From positions 1 through 64,000 of the forward strand of contig JAGAAO010000047.1 in NCBI GenBank assembly GCA_017615275.1: a DNA stretch of 64,000 nucleotides, written 5' to 3'. Shown here in pieces: positions 1 to 64,000 of this stretch. The stretch's first letter is position 1, and every line of letters begins with the position of its first letter. The notes under the pieces are model-generated. The model saw only the letters and a program-made list of their open reading frames with translations, ran no database searches and had not been told where the DNA came from. The position numbers were made by a program, and so were the translations under genes. This DNA comes from Butyrivibrio sp. Its GTDB lineage: Bacteria > Bacillota > Clostridia > Lachnospirales > Lachnospiraceae.

Positions 1-137
1 ACTAATCTCTATGTTAGATTACTACACCGAAAGGTGTGTTACTTGTTAAGTTGATTGAACCGCCGTGTACCGAACGGTACGCACGGTGGTGAGAGAGGTC
101 GGAATTTCTCAATTAAGAGAAATTCCTCCTACTCGAT
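1..137 (+). mobile_element. Group II intron, 3' end (domains V and VI)
   Basis: Only the RNA 3' end is in the window; any intron-encoded reverse transcriptase would lie to the left. Positions 58-91 fold as a 34-nt domain V: a 9-bp lower helix (59-67 with 82-90, one G-T wobble), a two-base CG bulge at 80-81, then a 4-bp helix closed by a GAAC tetraloop. Positions 93-134 fold as domain VI: a perfect 10-bp stem (101-110 with 117-126) above AGG/CCT and GAG/CTC pairings that leave A131 bulged, the expected branch-point adenosine. The end at about 137 is inferred from A131 lying seven bases from the splice site. A short hairpin with a GAAA loop lies near 25-37. Confidence 0.85.
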
Positions 138-141
138 TGTT

Positions 142-214
142 GTGTAGAGCAGTTAGCGAGGTTTTGACGAGCCTAGTGAATTTGTAGTGTAGAGCATTAG
201 CGAGGTTTTTTCGA
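142..214 (+). repeat. Two-hairpin intergenic repeat, rearranged copy 1
   Basis: This matches the 92-bp repeat at 13519-13610 and 57824-57915 but is rearranged. The left arm of hairpin 1 (GCAGTTAGC) is joined through the shared loop GAGGTTTTGACGA to the right arm of hairpin 2 (GCCTAGTGAAT), which deletes everything between. A second partial copy of the left half then begins at about 187 and stops after its loop at 214, two bases before the rsmF-like start codon. The copy begins about five bases after the intron's inferred 3' end. The GAGG of its second loop (202-205) is the only Shine-Dalgarno-like sequence in front of the next gene. Confidence 0.8.
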
Positions 215-216
215 TT

Positions 217-1548
217 ATGTTACCCATTGAATTTAAAAACAGAATGAAGACCTTATTGGGCGATGAAGAGTATTCGAAGTTCATCGAAGCTTTTGAAGCG
301 GATAACAGATATCACGCCCTTAGATTGAATTCGTTAAAAGTACGTGATGATTTCAAGGAAAAGCTTGAGTGTATTTCGGAGCAGGTACCGTGGGAAGAAA
401 CAGGATATTATTATGATGCTTCTTATACACCGGGAAAGCACCCTTATCATGAAGCGGGACTCTATTACATTCAGGAGCCGAGTGCTATGTCTCCTGTACA
501 TTTTCTTGATCCGCAGCCGGGGGAAAAGATTCTCGATCTGTGCGCTGCGCCCGGAGGAAAGTCCACTCAGATAGCATGTAAGCTTAAGGGCAAAGGTCTT
601 TTGCTTACAAATGAGATAAACAAGGACAGGGCGAAGATACTTTCGCTTAATATTGAGAGACTTGGCATTTCAAATGCAATGGTTCTCAATGAATCTTCGG
701 ATCATTTGGCTGAGGTTTTCTATGGATATTTTGATAAAATATTGGTGGATGCTCCTTGTTCAGGTGAAGGCATGTTCAGAAAAAATGACAATGCAGCCGA
801 TGAGTGGAGCGAAGAAAATGTGAAACTCTGCGCGATAAGACAGGCGGAAATTTTGGATAATGCAGCTAAGATGCTTGTTCCCGGAGGTACGATTGTTTAC
901 TCCACATGTACTTTTTCAAAAGAGGAAAATGAAGATAATATTGAGGTATTCTTGCAAAGGCACGATGATTTTAGTTGCGAGCTGACTAAGAGATTGTGGC
1001 CTCATGAGGTTAAGGGAGAGGGACACTTTTTGTGCGTCCTTAAAAGAGACGGTGAGAATATTTCCGTAAAGAACAGCTACGTGCCCGGAGGAAGGATTAT
1101 TCCCGCAAGAAAGGACAGCACGAGGGCTTTGGAAGTTTTTTTGAAAGACACTCTTTCGGATAATGCAATTGATAAGCTTCTTGATGACAGCGTGATCTTT
1201 ATGTTCGGTGATCAGATGTACAGAGCTCCAAAGGATATGCCGTCGTTCCGGGGACTTAAGATTCTGAGACCGGGGCTTCATCTGGGAACTCTTAAAAAGG
1301 ACAGGTTTGAGCCGTCGCACGCGCTTGCGTTATATCTAAAGCCTGAAGATGTAAAGCTTACTTATGATATTTCACCTGATGATGAAAATATCAGACAGTA
1401 CCTGAACGGACAGACACTCAGAATAGATAAGTCCGGTAACAAGGGCTGGTGTCTTATTACAACAGACGGTTACAGCATCGGCTGGGCAAAGGAAGCGGGT
1501 GGAATGCTCAAGAATCACTACCCGAAGGGCCTTCGTATAAATTACTGA
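217..1548 (+). CDS. RsmF-like 16S rRNA (cytosine-C5) methyltransferase
   Basis: Cytoplasmic SAM-dependent RNA m5C methyltransferase of the NOL1/NOP2/Sun family, predicted to modify 16S rRNA. The SAM-binding motif LDLCAAPGGKS is at about residues 106-116. The two cysteines used for catalysis and release in this family are present: DAPCSGEG (C181) and STCTF (C231). The C-terminal ~150 residues form the RNA-binding extension typical of 440-470 aa RsmF-type proteins, and 443 aa fits. The ATG lies directly after a hairpin-repeat fragment; the only plausible ribosome-binding sequence, GAGG, is 11 bases away and inside that repeat. The following ABC transporter genes start 15 bases downstream and may be co-transcribed. 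The target base cannot be told from sequence. Confidence 0.9.
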   Translation: MLPIEFKNRMKTLLGDEEYSKFIEAFEADNRYHALRLNSLKVRDDFKEKLECISEQVPWEETGYYYDASYTPGKHPYHEAGLYYIQEPSAMSPVHFLDPQPGEKILDLCAAPGGKSTQIACKLKGKGLLLTNEINKDRAKILSLNIERLGISNAMVLNESSDHLAEVFYGYFDKILVDAPCSGEGMFRKNDNAADEWSEENVKLCAIRQAEILDNAAKMLVPGGTIVYSTCTFSKEENEDNIEVFLQRHDDFSCELTKRLWPHEVKGEGHFLCVLKRDGENISVKNSYVPGGRIIPARKDSTRALEVFLKDTLSDNAIDKLLDDSVIFMFGDQMYRAPKDMPSFRGLKILRPGLHLGTLKKDRFEPSHALALYLKPEDVKLTYDISPDDENIRQYLNGQTLRIDKSGNKGWCLITTDGYSIGWAKEAGGMLKNHYPKGLRINY

Positions 1549-1563
1549 TAAAGGAATATAAAA

Positions 1564-3288
1564 ATGAAAAAACTTCTCATATATTTGAGGGATTACAAAA
1601 AAGAGATCACACTCGGACCTTTGTTCAAGCTTCTTGAAGCATCGTTTGAACTTATGGTTCCTCTTGTAATTGCTTCAATGATAGACAAGGGAATTAAACT
1701 TGAGGATAAGTCATATGTAATTAAGATGTGCATGATACTTATCCTTTTGTGTGTCATAGGATGCGTTAGTGCGATCACTGCGCAGTTTTTTGCGGCTAAG
1801 GCTGCGGCAGGCTTTGCCAAGAAGGTAAAAAGAGCTCTTTTTGACAATATACAGTCATTGTCGTTTGCGGATATGGATAGAATAGGAACTTCTGCCATGA
1901 TGACCAGAATGACAAGTGACATCAATCAGGTGCAAACGGGCGTTAATCTTACAATAAGGCTCCTTCTGAGGTCGCCGTTTATCGTGTTCGGAGCTATGAT
2001 CATGGCGTTTACGATTGACGCCAGACAGGCGTTTATTTTCCTTGTGACAATAATCCTGCTTTTCTTGGTTGTTGGCTTGATCATGGGATGGAGCATACCA
2101 AAGTACGGTGAGATTCAAAGCAGGCTCGATACGGTTTTAAGACTGACAAGAGAGAACCATACGGGTGTCAGAGTTATAAGGGCTTTTGGACTTGAAAACG
2201 AGGAAAAAGATAAGTTCCACAAAAGCAATGATTTGCTCATGCAGCTTCAGAGTTTTGTCGGTGGAATTTCTTCTCTTATGAATCCCGTTACTTTTGCAAT
2301 CCTAAACATTTCTGTTGCGTATCTTATATACAAGGGCGCTGTATATGTAAATATCGGAGAGCTTACACAGGGTGAAGTTGTTGCTTTGTACAATTACATG
2401 TCTCAGATTCTTATAGAGCTCATCAAGCTTGCCAATCTGATACTTACGATCACAAAGGCTATTGCTTCAGGAAACAGAGTGCAGGAGCTCATTGAACTTA
2501 AATCATCGATGGAGGATGGTACGCTTTGCGGGTTTGCCGAAACGGAAGATCATGTAGTCTTTGAGAATGTCTTCATGAGATATGAAGGCGACAGTGAGGA
2601 TTCGATTGAGAATATCAATCTCATCGTAAAGAGAGGTGAGAGAATCGGAATCATAGGAGGAACAGGAAGCGGCAAATCAACGCTTATAAACCTGATTCCC
2701 AGATTCTACGATGTGCGTGAGGGAAATGTCATTATAGATGGCGAGAATGTTAAGAAATATAAGCTTGAGGCTCTTAGAGAGAGAATAGGAATTGTTCCTC
2801 AGAAAGCAGTTCTTTTTCACGGGACTGTCAGAGAAAATATGCGATGGGGCAAGAATGACGCCTCTGATGAAGAAATATACGAGGCACTACGTATAGCACA
2901 GGCTGAAGAGATCGTTAAGGGAAAAGAAAACGGTCTGGATCATATGGTTTCCCAGGGAGGAAAGAATTTTTCAGGCGGTCAAAAGCAAAGACTCACTATT
3001 GCGAGAGCGCTTGTGAGAAAGCCTGAGATACTGATATTGGATGATTCGGCTTCGGCATTGGATTTCCTTACTGATAAGAATTTAAGAAAAGCAATAAGTG
3101 AGATGAAAGATGCTCCGACTACGTTTATAGTGTCTCAGAGAACATCGGCAGTTCATGATTGCGATAAGATATTGGTTCTTGAAAACGGTGTTGTCGTGGG
3201 AATGGGTAAACACGATGATCTCCTTAAAACTTGCGACCTCTATAAAGAGATATATGATTCTCAGTACAAGAAGGAGGGAGCGGTATGA
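1564..3288 (+). CDS. ABC exporter half-transporter, subunit with degenerate ATPase site
   Basis: Membrane ABC exporter of the fused permease-ATPase type: about six transmembrane helices in residues 15-300, then a nucleotide-binding domain. Walker A GGTGSGKST is near residue 365 and the signature FSGGQKQR near 469. Walker B reads ILILDDSASALD, with Asp where the catalytic Glu is expected, and the switch position reads VSQRTS where AHRLS is usual, so this subunit's own Walker site is probably non-hydrolytic. It overlaps the next gene by four bases and the two surely form a heterodimer, as in BmrCD/TM287-288-type exporters. Substrate unknown: drug, lipid or peptide export are all possible. AAGGA precedes the ATG. 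Confidence 0.92.
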   Translation: MKKLLIYLRDYKKEITLGPLFKLLEASFELMVPLVIASMIDKGIKLEDKSYVIKMCMILILLCVIGCVSAITAQFFAAKAAAGFAKKVKRALFDNIQSLSFADMDRIGTSAMMTRMTSDINQVQTGVNLTIRLLLRSPFIVFGAMIMAFTIDARQAFIFLVTIILLFLVVGLIMGWSIPKYGEIQSRLDTVLRLTRENHTGVRVIRAFGLENEEKDKFHKSNDLLMQLQSFVGGISSLMNPVTFAILNISVAYLIYKGAVYVNIGELTQGEVVALYNYMSQILIELIKLANLILTITKAIASGNRVQELIELKSSMEDGTLCGFAETEDHVVFENVFMRYEGDSEDSIENINLIVKRGERIGIIGGTGSGKSTLINLIPRFYDVREGNVIIDGENVKKYKLEALRERIGIVPQKAVLFHGTVRENMRWGKNDASDEEIYEALRIAQAEEIVKGKENGLDHMVSQGGKNFSGGQKQRLTIARALVRKPEILILDDSASALDFLTDKNLRKAISEMKDAPTTFIVSQRTSAVHDCDKILVLENGVVVGMGKHDDLLKTCDLYKEIYDSQYKKEGAV

Positions 3289-5015
3289 AGAAAGGTACAC
3301 TAAAAAAAGTGCTGGGATATGCGGGTAAATATCGCGGACTTGTGGCTGTGTCGCTCAGTCTTGCTGTTATAACCGCGGCTCTTGCGCTGTATATTCCGAT
3401 ACTTGCAGGTAATGCAATAGATTACATAGTAGGCAAAGATAATGTTGATTTTGGCAAAGTGTTGTATATTCTCGGAAAGATGCTGGCGGCGATAGTGATC
3501 ACAGCAATCTGTCAGTGGATAATGAATAAGGCAAACAATGCAATCACATTTAAAGTTGTAAGAGATGTCAGAGCGGAAGCTTTTGATAAACTTCAGACGC
3601 TTCCTTTTGAGTATCTGGATAAGATTCAGACAGGTGAGATCGTAAGCAGGATTGTTGCGGATATAGATCTTTTTGCAGATGGATTGCTCATGGGCTTTTC
3701 GCAGCTGTTTACGGGAATTGTGACTATAATTTTTACTCTTGTTTTTATGTTTTATCTGAATTTCAAGATTGCGATAGTTGTAGTTGCGCTTACGCCTCTT
3801 TCACTCATTGTTGCGAGAGTTATTGCGGATAAGTCATTTAAGCTCTTTAAGCTTCAGAGCGAAGCGAGGGCTGATCAGACATCTTTTGTTGATGAGATGA
3901 TCGGTAATCTTCAGGTGGTAAAGGCTTTTGCTCATGAAGATGAGAACATGGAGTATTTTGATGAGGTGAACGGAAAGCTGGAAGACGCTTCTGTAAGAGC
4001 GGTGTTTATTTCGGCGATAACGAATCCCGGAACCAGATTTATAAATAACCTTGTATACGCGTTTGTGGCTCTTTTTGGAGCGTTTTCGTGTATCGCGGGC
4101 GGAATGACTGTCGGTGGACTTACGATCTTTTTAAGCTATGCCAATCAATACACAAAGCCATTCAACGAGATCTCCGGTGTTGTTACGGAACTTCAGAATG
4201 CACTTGCTTGTGCAAAGCGTGTCTTTGATCTGATCGAAGAAAAGAGTGAAGAGGCCGATAAAGAAACAGCGCCAGATGACTTTAAGGCTGAAGGAGTTGT
4301 AGATATTTCAGATGTTTCTTTTTCCTATGACAAGAAAAAGAAGCTGATAGAGGATCTTAATCTCGATATTGTTAAGGGACAGAGAGTTGCGATAGTTGGT
4401 CCTACGGGAAGCGGAAAAACGACGCTGATAAATCTTTTGATGAGATTCTACGATGTAGACAAGGGTAGCGTAAAGATCGACGGCTATGACATAAGAGATA
4501 TTAAGAGGCTTGATCTTAGAGATAATTTCGGCATGGTGCTTCAGGAGACCTGGCTGAGAAACGGCACGGTGCGTGACAATATCACTCTTGGAAGGAAAGA
4601 TTTTACCGATGAGGAGGTAATTGCTGCAGCTAAGGCAACGCATGCTCACAGCTTTATCAAGAAGCTGCCGGAGGGATATGATACGGTTATTTCCGAGAAC
4701 GGAGGAAATCTTTCACAGGGGCAGAAACAGCTTCTTTGTATTACGAGAGTTATGCTCAACATACCGCCGATGCTGATCCTGGATGAGGCTACGTCTTCGA
4801 TAGACACTCACACTGAGATGAGGATCCAGCGTGCTTTCAACAAGATGATGAGCGGAAGGACAAGCTTTATCGTTGCACACAGGTTATCGACTATAGTCGA
4901 AGCGGATGTTATTCTTGTTATGAAAGACGGACATATTTTGGAACAAGGAAAACACGAAGAACTTCTTGACAAGAAAGGATTTTATTACGAGCTGTACAAC
5001 AGTCAGTTTGCATAA
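3285..5015 (+). CDS. ABC exporter half-transporter, catalytic partner subunit
   Basis: Second half of the heterodimeric exporter: six predicted transmembrane helices, then a nucleotide-binding domain with Walker A GPTGSGKTT (about residue 371), Walker B MLILDEATSSID with the catalytic Glu, and an intact AHRLST switch histidine. Its signature motif is altered, LSQGQ for LSGGQ. In a heterodimer this altered signature faces the degenerate Walker site of the upstream subunit, while the upstream canonical signature completes the working site here, so the changes in the two proteins are complementary. ATG overlaps the upstream stop (ATGA), implying translational coupling. No clear terminator is visible after the stop. 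Confidence 0.92.
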   Translation: MKKGTLKKVLGYAGKYRGLVAVSLSLAVITAALALYIPILAGNAIDYIVGKDNVDFGKVLYILGKMLAAIVITAICQWIMNKANNAITFKVVRDVRAEAFDKLQTLPFEYLDKIQTGEIVSRIVADIDLFADGLLMGFSQLFTGIVTIIFTLVFMFYLNFKIAIVVVALTPLSLIVARVIADKSFKLFKLQSEARADQTSFVDEMIGNLQVVKAFAHEDENMEYFDEVNGKLEDASVRAVFISAITNPGTRFINNLVYAFVALFGAFSCIAGGMTVGGLTIFLSYANQYTKPFNEISGVVTELQNALACAKRVFDLIEEKSEEADKETAPDDFKAEGVVDISDVSFSYDKKKKLIEDLNLDIVKGQRVAIVGPTGSGKTTLINLLMRFYDVDKGSVKIDGYDIRDIKRLDLRDNFGMVLQETWLRNGTVRDNITLGRKDFTDEEVIAAAKATHAHSFIKKLPEGYDTVISENGGNLSQGQKQLLCITRVMLNIPPMLILDEATSSIDTHTEMRIQRAFNKMMSGRTSFIVAHRLSTIVEADVILVMKDGHILEQGKHEELLDKKGFYYELYNSQFA

Positions 5016-5120
5016 AGTCTGAATGCGGTATTGCATAGTAGCTGCAGAAGATTCTAAGCCTGTTCACAAAGGTGATAAATAGCTATAAACTAATTATAGA
5101 AAATGTATATTTAAACGCGC

Positions 5121-5138
5121 CTGTATGCTACAATACAG
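5121..5138 (+). promoter_or_regulatory. Probable promoter with palindrome over the -10
   Basis: An extended -10 (TGC TACAAT, -10 at 5129-5134) lies about 40 bases before the pyrophosphatase start. It sits inside the inverted repeat CTGTAT-N6-ATACAG, which could be an operator. No good -35 is seen, as is common for extended -10 promoters. Confidence 0.4.
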
Positions 5139-5176
5139 CAAACGGAAAGAGTTGATGGCGTTGATGAGGGGTGAAT

Positions 5177-6829
5177 ATGAATAACAATACACAAAAGAGA
5201 CCTGTTTTTGTTGTAGGACACAAGAATCCGGATACAGATTCAATCTGTGCAGCGATAACTTATGCCAATCTGAAGAATATCATAACCGGCGATGCTTATG
5301 TCGCAGGAAGGGCAGGGCATTTGAATGAGGAGACGCAGTTTGTGCTCTCTCATTTCGGAGTACATGTTCCTGTATATATTAAGGATGTTCGTACTCAGGT
5401 AAGAGACATGGAGATCAGGACACTTGATGGGATAAGTGCTGATTTTTCCTTGAAAAATGCATGGTCGAGAATGAGAGATGCGGAAGTCGTTACTCTCTGC
5501 GTTACCGAAGGCGACGAGGTGAGCGGAATAGTTACGACTAACGACATTGTTGAGACATATATGGATGTTATCGATCCCGGGATTCTTTCCGAGGCGAAGA
5601 CGTCTTATCAGAATATTGTCGAGACTTTGGACGGCGAGCTCATTGTAGGCGATATCGGTGATTCTCTTGAAAAGGGCAAGGTTGTTATAGCTGCTGCAAG
5701 CCCTGAAATGATGGAGAACTTCATCGAGGCGGGGGATGTTGTTATCCTCGGAAACAGATATGAGACTCAGCTTTGTGCAATAGAGCTCAATGCGGGTTGC
5801 ATAATCGTCTGCGAAGGCGCGGAAGTTGCCAAGACCATACAGAATCAGGCAAGAGAACACGGAACCAAGATCATCACAACGCCACACGACACATTCGTGG
5901 TTGCAAGGCTTATCAATCAGAGTATGCCTATCAGGCATGTCATGAAAAAAGACAATTTGGTCTGCTTCCATATGGATGATTACATTGAAGATATTCAGGA
6001 AGTAATGGCTCAGATGAGACATAGGTATTTCCCTGTCCTTGATAAGAATGAGCACTATGTCGGAATGATCAGCCGAAGAAATTTCCTCGGCGCCAAGAAG
6101 AAACAGCTTATTTTGGTTGATCATAACGAGAAGAATCAGGCGGTAAACGGTGCTGATTCAGCTGATATCCTTGAAATAGTCGATCATCACAGACTTCGTA
6201 CGATCGAGACCGCAGGACCTGTATTTTTCAGAAATCAGCCTCTTGGTTCTACATGTACCATCATCTATCTGATGTACAAAGAGTACAGGGTTGAAATTGA
6301 CAAAGTAACAGCGGGACTTCTCCTTGCAGCGATATTGTCGGATACGCTTATGTTCAGGTCACCTACCTGCACGGCTGTCGACAAGAAAGCCGGAGAGGAA
6401 CTCGCAGAGATTGCTGGTGTTGATTTTGAGGAGTTTGCAAAAGAGATGTTCCATGCGGGCTCTAATTTGAGCGGCAAATCTGCGAATGAAATACTTCATC
6501 AGGATTTCAAGAAGTTTACCGTCGATGAGATGACGATCGGTATCAGTCAGATCAATTCCATGAGCGCAGAAGAGCTTATGGAGATAAAAGGGAAAGTGGA
6601 ACCTGCGCTTGAGAAAGCAGCAGAAGATGACGGACTCGATATGTTGTTCTTTATGCTTACAAATATAATCGACGAGTCATCGGAGGTTTTGTTTACCGGT
6701 GCTAAATCGCAATACACTATCAATAATGCGTTTGGAATCAATGTATCAGGTAACAAGGCTCTGCTTCCCGGAGTTGTTTCCCGCAAGAAGCAGTTGCTTC
6801 CTGCGATTGTAGAAGCAATACAAAATTAA
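5177..6829 (+). CDS. ppaC: Manganese-dependent inorganic pyrophosphatase with CBS/DRTGG insert
   Basis: Family II inorganic pyrophosphatase, which hydrolyses diphosphate to phosphate in the cytoplasm. The DHH-domain metal motif GHKNPDTDS is at about residues 14-22 and DHH at about 336. Between them (about residues 70-300) are CBS and DRTGG-like segments, the adenine-nucleotide-regulated architecture of CBS-PPases; the length of 550 aa fits that subfamily rather than the ~310 aa simple enzyme. A GTG at 5171 is in frame, but GAGGGG at 5165-5171 is correctly spaced only for the ATG at 5177. It stands alone, with its own likely promoter. Confidence 0.93.
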   Translation: MNNNTQKRPVFVVGHKNPDTDSICAAITYANLKNIITGDAYVAGRAGHLNEETQFVLSHFGVHVPVYIKDVRTQVRDMEIRTLDGISADFSLKNAWSRMRDAEVVTLCVTEGDEVSGIVTTNDIVETYMDVIDPGILSEAKTSYQNIVETLDGELIVGDIGDSLEKGKVVIAAASPEMMENFIEAGDVVILGNRYETQLCAIELNAGCIIVCEGAEVAKTIQNQAREHGTKIITTPHDTFVVARLINQSMPIRHVMKKDNLVCFHMDDYIEDIQEVMAQMRHRYFPVLDKNEHYVGMISRRNFLGAKKKQLILVDHNEKNQAVNGADSADILEIVDHHRLRTIETAGPVFFRNQPLGSTCTIIYLMYKEYRVEIDKVTAGLLLAAILSDTLMFRSPTCTAVDKKAGEELAEIAGVDFEEFAKEMFHAGSNLSGKSANEILHQDFKKFTVDEMTIGISQINSMSAEELMEIKGKVEPALEKAAEDDGLDMLFFMLTNIIDESSEVLFTGAKSQYTINNAFGINVSGNKALLPGVVSRKKQLLPAIVEAIQN

Positions 6830-6897
6830 ATATTGTACATTGATGAGGGGGCAACGGAAAATGAAGTTATTTAAGAGGTTTTATAAGGAGTTTTATT

Positions 6898-7920
6898 ATG
6901 AAAAAAAGAATTGTGAGTTTGCTTTTTCCGCTTGCAATGATCCTTTGTGTTGCATGTAGCGGAAGCGATGTTAATGAGCTTGTTATCGAAAGCAGTCCTG
7001 CCGAAGAATCGGACGAGAATGCAGACACCGCTAATACAGCTTCATCTGATGCGGCAACGGATGCATCTACAGCTGCAACTGAAGTTGAAGAAGATAAAGA
7101 GTTTTATTGTGAACATCTGGAAGATAATAAGAAGAAGGAAGTTGATCTTGGAAACGACGGGCAAATGGATACTATTTTGCTTGAGTGTACGGATGATCAT
7201 CATTATAGCTTGAAGGTGAACGATAAGAGCATTGATCTAATCACGGACAATACCTTTTTCTCAGGCTTTGAGTTTTGGGAGAATTATGCAGATGTATTTT
7301 TTGTACATAGATCGGACGGAGATTATTTGATAAGTGACATAGACTCCGGAACTATGCCTACTGCTGGAGTAACCTTATTTGAATGTAAAGACGGCTCTTT
7401 TACCGAGGCGGGAAGTGCCAAAGGTGAAAATTTAAGAGTTACTTATGATGATAATGGCGAGATATCTTCTTATGAGATTTTTGCGGACAAAATAGGGCTT
7501 GCTGCAAGCGTTGATTATTTTGGGTCGAGTTTTTTCTGCAGAGATTATTCCTATGGCAGTAATGGTCTTGTTGAAACAGAAGAATTATATAAAATACATT
7601 ATCGTTTTATTGGTCAAAATGATAAAGCAGAAGGTCTGACATTAAAGAAATCATTGACATTCTATGATGAGTCAGGTAAGGAGTTAAAGACTCTTGAAGC
7701 CGGACAAACGGTTTATCATTACGAAGGAAATAAACCATTTAAAGATAATGATAAAGATGTGCAAAAGACAGGAAACAAGATGAGCTTTGTCTCCGAAGAC
7801 GGCGAATTTTTGGGATACATCACATATGAGCTTAGGGATAACGGAAGTTATTATGAACCATATGTTGATGGTGTAAAAGAAGATGAAATATTTGATAATA
7901 TACAGTACGCGGATATTTGA
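6898..7920 (+). CDS. Lipoprotein of unknown function
   Basis: Not recognised. A lysine/arginine-led signal peptide ends in a lipobox (CVAC), so it is probably exported and anchored to the outer face of the membrane. A Ser/Ala/Thr/Glu-rich linker (about residues 25-65) precedes a ~270-residue domain with many Asp/Gly turns and aromatic beta-strand-like stretches. No catalytic motif is visible. AAGGAG with seven bases of spacing supports the start. It heads a group of three unrelated-looking small lipoproteins, each with an acidic, low-complexity linker after the lipobox. Confidence 0.75.
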   Translation: MKKRIVSLLFPLAMILCVACSGSDVNELVIESSPAEESDENADTANTASSDAATDASTAATEVEEDKEFYCEHLEDNKKKEVDLGNDGQMDTILLECTDDHHYSLKVNDKSIDLITDNTFFSGFEFWENYADVFFVHRSDGDYLISDIDSGTMPTAGVTLFECKDGSFTEAGSAKGENLRVTYDDNGEISSYEIFADKIGLAASVDYFGSSFFCRDYSYGSNGLVETEELYKIHYRFIGQNDKAEGLTLKKSLTFYDESGKELKTLEAGQTVYHYEGNKPFKDNDKDVQKTGNKMSFVSEDGEFLGYITYELRDNGSYYEPYVDGVKEDEIFDNIQYADI

Positions 7921-7922
7921 TT

Positions 7923-8000
7923 ATGAGAAATAAATTTTTTTTATGTTGGTTCCGTTTACTATGGCGCTTTGCGTTGCATGCGGAAGAAGGAGATTTGTAA
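7923..8000 (+). pseudogene. Remnant of a lipoprotein signal peptide
   Basis: An ATG directly after the preceding stop opens a short frame that ends within 80 bases. In another frame from about 7943 the codons read MLVPFTMALCVACG, strongly resembling the preceding gene's LFPLAMILCVACSG. This looks like the frameshifted 5' scrap of a tandem duplicate; the body of the gene is gone and a terminator follows. Confidence 0.5.
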
Positions 8001-8002
8001 AT

Positions 8003-8040
8003 AAAAAGAGGATACCGGTAGTGGTGTATCCTCTTTTTTA
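8003..8040 (+). terminator. Rho-independent terminator
   Basis: A 12-13 bp stem (AAAAGAGGATAC pairing with GTATCCTCTTTT) with a short loop and a T-run. It ends the lipoprotein transcript starting near 6898. Confidence 0.85.
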
Positions 8041-8180
8041 GTTAGCGGATATTATTTTATCATATCTGTTCGGTTACGTCATGGTTTGATTATTTTTTTG
8101 AAGAAATGTGATATAGTGAATAAAGCTTTTAATAATTTAATAGGCATAATTTTTTTGCCGCAAAACGGAGGAGACTACTT

Positions 8181-8825
8181 ATGAGAAAAATGACAACAAT
8201 ACCGGTTTTATTAGCAACAATGATGATGCTTACAGTTTCAGGTTGTGGGTCTGTTTCGGCAAATGATACATCTGAGGCAGTGAATTTTGAAGAAAATATT
8301 GAAGATGTATCAAACGACGTTTCTACGTCTGAAGGAGATGGAAGTGAGACTGATGCAGATGAAACTTCTGCAGATGATAATTCCGCGGATGCTACAATTA
8401 CAGATGACTCTTTTGAATTAGAAGGGAAAAAGATTTCTGTATTGGATGATACTGATACAATTCTTGCCAATATGACATGTGACGAGACTAAAAAATTTGA
8501 TGATGGTTGCAGCCAATACCAGCGTTATAACGATGAAGGAATGGTTGAACTTGAAACACAGGTGTTGGACGGAAAAGAAGAGGTGTTGACTATATTTACT
8601 TCCAGAAAAGATGTTAAAACATCTAAGGGTATTGGTCTTGGAAATACAGAAGCTGAACTGATTGCGGCATACGGAGAACCTAAGAGTAAAAGCAATGATA
8701 ATTTTAATGACTATGTATATGAGTTTGACGGATATACAATAACATTTTCCTTTGGACTTGAAGAAAGCATTCAGCATATGCTGTATACAAACACTGCCAA
8801 TTATGCAAGATTTATGGCAATGTAA
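8181..8825 (+). CDS. Small lipoprotein with BamE/SmpA-like C-terminal motif
   Basis: Signal peptide with lipobox VSGC, then an Asp/Ser/Glu-rich linker to about residue 70, then a ~140-residue domain. The stretch GIGLGNTEAELIAAYGEP near residue 155 resembles the G-x-T-xx-E-xxx-x-YG-x-P turn shared by BamE/SmpA-like and several Firmicutes lipoprotein domains; this is suggestive of fold only. A GGAGG ribosome-binding site sits eight to ten bases before the ATG. Function unknown. Confidence 0.75.
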   Translation: MRKMTTIPVLLATMMMLTVSGCGSVSANDTSEAVNFEENIEDVSNDVSTSEGDGSETDADETSADDNSADATITDDSFELEGKKISVLDDTDTILANMTCDETKKFDDGCSQYQRYNDEGMVELETQVLDGKEEVLTIFTSRKDVKTSKGIGLGNTEAELIAAYGEPKSKSNDNFNDYVYEFDGYTITFSFGLEESIQHMLYTNTANYARFMAM

Positions 8826-8867
8826 AGGAAAGAAGTATTAAGAAATGAAAAAAAGTATGTATTATTA

Positions 8868-9782
8868 TTGTCACTTATTATGACAATGCAGCTGGTATTG
8901 AGCGGCTGTGGAAATGCGGATGGAGTTGAAATAGTAGATGGAAATTTAGAGGCTACTATAGTCAATGAAGAGACGGAAGAAAATGCTGCTACAGACAATG
9001 AAGAAAATGTAGCAACAGATACTAATGAAAATGATATGTCTGATAAGCATATAACTGTTATAAAACATAATGTTATATGTAAATCGGATGAAAGTGATGA
9101 GGTTCTGGCTGAAGGAAGTTATCCGGAAATTATTTTGGATGACGGTTTAAAAAAGGAGAACCCTGAGCTTTCTAAGTATATCGACGAATTAAATGAAAAT
9201 TTTGAAAAAGAAAACCTGGATATGATTGCAGATGACGGTGCCAATGCAAAAGATTCAAATATCAAAGCGCAATCGGGAACACTTGTTGAAGTTAAAAGAG
9301 CAGATGGAAAAGTGCTCACTTTATATATTTCCGGTTTTGGTGAGGCAGCAGTTTTATATTCCTATGTTAATTCAAAAAATCTTGTTTTTACAACAGGAGA
9401 TGAAGTGAAGATCAATCAGGTGATCAATGATCCTTCAAGTTTTGCGGAAGGAATTTTGGCGGGACTTAATAAGGAGCATGCGGATCTTGTTGAAGAATGT
9501 TGGGGAACCGATGAAAAGGAAAACATAAAACGTTTGGAAGGCTATATTAATGATGATCAATTAACCTATTTCGTAAACGAAGAGGGAATACGAGTGGATT
9601 TTGACGAAACATTTTTTGCTCATTGGTGTATGCCGGATGATGTTTACGTAATGCTTTCAAATGCAGATTATCCCGAACTTATCAATAAAGAATATGCTGT
9701 AGATACAAAGCAGAATCTCGATGAAATCGTTGAGTACAAAGAAGTTGAAGAGCCAATAATTGTTGCGCCTTCTGTTGAGTGA
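8868..9782 (+). CDS. Lipoprotein with frameshifted signal peptide start
   Basis: Unknown-function lipoprotein. The open frame begins at a TTG (8868) and reads straight into a lipobox (VLSGC), but the expected positively charged signal start lies in another frame. The ATG at 8845 is followed by seven A's (8848-8854); with eight A's the frame would read MKKKYVLLLSLIMTMQLVLSGC, a perfect lipoprotein signal. Either a one-base loss broke the gene, expression needs slippage on the A-tract, or a weak internal TTG/ATG is used. After the lipobox come an acidic linker (residues 20-50) and a ~250-residue domain with no recognised motif. A terminator follows. Confidence 0.65.
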   Translation: MSLIMTMQLVLSGCGNADGVEIVDGNLEATIVNEETEENAATDNEENVATDTNENDMSDKHITVIKHNVICKSDESDEVLAEGSYPEIILDDGLKKENPELSKYIDELNENFEKENLDMIADDGANAKDSNIKAQSGTLVEVKRADGKVLTLYISGFGEAAVLYSYVNSKNLVFTTGDEVKINQVINDPSSFAEGILAGLNKEHADLVEECWGTDEKENIKRLEGYINDDQLTYFVNEEGIRVDFDETFFAHWCMPDDVYVMLSNADYPELINKEYAVDTKQNLDEIVEYKEVEEPIIVAPSVE

Positions 9783-9800
9783 AATTAAAAACAAACAGTT

Positions 9801-9866
9801 TAAAAGACAGATACCTAAAAAACACATTTAAAAAGTGTGTATTTCAGAGGGTATCTGTTTTAATTT
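9801..9866 (+). terminator. Rho-independent terminator
   Basis: AGACAGATACC pairs with GGTATCTGTTTT across an A-rich loop that itself contains an ACAC...GTGT pairing; T-rich sequence follows. It ends the small lipoprotein transcript. Confidence 0.7.
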
Positions 9867-9893
9867 ACAAAAAAATGTCGAATAAATATACGC

Positions 9894-9899
9894 TATAAT
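9894..9899 (+). promoter_or_regulatory. Possible -10 element before vanW
   Basis: A TATAAT hexamer lies about 35 bases before the first in-frame ATG of the VanW gene. No convincing -35 is seen, so this is a weak call. Confidence 0.3.
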
Positions 9900-9928
9900 C
9901 AAATACTATTTCAATTTGTTGTGCTATT

Positions 9929-10804
9929 ATGATTGTAATTATAAGATGCTTAGCAAATGGGAAGGGTGAGAAGGTTATAGAAAGAAGATTGTTTTGCGAA
10001 ATCAGTCCTTTAACGTATGACATTTCGCGCAAGAAAGAAATTACAATAAGACATATCAAGAATGTTTTTTCAAAAGATAAGATTGCAAGAACACACTCAA
10101 ACGAAGAACTTCCGAATATTGTAAAAAGTCACAGCTCGATTCTTCTAAGAAAGCTGCTTGGGGTGGATATGAAGCTTCAGGAGAATAAGGTGACGAACAT
10201 CAAGCTTGCGTGTGAAAAGATTAATGGGATAATCATCAGACCGGGCGAGACATTCTCATATTGGTGTACGGTGGGACCAGCCGATAAAAAACATAATTAT
10301 CTGGAAGGACTTGTGATAAGCGGAAAAGGTCTTATGTCCGGATACGGCGGCGGACTATGTCAGATGGCAAATATGATCCACTGGCTTGTTCTAAACAGTC
10401 CGCTTAAGGTTACAGAACTCCACCATCATTCGGATGCTCTTTTTCCCGATGAGAGAAGGCGCGTTCCGTTTGGTACGGGTACATCTGTGTGCTACAACAA
10501 TATAGATTACAGGTTTTATAACTGTACCGATCAGACTGTGCAGATACTTGTATGGGTTGAGGGAACAGAGCTTTGCGGTGAGCTTAGGAGCGAGAGAGAA
10601 TTCCCACAAAGATACAGGCTCACAGAAGAAAATCATCACTACAGGAAAGAGAAAGACGGAAGGTTCTACAGGATATCGCAGGTTTACCGAACTGTAATTG
10701 ACAGAAAAAGCGGTGAGGAAATCCGCAAAGAACTTGTCTTAGACAATCACTCACAGGTGATGTACGATTATTCATATATTCCAAAAGACGAGATAAGGGA
10801 ATAG
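9929..10804 (+). CDS. VanW family protein
   Basis: VanW-domain protein, a family linked to glycopeptide-resistance clusters but of unknown biochemical role. The core is readable: RPGETFSYW (about residues 105-113) and GYGGGLCQMANMIHW (about 129-143), with the conserved HHSDALFPDERRRVPFGTG stretch after it. Homologues usually begin close to the R-R-L-F-C-E-I-S-P segment at about residue 20 here, so the first ATG (9929, no Shine-Dalgarno) may be upstream of the true start; a TTG at 9989 is an alternative. The stop overlaps the next start (TAGTG), tying this gene to the DltA-like ligase and suggesting a cell-envelope role. Confidence 0.85.
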   Translation: MIVIIRCLANGKGEKVIERRLFCEISPLTYDISRKKEITIRHIKNVFSKDKIARTHSNEELPNIVKSHSSILLRKLLGVDMKLQENKVTNIKLACEKINGIIIRPGETFSYWCTVGPADKKHNYLEGLVISGKGLMSGYGGGLCQMANMIHWLVLNSPLKVTELHHHSDALFPDERRRVPFGTGTSVCYNNIDYRFYNCTDQTVQILVWVEGTELCGELRSEREFPQRYRLTEENHHYRKEKDGRFYRISQVYRTVIDRKSGEEIRKELVLDNHSQVMYDYSYIPKDEIRE

Positions 10805-12306
10805 TGGATATGGTCGATAGGATAAAATGTGTTGCTGAAAGATTTCCCGACCGCATTGCTTATCGTGTGGCGGGAAATGAGATCAGCTATAAAGAATTGT
10901 GGGAGCTTTCGAATAAATATTCAGGATATATCAGGAAACAAGGTGTGACTCCGGTCATGATCTACGGACACAAGAGTATCGGGATGATGACCGCTGTTTT
11001 GTCATGCCTTCTTGCAGGACGTGCTTATGTACCGGTTGAAGCTGGAACGCCTTTATATAGAATCAAGAAGATTATCGGCGCAACAGGTGCGTCGCTTATG
11101 ATATGCGAAGAGGCTATTGGTGACGCGGGAGCCGGTGACGGAACCGCGGCAGGTACTAAAGTGGGGCGTGACAATGCTTTTGATGGTGTTAAGTGTGTTT
11201 CGCTACAAGAGCTTAAGGATTTTGCGGGTTCATGCGAGAGTTTCTGTGGACAAGATGCAGAATCTTTTGACGTGGAAAAGAGCAGTGGCATAGCTTATAT
11301 GATATTTACGTCGGGAAGTACGGGTGAACCCAAGGGAGTTCCAATCTCTGTTGGAAATCTTGACAACTTCGCTTCGTGGATATCCGGAATTACACCGCTA
11401 TGTAATTATGACGGAATAACTGTATATAATCAGGCTAGTTTCAGTTTTGATCTTAGTGTGGCAGACCTTTATTATTCTCTGTGCAATGGGCATACCTTGC
11501 TATCTTTTGCAGGTAACATAACAGATGATTATGAAGGTTTTTTTAGCGTATTTAAAGATGCGGATGTTGCAGTAATGACGCCTTCATATATGAGGCTGTG
11601 TTTATTGGATGATTACTTTAACGCTGAGAATTTCCCACGATTTAAGTGCGTGTATTTTTGCGGCGAGAGATTGGAAGTTAAGACGGTTAAAAAGCTTTTT
11701 GAGAGATTTCCCGATATCAGGATCATCAACGCATACGGCCCGACAGAATGTACCTCTGCGGTTACGGCTGTTCTCATTACGAAGGAGATGGCAGAGACCA
11801 TGCCTGTCCTTCCTGTAGGTGAGATAAAGAACGCCGCTACAGAAGTGGAGATACGGGACGGAGAGATTGTTCTTAAAGGTAAAAGTGTTTTTGGCGGATA
11901 TATAGGCGGATTGCAGGGCGGGCATTTTAAAGAGGGCGATAAAGACTGCTATAGGACAGGAGATATCGGCTATATTGAGGACGGACTTTTGTTTTGCAAG
12001 GGCAGAGCTGACAGTCAGATCAAATTTATGGGCTTTCGTATTGAACTGCTGGAAATCGAGCGCAACATCAATATGTTAGGCGGCGTGCGCAACAGTGCGG
12101 TGGTTGCTTGTTATGATGCGAACGGATCTGTTAAAGCAATTAAAGCATATGTAGAGGCGGAGCCTTTTCAGGATGCCCGTGCGATAAAGAAAGGGCTTGA
12201 GGAGCGCCTTCCCTATTACATGATTCCAAAGACGGTAAAGATTGTTGAATGCTTACCGCTTAACGCGAACGGAAAAATTGATAGAAAAGCGTTGGAAAGG
12301 CTATAA
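10804..12306 (+). CDS. DltA-like amino acid adenylating ligase
   Basis: ANL-superfamily adenylation enzyme, expected to activate an amino acid (D-alanine in true DltA) with ATP and load it onto the carrier protein encoded next. Visible core motifs: A3 FTSGSTGEPKG (about 168-178), FSFDLSVADLYYSL (DltA-like A4), AYGPTECT (A5), YRTGDIGY (A7), and the A10 lysine in NANGKIDRKAL near the end. At 500 aa it is a stand-alone ligase of DltA size. GTG at 10804 overlaps the vanW stop; an ATG at 10810 is an equally good start. A DltA-like ligase plus carrier protein without dltB or dltD beside them is unusual, so the acceptor is uncertain. Confidence 0.85.
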   Translation: MDMVDRIKCVAERFPDRIAYRVAGNEISYKELWELSNKYSGYIRKQGVTPVMIYGHKSIGMMTAVLSCLLAGRAYVPVEAGTPLYRIKKIIGATGASLMICEEAIGDAGAGDGTAAGTKVGRDNAFDGVKCVSLQELKDFAGSCESFCGQDAESFDVEKSSGIAYMIFTSGSTGEPKGVPISVGNLDNFASWISGITPLCNYDGITVYNQASFSFDLSVADLYYSLCNGHTLLSFAGNITDDYEGFFSVFKDADVAVMTPSYMRLCLLDDYFNAENFPRFKCVYFCGERLEVKTVKKLFERFPDIRIINAYGPTECTSAVTAVLITKEMAETMPVLPVGEIKNAATEVEIRDGEIVLKGKSVFGGYIGGLQGGHFKEGDKDCYRTGDIGYIEDGLLFCKGRADSQIKFMGFRIELLEIERNINMLGGVRNSAVVACYDANGSVKAIKAYVEAEPFQDARAIKKGLEERLPYYMIPKTVKIVECLPLNANGKIDRKALERL

Positions 12307-12308
12307 TT

Positions 12309-12542
12309 ATGACAAAGGAAGAATTACTTAAATTACTTTTTGAAATATGTGAAGATGATGCTGTTTATGACGAAGATATAGATCTTATCGAGGATGGTAT
12401 CTTCGATTCATATGCGATGATAGAATTGTTTACAAGACTCGAAGATCTTGGTTACAGCATTCAGCCTACAAGGATAGACAGAAAAAAGCTTAAGACGGTT
12501 GATGGGATACTTGAGATTATCAGAGAGGCAGCAGGTCGTTAG
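12309..12542 (+). CDS. DltC-like carrier protein
   Basis: 77-residue acyl-carrier-type protein, the size of D-alanyl carrier protein DltC. The phosphopantetheine attachment serine is S34 in GIFDSYAMIEL; the acidic helix before it and FTRLEDLGY after it fit the family. It starts two bases after the ligase stop, so the two are translated together and the ligase most likely charges this protein. Confidence 0.85.
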   Translation: MTKEELLKLLFEICEDDAVYDEDIDLIEDGIFDSYAMIELFTRLEDLGYSIQPTRIDRKKLKTVDGILEIIREAAGR

Positions 12543-12554
12543 TGGAGTTTTGAT

Positions 12555-13097
12555 ATGAATTCACAGAAAAATGAATCCATGAAACTTTATATTTCAATTG
12601 GCGCTATAGCTGTATTTGTTATTATTGTGATCATATCAGTGGCGATAGGAGTTGTTAAAACAAAGCAGCATCGTGCTGAGCAGTACAATGATCAAAATAC
12701 GGCTTTCAGATTAAAGAGTGATATCGCTCAAAGGGGTATCTATCACGGGGCAGATGATTTGGAATTAAAAGAGCTTGTTGTCCAGTTATTTGTTTATAAT
12801 CAGAGTTATGCGGAGAATCAGCTTACGATCAATGATATTTTTGATTATCTCAGCGCTCAACATGAATCAGACAGCAAACTCAAGAAGTATTCGCGGTATG
12901 AGGATGTTAAATTCTATATTGATTGGAGCGTTCGTGGAGGTCGCCACATAACAGATAATTATCTTCCTCTTTTGATTCGGTTTCTTGAGAATAATTCAGA
13001 GAAAATATATAGCGACATAAGCTATGAAGAAGTCGAGGTTGCACTGGAAGAGTACAGGAACAGTCCCGAATATATCCCGCCCAGACAATTTAGGTGA
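12555..13097 (+). CDS. Single-pass membrane protein of unknown function
   Basis: Not recognised. One strong N-terminal transmembrane helix (about residues 10-33), then a ~145-residue hydrophilic region rich in Tyr, Asp and Glu, probably outside the cell. It occupies the place where dltD might be expected but is far shorter and lacks any visible DltD motif. It is twelve bases after the carrier-protein gene and is the last gene of the VanW/Dlt-like operon. Confidence 0.65.
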   Translation: MNSQKNESMKLYISIGAIAVFVIIVIISVAIGVVKTKQHRAEQYNDQNTAFRLKSDIAQRGIYHGADDLELKELVVQLFVYNQSYAENQLTINDIFDYLSAQHESDSKLKKYSRYEDVKFYIDWSVRGGRHITDNYLPLLIRFLENNSEKIYSDISYEEVEVALEEYRNSPEYIPPRQFR

Positions 13098-13109
13098 GAT
13101 GGCGGTATG

Positions 13110-13137
13110 TTGACGGTTTAGAATAATAATGTATAAT
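13110..13137 (+). promoter_or_regulatory. Strong sigma-A-type promoter without a gene behind it
   Basis: TTGACG, 16 bases, TATAAT. This is one of the best promoters in the window, yet no coding frame follows before the terminator at about 13184-13226. Confidence 0.7.
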
Positions 13138-13143
13138 ATATTC

Positions 13144-13228
13144 AAAAGGGCAGTAGCAGCACCCTTGAAGTTAAAAAAGCAAATAAAAATCGCTCCGAAC
13201 TTGTCAGGGTAGGGAGCGGTTTTTATTA
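13144..13228 (+). ncRNA. Candidate short non-coding RNA
   Basis: The ~85-base interval between a strong promoter (13110-13137) and a strong terminator has no ribosome-binding site or plausible frame. It would start with a hairpin (TTCAA-AAGGG pairing with CCCTTGAA at about 13141-13169), then an A-rich single strand, then the terminator hairpin. No known RNA family is recognised. It could also be a dead leader left from a lost gene. Confidence 0.45.
13184..13228 (+). terminator. Rho-independent terminator
   Basis: CGCTCC (13191-13196) pairs with GGAGCG (13213-13218), with A's before and a T-run after. It would end the candidate short RNA and also stop read-through from the Dlt-like operon. 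Confidence 0.8.
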
Positions 13229-13318
13229 TTCTCTATAAATTTGAGAACAAGCCCGATTATGTTAATCAAGCAGTTAATGACTGCTACAATAGCTGTTATC
13301 AACTTGAGAAAAAAGCTC

Positions 13319-13347
13319 TTGATTATACTGTTTTGCTGTGATATATT
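13319..13347 (+). promoter_or_regulatory. Promoter of the tRNA-Leu gene
   Basis: TTGATT, 17 bases, TATATT, predicting a start near 13354. A perfect 14-bp palindrome (CGTCAGTACTGACG, 13360-13373) sits in the short leader before the tRNA. Confidence 0.6.
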
Positions 13348-13382
13348 TAAAAAGCTGTACGTCAGTACTGACGCAGTCATAT

Positions 13383-13465
13383 GCCGGCATGTCGGAATGG
13401 CAGACGATGCAGACTCAAAATCTGTTGTGGGTAACCACGTGTGGGTTCAAGTCCCACTGCCGGCA
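13383..13465 (+). tRNA. tRNA-Leu (anticodon CAA)
   Basis: The acceptor stem GCCGGCA pairs perfectly with TGCCGGC (13458-13464), with discriminator A at 13465. The anticodon stem GCAGA/TCTGT encloses loop CTCAAAA, giving anticodon CAA, which reads UUG. The T arm carries GGTTCAAGTCC and a long variable arm is present, as expected for a class II tRNA. CCA is not encoded (CTA follows). A terminator follows directly. Confidence 0.95.
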
Positions 13466-13472
13466 CTAAATT

Positions 13473-13518
13473 AAGCCGATAACTAATGCAATTAAAAATG
13501 CGAGGTTATCGGCTTTTT
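13473..13518 (+). terminator. Rho-independent terminator after tRNA-Leu
   Basis: AAGCCGATAAC (13473-13483) pairs with GTTATCGGCTT (13505-13515), followed by a T-run. The two-hairpin repeat begins immediately after the T-run. Confidence 0.85.
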
Positions 13519-13610
13519 GTGTAGAGCAGTTAGCGAGGTTTTTTCGAGCTTACTGCGAACCATACAGATTCACTTGGCGAGGTTTTGACGAGCCTAGTGA
13601 ATTTGTAGTA
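13519..13610. repeat. Two-hairpin intergenic repeat, intact copy 2
   Basis: A 92-bp element almost identical to 57824-57915. Hairpin 1: GCAGTTAGC and GCTTACTGC around the 13-base loop GAGGTTTTTTCGA. Hairpin 2: ATTCACTTGGC and GCCTAGTGAAT around GAGGTTTTGACGA. Each stem has one mismatch. The stems differ but the loops are nearly the same. It lies between the tRNA terminator and the 3' end of the minus-strand Nudix gene. No coding frame is present. Confidence 0.9.
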
Positions 13611-13657
13611 TTTCTTATATTTTTAGTGATAAGCGCTTTCTTAGACATCCAATCGTA

Positions 13658-14257
13658 TCATAAGCTTTTAGCCAAATAATACGCGAGCACATGCAGAGCC
13701 TGCTTGAAGTCACCGCCAAAGATGGCTTCGGTAAGCTCTTTTTCTGTGAGAGTGACAACGTTTAGGAACTCGGTCTCATCAAGCTCCTGAGAGGTTGTGA
13801 GAGTGCAGTCCCTGGCGCTGTATATGTGGACGTTGCTGTTTGAGATAGTCGCATTTGCGGGAATTGTCAGAAGATGCTTCCAGTTATCGGAAGTATAGCC
13901 TGTTTCTTCGCGAAGTTCGCGCTTTGCTGCCTCAAACGCCTCTTCTTCGGTCGCAATGATGCTTTCCTTGGTGATGTAAGGAACGTTGCTTTTGGAGGCG
14001 TATTCGATCCCTCCGGCGGGAAATTCGGTTGCAATGCCGTCTATTCCGTGCCTGTATTGACGCACGCAGATATAGTTTCCGTCTTTGTTCGTTGCTACAA
14101 CAAGAGAAAAACTGTGTTTGGAGTAGTTGTAGACGGGTCCGATGATCTGTCCGTTAGGAAGTTTGTATTCATTTTTTCTGAAATCTATCCATTCATCCTG
14201 TATAATATGTTCTTCTTTTGCAAGAATCCATTTTAATTCGTTGTTGTTTTCTGTCAT
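13658..14257 (-). CDS. Nudix hydrolase, ADP-ribose pyrophosphatase type
   Basis: Cytoplasmic Nudix enzyme that probably hydrolyses ADP-ribose or a related nucleoside diphosphate derivative. The Nudix helix is clear: E-AAKRELREETGYT near residues 112-125 matches the RE-x2-EE-x-G core, with EFPAGGIEY upstream as in ADP-ribose pyrophosphatases; a short insertion separates the GG from the helix. 199 aa is normal. Monocistronic; it diverges from the HD-GYP gene across about 115 bases. Confidence 0.85.
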   Translation of the reverse strand: MTENNNELKWILAKEEHIIQDEWIDFRKNEYKLPNGQIIGPVYNYSKHSFSLVVATNKDGNYICVRQYRHGIDGIATEFPAGGIEYASKSNVPYITKESIIATEEEAFEAAKRELREETGYTSDNWKHLLTIPANATISNSNVHIYSARDCTLTTSQELDETEFLNVVTLTEKELTEAIFGGDFKQALHVLAYYLAKSL

Positions 14258-14314
14258 AATTGCCCCTTTTTATCATTTTAACGGCTTATATTTTATCACA
14301 AATTTGTGTTTTGC

Positions 14315-14323
14315 TGATATAAT
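14315..14323 (+). promoter_or_regulatory. Possible extended -10 promoter for the HD-GYP gene
   Basis: TGA TATAAT about 50 bases before the start codon. A second TATAAT lies at 14332-14337. No clear -35 is seen for either. Confidence 0.35.
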
Positions 14324-14372
14324 ATATTCTGTATAATAATGTAAAAATAATCTGTAAACGGCGGTGTTATTT

Positions 14373-15461
14373 ATGAAACTAGTATCTGTTGAAAAACTCG
14401 TGCCCGGACTTGTTGTTTCGGAGAATATATACACAATCGATGACAGACTTGTCCTTGCAAAAGGAACTGTCCTTGATGAGAAGGATATACTCAGGATCAA
14501 GTCACATTCACTTTACAACATATTTGTTGAAGATGATAAGCCGGCGTCTCCCGATACCAAGAAGGAGGTTTCACCGGACAGTCTTCTTTCTTATTCAGAA
14601 AAGCTCAAGAATTCAGAAGGATTTTTAAAGTTCAAACAGGATATTGAAGAGAAGGCCAAAAAGATGGAAGAGACCTTCAAGATGATCGTCAATGATTCAG
14701 CTCCTCTTGATATAGACAAGCTCACTGAGCCCGTTTATCACTTATTTGTAGAAGCGGGCGGAACTTCGGGAGTATTTGATATGCTCCACAACTTAAGAGA
14801 TAACAGCGACGCGGTATATATGCACAGTCTGAATGTTTCGCTTATCAGTAATACGCTTGCAACTTGGATGAAGCTTTCCGAAGAAAATATTCAGGTGGCA
14901 ACGGCAGGAGGACTTCTCCACGATATCGGCAAGATGCTCATGTCTCCCGAGATTGTCAATAAGAAGGCCCCTCTTACCGAATATGAAGAGAGAGCAATGA
15001 GAGATCACGTCACCAAGGGATATGAGCTTATCAAGGATCAGGATATAGATCAGAGGATAAAAAACTGTGTTCTTATGCATCATGAGTTTAGAGATGGCTC
15101 GGGATATCCGCTTCATGTTAAGGGCGACCAGATAGATACCATAGTTTCCATCGTTTCTGTTGCAAACATTTATGATGAGATGACATCGAGAAGAAGCTAC
15201 AGAGCGCCGATCTGTCCGTTTGCGGTGATCGCGCAGTTTGAGGAAGAAGGAATTGAGAAATTTGTGCCTGATGTTATCATGACCTTCCTCAGAAATATTT
15301 CCAACACATTTATCGCAAACAGAGTTATGCTTAACTCAGGACAGACGGGAGAGATCATTTTTGTGAATCCCGACCATCTTTCAAGACCAATAGTTAAGTG
15401 TGGTGAAAATTATGTAGACCTTTCTGTCAGCAAGAATTTATCGATAGTTGCGGTTATATAA
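14373..15461 (+). CDS. HD-GYP domain protein, putative c-di-GMP phosphodiesterase
   Basis: HD-GYP family hydrolase, predicted to degrade cyclic di-GMP. After a ~130-residue N-terminal domain lacking transmembrane helices come HDIGK (about residue 183) and HHEFRDGSGYP (about 236-246), the paired HD and GYP signatures, with metal-binding residues intact. The in-frame GTG at 14364 is part of the ribosome-binding sequence (GGCGG), so ATG 14373 is chosen. If active it would counteract signalling through the PilZ-like exopolysaccharide synthase 14 kb away; that link is inference. Confidence 0.88.
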   Translation: MKLVSVEKLVPGLVVSENIYTIDDRLVLAKGTVLDEKDILRIKSHSLYNIFVEDDKPASPDTKKEVSPDSLLSYSEKLKNSEGFLKFKQDIEEKAKKMEETFKMIVNDSAPLDIDKLTEPVYHLFVEAGGTSGVFDMLHNLRDNSDAVYMHSLNVSLISNTLATWMKLSEENIQVATAGGLLHDIGKMLMSPEIVNKKAPLTEYEERAMRDHVTKGYELIKDQDIDQRIKNCVLMHHEFRDGSGYPLHVKGDQIDTIVSIVSVANIYDEMTSRRSYRAPICPFAVIAQFEEEGIEKFVPDVIMTFLRNISNTFIANRVMLNSGQTGEIIFVNPDHLSRPIVKCGENYVDLSVSKNLSIVAVI

Positions 15462-15575
15462 AGTTGTAAAAGACGTGTGTTTGTAGTATCCTATATGTTG
15501 TAGAAATGGCTGTTGAGAGCGTATTTTCTTATACAATATATTGGACATTTTCAATATTGTTATACGGAGCCGGAT

Positions 15576-15902
15576 ATGACATGTAAAGAAGCGGAGAAAT
15601 TAATTCCTTTATTTTTAGATGATGATCTTGATAATCATGATTTATCCGATTTTCTTTACCATGTGGAGGCATGCCCTGATTGCAGGGAGGAATTGACCAT
15701 TCAGTTTTTGGTGAAGGTCGGTATGAAAAGACTTGAAGATGGTAACACCTTCAATCTTCGCAATGAACTTGATGCTCTGTTGCACGATGCAAAGAAACGT
15801 TTGAATGCCAGAGAGTATCTGGTATTATCAAGCTACTTTTTGCAGGCGGTGGTTATTGCTCTCGGAGGGATAACGCTTTTTCTCGCACTGTTTTTAAGCT
15901 AA
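15576..15902 (+). CDS. Small zinc-finger (HC2-type) membrane protein
   Basis: 108-residue protein opening MTCKEAEKLIPLFLD and carrying HVEACPDC near residue 25, together giving the C-x(n)-H-x3-C-x2-C pattern of the HC2 zinc finger found at the N-terminus of anti-sigma factors. One transmembrane helix closes the protein (about residues 85-106). ATG 15576 is preceded by CGGAG and preserves the first zinc cysteine at residue 3; the upstream frame extension is not needed. No sigma factor gene is adjacent, so an anti-sigma role is only a possibility. Confidence 0.75.
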   Translation: MTCKEAEKLIPLFLDDDLDNHDLSDFLYHVEACPDCREELTIQFLVKVGMKRLEDGNTFNLRNELDALLHDAKKRLNAREYLVLSSYFLQAVVIALGGITLFLALFLS

Positions 15903-15928
15903 AGAGTTGATGTTGGGGAATAAAGACA

Positions 15929-18127
15929 TTGAGTATTCATGTTATTGACGGAATTAATTTTATAAAAGACGCATTTTACGCCATGCCCGATTTTTCCGAC
16001 GAGGAGGGAAATCGCATAAGTGGCGTATATGGTGCGCTGTACAAGTTAAAGAGCATGCTTTCGGGAAAAGAGGACGCTCTTTTTGCTTTTTCTTTTGACC
16101 GAAACAATGAATCTGAGCTTACGCCTGCTGTAATCTATCAGTCGAATAGGTTTAAAGAAATTCTGAACAATGCCGGAACACCCGATATCCTGGATGTTAC
16201 CAAGGGTGCATCCGGTTCATCTGAACTTATATCGTATCTTGACGGTGAGCTTCTGAAATTGTCACCAACAGGCAAGGTTAGCCAAACTCCACAGTTTAAT
16301 TTAGGTGTTTCCTGTACTTCGGATTTAAGCGAGGTAGAAGCAATCTTTAATGAAGCACATGACTTCGGTACTAAGAGCAGGGATAACTATATCGGTTATT
16401 TCCTCATGAGGGAAGGGGCAAAAGACTCTTCTTCCAAGAAAAAGGAAACTGTCGGTATCGCACTTTGCTACGATGAGAGCAAAGCTGTTTACATTCCTGC
16501 AGAGAACTTCATTTCGGAGAGCTATATAGGGAAGAAGCTGGAGGAACTCAGCAGAGACTGCGCACTTGCGACTTTTGATATCAAAGACGATTACGACTTG
16601 TTCGAACCTTTCGAGATAAGTGAGAGGACTTCCGGATACAGTGTAGAGGATACCGGCTATGAGAACGAAGCAAGATGTTTTGATGTTCTTATCGGCGCGT
16701 ATCTGTGTAATCCGATCAAGAACGACTACAGTATTGAGGATATTTCCAAAGAATATCTGAAGATCGCTTTTGAAAAAAGAGGCGATGTTTTCGGAAAGGC
16801 AAGTATCAGAGAGGCAGATGCGGCAAAGACTGCGGATTATGCCTGTAAAGCAGCCTATATCTGTAAGGCGGCTGCACCGCTTTTAAGAAAAAAGCTTGTA
16901 AAATCCGAGATGGAGAATCTTTTTTACAATATCGAGATGCCTCTTTCATTTATTCTTTTCTCAATGGAAAAAGAGGGAATCATAGCCAAGAGAGACGAAC
17001 TTAAGAGCTATTCGGATAAATTGGCTGTAAGGATCTCTGAACTTGAAAAAGCCATATATGAGGCTGCGGGGTGTGAGTTTAATATCAACAGTCCCAAGCA
17101 GCTCGGAGAGGTTCTTTTCGAGAAGCTTAAGCTACCTGCCGAAAAGAAGACCAAGTCGGGCTATTCGACGGCAGCCGATGTGCTTGAAAAGCTTGCTCCG
17201 GACAATAAGATTGTCGCAGACATACTGGAGTACAGAGGACTTGCCAAACTTAAGTCTACGTATGCTGACGGACTTGCTGCTTTTATAGACAGCGACGGAA
17301 GGATACATACAAGCTTTAATCAGACCATTACTGCAACAGGAAGAATCAGTTCCACGGAACCAAATCTTCAGAACATTCCGATGAGAACGGAAGAGGGAAG
17401 GCTTATCAGAAAAGTCTTTGTTCCGAAGGATGGATATGTATTTGCTGATGCGGATTATTCGCAGATTGAGCTGAGGATCCTGGCACACATGTCGGAGGAC
17501 AAAGGGCTTATCGATGCTTATCATGAGGGTGTCGATATTCACAGGATCACTGCTTCCAAGGTGTTTCATGTACCTTTTGAAGAAGTAACTTCTCTTCAGA
17601 GGAGAAACGCCAAGGCGGTCAACTTCGGTATCGTCTACGGAATCAGTTCCTTTGGACTTTCACAGGATCTGTCCATATCAAGAAGCGAAGCCAAAGACTA
17701 CATGGACAAATACTTTGAGACTTATCCCGGCGTTAAACGCTATCAGGAAAGTGTGATAGCCAAGGCAAAAGAGGACGGAACGAGCGTTACGCTCTTTGGA
17801 AGAAAACGTCCTATTCCCGAGCTCAAGGCATCAAACTTTAATCTCAGGCAGTTCGGAGAACGTGTTGCAATGAATGCTCCTATTCAGGGAACCGCCGCAG
17901 ATATTATGAAGATAGCTATGATAAATGTCTTTTTCAGGCTAAAGAGGGAACAGCTGAGATCAAGACTTATTCTTCAGATACACGATGAACTTGTTATAGA
18001 AACGGCACCCGACGAAAAAGAGAAGGTGACCGAAATACTGACAAAAGAGATGGAGAATGCGGCAGCCCTTTCGGTACCTATGGAAGTGGATTGCCACATC
18101 GGAAGCGACTGGTATGAATCAAAGTAA
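15929..18127 (+). CDS. polA: DNA polymerase I with eroded 5'-nuclease domain
   Basis: Family A DNA polymerase for Okazaki fragment and repair synthesis. The polymerase domain is complete: motif A DADYSQIELR (about 507-516), motif B RRNAKAVNFGIVYG (about 558), motif C IHDELV (about 684). The middle region resembles the inactive 3'-exonuclease fold. The N-terminus begins like a 5'-nuclease (VIDGINF, AFYAMPDF, SFDRN) but after roughly 90 residues jumps to the middle domain; the nuclease metal motifs and helix-hairpin-helix (GVPGIG-like) are absent. Length is 732 aa against about 880 for typical PolA. TTG start with GGGGAA nine bases upstream. The flap-endonuclease activity is presumably missing. 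Confidence 0.93.
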   Translation: MSIHVIDGINFIKDAFYAMPDFSDEEGNRISGVYGALYKLKSMLSGKEDALFAFSFDRNNESELTPAVIYQSNRFKEILNNAGTPDILDVTKGASGSSELISYLDGELLKLSPTGKVSQTPQFNLGVSCTSDLSEVEAIFNEAHDFGTKSRDNYIGYFLMREGAKDSSSKKKETVGIALCYDESKAVYIPAENFISESYIGKKLEELSRDCALATFDIKDDYDLFEPFEISERTSGYSVEDTGYENEARCFDVLIGAYLCNPIKNDYSIEDISKEYLKIAFEKRGDVFGKASIREADAAKTADYACKAAYICKAAAPLLRKKLVKSEMENLFYNIEMPLSFILFSMEKEGIIAKRDELKSYSDKLAVRISELEKAIYEAAGCEFNINSPKQLGEVLFEKLKLPAEKKTKSGYSTAADVLEKLAPDNKIVADILEYRGLAKLKSTYADGLAAFIDSDGRIHTSFNQTITATGRISSTEPNLQNIPMRTEEGRLIRKVFVPKDGYVFADADYSQIELRILAHMSEDKGLIDAYHEGVDIHRITASKVFHVPFEEVTSLQRRNAKAVNFGIVYGISSFGLSQDLSISRSEAKDYMDKYFETYPGVKRYQESVIAKAKEDGTSVTLFGRKRPIPELKASNFNLRQFGERVAMNAPIQGTAADIMKIAMINVFFRLKREQLRSRLILQIHDELVIETAPDEKEKVTEILTKEMENAAALSVPMEVDCHIGSDWYESK

Positions 18128-18743
18128 GATACAGACAGGTAAGACAAATATCATAGGAGTCACCGGAGGAGTAGGTGCGGGGAAGAGCACAGTACTCAAA
18201 TACATAGGTGACAACTACAATTGCAAGATCGTTTTTTCAGACGATGTTGCAAATGAGATCAAGATGAAAGGGTATCCTGCCTACGATGAACTTGTAAGAG
18301 TTCTGGGAAAAGAGATACTCGGAGAAGATGGGGAGATTGACAGACAGAAAATGGCTGCGGCTATTTTCGGAGATGAAACTAAGCTCACTAAGGTGAACAA
18401 AATTTTACATCCTGCCGTAAATACCTTTATTTGTAATATTATTGATGAAGAGAGACTCAGAAACAGATATGACTTTATCTTTGTCGAGGCGGCACTGCTT
18501 ATTGAAAACGGCTATAAGGATATAGTCGATGAACTTTGGTATGTCTATGCGGATGAAGATACCAGAAGGAAGAGACTCAAGGACAGCAGGGGCTACTCGG
18601 ACGAAAAGATAGACGGTATTTTGAAAAAGCAACTTAATGACGAGACTTACAGAAGCAACTCGGATTTTATAATAGATAACAGCAAGGATATGGACTCGAC
18701 AGGTAAACAATTAAATGAGAAATTAAAAGATTGGAGAAAATGA
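18114..18743 (+). CDS. coaE: Dephospho-CoA kinase
   Basis: Last enzyme of coenzyme A synthesis; phosphorylates dephospho-CoA with ATP. P-loop GGVGAGKST at about residues 18-26, then FSDDVANE, the LHPAV motif near residue 100 and VEAALLIENG near 120, all CoaE hallmarks; 209 aa is usual. The ATG lies within the last codons of polA (14-base overlap), with GGAAG upstream. polA-coaE is a common Firmicutes arrangement. Confidence 0.94.
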   Translation: MNQSKIQTGKTNIIGVTGGVGAGKSTVLKYIGDNYNCKIVFSDDVANEIKMKGYPAYDELVRVLGKEILGEDGEIDRQKMAAAIFGDETKLTKVNKILHPAVNTFICNIIDEERLRNRYDFIFVEAALLIENGYKDIVDELWYVYADEDTRRKRLKDSRGYSDEKIDGILKKQLNDETYRSNSDFIIDNSKDMDSTGKQLNEKLKDWRK

Positions 18744-20899
18744 TGGCGAGTTTGGAACAGGTAGATCAGAAAGTAGTTTTTGGACTTGATATCGGTACGA
18801 GAAGCGTTGTCGGTACTGTCGGATATATGACTGACGGACAGTTCAATGTCATAGCGCAGGCTGTCGAGAAGCATGAGACCAGAGCCATGCTTGACGGACA
18901 GATTCATGATATCGGCAAAGTTGGTTCTACCATTAGAGTCGTAAAAGAAAAGTTGGAGCAGCAGACTGACATTCATCTTACCGATGTATGTATAGCGGCT
19001 GCTGGACGTGTTCTCAGAACGGTTAGAACAACATATGAATATGAGTATCCGGAATCTCACGATATAACGGATGAAGATATATATAACCTCGATTCGGCGG
19101 CTGTAGAACAGGCTTATTCCGAATTTATCAAAAAGAATACTTCCGACCTTAAATTTTATCTGGTTGGATATTCAGTAATGCACTATTATCTGGATGGATA
19201 TCAGATCGCGAACCTTGAGGGACACAATGCAGGTAAGGTAAGCGTTGAGCTTATCGCGACATTCCTTCCGGACGACTGTGTAGACGGACTTTACAAGGCG
19301 TGTGAAAGAGCGGATCTTAAGGTGGCAAATCTTACACTCGAGCCTATTGCGGCTATGATGGTTGCTATTCCCGATAGATTCAGAATGCTCAATCTTGCGC
19401 TTGTCGACGTTGGTGCAGGTACATCCGATATTTGTGTAACGGATGACGGATCGATCACTGCATACGGAATGCTTCCCATCGCGGGTGACGATATCACAGA
19501 GATAATCGCTCAGCACTGTCTTGTTGACTTCAACCAGGCGGATGAAATCAAGATCGCCGCAAGTCACAGTGACAGGGTTGAATATATAGATATCATGGGA
19601 CTTCGTAAGTCCATAACGGCTGAGGAGATTGCAGGCATCATCAAGCCTCAGGTTGACATGATGGCCAAGAAGGCTGCGGAAGAGATCAAGAAACTTAACG
19701 GAGACAGATCAGTAAGCGCTGTATTTGTAGTAGGCGGTGGCGGATGCGTTCCCGGATATACAGAAACTATTGCGAAAGAAATGGATATTCCCGAAGAGCG
19801 TGTTGCTCTGCGTGGTGAAGAGGTAATGAAGAACATTACCTTCCTTAACAATGACGGAATCGACAGAGATTCACTTCTTGTTACACCTCTTGGTATCTGC
19901 ATCAGTTACTATGAAGAGGCTAACAACTTTATCTTTGTTTCGTTTAACGGCGTTCAGACCAAGATTTACGACAACGGTAAACTTCAGATTGTGGATGCTG
20001 CAATGCAGGCCGCATTCCCGAATGAGGATCTTTTCCCGAAGAGAGGAGAGGAGCTCAGATATCTTGTCAATGGAAAAGAGAGAGCGTCAAGAGGTGAGCC
20101 CGGTGAAGCTGCGGTTATTTCCCTCAACGGAAAGCCTGCAGATATTCACTCCAAGATCCGTGCAAACGATATCATTGAAGTTGTGCCTTCTACAGCGGGC
20201 GATCCAGGAAAAGCTGTTATTGAGAATATTCCGGAGTTCAAGACTAAGTTCAATGTAAATGTGAACGGCAAAAATGTAGAGGCATCCAAGTTTGCGACCG
20301 TAAACGGAGAACCTCAGACGGGACTTTACAGCATTAAGCCCGGAGACGAGGTTAAGATACTCGATTATAATACCGCAGCGCAGATCGCGGCATTAATGGA
20401 TATTGAAATTAATGAGGATACGGTTATAATCGTTAATAATGAGCGCGGCGATTCTTCAACTCCCGTCTACGAGAACTTCAAAGTTGAGTTCAAGGAAGGC
20501 GAAGAAGCGATCATGGACTATTACATGGATTTCCCCGATGCGGATGAAGTTGCTGTGGGACAGGCCAATGAAGAGTCATATGAAACAAGCGACAGCGGCG
20601 TGAAGATTCTGGATGACGGCAGAATTGACTACGATGAAGATTATGATGATTATTCAACAAGTGAGAGTGCTGAGCACATCAAGAACATTCTTGCTCACGA
20701 TCTTCATATCATGGTCAACAATGAACCGGTTACACTTCACGGCAAGTCAGATTATATATTTGTAGATATTTTTGATACGATCGATTTTGATCTTACCAAG
20801 CCAAACGGCAGATCGATCGTTACGACCTTGAACGGAAAGACTCCCGATTACATGCAGTCCATCCATGAAGGCGACAAGATAGAAGTATATTGGAAATAA
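18740..20899 (+). CDS. FtsA-like actin-family ATPase with C-terminal beta-grasp-like repeats
   Basis: The N-terminal ~390 residues are FtsA/PilM-like: phosphate-1 DIGTRSVVG (about residue 16), phosphate-2 VDVGAGTSD (about 222), adenosine motif VVGGGG (about 330). The remaining ~330 residues are not in classical FtsA. They contain a repeated pattern of a short beta segment, NG/NN turn and closing GD-x-I/V-x-V, seen around residues 450-500, 510-550 and 655-720, which suggests several small ubiquitin/ThiS-like modules. No C-terminal amphipathic membrane anchor is obvious. ATGs at 18740 and 18743 are both possible; it overlaps the coaE stop. A role in division or envelope organisation is inferred from the N-terminal domain only. 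Confidence 0.8.
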   Translation: MMASLEQVDQKVVFGLDIGTRSVVGTVGYMTDGQFNVIAQAVEKHETRAMLDGQIHDIGKVGSTIRVVKEKLEQQTDIHLTDVCIAAAGRVLRTVRTTYEYEYPESHDITDEDIYNLDSAAVEQAYSEFIKKNTSDLKFYLVGYSVMHYYLDGYQIANLEGHNAGKVSVELIATFLPDDCVDGLYKACERADLKVANLTLEPIAAMMVAIPDRFRMLNLALVDVGAGTSDICVTDDGSITAYGMLPIAGDDITEIIAQHCLVDFNQADEIKIAASHSDRVEYIDIMGLRKSITAEEIAGIIKPQVDMMAKKAAEEIKKLNGDRSVSAVFVVGGGGCVPGYTETIAKEMDIPEERVALRGEEVMKNITFLNNDGIDRDSLLVTPLGICISYYEEANNFIFVSFNGVQTKIYDNGKLQIVDAAMQAAFPNEDLFPKRGEELRYLVNGKERASRGEPGEAAVISLNGKPADIHSKIRANDIIEVVPSTAGDPGKAVIENIPEFKTKFNVNVNGKNVEASKFATVNGEPQTGLYSIKPGDEVKILDYNTAAQIAALMDIEINEDTVIIVNNERGDSSTPVYENFKVEFKEGEEAIMDYYMDFPDADEVAVGQANEESYETSDSGVKILDDGRIDYDEDYDDYSTSESAEHIKNILAHDLHIMVNNEPVTLHGKSDYIFVDIFDTIDFDLTKPNGRSIVTTLNGKTPDYMQSIHEGDKIEVYWK

Positions 20900-20912
20900 G
20901 GGGACTTTTTCA

Positions 20913-21710
20913 ATGCGTTTTACCAGTATTGCCAGTGGAAGCAGCGGCAACTGTACCTATGTCGGATCTGACAACACTCATATCCTGATCGATGCAGGAG
21001 TCAGCAGAAAGAAAATAGTGGAAGGCCTCAACGGATTGGGGCTTACCTTGGATGATCTCGATGCGATCTTTGTGACACATGAACATTCAGATCACATCGC
21101 GGCTCTGAGGACTATACTTAAGAAAAGCAATATACCGATCTATGCCACAGGCGGTACTATAGAGGGAATCAAGAAAAGCGACAAAAAGAACGAGATTGAT
21201 GACTGCGTTTTTCATACTGTTAAGACAGACGTGAGCCTGTGTGTGGGTGATATGATAATAAATCCCATGAAAATCTCGCATGATGCGCTTGAACCTTGCG
21301 GATACAGAGTTTATTGCGGTAACAAAAAGGTTGGGATCGCGACCGACCTTGGGTGCTATACGGATTACACCGTTGAGTGCCTGTCGGGATGCGATGCGCT
21401 CTTACTTGAAGCCAATCACGATGTGAGAATGCTTCAGAGCGGACCTTATCCATATATGCTCAAGAACAGGATTCTCGGAGATAAGGGACACCTTTCAAAC
21501 GAGAAGAGCGGACAGCTCTTGTGCAGGCTTTTAAATGATAAGATCAAGGGAGTGTTCTTGGGACACCTGTCCAAAGAGAATAACCTTCCCGAGCTTGCCT
21601 ATGAGACGGTTCGCGTTGAAGTAGATATGGGGGACAATCCGTACACAAGCGGTGATTTCCCTATTATGGTTGCTAAGAGAACAGAGCTTTCGCCTGTTAT
21701 CGAATTTTAA
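20913..21710 (+). CDS. walJ: WalJ/YycJ-like metallo-beta-lactamase-fold hydrolase
   Basis: MBL-fold phosphodiesterase-type protein. The metal motif THEHSDH is at about residues 54-60, and the opening SIASGSSGNCTYV is characteristic of YycJ/WalJ; GYRVYCGNKKVGIATDLG and LEANHD follow as expected. In Bacillus the homologue affects wall-stress signalling and DNA-repair-like functions, here without the WalRK genes next to it. It starts 13 bases after the FtsA-like gene and is likely co-transcribed. Confidence 0.88.
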   Translation: MRFTSIASGSSGNCTYVGSDNTHILIDAGVSRKKIVEGLNGLGLTLDDLDAIFVTHEHSDHIAALRTILKKSNIPIYATGGTIEGIKKSDKKNEIDDCVFHTVKTDVSLCVGDMIINPMKISHDALEPCGYRVYCGNKKVGIATDLGCYTDYTVECLSGCDALLLEANHDVRMLQSGPYPYMLKNRILGDKGHLSNEKSGQLLCRLLNDKIKGVFLGHLSKENNLPELAYETVRVEVDMGDNPYTSGDFPIMVAKRTELSPVIEF

Positions 21711-21726
21711 ATATTTTGGAGGAGAT

Positions 21727-21999
21727 ATGAACAAGATTATTATTACAGTTGTTGGTAAGGATACAGTCGGAATTATTGCGAAGGTATGTACTTATCTTGC
21801 AGATTCAGGGATCAACATCCTCGACATTTCCCAGACTATCGTAAGCGGATATTTCAATATGATGATGATAGCTTCTATGACAGGGACATCAAAAGATTTC
21901 AATACTGTTGCCGACGACCTTGAAAAGCTTGGCAAAGACATTGGCGTAGTTATCAAATGCCAGAGAGAAGAAATTTTTGATTCCATGCACAGAATTTAA
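21727..21999 (+). CDS. ACT domain protein, UPF0237 family
   Basis: 90-residue single ACT domain (IITVVGKDTVGIIAKV... opening). ACT domains bind small ligands, often amino acids. A strong GGAGGAG ribosome-binding site sets the start at 21727, although the frame is open further upstream. It is nine bases before the UPF0210 gene; the two families are found together widely, implying joint function, so far unassigned. Confidence 0.9.
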   Translation: MNKIIITVVGKDTVGIIAKVCTYLADSGINILDISQTIVSGYFNMMMIASMTGTSKDFNTVADDLEKLGKDIGVVIKCQREEIFDSMHRI

Positions 22000-22008
22000 G
22001 GAGAAGTT

Positions 22009-23373
22009 ATGATAAACACAAATGAAGTTATCGAGACCAATGAAATGATCGAGAAGGAAAATCTCGATGTCAGGACGATCACAATGGGTATCAGCCTTCT
22101 TGACTGCATTGATTCAGATCTTGAAGCTCTCAAGAAAAAGATTTACAACAAGATCTATGAGTCAGCAAAAGACCTTGTTCAGACAGGCGATCAGATTTCA
22201 AGGGAGTTCGGTATTCCCATCGTAAATAAAAGAATTTCTGTTACACCCATCGCTCTTGTGGGCGGTGCGGCTTGTAAGACAAAAGAAGATTTTGCCGAGA
22301 TCGCAAAGACCCTCGACGAAGTTGCCAAGAAGATAGGCGTTAACTTTATCGGAGGATATTCAGCTCTTGTAAGTAAGGGAATGACACAGGCGGACAGACT
22401 TCTCATCGAATCAATCCCGCTTGCTCTTTCACAGACTGAACTTGTATGTTCGTCGATAAATGTAGGTTCGACCAAGACCGGTATCAACATGGACGCCGTT
22501 CGTCTTATGGGAACCATTATAAAAGATACAGCTGAGGCAACCAAAGAAATCGATTCTTTGGGATGTGCAAAGCTTGTTGTTTTCTGTAACGCACCCGACG
22601 ATAACCCGTTTATGGCAGGTGCATTCCATGGAGTTACAGAGGCTGACAGAATCATCAACGTAGGCGTAAGTGGTCCCGGCGTTGTAAAAACAGCACTTGA
22701 AAAAGTCAGAGGAGAGAATTTCGAGATCCTCTGTGAGACAATAAAGAAGACAGCATTTAAGGTTACAAGAGTAGGTCAGCTTGTTGCCAAAGAGGCGTCA
22801 AAGAGACTTGGTGTTCCTTTCGGAATCATAGATCTTTCACTTGCTCCCACACCTGCTATCGGTGACAGTGTTGCCGATATCCTCCATGAGATAGGTGTAG
22901 AGCATGCGGGCGCTCCCGGAACAACAGCAGCTCTTGCACTTTTGAATGACCAGGTTAAGAAGGGCGGAGTAATGGCATCTTCTTACGTAGGCGGACTTTC
23001 GGGCGCATTTATCCCTGTAAGTGAAGATCAGGGTATGATCAATGCCGTAGAAGCAGGAGCACTCACACTTGAGAAGCTCGAAGCCATGACATGTGTATGC
23101 TCTGTAGGTCTTGATATGATCGCAATCCCCGGAGATACCAAGGATACAACTATTGCAGGTGTTATTGCCGATGAAATGGCTATCGGAATGATAAATCAGA
23201 AGACTACTGCTGTAAGAATCATTCCTGTTATCGGAAAGGGAGTGGGAGAAACTGTAGAATTCGGCGGACTTCTCGGATATGCTCCGATAATGCCTGTAAA
23301 TACATTCTCATGTGATGCATTTGTAAACAGAGGCGGAAGAATTCCCGCCCCCGTACACAGCTTTAAGAACTAA
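22009..23373 (+). CDS. UPF0210 (PFL family) protein
   Basis: 454-residue protein of the UPF0210/DUF711 family, structurally related to glycyl-radical-enzyme folds but without a demonstrated reaction. Recognisable segments include [12 protein letters not shown] near the start, [29 protein letters not shown] and the [14 protein letters not shown]-terminus. It is paired with the upstream ACT protein. Its last 11 bases overlap the convergent histidine kinase gene. Confidence 0.92.
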
Positions 23374-24688
23374 ATGGAATAGTGATATTTGAGAAGAATT
23401 CGGTATCGCTATTTCTGAATTCTGCGGATCCGCCGTAGAGTTCAGCTGCAGATTTTATTGATTTTAACCCTATACCACTGCCGGTCTGTCTGGTGGTGAT
23501 ATAGGCGTTATTTTTTTGCTTAACATACCCGTTGAAGCTGTTCGTTGTAACAATATAAAGGTTGCTCATATTTCTTTCAAGAATCTTAATGTCTATTTTT
23601 CTGTCTTCTTCAGAAAGTTCCCTGCACGCAAGAACAGCATTTTCCAACAGATTACCCACAATATTGCAAAGATCTATGGTTGAGATCGATATTTCTTTTT
23701 CGGGGATCGAAACCTTGCAGATAAATTCTATCTTCTCGGATTTACACTGACGCATATAGTGATTCAGCAGGGCGTTCAGTGAATTGTTTTTGCAGTAATA
23801 TACGATCTCGCTTTCAGGCATGTTCTGAATGTAATCTTTCAGATATTCCCTGATTGAATCGATGTCGCCCGTAGCTGCGAGAGAATCGAGAAGACTTATT
23901 GTGTGCTTGAAATCGTGCCTTGCTTTTGCAGTGTTCTCGATATAACTCTGCTGACTTAAGTACTGAGCCTCTTTCATCTGAAGAATATGATATTCTTCCT
24001 GCAACTTAGCGGATTCTTTTATCTCAAAGACAATGTTGTAGCAGATCACTGTCAGTATGACCATTATGAAGAACATGCCGATAAGAAGCACCCAGAAAGT
24101 GGCAAATATATTGTCTACATATAAAGTGCTGTAATTAACCGGCTTTATGCACAGATTAAGAGTCATGAATAAGATCGAAATGGGAATTGTGATGACCCAA
24201 ATCTTGGGAATCACAAGCATATCGACAAAGCGGCTTCCGTGGTCGTAAAGAGGAGACCAGAAGACGGCAAGTATAAAGAAACTGAGTGTGATGCGCAGAA
24301 AAGTACTCTCTACATTCAGTGCATTTGAGTTCGATGCAGGATTGACAAGAGCATCGTAGCCGTAAACCACATTGGTGATAATTGACATCATTGCGCATGT
24401 CCAAAGGAAAACTGCAAGGGATTTTGCATGGTCTGCAATAAGAGTTTGTTTATAGATGAAGTACATAATAAAGAGTAAAACGAAAAAAGAGAAGGTTTTA
24501 TCAATATTGAACTTAACTGTTATAAACGAAAATAATGCAGAAAAAAATACGATTATGCCGCACATTCCAAGTGCAAGCCGCTTGGGCCTGTGCTTTAGTT
24601 TGTTTCTGAAAGGCAGGTAGCTCATGATGCCGGCCGGGATCAGGATTAAGTCGGAAAAAAACAGATTCAAAAAATTAAAGGTATTCAT
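23363..24688 (-). CDS. GHKL-family sensor histidine kinase (AgrC-like)
   Basis: Membrane sensor kinase: six predicted transmembrane helices in residues 8-222, a short coiled coil, the phospho-acceptor box RHDFKH (H258), the N box [10 protein letters not shown] (about 337-346) and a G box GSGIGLKSI (about 405). This is the HPK10/GHKL layout used by peptide pheromone receptors such as AgrC. It starts directly after the stop of its LytTR partner regulator. No agrB or agrD-like gene is nearby, so the ligand is unknown. Confidence 0.88.
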
Positions 24689-25429
24689 TTAGATAGCTTC
24701 TCTTTCATTTCTGATTTTATTAAATACATAGTTCTTCCATATCTGCTCGAGCTGTTTCTCTTTTCTGAGCGTGATTGGAGTCTGCATATCGCCGACGATA
24801 GAGCAGCTTCCGTCTTTTAAGGAAGTTATGTAGTCCATATTTACAAGAGTTCCTCTTATGACCGAAAGAAATCTTGCATCCTCCGACAATAAGTCTGAGA
24901 TGCTTGCAAAGGTCATTCGAACTTTATAAGCTCTTTGATTTTTGAGTACTATCTCCATATAGTGACCGATAGATCTGATAAGAGCGATGTCTGAGTAAGG
25001 AACTGAGATGCTTTCCCTCTCGTAAGTGAAGAAGAGGTAGGGGACATCTGCGGTAGAAGTCTTGTTGTTGAGTAAGTCGTCCATAACCTTGTAGAGTTTG
25101 GTCTTCTCTGCGGGTTTGGAGAGATAATCGAATGCATGTAAGCTGAATGCTTCAGGCATAAATTCGCTGCTGCTTGTCAAAAAGACGATGGCAGTGCGCA
25201 TATCGTTTTCTCTTATCTTTTTGGCTGTTTCGATACCTGAAAGTCCATTCATGTAAATATCCATGAAAATCAAGGTATAAGAATAATTTTCGTATTCGGA
25301 AAGGAATTCTTCGCCGCTTGAAAAAGTGGAAATGGAAAGGTCAAGAGAATTTTCGTAGGCATAACTTAAAAGTATATTTTTTAAGTGATCAGAATCAGTT
25401 TGAAGATCATCAATAATTGCAATGTTCAT
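24689..25429 (-). CDS. LytTR-family response regulator (AgrA-like)
   Basis: Two-domain regulator: receiver with phospho-acceptor Asp in IFMDIYMNG (about residue 56) and the conserved FLTSSSEF / YLSKPAEK region, then a LytTR DNA-binding domain (about 140-235; FLSVIRGTLVNMDYITSL). Transcribed first, followed without a gap by the kinase gene. It diverges from the exopolysaccharide locus across a 205-base region with palindromes, so regulation of that locus is plausible but unproven. Confidence 0.9.
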   Translation of the reverse strand: MNIAIIDDLQTDSDHLKNILLSYAYENSLDLSISTFSSGEEFLSEYENYSYTLIFMDIYMNGLSGIETAKKIRENDMRTAIVFLTSSSEFMPEAFSLHAFDYLSKPAEKTKLYKVMDDLLNNKTSTADVPYLFFTYERESISVPYSDIALIRSIGHYMEIVLKNQRAYKVRMTFASISDLLSEDARFLSVIRGTLVNMDYITSLKDGSCSIVGDMQTPITLRKEKQLEQIWKNYVFNKIRNEREAI

Positions 25430-25541
25430 TCCGTATTCATACCCCTTAACATAAGCGATTTAAAATAGTTAATTTTACATTATTCAGTTCTCTTATTATA
25501 ATGCATTTCATGCCAAAAAAAAACATTTTGTGACAATAATA

Positions 25542-25604
25542 TTGATTCGAAATAGCGTAGATAATAAAATTATCTAAGTTAATTTAATTTAGCTTATCTA
25601 AATT
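25542..25604 (+). promoter_or_regulatory. Promoter with two palindromic operators before the exopolysaccharide locus
   Basis: TTGATT (25542-25547), 17 bases, TAAAAT (25565-25570). A perfect inverted repeat TAGATAAT-AAA-ATTATCTA (25558-25576) covers the -10. A second, AATTTAG-CTTAT-CTAAATT (25586-25604), follows in the early leader. Both contain TATCTAA, so one factor may bind both. Typical LytTR sites are direct repeats, so the neighbouring regulator need not be the one. Confidence 0.6.
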
Positions 25605-25634
25605 TCGGTAAACATTTTTTGAAGAGGGGCACTT

Positions 25635-28600
25635 ATGTTTAGAAGAATTAACAGTCTGTTTGTAAGCACTCTCGTTGTAGTTATCAGTGCTGCAAGTCTT
25701 GCAGGCTGCGGCGGGAATTCAGTATCTGAGTCTGATTTTGATCTGACCAAGATTCAGAGATTATCGCATGATGCAACAGAAGAACGTCAAAATGCTTTGG
25801 AGAAATTCTATAACGGCTGTGAATCCGCGAAGATTATTCGTGATGATGATACTATGCCTGAAAAGGATTTTTGTCTGATCTTTCAGGGCGCAAGTGATGA
25901 GGTTACCGTAGAGAAGGTAATTGATATACTTGAACAGAGGGATATTAAGGCTACTTTCGCTATTACTGCGGCTGCAGCTGCAGAGGATGACGCTTTGATA
26001 AGCCTTATAAACGAAAAAGGTCATGACATTATTGATAATGGTCTGAACGGCAACTCATCAGTTGACTTTCTTACTGATGAAGATATGGTCGCCGGCTTTT
26101 CTGATTCCAGAAAAGTTTTTTCCACACTTATGGATATCGCACCTAACAAAATGATGCTCAATACCACATATTACAACGATACTATGTGTATGGCCGCTTA
26201 TGCTGCCGGTTATGAGAAACTTGTTTCTCCGAGTGCCGGAAGCTATCTTAACGAGCGCAGTTTTAAGGATCAACAGAATACTTGGGAGTACATTGCAAGA
26301 CAGAAAACGGGTAAGATCATTGTCTTTAAACTTGATAAGTATGTTGAAGCTATAGAGCTTGAGCCCAAACAGGAGGCCAAGGATCCTGCGATCGATAAGC
26401 AGGCTGATGTCGAATTGACAGAAGACAAAAAAGAAGAGGATGAAAGAGATATTATCACTACCATCGGATGGTTCCTTGATGCCATGAAGGAGCAGAATGT
26501 AGGAAATGTTAAGCTTGATGCGCTCAAGGCTGTTGATGATGAAGAGTATGTGAGACAGCTCTTTGAAGATACTGACGGCTTTTCTGCCGAAGTTTACGAA
26601 ACAATCGAAACCATGGATGAAGTTACAGGACTTTGCTTCTATGGAATCACAGGAAATTTAAATAAGATTGATGACATTATCAAAACTCTAAAAGATGAAA
26701 AAGCCAACGCTACATTCTTTGTCAGCGCGCAGGAAATAGAGGAGCATCCTGATGTTGTAGGAAAGATCGTTGATGCAGGTTTCCCGATAGCGACAAGAGG
26801 CGCGACAGGAGCCAAACTCAGCGACAAAGATTCTTATGAAATATATGTTGATCTTAAAACAGGTGTTAGAACAATCCAGAAGAACTACGGTCTTAAGGCA
26901 AAGTACTTCATGCCTGTTGATGCCGGAGATGTAACGGAGAATGTGAGAATTGCCGCTAAGGTTGCGGGACTTGAGATAGTTTCACCCGGACCGGAGGCAT
27001 TTACAGAGCAGGGATATATCAGCTGCTTCAATCTCACCAAGGACTTTGAGATAGAGGAACTTAACAAATACATTGCTTCTGCGAAGGTCAAGGACAGAGA
27101 AATCATTGATGTTACGGCTCTTGTTCGTTCGGCTGCCTGTGAGAAAGTGACAGATGAAAATATTCTCAAACGCACAAGAGAGGCCAACGAAGGCAAACTT
27201 GCTTATGAGAGAGATTTTGTCTACACATCCGAGAAAGCTATGACAATGACATTCTATGGAATCTCCAATACAGCGGTTCTTAAAGATGTGCTTGCATCTC
27301 TTTCCGCAAACGGATACAGAGGAACATTCTTTGTTACAGCTGATGAACTCAGCTATTGCAAGGATTCTATAGAAAAGATAGTAAAAGCGGGAAATGAGAT
27401 CGGTATTGCTTATAACCCGAAGGAAGGCGAAGAGTATAACGATATTGCGGGATATATACTTGGTGCACAGAAGTATGCATTATGGAAATACGGAGCCAAG
27501 ATCTCGCTTGCACTTCAGCCTTACGGAACGGTTTCGGATGTGACAAAAGAAGCTGTTTCTTCGTGCGGATGTTCGCTTGCAGGACGCGAATTCTCAATGG
27601 TTCAGTCCAAAGATAAAGATGCAACTGACTTGAGCTTCTATGAGCCCATGGCTAAAAAGATAGACGCACACAGAGGAAGTGTTGTTTATTTCAACATGAA
27701 TTATTACACAGCCGATATTGAAGAGAATAAAGGCGAAGGTAAGACACTTCTCGGACAGCTTTTGGATAAATTCATTGAAACAAAGGTATATGCACTTACA
27801 TATAAAGATGTAAACGGAAGACTTCAGCCTTCAACATCATATACCGTTAAGACCTTCGGAGAGCTCGCTTCTTCAAGATACGTATATTATCCGAGAGGAA
27901 ACTCACAGGGAATTATATATAGCGGCAAAAAGGTGCTTGGCTCCATGGGAGACGAAGCTGCGCAGAATGCATACATGGCTGCTCATTATGTAGGTAACCC
28001 GGATGTTACCGTGATTCCCGGATTCGGTGCATCTGCACTTAAGAGCTTTGATAAGACAGGAAGGATAACAAACGATAAAGTCATATTCCTAACATTTGAT
28101 GACTGGGGATATGAGAGCGACATAAATCAGCTTCTTTATGTTCTTGATAAGTACAAGGTTAAAGGAAACTTCTTTGTAAGAACAAACAACGTTTCCAATA
28201 ACCCCAACCTTTTAAGAGCAATCGCCATGGAAGGACATATGATCGGATCACACTCCGATTCACATATTACGGCTTGGCATTCGAACAAGAATAATGACGG
28301 TTCGTATACATATGAGTCAATAAGTGAGAAAGAAGCACAGAGACTCAGAAACGATGTAATAAAGAGCTACACAACACTTAATAAATATTGTGGTGACGTA
28401 GTGGTTAACGGAAAGAAGTCACTTTCAACAATTTACAGACCACCGACACTTGCTGTGAGCCGTCCGGGTATGTACAACATCTTTGATGTGGGATATACGC
28501 ACATTGTAAGCGGAAGCTTAAGTACAGCCGATTACAATTGCAAATCCGTCGACGAACTTGTTGATATACTCAGAAACGGAAGAAGTTCTTGGTACGGAAA

Positions 28601-28742
28601 GGAAAAGGTAGGAAACGGTTCATGTATCGTAATGCACATGTCTGCCGAAGCAAAGTATACTGCAGAAGCGCTCGATATAATGATTCCGGAATGGAAGGCT
28701 CAGGGCTATACCATTGCCAGACTTGACGATTACCTAAAATGA
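25635..28742 (+). CDS. Large lipoprotein with four NodB-like polysaccharide deacetylase modules
   Basis: 1035-residue surface lipoprotein (lipobox LAGC, Cys25). Four NodB-like modules follow, at about residues 75-235, 325-500, 535-700 and 810-1035. Each shows the KATFFV-type strand (IKATFAI, ANATFFV, YRGTFFV, VKGNFFV) and a G-H/F/N-x-I-turn after it. Only the last has catalytic residues: TFDDWG (about 820), SHSDSH (about 871-876) and RPP (about 934). The first three lack the Asp pair and His pair and may bind glycan. An acidic linker (about 248-285) separates modules 1 and 2. First gene of the exopolysaccharide locus; probably de-N-acetylates the polymer or peptidoglycan outside the cell. Confidence 0.85.
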   Translation: MFRRINSLFVSTLVVVISAASLAGCGGNSVSESDFDLTKIQRLSHDATEERQNALEKFYNGCESAKIIRDDDTMPEKDFCLIFQGASDEVTVEKVIDILEQRDIKATFAITAAAAAEDDALISLINEKGHDIIDNGLNGNSSVDFLTDEDMVAGFSDSRKVFSTLMDIAPNKMMLNTTYYNDTMCMAAYAAGYEKLVSPSAGSYLNERSFKDQQNTWEYIARQKTGKIIVFKLDKYVEAIELEPKQEAKDPAIDKQADVELTEDKKEEDERDIITTIGWFLDAMKEQNVGNVKLDALKAVDDEEYVRQLFEDTDGFSAEVYETIETMDEVTGLCFYGITGNLNKIDDIIKTLKDEKANATFFVSAQEIEEHPDVVGKIVDAGFPIATRGATGAKLSDKDSYEIYVDLKTGVRTIQKNYGLKAKYFMPVDAGDVTENVRIAAKVAGLEIVSPGPEAFTEQGYISCFNLTKDFEIEELNKYIASAKVKDREIIDVTALVRSAACEKVTDENILKRTREANEGKLAYERDFVYTSEKAMTMTFYGISNTAVLKDVLASLSANGYRGTFFVTADELSYCKDSIEKIVKAGNEIGIAYNPKEGEEYNDIAGYILGAQKYALWKYGAKISLALQPYGTVSDVTKEAVSSCGCSLAGREFSMVQSKDKDATDLSFYEPMAKKIDAHRGSVVYFNMNYYTADIEENKGEGKTLLGQLLDKFIETKVYALTYKDVNGRLQPSTSYTVKTFGELASSRYVYYPRGNSQGIIYSGKKVLGSMGDEAAQNAYMAAHYVGNPDVTVIPGFGASALKSFDKTGRITNDKVIFLTFDDWGYESDINQLLYVLDKYKVKGNFFVRTNNVSNNPNLLRAIAMEGHMIGSHSDSHITAWHSNKNNDGSYTYESISEKEAQRLRNDVIKSYTTLNKYCGDVVVNGKKSLSTIYRPPTLAVSRPGMYNIFDVGYTHIVSGSLSTADYNCKSVDELVDILRNGRSSWYGKEKVGNGSCIVMHMSAEAKYTAEALDIMIPEWKAQGYTIARLDDYLK

Positions 28743-28756
28743 TTTGAGGGAGAAAC

Positions 28757-30649
28757 ATGGAATTTCTGGATAAGATCAAAAAAAGAAACGGTTCTGTAAA
28801 TAAAGAAGACGTGATGGTAGTGGAAAAGAAAGACAGACGAGCTCTTTCGCATGTTCCGGATTCCACAAACAAGAGAGTAAATACAGAACGCCGAGGAAAC
28901 AGCAGCGATAATAAAGATAATAAAGAAAAAGACTATGAGGCTTTTCTTAAAGAGACTAAGTCGGGAATAAGATATGAGACAGGATTCCCCGTTCATATCA
29001 GAAGTTACAAAAAAGAAGGTGCCAAAGTCAGCGGAGTCGGTAAGGTAGCGAATATCTCCAATACCGGTATGCTTATCGAGCTCGAAAGACCTGAGTTTAA
29101 TGCTCTCAGCACCAAGACGATGCTCAAACTCGACTTCCGCGTAGTTCCGGGAAGTATGCCTGAAGGAAATGAAATGTACGTGCGACAGAAGGTTACTGTT
29201 GTTCGTAGTTTCATTACTACAGACGGGAAGTTTATGATCGCAGTTAACTTCTCGAAAGAGCTTCACAATTACGCCGCTGCCAATAAGGACAGATTCATGT
29301 TTGTATCTGCGGTCATCCTGATCGCATTTACCATCGGATGTATCATCCTTATGAGAGCAGAGAGTATTATCTACTTTAAGTTTAATAAGCTCCTGTACCT
29401 TTACAGTATGATAACTGCCGTATTCCTTTTGAGCAGATACGTATTCGGCGCTTTTTACAGACCTAAGAAAGTAGATCCCGAATTCACACCCGGTGTATCG
29501 ATCCTCATCCCTTGTTTCAACGAGGAACAGTGGATAGGTAGAACGATCGAGAGCTGTGTAAACCAGGAATATCCGGTTGATAAGCTCGAAGTCATTGTTG
29601 TTGACGACTGTTCATCGGATAAATCCGTTGAAAAGATAAAGGAGACCATCGACAGGCTTAAGAGTGAATCCAGAGAAGAGTACAAGCTTGACAGCAGACT
29701 TTCCTATTATGTTCAGGAAAAAAATGCCGGAAAGAGAGATGCTCTTGTAAGAGGATCCGAGCTTGCCAAGCATGAGCTTGTCGTATTTGTTGATTCGGAC
29801 AGCTTCCTCGATCCTTTCGCTATCAGACATCTTGTTCAGCCTTTTAAGGATCCCAAGATGGGCGGTGTTGCAGGAAGAACCGATGTTGCAAACACATATA
29901 CAAACGCTCTTACCAAGATGCAGAGCGTAAGATATTACATAGCTTTCAGAGTAATGAAGGCTGCAGAGGGACTTTTCGATGCGGTTACTTGCCTTTCGGG
30001 TCCGTTGTCCTGCTATAGGAAAGATATCATTCTCAAGTACAAAGATGCGTGGATGAATCAGAAATTCCTCGGTCACAAGGCTACATTCGGTGATGACAGA
30101 GCGATGACGAACTTTATCTTAAGGCACTGCAGAACAACTTATCAGGATACGGCTGTATGCTCAACCATCGTTCCCAATAAACATTCTGTTTTCCTTAAAC
30201 AGCAGATGAGATGGAAGAGATCCTGGCTTAGAGAATCACTTATAGCCGCTTCGTTTATGTGGAAGAAAGAGCCGTTTGCAGCTATCGGGTTTTATATGGG
30301 ACTTGTAGTTCCCGTTGCGGCTCCTGTAGTTGCTTTATATAACCTTGTTTATGTACCTTTGACACAGCATATTTTCCCTACTGCATTTTTGCTGGGATTG
30401 TTCCTGATGTCACTACTTATGAGTATGGCACAGATGCTGCTTAGAAAGAGTTCGACATGGGCTTACGGTTTACTGTTCTGCATTTATTATGAACTTATTC
30501 TTTTGTGGCAGATGCCCATTGCGTGGTTTACTTTCTGGAAATCAACATGGGGTACAAGAATGACACCAAGCGATGTTGAGGAGGAGGAAAAGAAACGCCT
30601 CCGCAAAGAAAGCAAGAAGAAAACAAATGATAATAAGAGCGCAGAGTAA
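28757..30649 (+). CDS. Membrane glycosyltransferase (GT2) with PilZ-like N-terminus
   Basis: Processive family 2 synthase predicted to polymerise and export a beta-linked polysaccharide. A ~70-residue charged tail is followed by a PilZ-like domain (about 72-175) with VANISNTGM at about 97, matching the N-x-S-x2-G motif; the usual RxxxR appears as KSGIR, so c-di-GMP binding is likely but not certain. Two transmembrane helices (about 181-232) precede the GT2 core: PCFNEE (about 250), DDCSSD, DSDS (about 345), GDDR (about 445) and QQMRW (about 483-487), all catalytic elements present. Several transmembrane helices finish the protein. 14 bases after the deacetylase gene. Confidence 0.9.
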   Translation: MEFLDKIKKRNGSVNKEDVMVVEKKDRRALSHVPDSTNKRVNTERRGNSSDNKDNKEKDYEAFLKETKSGIRYETGFPVHIRSYKKEGAKVSGVGKVANISNTGMLIELERPEFNALSTKTMLKLDFRVVPGSMPEGNEMYVRQKVTVVRSFITTDGKFMIAVNFSKELHNYAAANKDRFMFVSAVILIAFTIGCIILMRAESIIYFKFNKLLYLYSMITAVFLLSRYVFGAFYRPKKVDPEFTPGVSILIPCFNEEQWIGRTIESCVNQEYPVDKLEVIVVDDCSSDKSVEKIKETIDRLKSESREEYKLDSRLSYYVQEKNAGKRDALVRGSELAKHELVVFVDSDSFLDPFAIRHLVQPFKDPKMGGVAGRTDVANTYTNALTKMQSVRYYIAFRVMKAAEGLFDAVTCLSGPLSCYRKDIILKYKDAWMNQKFLGHKATFGDDRAMTNFILRHCRTTYQDTAVCSTIVPNKHSVFLKQQMRWKRSWLRESLIAASFMWKKEPFAAIGFYMGLVVPVAAPVVALYNLVYVPLTQHIFPTAFLLGLFLMSLLMSMAQMLLRKSSTWAYGLLFCIYYELILLWQMPIAWFTFWKSTWGTRMTPSDVEEEEKKRLRKESKKKTNDNKSAE

Positions 30650-30658
30650 GGTGGGAAT

Positions 30659-32518
30659 ATGTATAAGATTGAATCATCAAAAGATATAAAGAAGTTAATA
30701 CGTTCAATATGTCAGCTTGTATTTCTGCTTGCTCTTTTGGCTTTTATATTGAACTCGCTTCTTTCATTTTCAACATACAGATCGTACGATCCCAAGAATA
30801 AAGAGATCGTTTCCGGCGAAGATCACGGATTTTTGGCGCTCTCATATTTTGGAGTTGCAAGAGAGGGAACCGAGACCAGGATCGGCGTTGACAGGCTTGA
30901 GGAGCATTTACAGGCTCTTAGCAATATGGGATATGTTACCGTTACTCAGAAAGATATTGAGAACTATTACAAAAACGGTACACCACTTCCCGACAAAGCT
31001 CTTTTCCTTATGTATGAGGACGGAAGGCATGATACATCCGTATATTCACAGAAAATAATGGAAAAATACAACTTCAAGGCAACAATGTTTACATATGCCG
31101 AGAAGTTCAGGAGCAAAGATACTTATTTCCTTATGCCTGAAGATCTTACTAAGCTTGAAGAGAGCAGCTTCTGGGAGCTTGGAAGTAACGGATACAGACT
31201 TAGCTATATAAACGTCTTTGACAGATATAACAGATATATCGGAAAACTCTCATCTGAGGAGTATTCTGCCATGCATAAGTACTTCGGCAGAAACTACGAT
31301 CATTTCCTTATGGACTACATAAGAGATGAGAACGGTGTTCCGATGGAATCATTCGTCGAGATGCAAAAGAGAGTATCGGGCGAATACGACCTAATGAGAG
31401 ACGAATACACAAAGGGCCTTGGCAAAGTGCCCGGAGCTTACATCCTGCTTCACTCGAATACAGGCAGGTTTGGCGAAAACGATAAGGTAAGTGCTGTTAA
31501 TGAAAAGCGGATCACCAATACGTTCGCTATGAATTTCAACAGAGAAGGGTTTTCTATAAATGATAGAAACAGCAGCATCTACGACCTTACCCGCCTACAG
31601 CCTCAAGCGAGTTGGTATACAAATCATCTTCTCATGAGAATCAGGGATGATCTACCTGACAACGAGAAGGATAGCATTAAGTTCGTCGTTGGGGACGGCG
31701 ATACTGAAAATGCATGGGAGCTTATAAAAGGAGCTGCCGAATATAGGAATAATGATGAAATTATAGCGCTTACATCTATTCCTAGGGAAATGGGTATCTT
31801 AAAACTAAAGGACAGCGAGAAGAACGCTAATGTCGAGATTTCGGCAAATTTAAAAGGAAATGTATTGGGGTGCCAGTCTGTTCATTTAAAGGCTGACAGC
31901 GGGCTTGAAACCGGCGTGGAAGTAAGACTCATGAACAACCACCTTTATCTTGTAAAGGGTAAAGAGATTCTGGAAGATATCGATCTCTACGATTTCGATG
32001 ATGTAGAGAAGAAATCTGTTGATGAGGATATGAGAGATTCACTTTCCGGTGAATATGCCGCATTTGCCAGATATGCGGTAAGCCGCAAGGAATCGACCGA
32101 GTATTCCAAGCTTTCAAAAGAAGCTTCTAAAGTTAAAGTTCCGACACTGGCAGACGGAGCCGAGGAATACAGACCGACATTCCAGATCAATGATATCGGT
32201 AACAGAAAGCTTGATATCAAACTTGTTGGAAACAAGATCACAGTAAGCCTCGATGAGAAGGTTGCATTTGAGAACTATGAACTGGACAATCTTAGTGACG
32301 GTGCGATCTACTTAAAGAGTGCATGGACGGAGTACGGCTATAGCCAGAGAAATATTGCGGATGATGTTTATGACGGAGTATTTGAGAAGGTTACAGTCAG
32401 AAATCTTGACAACAAGAAAGTGGTTTATACAAATGAACTCAGCGGATCGCAGAGAATTATAAGAAAAGTAGAACGGATCTTCAACTCTGTGGTAAACTGG
32501 TTTATAACAAATATCTGA
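30659..32518 (+). CDS. Membrane-anchored deacetylase-like protein with C-terminal beta domain
   Basis: One N-terminal transmembrane helix (about residues 14-38) anchors a large extracytoplasmic protein. Residues 60-340 resemble the deacetylase domain of PgaB/IcaB-like proteins (RIGVDRLEEHLQALSNMGYVTVT..., KALFLMYEDGRHD, FKATMFTYAEKF), but the metal-binding pair reads YEDG rather than FDDG, so activity is doubtful. From about residue 380 a beta-rich region (two long segments with V-E-x-R-L and D-I-K-L-V-G-N-K strands) looks like a concanavalin/LamG-type glycan-binding sandwich. Between synthase and GH18 genes, so probably handles the nascent polymer at the membrane. Confidence 0.7.
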   Translation: MYKIESSKDIKKLIRSICQLVFLLALLAFILNSLLSFSTYRSYDPKNKEIVSGEDHGFLALSYFGVAREGTETRIGVDRLEEHLQALSNMGYVTVTQKDIENYYKNGTPLPDKALFLMYEDGRHDTSVYSQKIMEKYNFKATMFTYAEKFRSKDTYFLMPEDLTKLEESSFWELGSNGYRLSYINVFDRYNRYIGKLSSEEYSAMHKYFGRNYDHFLMDYIRDENGVPMESFVEMQKRVSGEYDLMRDEYTKGLGKVPGAYILLHSNTGRFGENDKVSAVNEKRITNTFAMNFNREGFSINDRNSSIYDLTRLQPQASWYTNHLLMRIRDDLPDNEKDSIKFVVGDGDTENAWELIKGAAEYRNNDEIIALTSIPREMGILKLKDSEKNANVEISANLKGNVLGCQSVHLKADSGLETGVEVRLMNNHLYLVKGKEILEDIDLYDFDDVEKKSVDEDMRDSLSGEYAAFARYAVSRKESTEYSKLSKEASKVKVPTLADGAEEYRPTFQINDIGNRKLDIKLVGNKITVSLDEKVAFENYELDNLSDGAIYLKSAWTEYGYSQRNIADDVYDGVFEKVTVRNLDNKKVVYTNELSGSQRIIRKVERIFNSVVNWFITNI

Positions 32519-32536
32519 GCGAAAAAAGGGAGATTT

Positions 32537-33634
32537 ATGAAAAAGAACAAAGCTTTTGCCTTGTTTTCTATATTAGTATTGGTCACCGGAGTATCCTGCG
32601 GCTGTGGGGACACCGCAGATACTGACGGAGAGACCGATATACGCATCATTGGGGAAGGCGGAGCCGAAGATGGTTCATCAAGTGATTCTGAAGCCTGTGG
32701 GATCACCGGAAACGGAGATATAGAAGTGGAAAATTTCTCGGTTTGGTACCCGTATTGGAATAATGATACAGCCGATGCGGAACTTGATCGCATAGGCGAG
32801 GACCTTGATACCATCTGTTTTTTTGCGGCTTATTTTGATAAAAACAGTAAGCTTTTTATCCCCGACGATATGAAGGATAAGATAAAAGAATACAGGTCTT
32901 CCGGATATCTTAAGGAGAAGACGTCTTATCTTACAATAGTGAACGATAAACTGCTCGAAGAAGGTTCGTCGCTTAAAGACACGGATCTTTTGAGAGAAGT
33001 TATTGGAAAAGATGAGCTTTATGAGAAACATGCTGATGATGTCATTAAGCTGACTAAGAAAATGAAACTTGACGGAGTTGAAATTGACTACGAGGCTATA
33101 AAGAAAGATGCCGAATTATGGGGGCACTTCAATGAATTTATTAAAGTGTTGTCAGAAAAAGCATCCAAAGAAAATCTGAAACTCAGGGTTTTATTCGAAC
33201 CGTCGGCACCTATAGACAGTTTTGAATGGCCGGAGTATCCTGAATATGTTATGATGTGCTACAATCTTAAAGGGTACGGAACTGAACCCGGACCTAAAGC
33301 GGATTTGGCTTTCATAAATGATCTGTATAATAAAATGTCTGTTCTTAACGGAAGCATAAATATGGCGTTTGCTACGGGAGGTTTCGACTTTTCCAGTGGC
33401 GGAGCAGTCTCGCAATTAAATTTTAAGGACGCCGTTAGCCTTCGTAAAGATCATAGCGCAATCTCGGAAAGAGACAGTGGCAGTGCAGCTCTTCATTTTG
33501 AATATGAAGATGAATTAGGACAGAAACATGAAGTCTGGTATGCGGATGGGGAAACTTTGCAAACCTGGATGAAAACAGCAAAAGATGCAGGATGCAACAG
33601 GATTTCCGTGTGGAGACTTGGGGGCAATATGTAA
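32537..33634 (+). CDS. GH18-type glycoside hydrolase lipoprotein
   Basis: 365-residue exported protein; the signal peptide ends near Cys21-Cys23, and an acidic linker follows. The body reads as a GH18 TIM barrel: the catalytic signature LDGVEIDYE (about residues 177-185, matching DGxxxDxE) is complete, with VMMCYNLKG near 236 and a C-terminal WR motif. GH18 enzymes cut N-acetylglucosamine-containing polymers such as chitin or peptidoglycan; related Pga/Ica-type loci carry a hydrolase that trims partly deacetylated polymer. Last gene of the exopolysaccharide operon. Confidence 0.8.
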   Translation: MKKNKAFALFSILVLVTGVSCGCGDTADTDGETDIRIIGEGGAEDGSSSDSEACGITGNGDIEVENFSVWYPYWNNDTADAELDRIGEDLDTICFFAAYFDKNSKLFIPDDMKDKIKEYRSSGYLKEKTSYLTIVNDKLLEEGSSLKDTDLLREVIGKDELYEKHADDVIKLTKKMKLDGVEIDYEAIKKDAELWGHFNEFIKVLSEKASKENLKLRVLFEPSAPIDSFEWPEYPEYVMMCYNLKGYGTEPGPKADLAFINDLYNKMSVLNGSINMAFATGGFDFSSGGAVSQLNFKDAVSLRKDHSAISERDSGSAALHFEYEDELGQKHEVWYADGETLQTWMKTAKDAGCNRISVWRLGGNM

Positions 33635-33674
33635 TAATTGCATTGGCACAAATTTTTTTTAATTAAGTTCCCTT

Positions 33675-33722
33675 CGAGGCAGAGATCACCTCGTCTAAAA
33701 TATGATCTCACCTATATGGTGT
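33675..33722. other. Cluster of competing hairpins after the exopolysaccharide locus
   Basis: CGAGG/CCTCG (33675-33693), GAGATCA/TGATCTC (33682-33709) and CACC/GGTG (about 33709-33722) overlap and cannot all form together. No T-run follows, so a normal terminator is not evident. It lies upstream of the next promoter, so if transcribed it is 3' untranslated RNA of the GH18 gene. Confidence 0.35.
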
Positions 33723-33746
33723 TAACTAAAATTAATGCCTATTTCA

Positions 33747-33869
33747 TGCAGTTTTTAGAGTAAAAAAATTGTTGCAAATATGAAGATGTGATGGTATTAT
33801 TTTAGTGTATTAAGATGATTAGTACACTTATTATTTTTTATATTTTATATTTGTTACCTAAAAACTGCA
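33747..33869. repeat. 12-bp inverted repeats flanking the GntR operon promoter
   Basis: TGCAGTTTTTAG (33747-33758) and its exact reverse complement (33858-33869) enclose 99 bp holding the promoter and operator of the following operon. The arrangement is that of an invertible promoter, of paired operators that loop, or of a small element with terminal repeats. No recombinase gene is within the window. Confidence 0.6.
33772..33828 (+). promoter_or_regulatory. Promoter and operator of the GntR/solute-binding operon
   Basis: TTGCAA (33772-33777), 17 bases, TATTAT (33795-33800), start predicted near 33807. The inverted repeat AGTGTA-N13-TACACT (33804-33828) overlaps the start point, the expected place for autorepression by the GntR-family protein encoded next. 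Confidence 0.65.
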
Positions 33870-33893
33870 AATAAAATGATGGATGGGAGAACT

Positions 33894-34280
33894 ATGAAAA
33901 TTATAGACTACCAAGACAGCAGACCAATTTATGAGCAGATAGTAGAAAGCTTTAAGGTTCAGATATTCAAGGGAATCTTGCAAGCAGATGAACAAATGCC
34001 TTCCGTCAGAAGCCTTGCAATGGAACTTTCTACTAACCCGAACACTGTTCAGCGTGCCTACACTGAACTTGAGCGGCAGGGGTTCATCTATACTGTCAAG
34101 GGCAGGGGAAACTTTGTCAAGGGCGATGATAAGCTCAAGTTGAACAAGAAGCAGGAACTTATTGAAGAGATTGTCACGTTGTTTATCGAAGGGGACAGTA
34201 TCGGGATTTCATTTGATGACCTTTTCTCCGAGATAAAGGTCAAATTGAAAGAGCTTAATAAGGAGGGTGGAATGGCATGA
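33894..34280 (+). CDS. GntR-family transcriptional regulator, YtrA type
   Basis: 128-residue regulator with an N-terminal winged helix (RPIYEQIVESFKVQIFKG, MPSVRSLAMEL, NPNTVQRAYTELERQGF) and only a short C-terminal tail, typical of the YtrA subfamily, which represses ABC transporter operons and often reacts to cell-envelope stress. An in-frame ATG at 33876 exists, but GATGGGAG at 33880-33887 fits the ATG at 33894. The stop overlaps the next start (ATGA-type), making it the first gene of the long operon. Confidence 0.88.
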   Translation: MKIIDYQDSRPIYEQIVESFKVQIFKGILQADEQMPSVRSLAMELSTNPNTVQRAYTELERQGFIYTVKGRGNFVKGDDKLKLNKKQELIEEIVTLFIEGDSIGISFDDLFSEIKVKLKELNKEGGMA

Positions 34281-35182
34281 TCGAATTAATTGAACTCAAT
34301 AAGTCATTCGACGATATAAAAGCTGTCAATAATGTATCACTGAAGATTTCAGACGGCGAAGTTTTCGGACTTGTCGGAACGAACGGAGCCGGAAAGAGTA
34401 CTATTTTAAGAACAATAGCGGGGGTTTACAAGCCGGATTCGGGTATTGTGTGTGTGGATAACAGACCTGTTTATGATAATCCGGATGTAAAGAAGGATAT
34501 ATTTTATATATCCGATGAGCAATATTTCTTTCCGAATTGTACTCCGGAAGATTTAGCTGATTTCTACGGTACTGTTTATGATAATTTTGATAAGCAAAGA
34601 TTTTTTGATATGTTAAACGGCTTTATGCTCGATAAGAGCAGGAAAGTAAATACATTCTCAAAAGGAATGAAAAAGCAGGTTTCGATTCTTTTGGGATTGT
34701 GTGCCGGAACAAAATATATGCTCTGTGATGAGACATTTGACGGATTGGATCCTGTGGTGAGGCAGGGTGTTAAGAGCCTTTTTGCCGCAGAGATGTCAGA
34801 TAGAGAATTTACTCCGGTCATAGCGTCACATAACTTAAGAGAACTTGAAGATATTTGCGATCATGTCGGACTTATTCATCTTGGTGGTGTTATTTTATCC
34901 GAGGATGTTTCCGACATGAAAGTTTGTATGCAGAAAGTTCAGTGCGTTTTTGCATCTGAAGAAGATGAATCAAAGGCTCTCGAAGGATTGGATGTACTTA
35001 TTCACGACAAGCGCGGAAGATTACATACGATTACAGTCAGGGGTGAGAGAGAGCATGTTGAGAAATCATTTAAACGTGGGGAGATGATTTTCTTCGAAGT
35101 GTTGGCGCTTACGCTTGAAGAGATTTTCATAAGTGAGACGGAGGTGGTTGGATATGACATCCGCAAATTTATCATGGGGTGA
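34277..35182 (+). CDS. ABC transporter ATP-binding protein
   Basis: 301-residue ABC ATPase with Walker A GTNGAGKST (about residue 36), signature FSKGMKKQ (about 133), Walker B YMLCDETFDGLD with the catalytic Glu, and an H-loop histidine in ASHNLRE. A ~70-residue C-terminal regulatory-like extension follows. It is the only ABC ATPase in the operon. Its closest partner by position is the membrane protein encoded next, whose start it overlaps by 29 bases. It resembles YtrB-type subunits more than sugar-uptake ATPases such as MsmX/UgpC. Confidence 0.88.
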   Translation: MIELIELNKSFDDIKAVNNVSLKISDGEVFGLVGTNGAGKSTILRTIAGVYKPDSGIVCVDNRPVYDNPDVKKDIFYISDEQYFFPNCTPEDLADFYGTVYDNFDKQRFFDMLNGFMLDKSRKVNTFSKGMKKQVSILLGLCAGTKYMLCDETFDGLDPVVRQGVKSLFAAEMSDREFTPVIASHNLRELEDICDHVGLIHLGGVILSEDVSDMKVCMQKVQCVFASEEDESKALEGLDVLIHDKRGRLHTITVRGEREHVEKSFKRGEMIFFEVLALTLEEIFISETEVVGYDIRKFIMG

Positions 35183-37319
35183 TAAGATAAAAGCTAACAG
35201 AAAGAGTATGGGCAAACGAAGACTCTGGGCATATGTTCTGGTTCTTCCGGCAATGGCCGTTGCTTTTGTTGTACCATTACTTCTTTACTTATTAAGAGCA
35301 ATAAATTACGCAAATGATTACGCTCAGACAAGGGAAGTTCTTCTTTACGAGAAGCAATGGAGCGTATTAAGAATTATAGGTTTTGACTCGCCACTTATAG
35401 CAGTTGTTGGTCTGATGGGAGTAATATATGCATTTATGGGATTCTCCTATCTGTTTAGTAAGAGTAAGCTTGATTTTTATCTCAGTTTACCGACTACGAG
35501 TGCACGCAGAGTATTAAATGCTTTTGCTGTTGCGCTTTCTAATTTTACATGCATATTGCTTGCAGTTGAGATCGCCGCAATACTTGTTGCTGCGATTTTT
35601 GGTGCGCTCAGCGGACCGGTTTTGATTGCGGTACTTATTCAGACAATCAGAATGCTTGTTTTCTTCTATGCTTGTTTCACCATGACAACATTGGCGATCA
35701 TGTTATGCGGAACAAGGATCATTGCAATTTTAATGGCGGCTTTTCTGTTATGTATTACCTGTGTTTTCAGTTTGGAGATGTACGGACTTAAGAGGGTATT
35801 TTTTGTGACCTTTAGCAGAAAAAGTATTCCGAGTCCCTTTTTATCTCCGGTATATGATGCTTATACGGGGTATACGGGTTCTCTGGATGCTCTTAAATTG
35901 TATGACAGGGCACCGTATAAAATGGCAGATATCATGAGCACATACATGAACAATGTGTTTGCGTGTGATATGGATATGATCTTTACGGCTGTTTTGGCAA
36001 CTGTTGCAGTATATTTCATATATAAACACAGAAGAGCTGAGCATATAGGTAAGACTGTTATTTTAAGACCCGTCAGATGGGTATTAAAGGTTATAGGCTG
36101 TATAGTTACATCACTTGCCGGAATGATTGTTATATACATACTTTATTCCAAAGTATGGAATCACAGTTTATATATAGTACTTTGCGTTGCAATGCTTGTT
36201 ATCTGTATATTAATGGGATGTCTTATTGAAATAGTACTGGATGCAAATGTAAAGAGCTTTTCAAAAGGAAAGTCACAGACACTCATGGCGCTTGCGATAC
36301 TTCTTCTTATATTCTTTATATACAGAGGGGATCTCATCGGTTATGACTGTTATGTTCCGAAAGCATCTTCTGTGGAATATTGTGCGCTGTATACTCATGA
36401 GCCTTATGGTTATTATTCTATGTATGATGAAACTCGTACTAGATATATAAAGAATAATATGAGGGTAAAAGATGTTGAGCCTTTTTTACAGATGGCGAGA
36501 GTGAGCATGGATTATTCCAGATCAAAGAGAGAAGCAAAACGTCCTTCGGGATGGCCTATGACTCTTACATATAAGCTTAAGAACGGCAAAACAGTATATA
36601 GGAATGTTACGATTCCTTATGATATTGATCCCGATCTCATGGATAAGGTTACATCAAGTGATGAGTTTAAAAAGGGATATGTACCGTGTTTTGGTGATAT
36701 TATTGCTTCGGAGAATGTAGATTTATATTTTGAGACCAGGAGCGAATATAAAGTGCTTCTAAGGATTGATCCACAAGAATTCCTTGAGTGTTACAGACAG
36801 GATGTTATGGAAAATTATAAATTCTCTTCTTTGAAAAACGGAAGATATGTCGGACGTGTAGAAATAACTGCAGATATGATAGATCGTTTTGATACATATG
36901 AATATCCGCTGGGAGAAAATTATTCACATACTATTGAATATTTGAAAAAATATAATATATATCCGAAGAGCTTTGATATTGATCTTGATAAGGTTACTGA
37001 AGTAAATATTACGAATAATTGGCCCGGATATGATTTTGATTCCAATACAGATGAAGAGGTAGCTGATATGTATAACGGAATACACAGCTACGATTTCACG
37101 GAAAAAAACTATACCGATAAAGAGCAGCTCAAAGAAATAGTTTCAAATGTTGATTCGTCTTATTCTGACGGCGACTGGGCATATATATATGACAAAGATG
37201 AAGTGCAGTATTGGATGAGCATGAAGTGTAAAGACAATTATGGTGGGGAATCTTACGTTAATTGTAATTTTTTAAGACATAAAGTACCTCAGTTTGTCAA
37301 AGAGGATTTAAATAATTGA
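35154..37319 (+). CDS. Large ABC-2-like membrane permease
   Basis: 721-residue integral membrane protein: about eight to ten hydrophobic helices to roughly residue 420, including two close pairs in the first 220 residues, then a ~300-residue soluble region rich in Tyr/Asp that should face outside. The layout is that of permease subunits encoded after GntR-ATPase pairs in Firmicutes; no specific family name is certain. An in-frame GTG at 35133 exists, but CGGAGG at 35138-35143 sets the start at 35154. Substrate unknown. The soluble part has no recognised enzyme motif. Confidence 0.75.
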   Translation: MTSANLSWGDKIKANRKSMGKRRLWAYVLVLPAMAVAFVVPLLLYLLRAINYANDYAQTREVLLYEKQWSVLRIIGFDSPLIAVVGLMGVIYAFMGFSYLFSKSKLDFYLSLPTTSARRVLNAFAVALSNFTCILLAVEIAAILVAAIFGALSGPVLIAVLIQTIRMLVFFYACFTMTTLAIMLCGTRIIAILMAAFLLCITCVFSLEMYGLKRVFFVTFSRKSIPSPFLSPVYDAYTGYTGSLDALKLYDRAPYKMADIMSTYMNNVFACDMDMIFTAVLATVAVYFIYKHRRAEHIGKTVILRPVRWVLKVIGCIVTSLAGMIVIYILYSKVWNHSLYIVLCVAMLVICILMGCLIEIVLDANVKSFSKGKSQTLMALAILLLIFFIYRGDLIGYDCYVPKASSVEYCALYTHEPYGYYSMYDETRTRYIKNNMRVKDVEPFLQMARVSMDYSRSKREAKRPSGWPMTLTYKLKNGKTVYRNVTIPYDIDPDLMDKVTSSDEFKKGYVPCFGDIIASENVDLYFETRSEYKVLLRIDPQEFLECYRQDVMENYKFSSLKNGRYVGRVEITADMIDRFDTYEYPLGENYSHTIEYLKKYNIYPKSFDIDLDKVTEVNITNNWPGYDFDSNTDEEVADMYNGIHSYDFTEKNYTDKEQLKEIVSNVDSSYSDGDWAYIYDKDEVQYWMSMKCKDNYGGESYVNCNFLRHKVPQFVKEDLNN

Positions 37320-38242
37320 AATTGCATTCAATAAAATTAAATAGCATAAAGACAAATAGCATAAAGAAGAAAAGAGCCATGAACTTTGAAAAGAAGAGCC
37401 TTTTTTCGTGGCTTTTTCTTCTACCTTCACTTATTGGAGTATTGGTGTTTTTTGTAATTCCATTCATCGTTGTTATCGGATATTCCTTTATGAACAATCC
37501 GATACAGAAAGAGTTTGTAGGTTTTTCAAACTATGTAAACGTATGGAACAACGCATCGTTTAGGGATGCAAGTCGTAATACTTTAGTGTTTTCATTTACC
37601 GCTGTTCCGCTTGCGGTTGTGTTTTCGCTGCTGATGGCGGTAATGATGGAATCCAAACTTCCTTACAAGAGCTACTTCAGATCGGCTTTCCTTAGTCCTC
37701 TGATGGTTCCTACGGCATCTATCGTGCTTATCTGGCAGATAGTGTTCAATTTTAACGGGATTTTAAATAACTTTCTTGTGAAGTTTGGAGATTCGAAGAT
37801 AGACTGGTTCAAATCCCAAGAAGGTTTTATAGTTATCATTTCACTTTTCCTATGGAAAAATCTGGGATATAACATGATCTTGTTTATGTCTGCACTTGCG
37901 GGCATACCGAAGGAACTTCTTGAGGTTGCAAAGATAGAGAGTGCCAACAAGTTTCAGGTCTTCTGGTACGTGAAACTCAGGTTCATGTCACCGACTATAT
38001 TGTTTGTGACCATCATGTCTTTGATAAATTCCTTTAAGGTATTCAGAGAAGTATATCTGCTTACGGGAGATTATCCGTACGGACCGTTTTATATGCTACA
38101 GCACTTTATGAACAATACTTTTGCGACACTGGATTATCAGAAGCTTTCTTCTGCGGCAATTATCATGTTCATTGTTGTTTCGGCGCTGATATACGTTTTG
38201 TACAGACTTGAGAACGAGTATGGAAAGGATGTTGAGGGATAA
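37316..38242 (+). CDS. Sugar ABC transporter permease, MalF-like
   Basis: Type I importer permease with six predicted transmembrane helices; the cytoplasmic coupling (EAA-type) loop is at EVAKIESANKFQVFWYVKLR (about residue 205). It would pair with the MalG-like protein encoded next and a solute-binding protein. A TTG at 37316 overlaps the upstream stop and has AGAGGA at good distance; an ATG at 37379 is the alternative. Between them lies a 13-bp direct repeat (37340-37352, 37355-37367) that gives the N-terminus a repeated N-S-I-K pattern. No dedicated importer ATPase is present, so a shared one would be needed. Confidence 0.88.
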   Translation: MKLHSIKLNSIKTNSIKKKRAMNFEKKSLFSWLFLLPSLIGVLVFFVIPFIVVIGYSFMNNPIQKEFVGFSNYVNVWNNASFRDASRNTLVFSFTAVPLAVVFSLLMAVMMESKLPYKSYFRSAFLSPLMVPTASIVLIWQIVFNFNGILNNFLVKFGDSKIDWFKSQEGFIVIISLFLWKNLGYNMILFMSALAGIPKELLEVAKIESANKFQVFWYVKLRFMSPTILFVTIMSLINSFKVFREVYLLTGDYPYGPFYMLQHFMNNTFATLDYQKLSSAAIIMFIVVSALIYVLYRLENEYGKDVEG

Positions 38243-38250
38243 ATGTTGAA

Positions 38251-39183
38251 ATGGAAAATCAGATTAACAACATATACAGGCTGAGAAACAAAAAGAAAAA
38301 AGAACTCAGCGACAGAACAAAAAAAATAATAGTCACCTCAGCAGCTTTGGTATTTGCTTTTATTTTCATCCTGCCGACGCTTTTGACGATAACCAATTCG
38401 TTTATGTCAGCAGGGGAAATAAATTCAAATTACGGAGCTATCTACAGTAATTTTGAAGGTGACAAGAAAACGTTTATATCGAAGACCGTAAACCTTAAGT
38501 TTATTCCGGATATGGTGACTTTTTCACAGTATTACACAGTCCTGCTTAAGAGTCCGGAGTATCTGTTGAAATTCTGGTATTCGATTATATATGCAGCTCC
38601 TATAGTTGTGATACAGCTTATGTTGGCTGTGTTTGCGGCTTATGGATTTTCAAGATATGAGAGCAAGTTTAAGAACGCAATCTTTTTCGGATACATCATT
38701 TTGATGCTTATGCCGTATCAGGTTACGCTTGTTCCCAATTATCTGGTAGCCGATTATCTTGGAATCTTGGATACGAAGTGGGCGATATGGCTTCCCGGTT
38801 TTTTTTCTCCCTTTGCCGTTTATCTTCTGACCAAGTTCATGAGAAGGATACCAAAAGAACTTATAGAAGCGGCTCAGATTGACGGAGCCAATGAATGGTA
38901 CATTTTTTCGAGAATAAATTACCCTCTTTGTAAAGGGGGCGTTGCTTCAATAGCAATACTTGTATTTTTTGATTATTGGAATATGGTTGAGCAGCCGCTT
39001 ATATTGCTCAAAGATGCGGATATGCATCCGTTATCTGTTTTTCTTTCGAAAATAACCAGCGGGGAGATTAGTCTCGCATTTGCTGTTTCGGTTATATATT
39101 TGATCCCGCCGTTACTCATATTTTTGTACGGCGAAGATTATTTGGTTGAGGGTATTTCATACCAAGGAGGAATTAAGGGATGA
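38251..39183 (+). CDS. Sugar ABC transporter permease, MalG-like
   Basis: 310 residues, six predicted transmembrane helices, coupling motif EAAQIDGANEWYIFSRINYPL at about 208-228 in the classical EAA-x3-G form. Partner of the MalF-like subunit eight bases upstream. A ~60-residue extracytoplasmic loop lies between helices 1 and 2. The stop overlaps the start of the adaptor gene (ATGA). Confidence 0.9.
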   Translation: MENQINNIYRLRNKKKKELSDRTKKIIVTSAALVFAFIFILPTLLTITNSFMSAGEINSNYGAIYSNFEGDKKTFISKTVNLKFIPDMVTFSQYYTVLLKSPEYLLKFWYSIIYAAPIVVIQLMLAVFAAYGFSRYESKFKNAIFFGYIILMLMPYQVTLVPNYLVADYLGILDTKWAIWLPGFFSPFAVYLLTKFMRRIPKELIEAAQIDGANEWYIFSRINYPLCKGGVASIAILVFFDYWNMVEQPLILLKDADMHPLSVFLSKITSGEISLAFAVSVIYLIPPLLIFLYGEDYLVEGISYQGGIKG

Positions 39184-40712
39184 ACAACGAGATTGAAACT
39201 GTTGTTGAGGAAAAAAGTAAAAAGAGGGATAGAAAAGACGTCATAAAAAATGTAGCGATAGTTTTCTTAAGCGTAATGCTTCTTCTTACATTTTTTTCAA
39301 ATACTATTATGAATTATTCGCTTCCTCAGGTTGCCACGGTTCAGGTGGAGAGAGGAAAGATTTCCAAACAGATAAGAGGAACGGGAGATATATCTGCTGA
39401 AGATCCTTATAACGTAACGCTTAAGGAGACCAGAAAGATATCCGGTGTTTCTGTCAAAGAGGGAGCTCATGTTGAGAAAGACGATGTGATTTTTCTTCTT
39501 GAGGATACAGAGTCACCCGAGCTTAGTGAAGCTAAGGACAAGCTCGATACATTGCAGCTTACATTCGATCAGAAGCTCTTTTCAGGAAAGGTTCCCGATA
39601 ACGTTATCACAAATGTAAGAAACGGTAAGAGTTCTACATATGATGCGTATCAGAAGAAGGTAAAAGAAGTAACGGACAGATATGATGCAGCTCTTGCAGC
39701 TGACAATGAGGCAGAGGCGCAGCTTAATTATATTACACAGAAAGCTGCTTACGAAAAGGCAGGAACAGATTATAACGCAGTAACACCGGGATATGTCAGA
39801 TCTCAGGCTGAGGCAGATAAGGCTGAAGCTGAGGCAAGAGGCGATGAGGAAAGAGTTAAAGACCTCAATGCAATGATCCAGGAAAGCCAGAAGGATGAAG
39901 CTCAGCTTGGAATATACGGCCAACAGATCGGGGCAAGTAACGAGCAGAAGGTTGCAACAGCAACAGAAGCAAAGAATAAAACCGCTCAGGAGCTTAAAAC
40001 AGCAGAGACTGAAAAGGAGAAGATGCTTGAAGGTCTTGGTATTGAGATTGAGCTTTTCATGTTAAAGGATCAGATCGCCGATCAGAAGAAGAAGATAGCA
40101 AAGCTTGAAGAGAATTCTGTAGGTGCATCGATCAAGGCACCTGTTGCAGGAACAATATCAAGCATTACCAAAGTTGCAGGAGAGACTGCAAGTCCCGATG
40201 AGACAATTGCCGTTATTCAGGTAGACGGAAAAGATATGACACTTGAGTTCTCTGTTACCACAGCCGAAGCCAAGAAACTGAAAGTCGGCGATGTGGCAGA
40301 GCCTACAGATAAGTGGCAGTTTAAAGAAGAGTTCAGAGCAATACTTAAGTCTGTCAAAAATGACAAGACCGATCCTTCGGGAAAGAAAGTTCTGACCTTT
40401 AAGGTAAACAGCACAGAGGTTACTCCGGGACAGTCCGTATCAGTATCAATCGGTGAAAAGCCCAAGGAATACGATATGGTAGTTCCCCGTAATGCAATTA
40501 AGGGATCCGGTAATGACAGACATGTACTTGTCGTAAAGCAAAAGAGTTCACCTCTCGGAAACAGATATATTGCTACAAAAGTTCCGGTTGAGGTTATTGA
40601 AGAAGATGATAACAACGCTGCGATAAATGCGGTGATCGAGGATTACGAGAGTGTTATAACAACAGCATCCAAACCTGTTAAAGCGGGAGAGCAGGTTAGA
40701 CTACAGGATTAA
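39180..40712 (+). CDS. HlyD-family membrane fusion/adaptor protein
   Basis: 510-residue adaptor with one N-terminal transmembrane helix (about 24-46), a split biotinyl-lipoyl-like domain (VQVERGKISKQIRGTGDI... and SIKAPVAGTISSITKVAGE), a long Ala/Glu/Lys-rich coiled coil between them (about residues 105-315), then beta-barrel and membrane-proximal domains. HlyD/MacA-type adaptors usually serve exporters, often with MacB-like permeases; in a Gram-positive cell they act at the outer face of the membrane. Finding one between sugar-importer permeases and solute-binding proteins is unexpected. Confidence 0.88.
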   Translation: MNNEIETVVEEKSKKRDRKDVIKNVAIVFLSVMLLLTFFSNTIMNYSLPQVATVQVERGKISKQIRGTGDISAEDPYNVTLKETRKISGVSVKEGAHVEKDDVIFLLEDTESPELSEAKDKLDTLQLTFDQKLFSGKVPDNVITNVRNGKSSTYDAYQKKVKEVTDRYDAALAADNEAEAQLNYITQKAAYEKAGTDYNAVTPGYVRSQAEADKAEAEARGDEERVKDLNAMIQESQKDEAQLGIYGQQIGASNEQKVATATEAKNKTAQELKTAETEKEKMLEGLGIEIELFMLKDQIADQKKKIAKLEENSVGASIKAPVAGTISSITKVAGETASPDETIAVIQVDGKDMTLEFSVTTAEAKKLKVGDVAEPTDKWQFKEEFRAILKSVKNDKTDPSGKKVLTFKVNSTEVTPGQSVSVSIGEKPKEYDMVVPRNAIKGSGNDRHVLVVKQKSSPLGNRYIATKVPVEVIEEDDNNAAINAVIEDYESVITTASKPVKAGEQVRLQD

Positions 40713-40714
40713 AT

Positions 40715-41887
40715 ATGAAAAAAGAAGTATTTGAGGTTTGTGAAAAACTAAAAAACAAAACAGTAGATTTTGCAAAGAAATCAAAAAAGACGCTGATACT
40801 GATCGCCATACTTCTTATTGTTGATATTGTCCTTGGGGTAATAAGCAGAATACTTGTAAGCGATATGCCTGAACAGGACGCAACTTCCAGATGGTCTGAT
40901 GAAAGATGTGCGCATGTAAGTCTGTTTTTTACGCAGGACCAGAACATAGACGACCATTTTATCAAGACTATGGAATATAACTTTATAACCGCTGTGAAGG
41001 AAGACGGTGTTCAGGTTGAGGAAGGCGATTACGACAGTTGCTACAGCGCAAGTGGCGTAGCGGATTTTAAGTACGGCGACAATTCTGTTACAAATGTGGA
41101 CACGGTAGGTGTTGCCGGGGATTTCTTTCTTTTCCATCCGCTTAACTTCGTTGCGGGCGGACCGTTTTATGATGATACGGATCTGAAAGATCACATTGTA
41201 ATAGATGAAGTTCTTGCATGGCATCTTTTCGGATCGGATGATGTCATCGGAGAATTCGTTGATGTAGGTGGTGTTCCTCATTATATTTCCGGAGTTTTCA
41301 AAAGAAAAGAAGGAAAGATAAGAGAAGCTGCCGGACCGCGTGATGATTTCCCGGTTGCGTATATTACTTATGACAGCCTTTCCAAGTATGGAAAGATACT
41401 GAGCGGAAGAGTTACGGAACAGGAAATTTCAGAAGACGGTAAAAAAGCAAGATTCGGTGGAATAAATTGTTATGAGATAGTGGGACCCAATCCTATTGAT
41501 AAGCTTATCTATAACAAATTAAAGGATAAATGCGGATTGGATGACAGGTTTTACCACATTTGCGAGAATTCCGAAAGGTTTAAGACAATTCCGCTCTATG
41601 AAGTTATCGGAGCATTCGGAACAAGGAGCATGTGGAGTAAAGCAATCTATTATCCAAGCTGGGAGAATGTTGCAAGGGGATATGAAGACATACTTGCGCT
41701 CCTATTGCTTTTCAGAACTATTCTGAAAGCGGTTGCGGGTATTGCACTATTCATTATTCTTAAAAAGAATTATGAACGTAACAGCATTGATTTCGATGCT
41801 CTTTATGCGAAATTGGCAGACAAGAAGTATGATATTGAAGTTGAACTTAATAAAAGGAAGAGGGACAAAAAAGGTAATGATGAATAA
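40715..41887 (+). CDS. MacB periplasmic-core-like membrane protein
   Basis: One transmembrane helix near residues 26-48, a ~280-residue extracytoplasmic domain, one C-terminal helix (about 330-352) and a charged tail. The domain resembles the periplasmic core of MacB/FtsX-type permeases: a VGVAGDFF strand, GGPFYDDTDLKDHIVIDEVLA, LFGSDDVIGEFVDVGG and YISGVF. Real MacB/FtsX permeases have four helices, so this is either a reduced subunit or a separate accessory protein. It starts two bases after the adaptor gene, the usual partner of such proteins. Confidence 0.7.
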   Translation: MKKEVFEVCEKLKNKTVDFAKKSKKTLILIAILLIVDIVLGVISRILVSDMPEQDATSRWSDERCAHVSLFFTQDQNIDDHFIKTMEYNFITAVKEDGVQVEEGDYDSCYSASGVADFKYGDNSVTNVDTVGVAGDFFLFHPLNFVAGGPFYDDTDLKDHIVIDEVLAWHLFGSDDVIGEFVDVGGVPHYISGVFKRKEGKIREAAGPRDDFPVAYITYDSLSKYGKILSGRVTEQEISEDGKKARFGGINCYEIVGPNPIDKLIYNKLKDKCGLDDRFYHICENSERFKTIPLYEVIGAFGTRSMWSKAIYYPSWENVARGYEDILALLLLFRTILKAVAGIALFIILKKNYERNSIDFDALYAKLADKKYDIEVELNKRKRDKKGNDE

Positions 41888-43037
41888 AAGGATTAATATA
41901 AAGCGGGTTGCGGGATGTTTTTTGACAACGGTTATTATGGCGACATCAATAACAGGGTGTGGCAAAAACAATAAAGATAAAGTCGAAGATGCAGCCGTTA
42001 AGGAGCTTTCCGGAGAAATTCCGGAAGCTTCAAAAGACGGCTGTATTTTTAAAGCTGAAGCTGTTGACGGAATATTAAAAGACGGAGAGTCGGTTAAGTA
42101 TCTTGATTATGTTGGCGGCAAGATCAGAGTTGTTGCATCGAACAGCGAAGAAAAGGTCAGATACATATCTTTTAATGAAGACGGATCTGATGTACAGTCT
42201 GTTGATATTCCGATTGACGGAGAAAATCTGTTTGCATACTATGCAGCTGACGAAGAAGGCAATCTCTATGCGCATATAGACAGATTTACGATCAAAGATG
42301 ACGTTGATCCTGAGGAGCAGGAAGGTGTTGCCCATGCAGGATATGAAGATGACAGCTTTGTTGAAGAGGAAGATCCGGAAGCGGCAGGTTCGGCTTCAAT
42401 GTCGGCTTCTGTAGATGAAGGCCCTGCGTCGGGATCTTATGAGAGGCTTGAATATGCCGTTGCCAAGTTTGACAGCACGGGAAAAGAAGTATTCAAGAAT
42501 GATATTTCTAAAGAGTTTTCTGTTGATGACATGTATTCGGGTATCTATTCCATGCATTGGATTAAAGGGTACGGACTTGTATTTAATACTTCGAGAGGAA
42601 TCGAGAAGTACGATGAGAAGGCAGGATTTAGTGTCATAATTGATATTTCTGAAATAAATAAGTTTTCTGATACGGTTGTAATGCTCTTTGAGGGTGCCGG
42701 AGACAAACTTATTTTACAGAGTTATAAAGATAATGTCGGCAGTGAATACAGACCTGTTGACCTTGAAAACAAGAAGGTTGGTGAACCGTATAAGGGCTTT
42801 GACAGTGAAAAGTTCTACACTTTCTCAGGCGGCGAAGGATATGATATCTATGCCAACGATGAGAGAGTGATCTATGGATTTGACAGCAAAGAGGATAAGC
42901 TTGTTGAAGTATTAGATCTTAAAAATTCTGAAATTGACGGTTTTGTGGATCCTATTGTAGCCGTAAATGACAAAGAATTTTTTGCAATAATTCCGGGTAT
43001 AGACGGTATTATGAAACTTACCGAAGCAGAAGAATAA
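41880..43037 (+). CDS. Propeller-only lipoprotein, first member of the paralogous array
   Basis: Lipoprotein (lipobox ITGC) homologous to the N-terminal halves of the six proteins that follow, sharing YLDYVGGKIRVV, DEEGNLYA, KFDSTGKE, SRGIEKYD, LDLKNSE-type and GGEGYDIYANDE segments. It stops just where the others pass into the solute-binding domain: IIPGIDGIMKLTEAEE aligns with the LSRLTKVRPEDV junction. It therefore has a predicted six-bladed propeller and no binding-protein domain. An acidic, Ser/Ala-rich insertion (about 42300-42430) occupies a loop that is variable across the family. Start at one of two adjacent ATGs (41877/41880), overlapping the upstream stop. Either a deletion product or a specialised surface protein. 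Confidence 0.75.
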   Translation: MNKRINIKRVAGCFLTTVIMATSITGCGKNNKDKVEDAAVKELSGEIPEASKDGCIFKAEAVDGILKDGESVKYLDYVGGKIRVVASNSEEKVRYISFNEDGSDVQSVDIPIDGENLFAYYAADEEGNLYAHIDRFTIKDDVDPEEQEGVAHAGYEDDSFVEEEDPEAAGSASMSASVDEGPASGSYERLEYAVAKFDSTGKEVFKNDISKEFSVDDMYSGIYSMHWIKGYGLVFNTSRGIEKYDEKAGFSVIIDISEINKFSDTVVMLFEGAGDKLILQSYKDNVGSEYRPVDLENKKVGEPYKGFDSEKFYTFSGGEGYDIYANDERVIYGFDSKEDKLVEVLDLKNSEIDGFVDPIVAVNDKEFFAIIPGIDGIMKLTEAEE

Positions 43038-43059
43038 AGGAGGTGGAAGGAAAGGAGTA

Positions 43060-45381
43060 TTGAAGAAAGTTAGGAATGTTAGGACGGTCGTAGGTTGTAT
43101 CCTGGTGGTTTCTATGATTGCCACCTGTGTGACCGGATGTGGGAAAAAAGGTGATAAAGACCAAAAAGCCGAAAACAAAAGTACTGACGCCGAGGAGCTT
43201 TTGAATGAGGCACAGAACATAGAAAAAGACTATATTTTTAAGCAGGAAGACATCGAAGGAGTGTTTGAAAATGCTGTTTATACTCCTTATCTTGCCTGTA
43301 TGGGAGATAAGGTGAATGCAGTTGTGATTTCTGAGAGCAGCGAAGTCAGTGCGATTTCGCTTAACAGAGACGGCTCCGATGTAAAGTCATTTGCAGTTGC
43401 CATTGATGCAAATAAGATGTCCGGCAAATATGCATATGATAATGACGGAAATCTCTATGTGCAGTATTGCGAGTATGAAAGAAAAGATGACATGTATGAT
43501 GATAATGCGAAACCTACAAATATTATTCTGCTTAAGTATGACGGCACGGGCAATGAGCTTTCAAGAACTGACATGAAGAAGGAACTTGCGGTAGATGACG
43601 GTTTCAAAGTCTATACAATGTATTGGACTTCAAAGTACGGTCTTGTATTGCAGACATCAAGAGGAATCGAAACTTATGACGGCAAGGGCGGACTTAATGT
43701 AGTAATTGATGCCAAGACCACCAAAGCTGTTCTTGGTGAAAAAGGTTATTACCTCTGCAAGGGATCCGGGGATCAGATCTTTTCTTCAAGCTATGAAGAT
43801 GCTGGCAGGAAACTGAGAAAAGTCGATCTGGATAACAAGAAATTCGGCGAGCCGAGTTCTGCATTGGGAGAAGGTGAATATTACAGCTTTTATGGAGGCG
43901 AAGGATACGATCTTTATGCCAATGACAACGAATCAATCTATGGCTATGATGCGAAAACAGATAAACTTGTTAAGCTTATAGACATCGAGGATTCGGAGAT
44001 CGGCGGAGAATATGGAATCACAAATATAGCCGCTCTAAGTGAAAAGGAGATGTTTGCGATAATTCCAAATTCCGATATGAAATGTATTCTTTCAAGACTC
44101 ACCAAAGTCAGACCCGAGGATGTAAAAAATAAGACAGTCCTAACCGTCGGAGGATTATTTATCGATTCCGACATGAACAGTTTTGCCCTTAGATTCAACA
44201 GATCGAATGATAAGTATAGGATAAAAATTGTTGATTACGGTGCCGGTGATGTTGATAGTGATGTTACGACCGAAGATCTGGTAAAGCAGTTTAATTTAGA
44301 TATTCTTTCGGGAAAAGTTCCCGACATTATCTATTTTAATGAGTACATAGATGTAAATAACTATGTTGATAAAGGATTGCTGCTTGATATTACATCGGAT
44401 TTCGGCAAAGGCGGAGCTCTTGGAAATATAGAGATCTTGCCTAATGTATTTGAAATGATGCATAAAAATGACAAGGTGTACACTGTCATTCCGTCATTTA
44501 GTATCGGAACGGTCGTTATGCGTGAGAGATATGCCGAAGGTAAAAAAACTCTTACGTACAATGATTGCAATGATCTGATCAAAGGAAAACATGTAGATTA
44601 TAAAACTGCATTCGGACCTTGCGATCAGAGCGAGATACTATATGAAGGAATAATATACGGAGGCGACAGATACATAGATCGCCAAAATAAGAAGTGTGAT
44701 TTTAAAAACTCCGATTTCATAGGACTTCTAAATTTTTCAAAAGAGTTCCCCAAAGAGGTTGATAACAGTCTCTACGATGAAGGAAGAGAGAAGTTTTACA
44801 CTGATGACAGTGAATTGTTTGACAGTACATATTTTTCTGATTTCTTTTACAGTTACGGAAGAGAAAAAAATGCTTTGTTTAAGGATGATATTGCATTTGT
44901 CGGATTTCCGAATGATGCAGGTGTAAATGAAGCGTGTATACAACCCGAAGCTTTACTGGGAATAAGCAGTAGCACAGCTGATAAAGACGGTGCGATTGCA
45001 TTTATAAAAGAGCTTTTTGAAACAGAATATGTTTCTGACGGTGGAAGGCCTTCCTTTTCATCCAATAAAGCAGTGCTTGAAAATATGATGAAGGAAGCGA
45101 TGCAGGAAAAATATGAGACGGTAAACGGTGAGAAAAAGCCTGTCGAAGAATTCTATTCTGTTGGCGAAGATGAGATCAAAGCAGTTCCTCTTACAAAAGA
45201 TGAGGTACAGAAGCTTTACGATTATATTCTTTCGATAAAGACAATGTATCAGTATGATATTCAAATACATAATATTGTTCAGGAGGAGGCTTCAGCGTTC
45301 TTCAGCGGTCAGAAGTCAGCCGAAGAAGTAGCCGATCTTGTACAGAACAGAGTTACAACATATATCAATGAAAATAAGTAA
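43060..45381 (+). CDS. Propeller/solute-binding fusion lipoprotein, array member 2
   Basis: 773 residues. TTG start with AAAGGAG at 43051-43057; lipobox VTGC. Residues ~45-350 form about six four-strand-like repeats (for example YDNDGNLYVQY, SRGIETYD, GGEGYDLYANDN, YGYDAKTDKL), read here as a beta-propeller. Residues ~355-773 are a family 1 extracellular solute-binding protein: FNRSNDKYRIKIVDYG, the VPDIIYF strand, YVDKGLLLDITSDF, and the characteristic C-terminal FFSGQKSAEEVADLVQNRV. Ligand unknown, probably oligosaccharide by permease type. With members 6 and 7 it shares the DSEIGG-type junction. Confidence 0.85.
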   Translation: MKKVRNVRTVVGCILVVSMIATCVTGCGKKGDKDQKAENKSTDAEELLNEAQNIEKDYIFKQEDIEGVFENAVYTPYLACMGDKVNAVVISESSEVSAISLNRDGSDVKSFAVAIDANKMSGKYAYDNDGNLYVQYCEYERKDDMYDDNAKPTNIILLKYDGTGNELSRTDMKKELAVDDGFKVYTMYWTSKYGLVLQTSRGIETYDGKGGLNVVIDAKTTKAVLGEKGYYLCKGSGDQIFSSSYEDAGRKLRKVDLDNKKFGEPSSALGEGEYYSFYGGEGYDLYANDNESIYGYDAKTDKLVKLIDIEDSEIGGEYGITNIAALSEKEMFAIIPNSDMKCILSRLTKVRPEDVKNKTVLTVGGLFIDSDMNSFALRFNRSNDKYRIKIVDYGAGDVDSDVTTEDLVKQFNLDILSGKVPDIIYFNEYIDVNNYVDKGLLLDITSDFGKGGALGNIEILPNVFEMMHKNDKVYTVIPSFSIGTVVMRERYAEGKKTLTYNDCNDLIKGKHVDYKTAFGPCDQSEILYEGIIYGGDRYIDRQNKKCDFKNSDFIGLLNFSKEFPKEVDNSLYDEGREKFYTDDSELFDSTYFSDFFYSYGREKNALFKDDIAFVGFPNDAGVNEACIQPEALLGISSSTADKDGAIAFIKELFETEYVSDGGRPSFSSNKAVLENMMKEAMQEKYETVNGEKKPVEEFYSVGEDEIKAVPLTKDEVQKLYDYILSIKTMYQYDIQIHNIVQEEASAFFSGQKSAEEVADLVQNRVTTYINENK

Positions 45382-45392
45382 GAGGATAATAG

Positions 45393-47687
45393 ATGAAGAG
45401 AACAGGTTTTACCAAAAGACTTGTGGTGTGCATTCTGGCATCGGTAGTTTTTATGTCAAGTCTTTCGGGCTGCGGCAAGAAGAAAGATACTGTCGCAGAA
45501 GCGGTAAATCAGGCTAAAGAGATAGATAAAGAGCACATATACAGAGAGGAGATGTTGGACGGGATCGTCAAAGGAAAGTCGTATGTTTCTTATCTCGATT
45601 ATGTCGGAGGTAAGATAAGATGCGCATATGCTGATGAATCCGGTAGTTTTACGTTCGTAACAGCTACGGTTGACGGAAACGTAGAGAATTCATTTACGGT
45701 TCCGATTTCCGAAAAGAATATATTTGCGCGTTTTGCAATGGATGATTCCGAGAATCTATATGCACTTTATGATGTATATCCGGAGGCAGAAAGCGAAGAT
45801 TCGAACGAAGAACAGGTAATGGAAGTCGGAGACAGTATTGTGGGATGTTTTCTCGTCAAATTCGATAAAGCCGGAAATGAGATCGCACGAGAAGATGTTT
45901 TTAAAGACTATTCGGGAGGAAATCCTTTTGAATCATATAGTATCGTCTGGACCAAGGATCACGGAATTGTCATATATACTGCAAGAGGTATTGAAACATA
46001 TAGTGAAGACGGCGGTCTGAATGCAATAATTCCTCATGACGATCTTAATAAGTTTACGTGGGGAACTTTGACTAAAGGTTTCGGTGATCAGGTGTACATA
46101 AACGGCTATACCGATTCGGAAAACATGCTAATGAAGGTTGACCTTGATGATAAAAAATTAGGTGATCCGAGTAAGATTTATAGTCAAATTGATTATGGTT
46201 CATTCTTTGGCGGAGAAGGATACGATCTGTACGTTTCAGGTGACGAGTACATTTACGGATATGACAGTAAATCGGACAGAGTTACGGAACTTGCAAATAT
46301 TGCTGATTCGGAGCTTGGTACAGGTTGGGGATTGGATACATGTGTAGCAATCAGTGAAACAGAGATTATCGCATCGGTTTCAGATGATGATAGTTGTTAT
46401 GTTTCAAGATTAACCAAAGTTAAGCCGGAAGATGTAAAGGAAAAGACCGTTGTGACTCTCGGAGGAGTAAATGTTAATTACGGTCTGATCAAAGAAGTTT
46501 ACAGATTCAATAAAAAAAGTACAGATTACAGAATTAAGGTTATAGATTATACCGAGACTTATGAGAATGCGAATTTTGATGACCTTATAAAGCAGTTTAA
46601 TACGGATGTTATATCGGGAAATGCACCTGATATGATGAGTTTTAACGGAATGTTTAATGTAAACAACTACATAAATAAGGGAATCTTAATGGATCTTACA
46701 CCTCTTTTTGATAAGGGCGGAGTGCTTGAAAATATTGAGATACTTCCGAATATCTACGACAAAATGAAGGTGAACGACAAGATATACACTGTTTTTCCGT
46801 CATTTACACTTAATACTGTTTCTGTAAGGAATCAATTTGCGGAAGGAAAAACATCACTTACTTATGATGAGTGTGATGAACTGATAAAAAATAACGGCGT
46901 AGGTTACAATAATGCATTTGGCGATTACAGCAGCAAGAATGCAATACTTATAACAGGACTTCAATACAGCAGTAATAAGTATGTGGATTACGCCAATAAG
47001 AAATGTGATTTCAAGAATGATGAGTTTATCGGGCTTTTGAATTTTGCAAAGAATTTTCCTGATGAATATGATTACGATGATAATAAGAGTGTGTATAACG
47101 ATTTTATCGAAGATAAAGCAATCTTTTTAAATTCGTATATCAATGGTTTCTATGATTATAAAGAAATATCGCAGGCTGTATTTAAAGACGGTTGTGCATT
47201 TGTGGGATTTCCAAACTGTGCCGGTAAAAATGAGGCATATATCGATCCCAATATGACGGTGTGCGTAAACAATAACTCAAAGCATACGGATGTTGCGATT
47301 GAATTTATAAAGAGTCTGTTTGAAGACTACAACGCTTCAGATGATTTCTCTTCAGGTTTTCCTGCGGATAAAGCGACATTTGAAGCCGCAATGAAGATTT
47401 CGACCGAGCCTAAGTACAAGATGGTAAACGGACAGAAAGAGCCGGAAGAAGAGTATACATATATCGACGATGCCAAGATAAAGATTGAGCCATTGTCTGA
47501 AGATGAAGCAAAAGCAATCTACGATTATATTCTTTCTGTAGATACTGTACAAAACTCATATGATTATACGGTTGAAAATATAGTTATGGAAGAAGCGGGA
47601 GCATTTTTCTGCGGCCAGAAATCAGCAGAAGATGTTGCCGATGTGATTCAAAGCAGAGTGACAACATATATTAATGAAAACAGCTGA
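45393..47687 (+). CDS. Propeller/solute-binding fusion lipoprotein, array member 3
   Basis: 764 residues, lipobox LSGC, same two-part layout. The propeller half has YLDYVGGKIRCAY, YSEDGGLNAII, FFGGEGYDLYVSGD and YGYDSKSDRV; the junction reads SRLTKVKPEDVKEKTVVTLGG. The binding half has APDMMSF, YINKGILMDLTPLF, ILPNIYDKMKVNDKIYTVF and FFCGQKSAEDVADVIQSRV. It is closest to members 4 and 5, sharing DKEHIY/F and DSELGxGWG-type segments. Eleven bases separate it from the upstream gene. Confidence 0.85.
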   Translation: MKRTGFTKRLVVCILASVVFMSSLSGCGKKKDTVAEAVNQAKEIDKEHIYREEMLDGIVKGKSYVSYLDYVGGKIRCAYADESGSFTFVTATVDGNVENSFTVPISEKNIFARFAMDDSENLYALYDVYPEAESEDSNEEQVMEVGDSIVGCFLVKFDKAGNEIAREDVFKDYSGGNPFESYSIVWTKDHGIVIYTARGIETYSEDGGLNAIIPHDDLNKFTWGTLTKGFGDQVYINGYTDSENMLMKVDLDDKKLGDPSKIYSQIDYGSFFGGEGYDLYVSGDEYIYGYDSKSDRVTELANIADSELGTGWGLDTCVAISETEIIASVSDDDSCYVSRLTKVKPEDVKEKTVVTLGGVNVNYGLIKEVYRFNKKSTDYRIKVIDYTETYENANFDDLIKQFNTDVISGNAPDMMSFNGMFNVNNYINKGILMDLTPLFDKGGVLENIEILPNIYDKMKVNDKIYTVFPSFTLNTVSVRNQFAEGKTSLTYDECDELIKNNGVGYNNAFGDYSSKNAILITGLQYSSNKYVDYANKKCDFKNDEFIGLLNFAKNFPDEYDYDDNKSVYNDFIEDKAIFLNSYINGFYDYKEISQAVFKDGCAFVGFPNCAGKNEAYIDPNMTVCVNNNSKHTDVAIEFIKSLFEDYNASDDFSSGFPADKATFEAAMKISTEPKYKMVNGQKEPEEEYTYIDDAKIKIEPLSEDEAKAIYDYILSVDTVQNSYDYTVENIVMEEAGAFFCGQKSAEDVADVIQSRVTTYINENS

Positions 47688-47700
47688 CAAGGAGAAGACA

Positions 47701-50193
47701 ATGAAAAAAGTATGTTTGGCCAAAAGAATTGCTGTATGTATTTTTGCATCGGCTATTTTAGTGTCGAGTCTTGCGGGATGTGGCAAGAAGGAAAAAAGTA
47801 AGAGTGGTAACACTGCTCTGAGCAATGCTAAGAAAATTGACAAGGAGCACATTTATAAAGAAGAAGAGATAGAAGGAGTAATTGCTCCGGAGTCTTATAA
47901 TGTTTTTCTTGATTATGTCGGAGGCAAGATCAAGTTAGTAAATGTTGATGATGGTGAGAAATACACATTTGTATCAGCCACAACTGATGGAAAGATTGAA
48001 CAGTCATTTGAGTTTACTGTTCCTTCAAAATACGCGAGCACATATTTTGCCGTGGATGAAGAAGGTAATCTCTATATGCAATATGACGTAAGGGCAGGAG
48101 ACGGTTCCGGTGATTCCGGTGCGGAAGAAGAGGCAGTTGCGGATGAGGGAGCTGCTGAGAATTCCGGTGATGTTAAGGAAGCAGGGGAAGCCGCAAGTAA
48201 GGAAGCGGTAACTGCGGAAGCCAAGACAGCCGATGCTGCAGCTGCAGATGCATCAGCAGGTGACGCTGCAACCGAAGATGCGGTAACCGATGAAGGCTCG
48301 TCAGATGTTATGGTCGAATATGGTTATGATGATACGGTTATCGAATCCGGTTTTATCAAATATGACAATACAGGAAAAGAATTGTTTAAAGAGGATCTTC
48401 TCAAAGACTATTCCGGAGATAAGTCTTATGAATCAGGCGGAGTGGTATGGACCAAGAAGTATGGCCCTGTTCTTTATTCTTCAAGAGGAATTGAGTCATA
48501 CAGTGAAGGTTCAGGGTTCAATACATTGATTTCTTCCGATGATATAAAAGATATTGATTGGGGAACCATATGTAAGGGAGCTGGCGATCAGATCTATGTT
48601 TCCGGTTTTGGAGCCGAAGGTTCGTTTCTATTGATGGTTGACCTTGATAATAAGAAATTGGGTGAACCGAGTAAGGCTTATAATGAAATAGACGGATTTG
48701 GCAGTTTCTTTGCCGGAGAAGGACATGATCTGTATATATCTGACGGTGATTATATTTACGGATATGACAGTAAAGCAGACAGCGTTACAAAGCTTACAAA
48801 TATAGCTGATTCAGAGATTGGTATAGGTTGGGGATTCAGTGATGGTTATGCTTTAAGCGAAAACGAGATGCTTGTAACAATTCCCGATGACGAAAGCAAC
48901 TATTATCTTGCAAGGCTTACCAAAGTAAAACCTGAAGATGTTAAAGATAAGACTGTTATTACACTCGGAGGAATCTATGTTGACCATAAGATCGTAAGAG
49001 AGGCTTATAAATTCAACAAGAAGAATGATGAGTACAAGATAAAAATCGCAGATTACAGTTCGGATTTCGATTATGAGAATAACTCGTATGATGATCTTAT
49101 TAAGCAGTTTAATACAGATATTATATCCGGAAATGCACCGGATATAATGACGTTTGATTTTGAATCAAATATTTACAACTATGTAAATAAAGGAATCTTA
49201 ATGGATCTTTCGCCTCTTTTTGACAAGGGCGGCGCACTTGAAAATGTAGAGATACTTCCGAATATTTTTGAACATATGCATTACAACGACAAGATATATT
49301 GTGTTTATCCGCAGTTTACTATTGATACTGTTGCAATTAGAAACAGTTTCGCGGAAGGAAGGACATCACTTACTTATGATGATTGTGATGAAATAATGCA
49401 AAAAACAGGCACAGATTATAAGACTGCATTCGGAGAGTATTGTTCAAGAAGTTCCATGTTGTACAGCGGAATTATCTATGGCGGAGATAAATATATAGAT
49501 TTTAAGAACAAAAAGTGTGATTTCAAGAACCCTGATTTTATAGCTCTTTTGAATTTTGCAAAAAATTTCCCTGAGGAGATTGATTACGAAGACGGATATT
49601 ATTATCAGTACGCAAATTACATTACCGATAAAGCTATCTTTTATTCCGAAGATTCTTATAACGGATTTGATTCATATGCGGAACTTGGACAGGGGGTATT
49701 TACAGACGGTTATACATTTGTGGGATTCCCCAACAGCAGTGGAGAAAACCAGGCATATATAAGCCCTCAGATGCAGGTCGGCATAAACAGCAAAACAAAG
49801 CATGCTGATGTTGCTATTCAGTTCATAAAGAATTTGTTTGATAACCTTGATCCGAATGGCTTTGGTGGATTCCCTGCCGATAAGAATAAATTCGAAGCTT
49901 CTATGAAGACGGTAACGGGAGAGAGATTCAGGATGGTAAACGGTAAGAAAGAACCTGAAACTTTCTATATTGACAACAAAGAGATACAGGCTAAGCCAAT
50001 GCCTGAAGCTGAAGCAAAGATGATCTACGATTACATTCTTTCTATCGACAATATAGTTGATACGTATGATTCAAAAATTAGTGAGATTATCGATGAAGAA
50101 TCCGGTGCGTTCTTTAGCGGACAGAAGTCTGCGGAAGAGGTTGCCGATATTATTCAGAGCAGAGTAACTACATATATCAACGAAAACAGTTGA
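47701..50193 (+). CDS. Propeller/solute-binding fusion lipoprotein, array member 4 with Ala-rich insertion
   Basis: About 830 residues, the longest member; lipobox LAGC. An in-frame ATG at 47674 is upstream, but AAGGAG directly before 47701 fixes the start. The extra length is a low-complexity Ala/Glu/Asp/Gly insertion (about 48095-48310) in the same propeller loop that is acidic in members 1 and 3. Otherwise it is very like member 3: YGYDSKADSV, LTKVKPEDVKDKTVITLGG, APDIMTF, YVNKGILMDLSPLF, FFSGQKSAEEVADIIQSRV. The insertion looks like an extended linker exposed to solvent. Confidence 0.85.
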   Translation: MKKVCLAKRIAVCIFASAILVSSLAGCGKKEKSKSGNTALSNAKKIDKEHIYKEEEIEGVIAPESYNVFLDYVGGKIKLVNVDDGEKYTFVSATTDGKIEQSFEFTVPSKYASTYFAVDEEGNLYMQYDVRAGDGSGDSGAEEEAVADEGAAENSGDVKEAGEAASKEAVTAEAKTADAAAADASAGDAATEDAVTDEGSSDVMVEYGYDDTVIESGFIKYDNTGKELFKEDLLKDYSGDKSYESGGVVWTKKYGPVLYSSRGIESYSEGSGFNTLISSDDIKDIDWGTICKGAGDQIYVSGFGAEGSFLLMVDLDNKKLGEPSKAYNEIDGFGSFFAGEGHDLYISDGDYIYGYDSKADSVTKLTNIADSEIGIGWGFSDGYALSENEMLVTIPDDESNYYLARLTKVKPEDVKDKTVITLGGIYVDHKIVREAYKFNKKNDEYKIKIADYSSDFDYENNSYDDLIKQFNTDIISGNAPDIMTFDFESNIYNYVNKGILMDLSPLFDKGGALENVEILPNIFEHMHYNDKIYCVYPQFTIDTVAIRNSFAEGRTSLTYDDCDEIMQKTGTDYKTAFGEYCSRSSMLYSGIIYGGDKYIDFKNKKCDFKNPDFIALLNFAKNFPEEIDYEDGYYYQYANYITDKAIFYSEDSYNGFDSYAELGQGVFTDGYTFVGFPNSSGENQAYISPQMQVGINSKTKHADVAIQFIKNLFDNLDPNGFGGFPADKNKFEASMKTVTGERFRMVNGKKEPETFYIDNKEIQAKPMPEAEAKMIYDYILSIDNIVDTYDSKISEIIDEESGAFFSGQKSAEEVADIIQSRVTTYINENS

Positions 50194-50206
50194 GGCGGGA
50201 GAGAAA

Positions 50207-52501
50207 ATGAATAAGGTATGTTTGGTTAAACGTATTGCGGTTTGTTTTTTGGCTTCATTATTGTTTGTATCAAGTATTACCGGATGCGGTAAGAAAAATG
50301 CCGGTGGAAACAAGGATGTTTTAAATCAGGCTAAAGTTATAGATAAGGATCATATCTTCAAAGAAGAAGAGATAAAGGGAATAATCGGAGAAAATTCGTA
50401 TTCCTGCTATCTTGATTATGTCGGAGGGAAGATCAAGTGTATCTATGTGGATGAAGGCGGAAAATATACATTTGTATCTGCAGATACAAACGGAACAATA
50501 GACCTGACATATGAGATTTCATTTTCGGAGAAAAATGTAATCCCACGATTCACATTGGATGAATCGGACAATCTTTATATGTTTTATGATGTTTATCCGG
50601 ATGACGAATCAGATGATTCGTCGTCCGGTTATATGGGTGATAATGATTTATTGTGCTCATATCTTGTTGGATTTGATAATACGGGAAAAGAGCTGTTTAA
50701 AGAGACTATAAAAAGAGAGGATTCGGAAGAGTATAATTCATGCAATATAGTCTGGACTCCCCAATACGGCCTTTTAATCTGTTCAAACGAAGGTATTCAG
50801 ACATACAGTGAGCAGAACGGATTTAGTTTGGTTCTCAGTCCCGAAGTTTTAAAGCAGTTTGAATGGGGCGGTTATATTTTTACAGGCGCAGGTTACCGCT
50901 TGTATGTTGAAGGTTACACCGATCAAGGCATGGTTTTGATGCCCATTGATCTTGATAACAAGAAATTGGGTGAACCAAGTAAGATTTTTGAACAGGTTGA
51001 ATATTGCAGTTTCTTTGGAGGCGAAGGATATGATCTTTATGCTTCCAATGAAAATTTTATCTATGGATATGACAGTGAAACGGACAAACTTACAGAGCTA
51101 GTCAATATAGTAGATTCAGAGCTTGGAATTGGATATGGTCTGGCTGAATGTGTTGCTGTAAGTGATACGGAAATCATCGCTACAATTCCGGATCAGAACA
51201 GTCACTATTATGTCGCTAAACTGTCTAAAGTAAAGCCTGAAGATATAAAAGAAAAGACGGTTATCACTCTTGGCGGAGTTTATGTTGATTACGACATAGT
51301 AATGGAGGCATACAGATTTAATAAGAAAAGTGATGAATACAGGATAAAGGTTGTTGATTACAGCGAAGCCGTAAAAGGTGAAGACTTAAATTATTATGAG
51401 ATATTAAAGAAGTTTAACGTTGATATTTTATCGGGAAAAGCACCCGATATTATAGCATTCGGACCATCACTGGATGTAAATAACTATATAAATAAGGGAG
51501 TATTGATGGATCTTTCTCCTTTGTTTGACAAAGGCGGAGCGCTTGAAAATATTGAGGTACTTCCCAATATTTTTGAGATGATGCATGTGAAAGACAAGAT
51601 ATATTATGTATTCCCCGGATTTACTGTTAGTACGATGGTGATGAGAAATACATACACAGGTGGAAAAACAACGCTTTCTTTTGATGATTGCGATGCGATC
51701 ATAAAGGAAAGAGGTGTAGATTATAAAACTGCGTTTGGAACATTCAGTAAAAATTCTATGCTTGATATGGGCATTTCGTATAGCGGGAATATGTTTATTG
51801 ACTGGGAAAACAGAAAATGTAATTTTAATGGCCCTGAGTTTATTGAGCTTTTGAATTTCGCTAATAAGTTCCCGCAGGAGATTGATTACGATAATTCCCA
51901 TGATTATTATCAGGATTATATAGAGGATAAGTCGATCTTTTTGGATGATTATATTTATGGATTTGATAGATACGGTGAACTTAAGAATGCTTTATTTAAG
52001 GATGAAGTTGCGTTTATCGGATTTCCTAACGGTGATGCCGAGAATATGGCGTATATCAATCCGCAGAGGATTGTGGGTATAAACAGTAAATCGGAGCATA
52101 CCGATATCGCCGTTGAATTTATCAAGAGTATGTTTGAAACATATAATTCATCCCCAAGCAATAATTTCGGTTTTCCTGTGGACAAAAAGACATTTGAGGC
52201 TTATGGAAAAGCAGCGACCGAAGAAAAATACAAGACGGTAAACGGGAAGCAGGAACGCGAAATTTTATATTATTGGATCGGCGACAATAAAACAGAGATC
52301 AAACCTTTGTCGGAGGCTGAGGTACAGAGAGTTTCCGATTATATTCTTTCAATCGATAAGGCACGGATCTCATTTGACGGTAAAGTTTCTGAAATAATAA
52401 ATGAAGAAGCTTCGGCATTTTTTAGCGGGCAGAAGTCTGTTGAAGAGGTTGCCGATATCATTCAGAGCAGGGTAAGCACTTATATTAGTGAAAACAGTTG
52501 A
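50207..52501 (+). CDS. Propeller/solute-binding fusion lipoprotein, array member 5
   Basis: 764 residues, lipobox ITGC, GGGAGAG ribosome-binding site. Propeller half: YLDYVGGKIKCIYV, FFGGEGYDLYASNE, YGYDSETDKL. Junction: LSKVKPEDIKEKTVITLGG. Binding half: APDIIAF, YINKGVLMDLSPLF, VLPNIFEMMHVKDKIYYVF, FFSGQKSVEEVADIIQSRV. The variable loop is short (Asp/Ser-rich). Groups with members 3 and 4 by shared segments. Confidence 0.85.
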   Translation: MNKVCLVKRIAVCFLASLLFVSSITGCGKKNAGGNKDVLNQAKVIDKDHIFKEEEIKGIIGENSYSCYLDYVGGKIKCIYVDEGGKYTFVSADTNGTIDLTYEISFSEKNVIPRFTLDESDNLYMFYDVYPDDESDDSSSGYMGDNDLLCSYLVGFDNTGKELFKETIKREDSEEYNSCNIVWTPQYGLLICSNEGIQTYSEQNGFSLVLSPEVLKQFEWGGYIFTGAGYRLYVEGYTDQGMVLMPIDLDNKKLGEPSKIFEQVEYCSFFGGEGYDLYASNENFIYGYDSETDKLTELVNIVDSELGIGYGLAECVAVSDTEIIATIPDQNSHYYVAKLSKVKPEDIKEKTVITLGGVYVDYDIVMEAYRFNKKSDEYRIKVVDYSEAVKGEDLNYYEILKKFNVDILSGKAPDIIAFGPSLDVNNYINKGVLMDLSPLFDKGGALENIEVLPNIFEMMHVKDKIYYVFPGFTVSTMVMRNTYTGGKTTLSFDDCDAIIKERGVDYKTAFGTFSKNSMLDMGISYSGNMFIDWENRKCNFNGPEFIELLNFANKFPQEIDYDNSHDYYQDYIEDKSIFLDDYIYGFDRYGELKNALFKDEVAFIGFPNGDAENMAYINPQRIVGINSKSEHTDIAVEFIKSMFETYNSSPSNNFGFPVDKKTFEAYGKAATEEKYKTVNGKQEREILYYWIGDNKTEIKPLSEAEVQRVSDYILSIDKARISFDGKVSEIINEEASAFFSGQKSVEEVADIIQSRVSTYISENS

Positions 52502-52538
52502 GGTTTTTTTAGGTATATGGGAAAGGAATAAAAGAGTT

Positions 52539-54791
52539 TTGAAAGGTAGTAGTATTTTAAAAAAAATTATATGCTGCAGCATGGCAGTAGTCTGTTTCGC
52601 CACAGCACTGACAGGATGCGGCAAGAAAAAAGTTGTAAACAACATTGATGTTTTTGAAGGTTTGCAGGATATAGACAAGGAGCATATCTTCAAGAAGGAA
52701 GATCTTTCGGGGATCCTTGATGAGGCAGGATTTATTGAATATTTTGACTATGCAGGCAATAAGATCAAGATTGTTTGTTCACCGGATACCGGAGATGAAT
52801 ATAAGTATGTGACGATGAATCCGGATGGGACGGATGTAAGCGTGATAGATCTGGCGTTTGAAGAGGGGACAACATATAACGCGTTTGTCTCTGATGATTC
52901 AGGGAATCTGTATGTGGCTTATACCGTATACAGTGATGCTGACTTCAATGAAATAAAAGAAACCGGTATATTAAAACTTGATAATACCGGAAACGAAGTA
53001 GCAAGAGCGAATCTTACAAGTGTTCTTTCCGAGGAGGATTATTTTATTTATAAGATTCTCTGGACTCCTGCCAGCGGTGTTATTTTTAGCACATCAAAAG
53101 GAATTGCAGCCTTTGATGGGCAAAACAGCGCCAATATAATTATTGATACAAAGGCTATTGGCGATAAAGTCGATGATTACGGAATTGAATTGTATAAAGG
53201 TGCCGGCAATCAGGTATTTGTATCGTATTATGATAAGAAGGAAAAGCAGCATCTTGCTAAGCTTGATCTTGAAAACAAGAGTGTAGGTAAGGAAAGCTCA
53301 GCGCTTGAAGATTCCAAAGCATATAGTTTCAGCGGCGGTGAAGGGTGCGATCTTTATGCTCAGGACGATCAGATTATTTACGGATATGACGCAAAAGCCG
53401 ATAAGTTTACAGAGCTTTTGAATCTTACTGATTCGGAGATCGGTGGCAAATATAATGTCGCAAATTTTGTAGCTGTAAGTGACAGAGAGCTTGTTGCGTT
53501 AATGTATGACGGAGATACATCTTTTTCTCTGGCAAGACTAACTAAGATCGATCCGCAGGATATTGTGGATAAAACGATAATTACTATGGGCGGCGTATAT
53601 ATAGAGCCCGAAACTGTCGCAAATACTGTTGAGTTTAACAGCAATAGCGATAAGTATAAGATTAAAGTTATTGATTACGCCGATTATTATGATGAAAATC
53701 CCGAAGAACATTTCAGGCTTGATATTACAATGGGAAAGGTGCCTGATATTTTCTGCATCAATAGTTATACATCAGCGGATATTGAAAGTTTTATAAATAA
53801 AGGCTTGATGATGGATCTTTCGCCTGCTTTTGAAAAAGGCGGAGCTTTGGGAGGCATAGAGGTTCTTCCGAACATATATGAGATGATGAAAACAAACGGT
53901 AAGGTATATACTGTTATTCCTTCATTCTCTGTAAATACTTTTGTTATCAGAGACCGTTTTGCAGGCGGAAAAACTTCTCTTACATTGAGCGAGTGTGATG
54001 AGCTTATAAAGAGCAATAACACAGATTACAGATTGGGCTTTGAATTGTGCGACAGAAATTATTTTGTCCTTAACGGCGTTTCATACGGCGGGGATACGTT
54101 TGTGGATTGGAAAAATAAGAAGTGCAATTTCAATTCGCCTGAATTTATAGATCTTTTGAATTTTGCCAATAATCTTCCGGAAGATGTTGACGGCGGCGAT
54201 GATGATTTTCAGTCGTTTTCTGCTGAATTGTATGCAGATGACAGAGCAATCTTTTGCAATACATTTTTGAATGATTTCTACAGCTATGGTGAACTTAAGC
54301 AGGTGACATTTAACGATGATGTTGCGTTTATCGGATTCCCAAATAACAGTGGAAAGAATGAGGCGTGCGTTTATCCCAATATGCAATATTGCGTAAGTAG
54401 TGGTACCAAGAGTGCCGATGCGGCGTTTGCATATATAAAGAGTGAGTTTGCGAACTATAAGCTTACCGAAAAAAGAGCATTATTATTCCCTTCGGACAAA
54501 GCAATGTTTGAAGCTGATATGAAAGCTGCGACGCAGGAACGAAGTGAAGAAGATGCTATATATTTCAGTACCGGCAGTGCAGATGTTGAAGCAAAGCCTC
54601 TTACGCAGGAGGATGCACAGAAGCTTTATGATTATATTCTTACAGTAAATAATGTATATAGATTTGATCCTAAGCTCGAGCAGATTATTTCCGAAGAAAT
54701 TTCGGCATTTTTCAAGGGGCAGAAATCCGCGGAAAAGGTGGCAGAACTTGTTCAGAACAGAGTTACAACGTATTTGAATGAGAAGAACTGA
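52539..54791 (+). CDS. Propeller/solute-binding fusion lipoprotein, array member 6
   Basis: 750 residues from the TTG at 52539, preceded by AAAGGA; this places a normal signal peptide (KKIICCSMAVVCFATALTGC) at the start. An ATG at 52488 is in frame but lies inside the previous gene without a ribosome-binding site. Propeller half: FSGGEGCDLYAQDD, YGYDAKADKF; junction LTKIDPQDIVDKTIITMGG; binding half: VPDIFCI, FINKGLMMDLSPAF, FFKGQKSAEKVAELVQNRV. More divergent than members 3-5 and nearer to 2 and 7. Confidence 0.83.
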   Translation: MKGSSILKKIICCSMAVVCFATALTGCGKKKVVNNIDVFEGLQDIDKEHIFKKEDLSGILDEAGFIEYFDYAGNKIKIVCSPDTGDEYKYVTMNPDGTDVSVIDLAFEEGTTYNAFVSDDSGNLYVAYTVYSDADFNEIKETGILKLDNTGNEVARANLTSVLSEEDYFIYKILWTPASGVIFSTSKGIAAFDGQNSANIIIDTKAIGDKVDDYGIELYKGAGNQVFVSYYDKKEKQHLAKLDLENKSVGKESSALEDSKAYSFSGGEGCDLYAQDDQIIYGYDAKADKFTELLNLTDSEIGGKYNVANFVAVSDRELVALMYDGDTSFSLARLTKIDPQDIVDKTIITMGGVYIEPETVANTVEFNSNSDKYKIKVIDYADYYDENPEEHFRLDITMGKVPDIFCINSYTSADIESFINKGLMMDLSPAFEKGGALGGIEVLPNIYEMMKTNGKVYTVIPSFSVNTFVIRDRFAGGKTSLTLSECDELIKSNNTDYRLGFELCDRNYFVLNGVSYGGDTFVDWKNKKCNFNSPEFIDLLNFANNLPEDVDGGDDDFQSFSAELYADDRAIFCNTFLNDFYSYGELKQVTFNDDVAFIGFPNNSGKNEACVYPNMQYCVSSGTKSADAAFAYIKSEFANYKLTEKRALLFPSDKAMFEADMKAATQERSEEDAIYFSTGSADVEAKPLTQEDAQKLYDYILTVNNVYRFDPKLEQIISEEISAFFKGQKSAEKVAELVQNRVTTYLNEKN

Positions 54792-54814
54792 AGGTTGGGA
54801 GAAATATTTACAGT

Positions 54815-57115
54815 ATGAGTTTTAAAAAGATTATAAAGAAGATTACATGCGGCATTTTAGTTACAGTCCTATCTGTATCGGCAGTAACAGGATGTGGCAA
54901 GAAAGAGGATAAAAAAAATCAAAAAGCAGATAATGTGGCAGTTTTAAAAGATGCACAGAGCATTGATGTGGAGTATGTTTTTAAGCAGGAAGATTTGGAA
55001 GGCATAATCGAAGAAGATGATGAGATTCGGCACCTTGATTATGTGGGAGATAAGGTCAGGGTCGTATCTTTGTCCAAGGATGGAAAGCTAAAGTGCATTT
55101 CTTTTAACAAAGACGGATCGGATGTTCAATCGTTTGATATTCCAATCAACGGAAATGATATTTATGCCGGATATGTTTCAGATAAAGACGGAAATTTATA
55201 TATACAATATGAGGTTTATAAGGGAGAAGGTGATAAAACGCTTCGATCCGCACCGGAAGAATGTGAGAGGACGGAATCGTATCTTGCCAAATATGACAGC
55301 ACGGGAAAAGAGCTTGTTAAAGTTGATGTTTTGGAAGAATATAAAGATTTTGAAGAGCGTTACATCGGATCTATGTGCTGGATTGATGGATATGGAATTG
55401 TTATGCATTCGCCAAGAGGAATTGAGACATACAGTGAGGAATCCGGTTTCAATGTAGTTGTTGATGAAAAGTCTTTGCAAGATATTTACGATTATCCGTG
55501 TGATTTATATGCCGGATCAAACGGACTTTTGTTTGTTAACGGACATGAAGAGGAAAAAGGGTATACGCTTAGATCGTTTGATCTTAATAATAAGAAATTC
55601 AGTGAGCCATCAACCGCATTTGACAGTACTTGTTTATACCATTTTTTTGAAGGTGTGGGATATGATATTTATACCAGCGATTATGATGGAATATACGGAT
55701 ATAACAGTCAAAAGGATAAGCTTACAAAGATTCTTGATTTTGAAGATTCGGATATTGTCGCTATAGATTCTTTTTCAAGTTTAGCGTTTTTGAGCGATAC
55801 AGAAATTTATGCGTATTATTATGATAGTGATAATGGGGATAAGATTTTTGCCAGATTTACGAAAGTAACTCCTGCGGATGTGGCAAATAAGACCGTGATC
55901 ACTGTCGGCGGATTGTGTATTGACGAAAATATTCGAAAAGCTGCGCGAAAATTTAATAAGGCCAACGATAAATATAAGATAAAGCTTGCAGATTACGGCG
56001 AGCTGTATGCTTATGACGACGATATTTCGTATGAAGAAGCATTGAATCAATTCAATCTTGATATCCTGGCGGGCAATGTACCTGATATTTTATGTTTTTC
56101 GTATTATTCAGATGAAAATGTATATATCGATAAAGGCTTGCTGCTTGATCTTGCACCTGCGTTTGATAAGGGAGGTGCATTGGGTGACATTGAGATACTT
56201 CCTAATCTGTTCGATATGATGCACACAGATGACAAGATTTATAGTGTATTTACATCATTTCAGGTTGATACGGTCGTGATGAGAGAGCGGTTTGCCGAAG
56301 GAAAGAATTCTATTACATTTAAAGAATGTGATGACTTAATCAAGGAAAACAATACAGATTACAAGCTTGCTTTCGGATTCTTTGATAAGGAGTTTTTGCT
56401 TGAGCGTGCATTTATACAGGGTGGAAATAAGTTTGTTGATATGCACAATAAAAAATGCAATTTTAACAGCCCTGATTTTATAGATCTTTTGAAATTTGCA
56501 AACAATTTTCCTACTGAAATTGATTACAGCGTTTCTGAAGGAAGCGGCATTGAATTTTATGCGGACGACAGATCGATATTTGATTTTGAAACTATTGATG
56601 GTTTTTATGATTATGCAAGAAAAAAACAGGCTGTATTTAATGATGAGATTGCGTTTGTCGGATTCCCAAATAACAGCGGAGAAAACGAGGCGTGCATTTT
56701 CCCTGATAACCATATGGGAGTGTACAGCAAAACCAAATATCCGGATGTAGCTTATGAATTTATAAAAACGGTATTTGAAGAATCGGATCAAGAATTTGAG
56801 AGGGCAAACGATTTCCCTTCAGATAAAGCTATGTTTGAGAAAATGATGCAGTTATCAATGGATGCATCCGCACTTGAAGGTGTAGAGCTTTACACCGATG
56901 AAGATACATTAAAGGCAGAGCCATTGTCCAAGGAAGATACACAGAAACTCTACGACTATATTCTTTCTGTAAAGACGCTCTATAAAAACGAACAGAAGGT
57001 AAGAAACATTGTGGTAGAGGAAGCTTCAGCATTCTTCAGTGGGCAGAAAACCGCAGAAGAAGTTGCAGAAATCATTCAGAGCAGAGTATCGACTTATTTG
57101 AATGAGATTGGCTGA
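54815..57115 (+). CDS. Propeller/solute-binding fusion lipoprotein, array member 7
   Basis: 766 residues, lipobox VTGC. Propeller half: HLDYVGDKVRVV, SPRGIETYS, GVGYDIYTSDYD, YGYNSQKDKL; junction FTKVTPADVANKTVITVGG; binding half: VPDILCF, YIDKGLLLDLAPAF, ILPNLFDMMHTDDKIYSVF, FFSGQKTAEEVAEIIQSRV. Last gene of the array; no clear terminator follows before the mscL promoter. A few bases with weak pairing (GGAAAAC/GTTTCC near 57125) are all that is seen. Confidence 0.85.
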   Translation: MSFKKIIKKITCGILVTVLSVSAVTGCGKKEDKKNQKADNVAVLKDAQSIDVEYVFKQEDLEGIIEEDDEIRHLDYVGDKVRVVSLSKDGKLKCISFNKDGSDVQSFDIPINGNDIYAGYVSDKDGNLYIQYEVYKGEGDKTLRSAPEECERTESYLAKYDSTGKELVKVDVLEEYKDFEERYIGSMCWIDGYGIVMHSPRGIETYSEESGFNVVVDEKSLQDIYDYPCDLYAGSNGLLFVNGHEEEKGYTLRSFDLNNKKFSEPSTAFDSTCLYHFFEGVGYDIYTSDYDGIYGYNSQKDKLTKILDFEDSDIVAIDSFSSLAFLSDTEIYAYYYDSDNGDKIFARFTKVTPADVANKTVITVGGLCIDENIRKAARKFNKANDKYKIKLADYGELYAYDDDISYEEALNQFNLDILAGNVPDILCFSYYSDENVYIDKGLLLDLAPAFDKGGALGDIEILPNLFDMMHTDDKIYSVFTSFQVDTVVMRERFAEGKNSITFKECDDLIKENNTDYKLAFGFFDKEFLLERAFIQGGNKFVDMHNKKCNFNSPDFIDLLKFANNFPTEIDYSVSEGSGIEFYADDRSIFDFETIDGFYDYARKKQAVFNDEIAFVGFPNNSGENEACIFPDNHMGVYSKTKYPDVAYEFIKTVFEESDQEFERANDFPSDKAMFEKMMQLSMDASALEGVELYTDEDTLKAEPLSKEDTQKLYDYILSVKTLYKNEQKVRNIVVEEASAFFSGQKTAEEVAEIIQSRVSTYLNEIG

Positions 57116-57230
57116 TGGCGCTATGGAAAACTTTTAATCAGTGTTTCCGATCAGGATTATAAAGTGTTACGCAGACATCATATTCCCCGGTACGAAAATA
57201 TCATATTATTTCCGACATTTCCTACATTTG

Positions 57231-57239
57231 TGGTATAAT
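57231..57239 (+). promoter_or_regulatory. Extended -10 promoter before mscL
   Basis: TGG TATAAT, about 43 bases before the mscL start. The -35 region is poor. This would make mscL independent of the upstream operon. Confidence 0.5.
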
Positions 57240-57282
57240 TCATGTGTATTGTTGAACTTTTTAATTTAATAGGAGAGGAAAA

Positions 57283-57768
57283 ATGACAGACAAAGTAAAA
57301 TCAGTTACAAGTAAGGGGAAAGGTCTTGCAAGTGAATTTCGTGAGTTTATCATGCGAGGAAATGTGCTTGACATGGCAGTCGGTGTAATTATCGGCGGAG
57401 CGTTTCAGAAAATTATTTCATCTCTTGTTGATGACATAATTATGCCGGTAATAAGCATCATCACAGGCGGCATTGATTTCAACAATATGTTCGTTTGTCT
57501 TGACGGAAATACTTACAATACACTTGAAGCTGCCAAGGAAGCGGGTGCTGTTACACTTAACTACGGTACATTCATTACTGTTGTTATCAATTTCCTTTTG
57601 ATGGCTATCGTTATCTTTGCACTTGTTAAGACAATGAATTCGGTTAGTAAGAAATTTGAAAAAGAGAAGGCAGAGGAGCCTGCAACAACAAAGGTTTGCC
57701 CTCACTGCAAATCTGAGATCAACATTGAGGCAACAAGATGTCCTCATTGCACTTCTGAATTAACTTGA
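57283..57768 (+). CDS. mscL: Large-conductance mechanosensitive channel with C-terminal zinc ribbon
   Basis: MscL, the membrane safety valve that opens under high turgor. EFREFIMRGNVLDMAVGVIIGGAF at the start is cut here to its key parts: the N-terminal helix, the first pore helix with GNVLDMAVGVIIG, and the second helix VINFLLMAIVIFALV (about residues 95-110). Normal MscL ends near 130-140 residues. This one continues to 161 with CPHC and, 12 residues on, a second CPHC, a treble-cysteine-pair zinc ribbon in the cytoplasm. AGGAGAGG precedes the ATG. Confidence 0.93.
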   Translation: MTDKVKSVTSKGKGLASEFREFIMRGNVLDMAVGVIIGGAFQKIISSLVDDIIMPVISIITGGIDFNNMFVCLDGNTYNTLEAAKEAGAVTLNYGTFITVVINFLLMAIVIFALVKTMNSVSKKFEKEKAEEPATTKVCPHCKSEINIEATRCPHCTSELT

Positions 57769-57791
57769 TCAATTTAGAAATATGAATTTAG

Positions 57792-57817
57792 AAAAAGCAG
57801 CATGGTTGCTGCTTTTT
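57792..57817 (+). terminator. Rho-independent terminator after mscL
   Basis: AAAAAGCAGC pairs perfectly with GCTGCTTTTT. The third repeat copy begins seven bases after it. Confidence 0.85.
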
Positions 57818-57823
57818 CGCTAT

Positions 57824-57915
57824 GTGTAGAGCAGTTAGCGAGGTTTTTTCGAGCTTACTGCGAACCATACAGATTCACTTCGCGAGGTTTTGACGAGCCT
57901 AGTGAATTTGTAGTA
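57824..57915. repeat. Two-hairpin intergenic repeat, intact copy 3
   Basis: Differs from copy 2 at one position (ATTCACTTCGC for ATTCACTTGGC in the second hairpin's left arm). It follows the mscL terminator and ends about 11 bases before the cobQ start, whose ribosome-binding site (AAGGA) lies just outside it. Confidence 0.9.
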
Positions 57916-57926
57916 AGGATAAAAGT

Positions 57927-59405
57927 ATGGCTAAAGTAATCATGGTTCAAGGCACGATGTCCGGAGCGGGAAAAAGTCTCCTTGTAGCGGGACTTTGCAG
58001 GATATTTAAGCAGGACGGATATGTTGCGGTGCCCTTTAAATCACAGAATATGGCACTCAATTCCTTCATCACTAAAGAGGGGCTTGAGATGGGAAGAGCG
58101 CAGGTCATGCAGGCAGAGTGTGCAGGTGTTGATCCTTTGGTCTGCATGAATCCTATTCTTTTAAAGCCTACAAGTGATGTGGGCTCACAGGTTATAGTAA
58201 ACGGCGAAGTTATCGGCAATATGAGCGCCCGTGAGTACTTTGCCTACAAAAAGAAACTTGTTCCCGATATCCTTAAGGCTTTTAAGAAGCTTTCGGATAT
58301 GGCGGATATTATTGTTATAGAAGGCGCGGGAAGCCCCGCAGAGATCAATCTCAAGGAAAATGACATCGTAAACATGGGAATGGCGAAGATGGTAGATGCG
58401 CCTGTTCTTCTTGTAGGTGACATTGACAGGGGCGGAGTCTTTGCTCAGTTATACGGAACAACAATGCTTCTTGAAGACGAGGAAAAGGAAAGAATCTGCG
58501 GTTTTGTCATAAATAAGTTCAGAGGAGATGTGACTTTGCTTGATTCCGGAATAGATATGATCACAGAGAAGACAGGGATCAAGACGGCAGGAGTTATTCC
58601 TTATATGAACATTAAGGTTGACGACGAAGATTCTCTTACTGAGAAATTTGATGCCAAGGAAAATTCCGGTGATCTTAGAAATGCTGCGGATATTGCAGTA
58701 ATAAGATATCCGAGAATTTCCAATTTTACCGATTTTAACTGTTTTGATGCACATAAGAATGCATCGGTCAGATATGTGGACTCGGTTTATGATCTGGGAG
58801 ATCCCGATATTATCTTTTTACCCGGAAGTAAGAACACTATCGCGGATCTTAAGTGGCTCAGGGAGTCCGGACTTGAAGCTTGTATCAAGAGATTTGCCAT
58901 GAAAAAGCCTGTATTTGGAATCTGCGGAGGCTTTCAAATGCTCGGAAGGCAGATAGTCGATCCTTCGGGAGTTGAGAGCGGTATAGGAGCTGCCATAAGA
59001 GGTATGGAACTTCTTGATATTGATACGGAAATAAGAGAAGATAAGGTAAGAAAGCAGGTTGAAGACAAGATTTCTTTTCCGAAGGGTGTATTTGAGAATA
59101 TTAAGGACAAAGAGATACTTGGCTATGAGATACATATGGGAAAGACGAAGGGCGACAGTGTTTCCGAAGCAGACAGAGAGCTCGTTGTAAGTGATGGCAA
59201 GAATGTTTACGGAAGCTATGTGCACGGTCTTTTTGACAAAGGAGATATAAGCAGGTGTATATTGGAGGCTATCGGAAAGGCGGGAGATGAAAAAATCTCT
59301 TATTCCGACTTTAAAGATAGCCAATATGATATACTTGCAGATACAATAAGACTTAATATGGATATGGAATATGTTTATTCCTGCTTAAGGGAAGTCAATT
59401 TATAA
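57927..59405 (+). CDS. cobQ: Cobyric acid synthase
   Basis: Amidates adenosyl-cobyrinic acid a,c-diamide to cobyric acid using glutamine and ATP. N-terminal ATPase half with [10 protein letters not shown] and [11 protein letters not shown]-terminal class I glutaminase half with nucleophile Cys333 in [10 protein letters not shown] and the catalytic His in YVHGLF near residue 432. 492 aa is normal. It is alone: no other cobalamin gene and no cobalamin riboswitch are seen nearby, and it begins 11 bases after a repeat copy. mnmA follows after 17 bases. Confidence 0.94.
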
Positions 59406-59422
59406 GAAATACGGAGAGTAAT

Positions 59423-60499
59423 ATGTCGGATAAAAAAGCGCTGATAGCGATGAGCGGCGGAGTTGACAGCAGTGTTGCCGCGGCAATCATTTCAGACAGA
59501 GGATATGAGTGCATGGGATGCACCATGCGATTATATGAGAATGATGTTATAGGTGAGGATCTGTTTGGAACTTGCTGCAGTCTTAACGATACACAGGATG
59601 CGCGGGCAGTGTGTGAAAAAATAGGGATTCCTTACAATATCTATCACTATGAAGCTGAATTTAGGGATAAGGTCATAGAGCCCTTTATATGCAGTTATGA
59701 GAACGGTGAGACGCCCAATCCATGCATCAGATGCAACAGGTATCTTAAGTTCGACAGTCTTTACAATAAAGCAAAAGAGCTTGGATATGATTATATCGTT
59801 ACCGGGCACTACGCAAGGATAGAGGAAAGAGACGGCCTGTATTATCTTTTAAAGGCAAAAGACAGCAGTAAGGATCAGAGCTATGTTCTCTATGATCTGA
59901 CTCAGGAGCAGCTTGCGCACACATTTTTTCCTTTGGGTGACTATACCAAGAGTGAAGCAAGAAAGATTGCCGAGGAAAAAGAATTCGTAACTTCGCATAA
60001 GAGCGAGAGTCAAGATATCTGTTTTGTTCCTGACGGTGATTATGCGGCAATGATCAGACGCTACAGAGATAAAGAATATGAAAAAGGTGATTTCGTAGAT
60101 GCCGAAGGAAACGTTCTCGGAACCCATGAGGGAATCATTAACTATACAATCGGCCAGCGCCGTGGTCTCGGAATCCCGGCTGACAGAAGGCTCTACGTAA
60201 AGCAGCTTGATGTTAAGAACAACAGAGTCATCCTTGCAGATAACAAAGATTTGTTTGAAAAAGAGCTTATTATCCGTGATTTCCACTGGATTACGGGCGA
60301 TGTTCCGACAGAGCCAACACGTTGCAGCGCCAAGATACGCTATCGCCACAAAGAGCAGCCCGCAACTCTCGAAGTCCTCGGCGGCGATAGAGCCAAGATT
60401 ACCTTCGATGAACCACAGCGCGCCATAACCGCTGGACAGTCAGCAGTCCTTTATGACGGTGACATCGTCCTCGGCGGCGGAATCATCACAAACAATTAA
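59423..60499 (+). CDS. mnmA: tRNA-specific 2-thiouridylase MnmA
   Basis: Introduces the 2-thio group at uridine 34 of Lys, Glu and Gln tRNAs. PP-loop MSGGVDSSVAA near the start, catalytic Cys in NPCIRCNRYLKFD (about residue 98-103), GHYAR, and the second catalytic Cys in SESQDICFVPDG (about 198). 358 aa is normal. Presumably co-transcribed with cobQ. Confidence 0.95.
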   Translation: MSDKKALIAMSGGVDSSVAAAIISDRGYECMGCTMRLYENDVIGEDLFGTCCSLNDTQDARAVCEKIGIPYNIYHYEAEFRDKVIEPFICSYENGETPNPCIRCNRYLKFDSLYNKAKELGYDYIVTGHYARIEERDGLYYLLKAKDSSKDQSYVLYDLTQEQLAHTFFPLGDYTKSEARKIAEEKEFVTSHKSESQDICFVPDGDYAAMIRRYRDKEYEKGDFVDAEGNVLGTHEGIINYTIGQRRGLGIPADRRLYVKQLDVKNNRVILADNKDLFEKELIIRDFHWITGDVPTEPTRCSAKIRYRHKEQPATLEVLGGDRAKITFDEPQRAITAGQSAVLYDGDIVLGGGIITNN

Positions 60500-60533
60500 A
60501 GGACTATACCGAATATTCACGGCATAGCCCTTT
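60498..60533 (-). terminator. Terminator of the uxaC-lacI transcript
   Basis: Arms 60498-60511 and 60520-60533 pair around an 8-base loop. On the minus strand the imperfect positions become G-U pairs, while on the plus strand they are A-C mismatches, so the hairpin is better for the leftward transcript. It may slow mnmA transcripts too. Confidence 0.6.
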
Positions 60534-60538
60534 GATAT

Positions 60539-61561
60539 TTAGAAATTTGTGGAACCTCGCTTAATGAGTTCGCCTGAGAAGATGGTCTTCTGAGGCATTT
60601 CATTCTGAGTGAGAATTCCGATAAGTGTTTTTACAAGCTGAACACACATATCTTCAAGACGGTTGTCGATAGAAGAGATGTTGGGCTCTGAACAGTGCGC
60701 AAGGATTGAATTGTTATATCCTACAATCTGGAGTTCGCTCGGAACGTCAATCTTGTTCTTTTTGGCGAAGTTCATGGCACCGATAGCAAGGAAGTCCTCA
60801 CTGGTTACGATTCCGTCAAACTTAAGTCCGCTCTTGTAAAGGTTCTCAATGAAATCCTTTACTCCGTCGATGTCTTCGCGGCTTCCTGAGAAGCACTGCT
60901 GATATTCTTTTCTGAGAGGAATATCATGTGATACAAGTGCATTCTGGAATCCCGCAAGTTTCTTAAGTCCGGAATATGAGGTGCTGTTGTAGAGATACAA
61001 TATATTCTTGATTCCCGCATCAAGCATGCCTTCTGTTGCATCCTGAGTTGCCTTGTAGTCATCGCAAAGAGTGCAATAAACATTTGGGCAATCAAAGTCA
61101 GCATTTAAGAGCATGATGGGCACTGAAGCAGCTCCTTCGACAACGTATTGATTGTCTTCAGCATTGCTCATGATAAAGTTGGAACCGACCATTACTACGC
61201 TGTCTACATGCTGTGAGAGTAGAAGATTAAGGCATTTTTTTCTTGAGGGTATTTCATAGCCTGTACAGCATAATACCGAGTTATAGCCACTTTCTCTTAA
61301 ATTCTGCTCGATGTAGTATATTGCCTTTGCAAGATACAGATCGGAGGCGTCAGCGCAAAGGATACCTACAGTCTTCATGGAATTGAGACCGAGACCTCTG
61401 GCGAATGCATTTGGTTTGTATCCGCATTGTTCAATTATATCCAGAACCTTTTTGCGGGTGCGGGGCTTAACGTTAGAGCTTCCATTAAGTACACGGGAAA
61501 CTGTAGCGATTGAAACTCCGGCTTTTTTGGATATGTCGTAAATAGTCATTTGGTTGCTCAT
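60539..61561 (-). CDS. LacI-family transcriptional regulator
   Basis: 340-residue repressor with the N-terminal LacI helix-turn-helix (MTIYDISKKAGVSIATVSRVL), hinge and a periplasmic-binding-like sensor domain (GILCADASDLYLAKAI onward). Starts two bases after the uxaC stop, so it is co-transcribed with uxaC. Most likely it controls this locus in response to a hexuronate or an intermediate, acting at the GCTTACAT-type palindromes between uxaC and uxaA; this is inferred from position. Confidence 0.9.
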   Translation of the reverse strand: MSNQMTIYDISKKAGVSIATVSRVLNGSSNVKPRTRKKVLDIIEQCGYKPNAFARGLGLNSMKTVGILCADASDLYLAKAIYYIEQNLRESGYNSVLCCTGYEIPSRKKCLNLLLSQHVDSVVMVGSNFIMSNAEDNQYVVEGAASVPIMLLNADFDCPNVYCTLCDDYKATQDATEGMLDAGIKNILYLYNSTSYSGLKKLAGFQNALVSHDIPLRKEYQQCFSGSREDIDGVKDFIENLYKSGLKFDGIVTSEDFLAIGAMNFAKKNKIDVPSELQIVGYNNSILAHCSEPNISSIDNRLEDMCVQLVKTLIGILTQNEMPQKTIFSGELIKRGSTNF

Positions 61562-61563
61562 AC

Positions 61564-62982
61564 TTATCTCGTTTCTAAAGGAAATTTGAAGTATCTTACT
61601 GCATTGTTATATGAAATGTCAGCCGCAATCTGTCCAAGTGTATCGATGCATTCTGCAGGATATTCACCGTTCTCAACAAGTTCTCCCAAGTAGTTGCAGA
61701 GTATTCTGCGGAAGTACTCATGTCTTGTGTAAGAAGTGAAGCTTCTGGAATCTGTAAGCATTCCCACAAATCCTGAAAGGTTTCCTGATTCTGCGACAGA
61801 CTTAAGCTGCTGTTCCATACCAAGTTTGGTATCATTGAACCACCAAGCGCTTCCCTGCTGAAGCTTAGCTACTGTAGGAGCCTGGTTGAAGCAGTTGATC
61901 ATTGTGTTGATGATCTGAAGATCGTTAGGGTTAAGGCTGTAAACGATTGTCTTGGGAAGAGCATTCTTAGAGTTGAGTGCATCAAGATAATCAGCAAGCT
62001 CGCCCATAGGATAGTAAGCATCGATTGCATCAAATCCTGTATCGGGACCGATCTTCTCAAACATAGCCTTGTTGTTGTCACGCTTGCATCCGAAGTGGAG
62101 CTGCATTACCCAATCTCTCTTGCCGCATTCCTCGCCCTCGAAGAGCATGAATGCTGACTGGTACTGAAGGTACTCTTCATAAGTAACTTCGCCGCCGTTC
62201 ATCTTCTTAGCAAAGATTTCTTCGATCTTTTCATCGGAAACGGGCTTGTACATTACATATTCAAGAGCGAAGTCTGCAATGCTGCATCCCTTCTGCTCGA
62301 AGTAATCGTGTCTAACCTTAAGAGCTTCTTTCAAAGCCTTGAATGAATCAATCTTCACGCCGCTTACTTCAGATAACTGATTGATATATGAAGCAAACTC
62401 GGGCTTGATGATGTTCTTAGCCTTGTCAGGACGCCAAGCGGGAAGAACTTTTACATTAAATGATTCATCTGCTTTTATTTTATCATGCCATTCCAGAGTA
62501 TCAATAGGATCATCTGTTGTGCAGATAAGAGTTACGTTTGACATCTCGATAAGCTTTCTTGCGCTCATGTCGGGAGCCTGTAAAACTTTGTTGCACAGAT
62601 CGTATACTTCTTCGGCTGTACTTTCATTCAATACACCATCATATCCGAAATACTTCTTAAGCTCAAGGTGTGCCCAGTGGAAAATGGGATTTCCAACTGC
62701 TTTTCCGAGACATTTTGCAAATGCAAGGAACTTCTCTTTGTCAGAAGCATCACCTGTGATGTACTTCTCCTCAACACCGAACGCTCTCATGAGACGCCAT
62801 TTGTAATGATCTCCGCCGAGCCATACCTGTGTGATGTTCTCGAAATGCTTGTCTTCAGCGATCTCTCTGGGGCTGATGTGACAGTGATAGTCAAGAACAG
62901 GTACCTTAGCTGCGTAGTCATGGTAAAGAGTCTTGGCAGTTTCGGTCTGCAAGAGGAAATCTTTGTCCATAAATTTCTTCAT
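61564..62982 (-). CDS. uxaC: Glucuronate (uronate) isomerase
   Basis: Converts D-glucuronate to D-fructuronate and D-galacturonate to D-tagaturonate, the first step of hexuronate breakdown. Metal-binding YHCHISPREIAED near residue 31, conserved WLGGDHYKWR (about 54) and RDWVMQLHFGCKRDNN (about 288) identify the family; 472 aa is normal. GGAGGG lies eight bases before the ATG. Diverges from uxaA. Confidence 0.95.
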   Translation of the reverse strand: MKKFMDKDFLLQTETAKTLYHDYAAKVPVLDYHCHISPREIAEDKHFENITQVWLGGDHYKWRLMRAFGVEEKYITGDASDKEKFLAFAKCLGKAVGNPIFHWAHLELKKYFGYDGVLNESTAEEVYDLCNKVLQAPDMSARKLIEMSNVTLICTTDDPIDTLEWHDKIKADESFNVKVLPAWRPDKAKNIIKPEFASYINQLSEVSGVKIDSFKALKEALKVRHDYFEQKGCSIADFALEYVMYKPVSDEKIEEIFAKKMNGGEVTYEEYLQYQSAFMLFEGEECGKRDWVMQLHFGCKRDNNKAMFEKIGPDTGFDAIDAYYPMGELADYLDALNSKNALPKTIVYSLNPNDLQIINTMINCFNQAPTVAKLQQGSAWWFNDTKLGMEQQLKSVAESGNLSGFVGMLTDSRSFTSYTRHEYFRRILCNYLGELVENGEYPAECIDTLGQIAADISYNNAVRYFKFPLETR

Positions 62983-63013
62983 TTAATACCCTCCAATATA
63001 AGCATTATTTGTT

Positions 63014-63080
63014 CTTACAAAAATGTAAGCATTTTCACATTTGTCAAATGTATTATACAAGAGCGTTATATTAAATACAA
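63014..63080 (-). promoter_or_regulatory. uxaC promoter with two palindromes
   Basis: Read on the minus strand: TTGTAT (63080-63075), 17 bases, TATAAT (63057-63052), start near 63045. A perfect 15-base palindrome, ACATTTG-T-CAAATGT (63037-63051), lies at the start point. CTTACA-AAAA-TGTAAG (63014-63029) lies just downstream. Both are placed to block transcription. Confidence 0.65.
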
Positions 63081-63132
63081 TAGCAAATAATCAATATAAT
63101 GGTATTGAAATATTTAATATAACAAAAATTCA

Positions 63133-63161
63133 TTGACGTGATGTCATATTGTATATATGAT
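63133..63161 (+). promoter_or_regulatory. uxaA promoter
   Basis: TTGACG (63133-63138), 17 bases, TATGAT (63156-63161), start near 63168. Confidence 0.7.
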
Positions 63162-63173
63162 AAAAATGTAACT

Positions 63174-63189
63174 GCTTACATATGTAAGC
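63174..63189. promoter_or_regulatory. LacI-type operator
   Basis: The perfect 16-bp palindrome GCTTACATATGTAAGC lies just after the predicted uxaA start point, a typical LacI-family repressor site. The half-site ATGTAAGC recurs at 63023-63030 near uxaC. Confidence 0.65.
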
Positions 63190-63209
63190 GTCGGAAATGA
63201 GGTGTTACA

Positions 63210-64000
63210 ATGAATAAATTTTTACAGATCAACGAGAATGACAACGTTGTTGTCTGCCTTGAGAACATCAAAGCAGGAGAGAAAATAAATATTTCGGAAG
63301 ATTGCCAAGTGACGGTCTCGGAAGATATACCTGCGGGGCATAAGATGTCTGTAAAAAATATGGAAAAAGGTGAGAATGTGATCAAGTACGGTTACGCCAT
63401 AGGCCACGTAACTGAGGATGTGCAGTCGGGAAGCTGGATTCACACTCACAACACCAAGACTAATCTTGAAGGAATTCTTGAATATAAATATGAGCCCGAT
63501 GAAGATGATATCGATGAAAAGATAAAGCTTATGGGCAAAGAAAAGAGCTTTTTTAACGGATATGTAAGAGATAACGGAAGTGTAGGCATAAGAAATGAGA
63601 TCTGGATCATTCCGACTGTGGGATGCGTAAACAATATTGCCACAGCTCTCGCAAAGGAAGTTAATCACATGGTGAAGGGAAGTGTCGACGAAGTTGTTGC
63701 TTTCACTCACAATTACGGATGTTCGCAGACAGGTGACGATCAGGAACATACAAGAACAATACTCGCCGATCTTATAAAGCACCCAAACGCCGGAGGTGTT
63801 CTGGTGCTCGGGCTTGGATGCGAGAACAGCAATATAGATGTTCTTAAGAAATACCTCGGAAGGATTGATGAAAAGAGGATCAAATTCCTCGTCTGTCAGG
63901 AATCCGATGACGAAATGGAAGAAGGCATTTCTTTGTTAAAAGAGCTTATAGATGTAGCTTCTGTTGACAGAAGGGAAAAAGTCAGTGCGTCTAAACTTGT
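63210..64000 (+). CDS. uxaA: Altronate dehydratase, 5' part (cut by window end)
   Basis: Open from ATG 63210 to the window edge (263 codons, no stop). The first ~95 residues are the SAF-like domain (MNKFLQINENDNVVVCLENI; IKYGYAIGHVTEDVQSGSWIHTHN), then the catalytic UxaA domain with GYVRDNGSVGIRNEIWIIPT, HNYGCSQTGDD and LGLGCENSN. Full-length family members are about 490-500 aa. It dehydrates altronate to 2-keto-3-deoxygluconate, downstream of UxaC on the galacturonate branch. GAGGTG precedes the start at nine bases. Confidence 0.93.
   Translation, partial: MNKFLQINENDNVVVCLENIKAGEKINISEDCQVTVSEDIPAGHKMSVKNMEKGENVIKYGYAIGHVTEDVQSGSWIHTHNTKTNLEGILEYKYEPDEDDIDEKIKLMGKEKSFFNGYVRDNGSVGIRNEIWIIPTVGCVNNIATALAKEVNHMVKGSVDEVVAFTHNYGCSQTGDDQEHTRTILADLIKHPNAGGVLVLGLGCENSNIDVLKKYLGRIDEKRIKFLVCQESDDEMEEGISLLKELIDVASVDRREKVSASKL

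Follow-up and report, generated by a model that had tools for sequence, protein, structure and literature searches.

CUT1 ABC importers include MalEFGK2, MsmEFGK, SugABC and the alginate importer AlgQ-M1M2S. Solute-binding proteins (SBPs) are normally single-domain. The known settings of membrane fusion proteins (MFPs) and MacB domains are export systems. YtrABCDEF of B. subtilis comprises the YtrA regulator, the YtrB ATPase, an ABC-2-like membrane protein and a MacB_PCD protein. ABC importers of the MCE type, such as LetB/PqiB and Mce, have lipid substrates and work with a hexameric extracytoplasmic conduit. In Borrelia (OppA1-5) and in the pneumococcal Ami/AliA/AliB system, paralogous lipoprotein SBPs share one permease pair. 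We know of no CUT1 system that has a propeller-bearing SBP, an MFP and a MacB domain. The window (the whole stretch of 64,000 nucleotides from Butyrivibrio sp. that was analysed) contains a locus in which these elements lie side by side.

Gene content of the locus

The sequence-only reading had described seven consecutive same-strand paralogues, and we confirmed seven consecutive + strand ORFs of a lipoprotein array at 41880-57115. Genes for MalF, MalG, an MFP and a MacB-like protein lie directly upstream of the array; that reading missed this gene set. "PS" denotes a fusion of an N-terminal propeller-like half to an SBP, PS2-PS7 being members 2-7. The features are as follows.

33876..34280, + strand: GntR-family regulator (YtrA/PmtR-like), 134 aa (Pfam GntR 5.8e-13; NCBIfam PmtR 1.2e-23, below cut-off)
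34277..35182, + strand: ABC ATPase of efflux/ABC-2 type, 301 aa (Pfam ABC_tran 3.4e-24; best PDB match the efflux ATPase Rv1218c, 3.3e-31)
35133..37319, + strand: multi-TM, ABC-2 like protein (DUF6449 9.5e-5, just below cut-off)
37316..38242, + strand: MalF-type permease (BPD_transp_1 3.5e-14)
38251..39183, + strand: MalG-type permease with EAA..DGA loop (BPD_transp_1 3.3e-11)
39180..40712, + strand: MFP of MacA/HlyD type (TIGR01730 RND_mfp 6.2e-21, below cut-off; PDB 4kks 1.7e-5)
40715..41887, + strand: MacB-like periplasmic core domain flanked by two TM helices (Pfam MacB_PCD 2.1e-8)
41880..43037, + strand: member 1, propeller-only lipoprotein, 385 aa (aligns with the N-terminal half of the fusions)
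43060..45381, + strand: PS2, propeller-SBP lipoprotein (SBP_bac_1 1.2e-6; A1 alignment)
45393..47687, + strand: PS3, propeller-SBP lipoprotein (SBP_bac_1 2.5e-9)
47674..50193, likely start 47701, + strand: PS4, propeller-SBP lipoprotein (A1 alignment; no Pfam match of its own)
50207..52501, + strand: PS5, propeller-SBP lipoprotein (SBP_bac_1 8.6e-7)
50285..51256, + strand: predicted propeller half of PS5, lipobox Cys to junction (profile and blade comparisons)
51257..52498, + strand: solute-binding half of PS5 (SBP_bac_1 at residues 391-642; A1 profile to CbpC 7x0o 1.8e-9)
52488..54791, start codon uncertain, + strand: PS6, propeller-SBP lipoprotein (A1 alignment; no Pfam match of its own)
54815..57115, + strand: PS7, propeller-SBP lipoprotein (SBP_bac_1 1.5e-5, just under cut-off)

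The GntR-family companion gene was seen in same-genus loci only and lies outside the core cassette. The ATPase at 34277..35182 gave no OB_MalK or TOBE match in Pfam and no MalK C-terminal domain; in the 35133..37319 product, 10 hydrophobic segments were called, 2 of them overlapping. MalF was 57-76% identical to 10 relatives (A5), and the MalG profile (A6) matched SugB (2.7e-21), AlgM2 (2.1e-20) and MalG (5.9e-15). The MFP has one N-terminal TM (residues 21-39). A profile of the MacB-like protein (A4) matched MacB (1.2e-10) and YknZ (1.2e-4), and neither an ATPase nor an FtsX domain was found in it by Pfam or profile.

All seven array members carry a GCGK lipobox. Intergenic gaps were 11 to 49 bp, given chosen starts at 47701 (member 4) and 52551 (member 6); the longest ORFs listed for these two members overlap the preceding gene by 14 bp. 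Six members (ORFs of 764-839 aa) have a two-part layout, with a propeller-like half of ~320 residues followed by a C-terminal family 1 solute-binding domain. Each of the six contains the junction (R/K)(L/F)(T/S)K(V/I)xPxD(V/I)xxKT, a T-x-GG turn and the C-terminal end FF.GQK[ST][AV]E.VA. Member 1 consists of the N-terminal half alone. Thus, the earlier heading of seven lipoproteins joining two domains applies to six of them, the number given in its own text, and not to member 1. PS4 has a long acidic insert that is rich in Ala/Ser/Thr. A promoter scan was near chance (69 found vs 55.9 expected), and 17 terminator-like sites were found vs 9.0 expected.

The two halves and the receptor phylogeny

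The N-terminal half is probably propeller-like, a fold that we assigned from sequence profiles. When a 75-sequence profile of this half (A7) was compared with the PDB, solved propellers ranked first. CylK (1.1e-6), 3ott (2.9e-6) and 3hxj (2.1e-5) had low E-values for whole sequences, the best single stretch of CylK reaching just 0.08; non-propeller entries (gamma-sarcoglycan, La Crosse L protein, beta-2-microglobulin) appeared from E 0.3. The profile of the divergent clade (A8) matched a WD-40 repeat protein at 1.4e-26, and comparison of A7 with A8 gave 98.4%. A Pfam scan of the single N-terminal halves of the seven members gave no match to this half. Such single-sequence scans yielded no strong match, and a smaller 24-sequence profile gave a single PDB match (E 0.62); the 75-sequence profile alone was decisive for the propeller call. 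A further search listed 79 weak families, propellers and others.

Six blades, a number set by manual segmentation, were mutually alike: the mean z was 3.5 and 6 of 15 pairs exceeded z 3, against a column-shuffling null that does not keep strand periodicity. Two control sets cut from the SBP half gave mean z values of 0.1 and 0.0, with 1 of 15 pairs above 3 in each. In the first run of the test, on the A7 alignment, 8 of 15 pairs were above 3. Blade pairs 1-5, 2-5 and 3-6 had no likeness.

SBP_bac_1 matched four of the six fusions at E<=1.5e-5, and three of these four matches passed the Pfam cut-off; members 4 and 6 had no SBP_bac_1 match at E<=1 in the Pfam scan, and all six fusions align across the SBP domain (A1). 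Together with the solved propellers, these matches support the propeller-plus-SBP design that had been proposed from the letters. The SBP half profile matched CbpC and binders of arabino- and chitin-oligosaccharides. These matches, the likeness of the permeases to sugar permeases and the MalK-type ATPase in three cassettes argue against a system that captures and removes peptides or cell-wall-active compounds instead of handling glycans. The MacA/MacB families and Ytr-like companions are tied to peptide and envelope stress; even so, we regard this explanation as very improbable.

Eighteen receptors were 33-54% identical to PS5 and thus divergent compared with the conserved permeases (mean column identity 69% for MalF and 75% for MalG, 11 rows). 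The sequences support the earlier proposal that the array arose by duplication. A single lineage-specific burst was considered as its origin and ruled out by the tree, in which the six fusions as one clade were rejected (AU p 9e-6; AU tests on 31 of 91 rows). The proposed division into members 3-5 versus 2, 6 and 7 was not supported. Members 3-5 formed a supported set with three genes from other loci (100/99; 91/67 for the three alone), and {2,6,7} as a clade was rejected (AU p 0.013).

Distribution, neighbouring genes and ATPase supply

Within the genus, 75 of 79 genomes, the own genome among them, have a PS match; the fusion is not a local oddity. The cassette consists of PS, MalF, MalG, a MacA/HlyD-type MFP and a MacB-like periplasmic domain protein. 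Of the 49 tabulated loci, 35 have MalF, MalG, MFP and MacB-PCD together on one strand, a count that is not a prevalence because loci were picked by PS or MacB-PCD match; L018/L083 and L021/L076 are apparently the same loci. Among these 35, 33 carry a PS label, L115 has an SBP of the same size and L108 has no PS label. The other 14 loci comprise L016, L017, L019, L020, L073, L074 and L075 (no MFP or MacB label), the cut loci L021, L076 and L125, and L119, L120, L121 and L122 (no MacB label); L119 has a 356-aa neighbour with a sub-threshold MacB_PCD match. Eight further loci were selected by MacB match, and all 8 have the four core genes (total 43/57). The suggested association of the fusion with a MalFG pair is supported, and the four core genes recur alongside the fusion in other genera.

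Of 79 genomes of the genus, 72 had a strong MacB-PCD match (>180 bits); in the family sample of 397 genomes the number was 41, of which 39 lie outside the genus. Below the strong set, scores showed a gap down to 40 and 48 bits. PS lay <10 kb from a strong match in at least 63 of 72 genus genomes and at least 34 of 39 family genomes outside the genus, these being lower bounds because at most two candidates were scored per genome and the list of PS matches was cut short. Of the genomes with no near PS (9 in the genus, 5 outside), 8 and 5, respectively, show a PS on a different contig among the matches listed. Searches of an open-access library turned up no description of the cassette among the papers listed. 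A plasmid search gave one weak match (25.6% identity across 16% of the query).

The companion trio (YtrA-like regulator, ATPase, ABC-2-like protein) was complete in L022-L024, L077, L080, L082, L083 and L128, and present in parts only in cut same-genus loci; cassettes L084-L092, which come from other genera, did not show it. GH9, GH10, GH5 and GH35 genes adjoin four cassettes, in favour of the importer reading given below, and housekeeping genes adjoin others, which speaks against it; no consistent glycoside-hydrolase neighbourhood was found around the cassettes. The propeller may, as proposed from the letters, capture a large glycan.

The companion trio bears on the view that the operon holds two machines under shared regulation, one an ordinary CUT1 importer that uses several receptors, the other a separate MFP/MacB envelope module for stress or export. 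The MFP and MacB domain belong to efflux families, the same-genus operon has the trio, and further ABC ATPases occur close to L091, L108, L110, L123 and L127. The GntR regulator, efflux-type ATPase and ABC-2-like protein before the permeases, and the L123 ATPase, which is without MalK domains and sits between PS and MalF, could reflect an envelope-stress or export role and count against the importer reading given below. However, the MacB protein is without ATPase or FtsX, and no MacB-type ATPase was recognised beside it in a search limited to two ATPase queries and a small number of Pfam checks. The MacB domain also recurs with MalFG and MFP in the 43 loci, and in L118 the MFP and MacB domain are placed between PS and MalF. 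We consider two separate machines unlikely.

It is less probable again that the main job of the PS lipoproteins is sensing or surface adhesion, with ligand signalled to kinases, diguanylate cyclases or chemoreceptors. The divergent cassettes L114, L117 and L119 do have genes for a response regulator and/or a histidine kinase nearby, and an EAL/GGDEF response regulator lies near L087. PS genes standing without permeases, such as that of L019, which adjoins GGDEF and MCP genes, might resemble a sensor arrangement. Regulators commonly adjoin transport operons, however, and 33 of the 49 tabulated loci hold PS together with MalF, MalG, MFP and the MacB domain.

A MalK-type ATPase (OB_MalK + TOBE_2) stands beside the cassette in L118, L126 and L127 and shares 51-57% identity with the MsmX-like protein of the own genome. 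No MalK-type ATPase was found in the window operon; the own genome (85% complete) has one OB_MalK match, on another contig. The MalG coupling loop reads DGA in 11 of 11 rows and that of MalF E[SN]A in 10 of 11 (DSS in L092). Coupling to MalK is not certain, because MalF has E[SN]A where MalG has DGA.

Proposed importer and comparison with known systems

The reading that we favour, with some reserve, is that the cassette encodes an ABC importer of CUT1-like type that takes up oligo- or polysaccharides and has extra, efflux-derived extracytoplasmic subunits. Several membrane-anchored receptors, each a propeller plus Venus-flytrap SBP, would capture glycans and take turns in delivering them to a single shared MalF-MalG translocator. 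Around the translocator, the MFP and the two-TM-anchored MacB-type periplasmic core may build an extracytoplasmic scaffold or funnel, by which receptors are held or substrate is guided through the wall. In cassettes with no MalK of their own, the genome's MsmX-like ATPase would supply power. Domain content, lipidation motifs, recurrence of the gene set, the presence of MalK in three cassettes and the divergence of receptors beside conserved permeases are read from sequence; substrate class, complex formation, transport direction and MsmX use are putative, as are the roles of the propeller, fusion protein and MacB domain. A bolder version, possible but on balance doubtful, is that an importer class took over the MacA/MacB apparatus: receptors would pass polymeric or branched glycans via an MFP funnel to MalFG, and an efflux conduit would run inward in Gram-positive walls.

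A recurring cassette that joins MFP/MacB parts to sugar permeases suggests an unnamed transport system of gut and rumen bacteria. It makes testable whether a MacA-type conduit can serve an importer and what a propeller adds to a receptor.

The cassette resembles CUT1 importers in its MalF/MalG-type permeases, family 1 SBP and, in three cassettes, MalK/MsmX-type ATPase, but its SBP carries an N-terminal propeller and several receptors serve each translocator. With MacAB and YknWXYZ it shares a MacA-type MFP (below the family cut-off) and the MacB/YknZ periplasmic core domain; however, its MacB protein is MacB_PCD plus two TMs, lacking an ATPase or FtsX core, and MFP and MacB domain are paired with importer permeases and SBPs. 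The same-genus operon resembles YtrABCDEF in its YtrA-like regulator, YtrB-like ATPase, ABC-2-like protein and MacB_PCD protein, whereas the cassette adds MalFG, the fusion protein and SBPs, and the trio was not found in L084-L092. The likeness to MCE-type systems is by analogy only, as an importer working with an extracytoplasmic conduit; the proteins are unrelated and MCE substrates are lipids. Several paralogous lipoprotein SBPs per permease pair are also seen in Borrelia Opp and pneumococcal Ami; those, however, are peptide systems with single-domain SBPs.

Lipoprotein array and genes upstream

A draft genome of 3.18 Mb (84.8% complete) contains the window as contig C16. Seven lipoprotein ORFs, separated by 11 to 49 bp with the chosen starts, follow a series of genes with tight or overlapping spacing:

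33876, + strand, GntR regulator
34277, + strand, efflux-type ATPase
35133, + strand, DUF6449-like multi-TM protein
37316, + strand, MalF
38251, + strand, MalG
39180, + strand, membrane fusion protein (MFP)
40715, + strand, MacB_PCD protein
41880-57115, + strand, seven lipoprotein ORFs

Six of the seven lipoproteins (PS2-PS7) are fusions of a propeller-like N-terminal half with a family 1 solute-binding protein (SBP); the first is the N-terminal half alone. The same-strand tandem array and the two-part layout of six members, both claimed by the sequence-only reading, were thus confirmed. Across Butyrivibrio loci, one to six fusion genes and zero to two propeller-only genes lie beside the cassette. 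Four propeller-only lipoproteins have the motif EGVAHAG in an acidic insert; their genes lie at the array start in the window and at the array end in the other three loci:

window, 41880-43037
L018, 12482-13639
L021, 11948-13111
L023, 11948-13108

At L008 of the same genome (C75:33699-35885), one in-frame stop was counted in the fusion match; the ORF ends place it at the final codon of that match. Just upstream of the GntR gene, an operon-like run (25635-33634) encodes a 1035-aa polysaccharide deacetylase-domain protein, a chitin-synthase-like GT2, a second deacetylase and a GH18, and looks like an exopolysaccharide locus.

The two halves of the fusions

SBP_bac_1 was matched in four of the six fusions at E≤1.5e-5, three over the Pfam cut-off. 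Only four PDB sequences reached E≤0.01 with the fusion profile: the binding proteins CbpC (1.8e-9) and Lmo0181 (7.5e-6), an arabino-oligosaccharide binder (4.8e-4) and the chitin-oligosaccharide binder NagB1 (7e-4). The SBP half was the better conserved in all 15 window pairs (N-terminal 32-51%, C-terminal 45-58%).

Single N-terminal halves gave no convincing Pfam match; the commonest weak matches among 75 of them were Reg_prop (9), SGL (5) and Mala_s_1-like (5), with 79 families in all. The top PDB matches of a profile of these 75, by whole-sequence E-value, were CylK (1.1e-6; best single stretch 0.08), a two-component sensor (2.9e-6) and a PQQ protein (2.1e-5). NHL, WD-repeat and tricorn proteins were also matched. 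All of these have propeller folds; non-propeller entries appeared from E 0.3. Six hand-cut repeats resembled one another (mean z 3.5; 6/15 pairs >3), with no likeness for pairs 1-5, 2-5 and 3-6; control windows from the SBP half gave mean z 0.1 and 0.0 (1/15 pairs >3 each). The N-terminal halves of 13 divergent relatives, which aligned with the 75-sequence profile over 269 columns (probability 98.4%), matched WD-40 repeat proteins (best 1.4e-26), and their consensus contains an Asp-box-like motif. These findings suggest that the N-terminal half is a propeller, as had been proposed. An acidic Ala/Ser/Thr-rich stretch of >40 residues lies within repeat two in 41 of 91 fusions.

Gene content and distribution of the cassette

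MalF, MalG, MFP and the MacB domain (core four) occurred on one strand in 35 of 49 tabulated neighbourhoods picked by a fusion or MacB match. A fusion label accompanied them in 33; the exceptions were L108 and L115, the latter with a 773-aa SBP beside MalF. All five genes were present in 8/8 further loci picked by MacB match. Among tabulated neighbourhoods, only same-genus loci had the trio of GntR, ATPase and DUF6449 genes. In the MacB-like protein of the window and 13 relatives, the core domain is flanked by two hydrophobic segments; in two of these proteins the N-terminal segment was called as a double one. The profile of the MacB-like protein retrieved MacB (1.2e-10) and YknZ (1.2e-4) from PDB, and all eight sequences at E≤1 were one or the other. 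The MalG coupling loop keeps E[AS]A..DGA in 11/11 rows, unlike that of MalF (EVA..E[SN]A in 10/11 rows; EVT..DSS in L092). Fusion genes also occur in stretches with no label for MalF, MalG, MFP or MacB: L019 (2373-12211), where GGDEF, MCP and a further SBP gene lie nearby, and L074 (8748-13886).

In the named genome collection, nine of ten related loci were from Butyrivibrio; the tenth, weak, was from a Ruminococcus MAG. Fusion matches occurred in 75/79 genus genomes, own genome counted, and at E≤0.001 in 149/397 family genomes, many being weak and covering part of the SBP half. Strong MacB-domain matches occurred in 72/79 genus genomes and 41/397 family genomes (two within the genus), with a fusion ≤10 kb away in at least 63/72 genus genomes and at least 34/39 family genomes outside the genus. 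In the class sample (391 genomes), four genomes from a second family scored 264-288 bits with the MacB-domain profile, and eleven from two further families scored 84-144 bits; loci from five of these genomes (L106-L110) all had the core four, four with a fusion label. In the phylum sample (348 genomes), two genomes from yet another family scored 249 and 290 bits, and both had the full cassette (L126, L127).

Receptor divergence and proposed function

The AU tests used 31 of 91 fusion rows. A single clade of the six window fusions was rejected (p 8.8e-6). Of the two groups proposed earlier, PS3-PS5 held together, but in a set that also takes in L016, L017 and L007, the last from a different contig of this genome (support 100/99; PS3-PS5 alone, 91/67), whereas {2,6,7} was rejected as a clade (p 0.013). 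The receptors are divergent, eighteen sequences being 33-54% identical to PS5, while the permeases hardly diverge (mean column identity 69% and 75%, 11 rows each).

Three cassettes (L118, L126, L127) include an ATPase of MalK type, with OB_MalK and TOBE_2 domains, which ties the cassette to import. Against this link, in L123 (6742-8210) the fusion and MalF are separated by an ABC ATPase lacking MalK domains and by a 231-aa protein with no Pfam match. A single OB_MalK match was obtained in the own genome (84.8% complete), and it lies on a different contig. GH9, GH10, GH5 and GH35 genes neighbour cassettes L108, L113, L087 and L130, which agrees with a glycan substrate, though inconsistently across cassettes; others lie near tRNA synthetase, CNNM, DUF711 or peptidase genes. 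An OmpR-type response regulator and/or histidine kinase lies near divergent cassettes L114, L117 and L119.

The best-supported reading makes the cassette a CUT1-type importer in which receptors are shared and the scaffold derives from efflux parts. The gene products would form one complex, transport would be inward, the substrate may be a glycan, and a shared MsmX could serve as ATPase. No description of this propeller-SBP and efflux-part design was found among the papers listed in searches of the open-access literature; because coverage was open-access only, this absence is weak evidence. PMC6344614 reports that, on xylan and pectin, Butyrivibrio upregulates SBPs and permeases of the CUT1 type; neither 'lipoprotein' nor 'HlyD' occurs in its main text.
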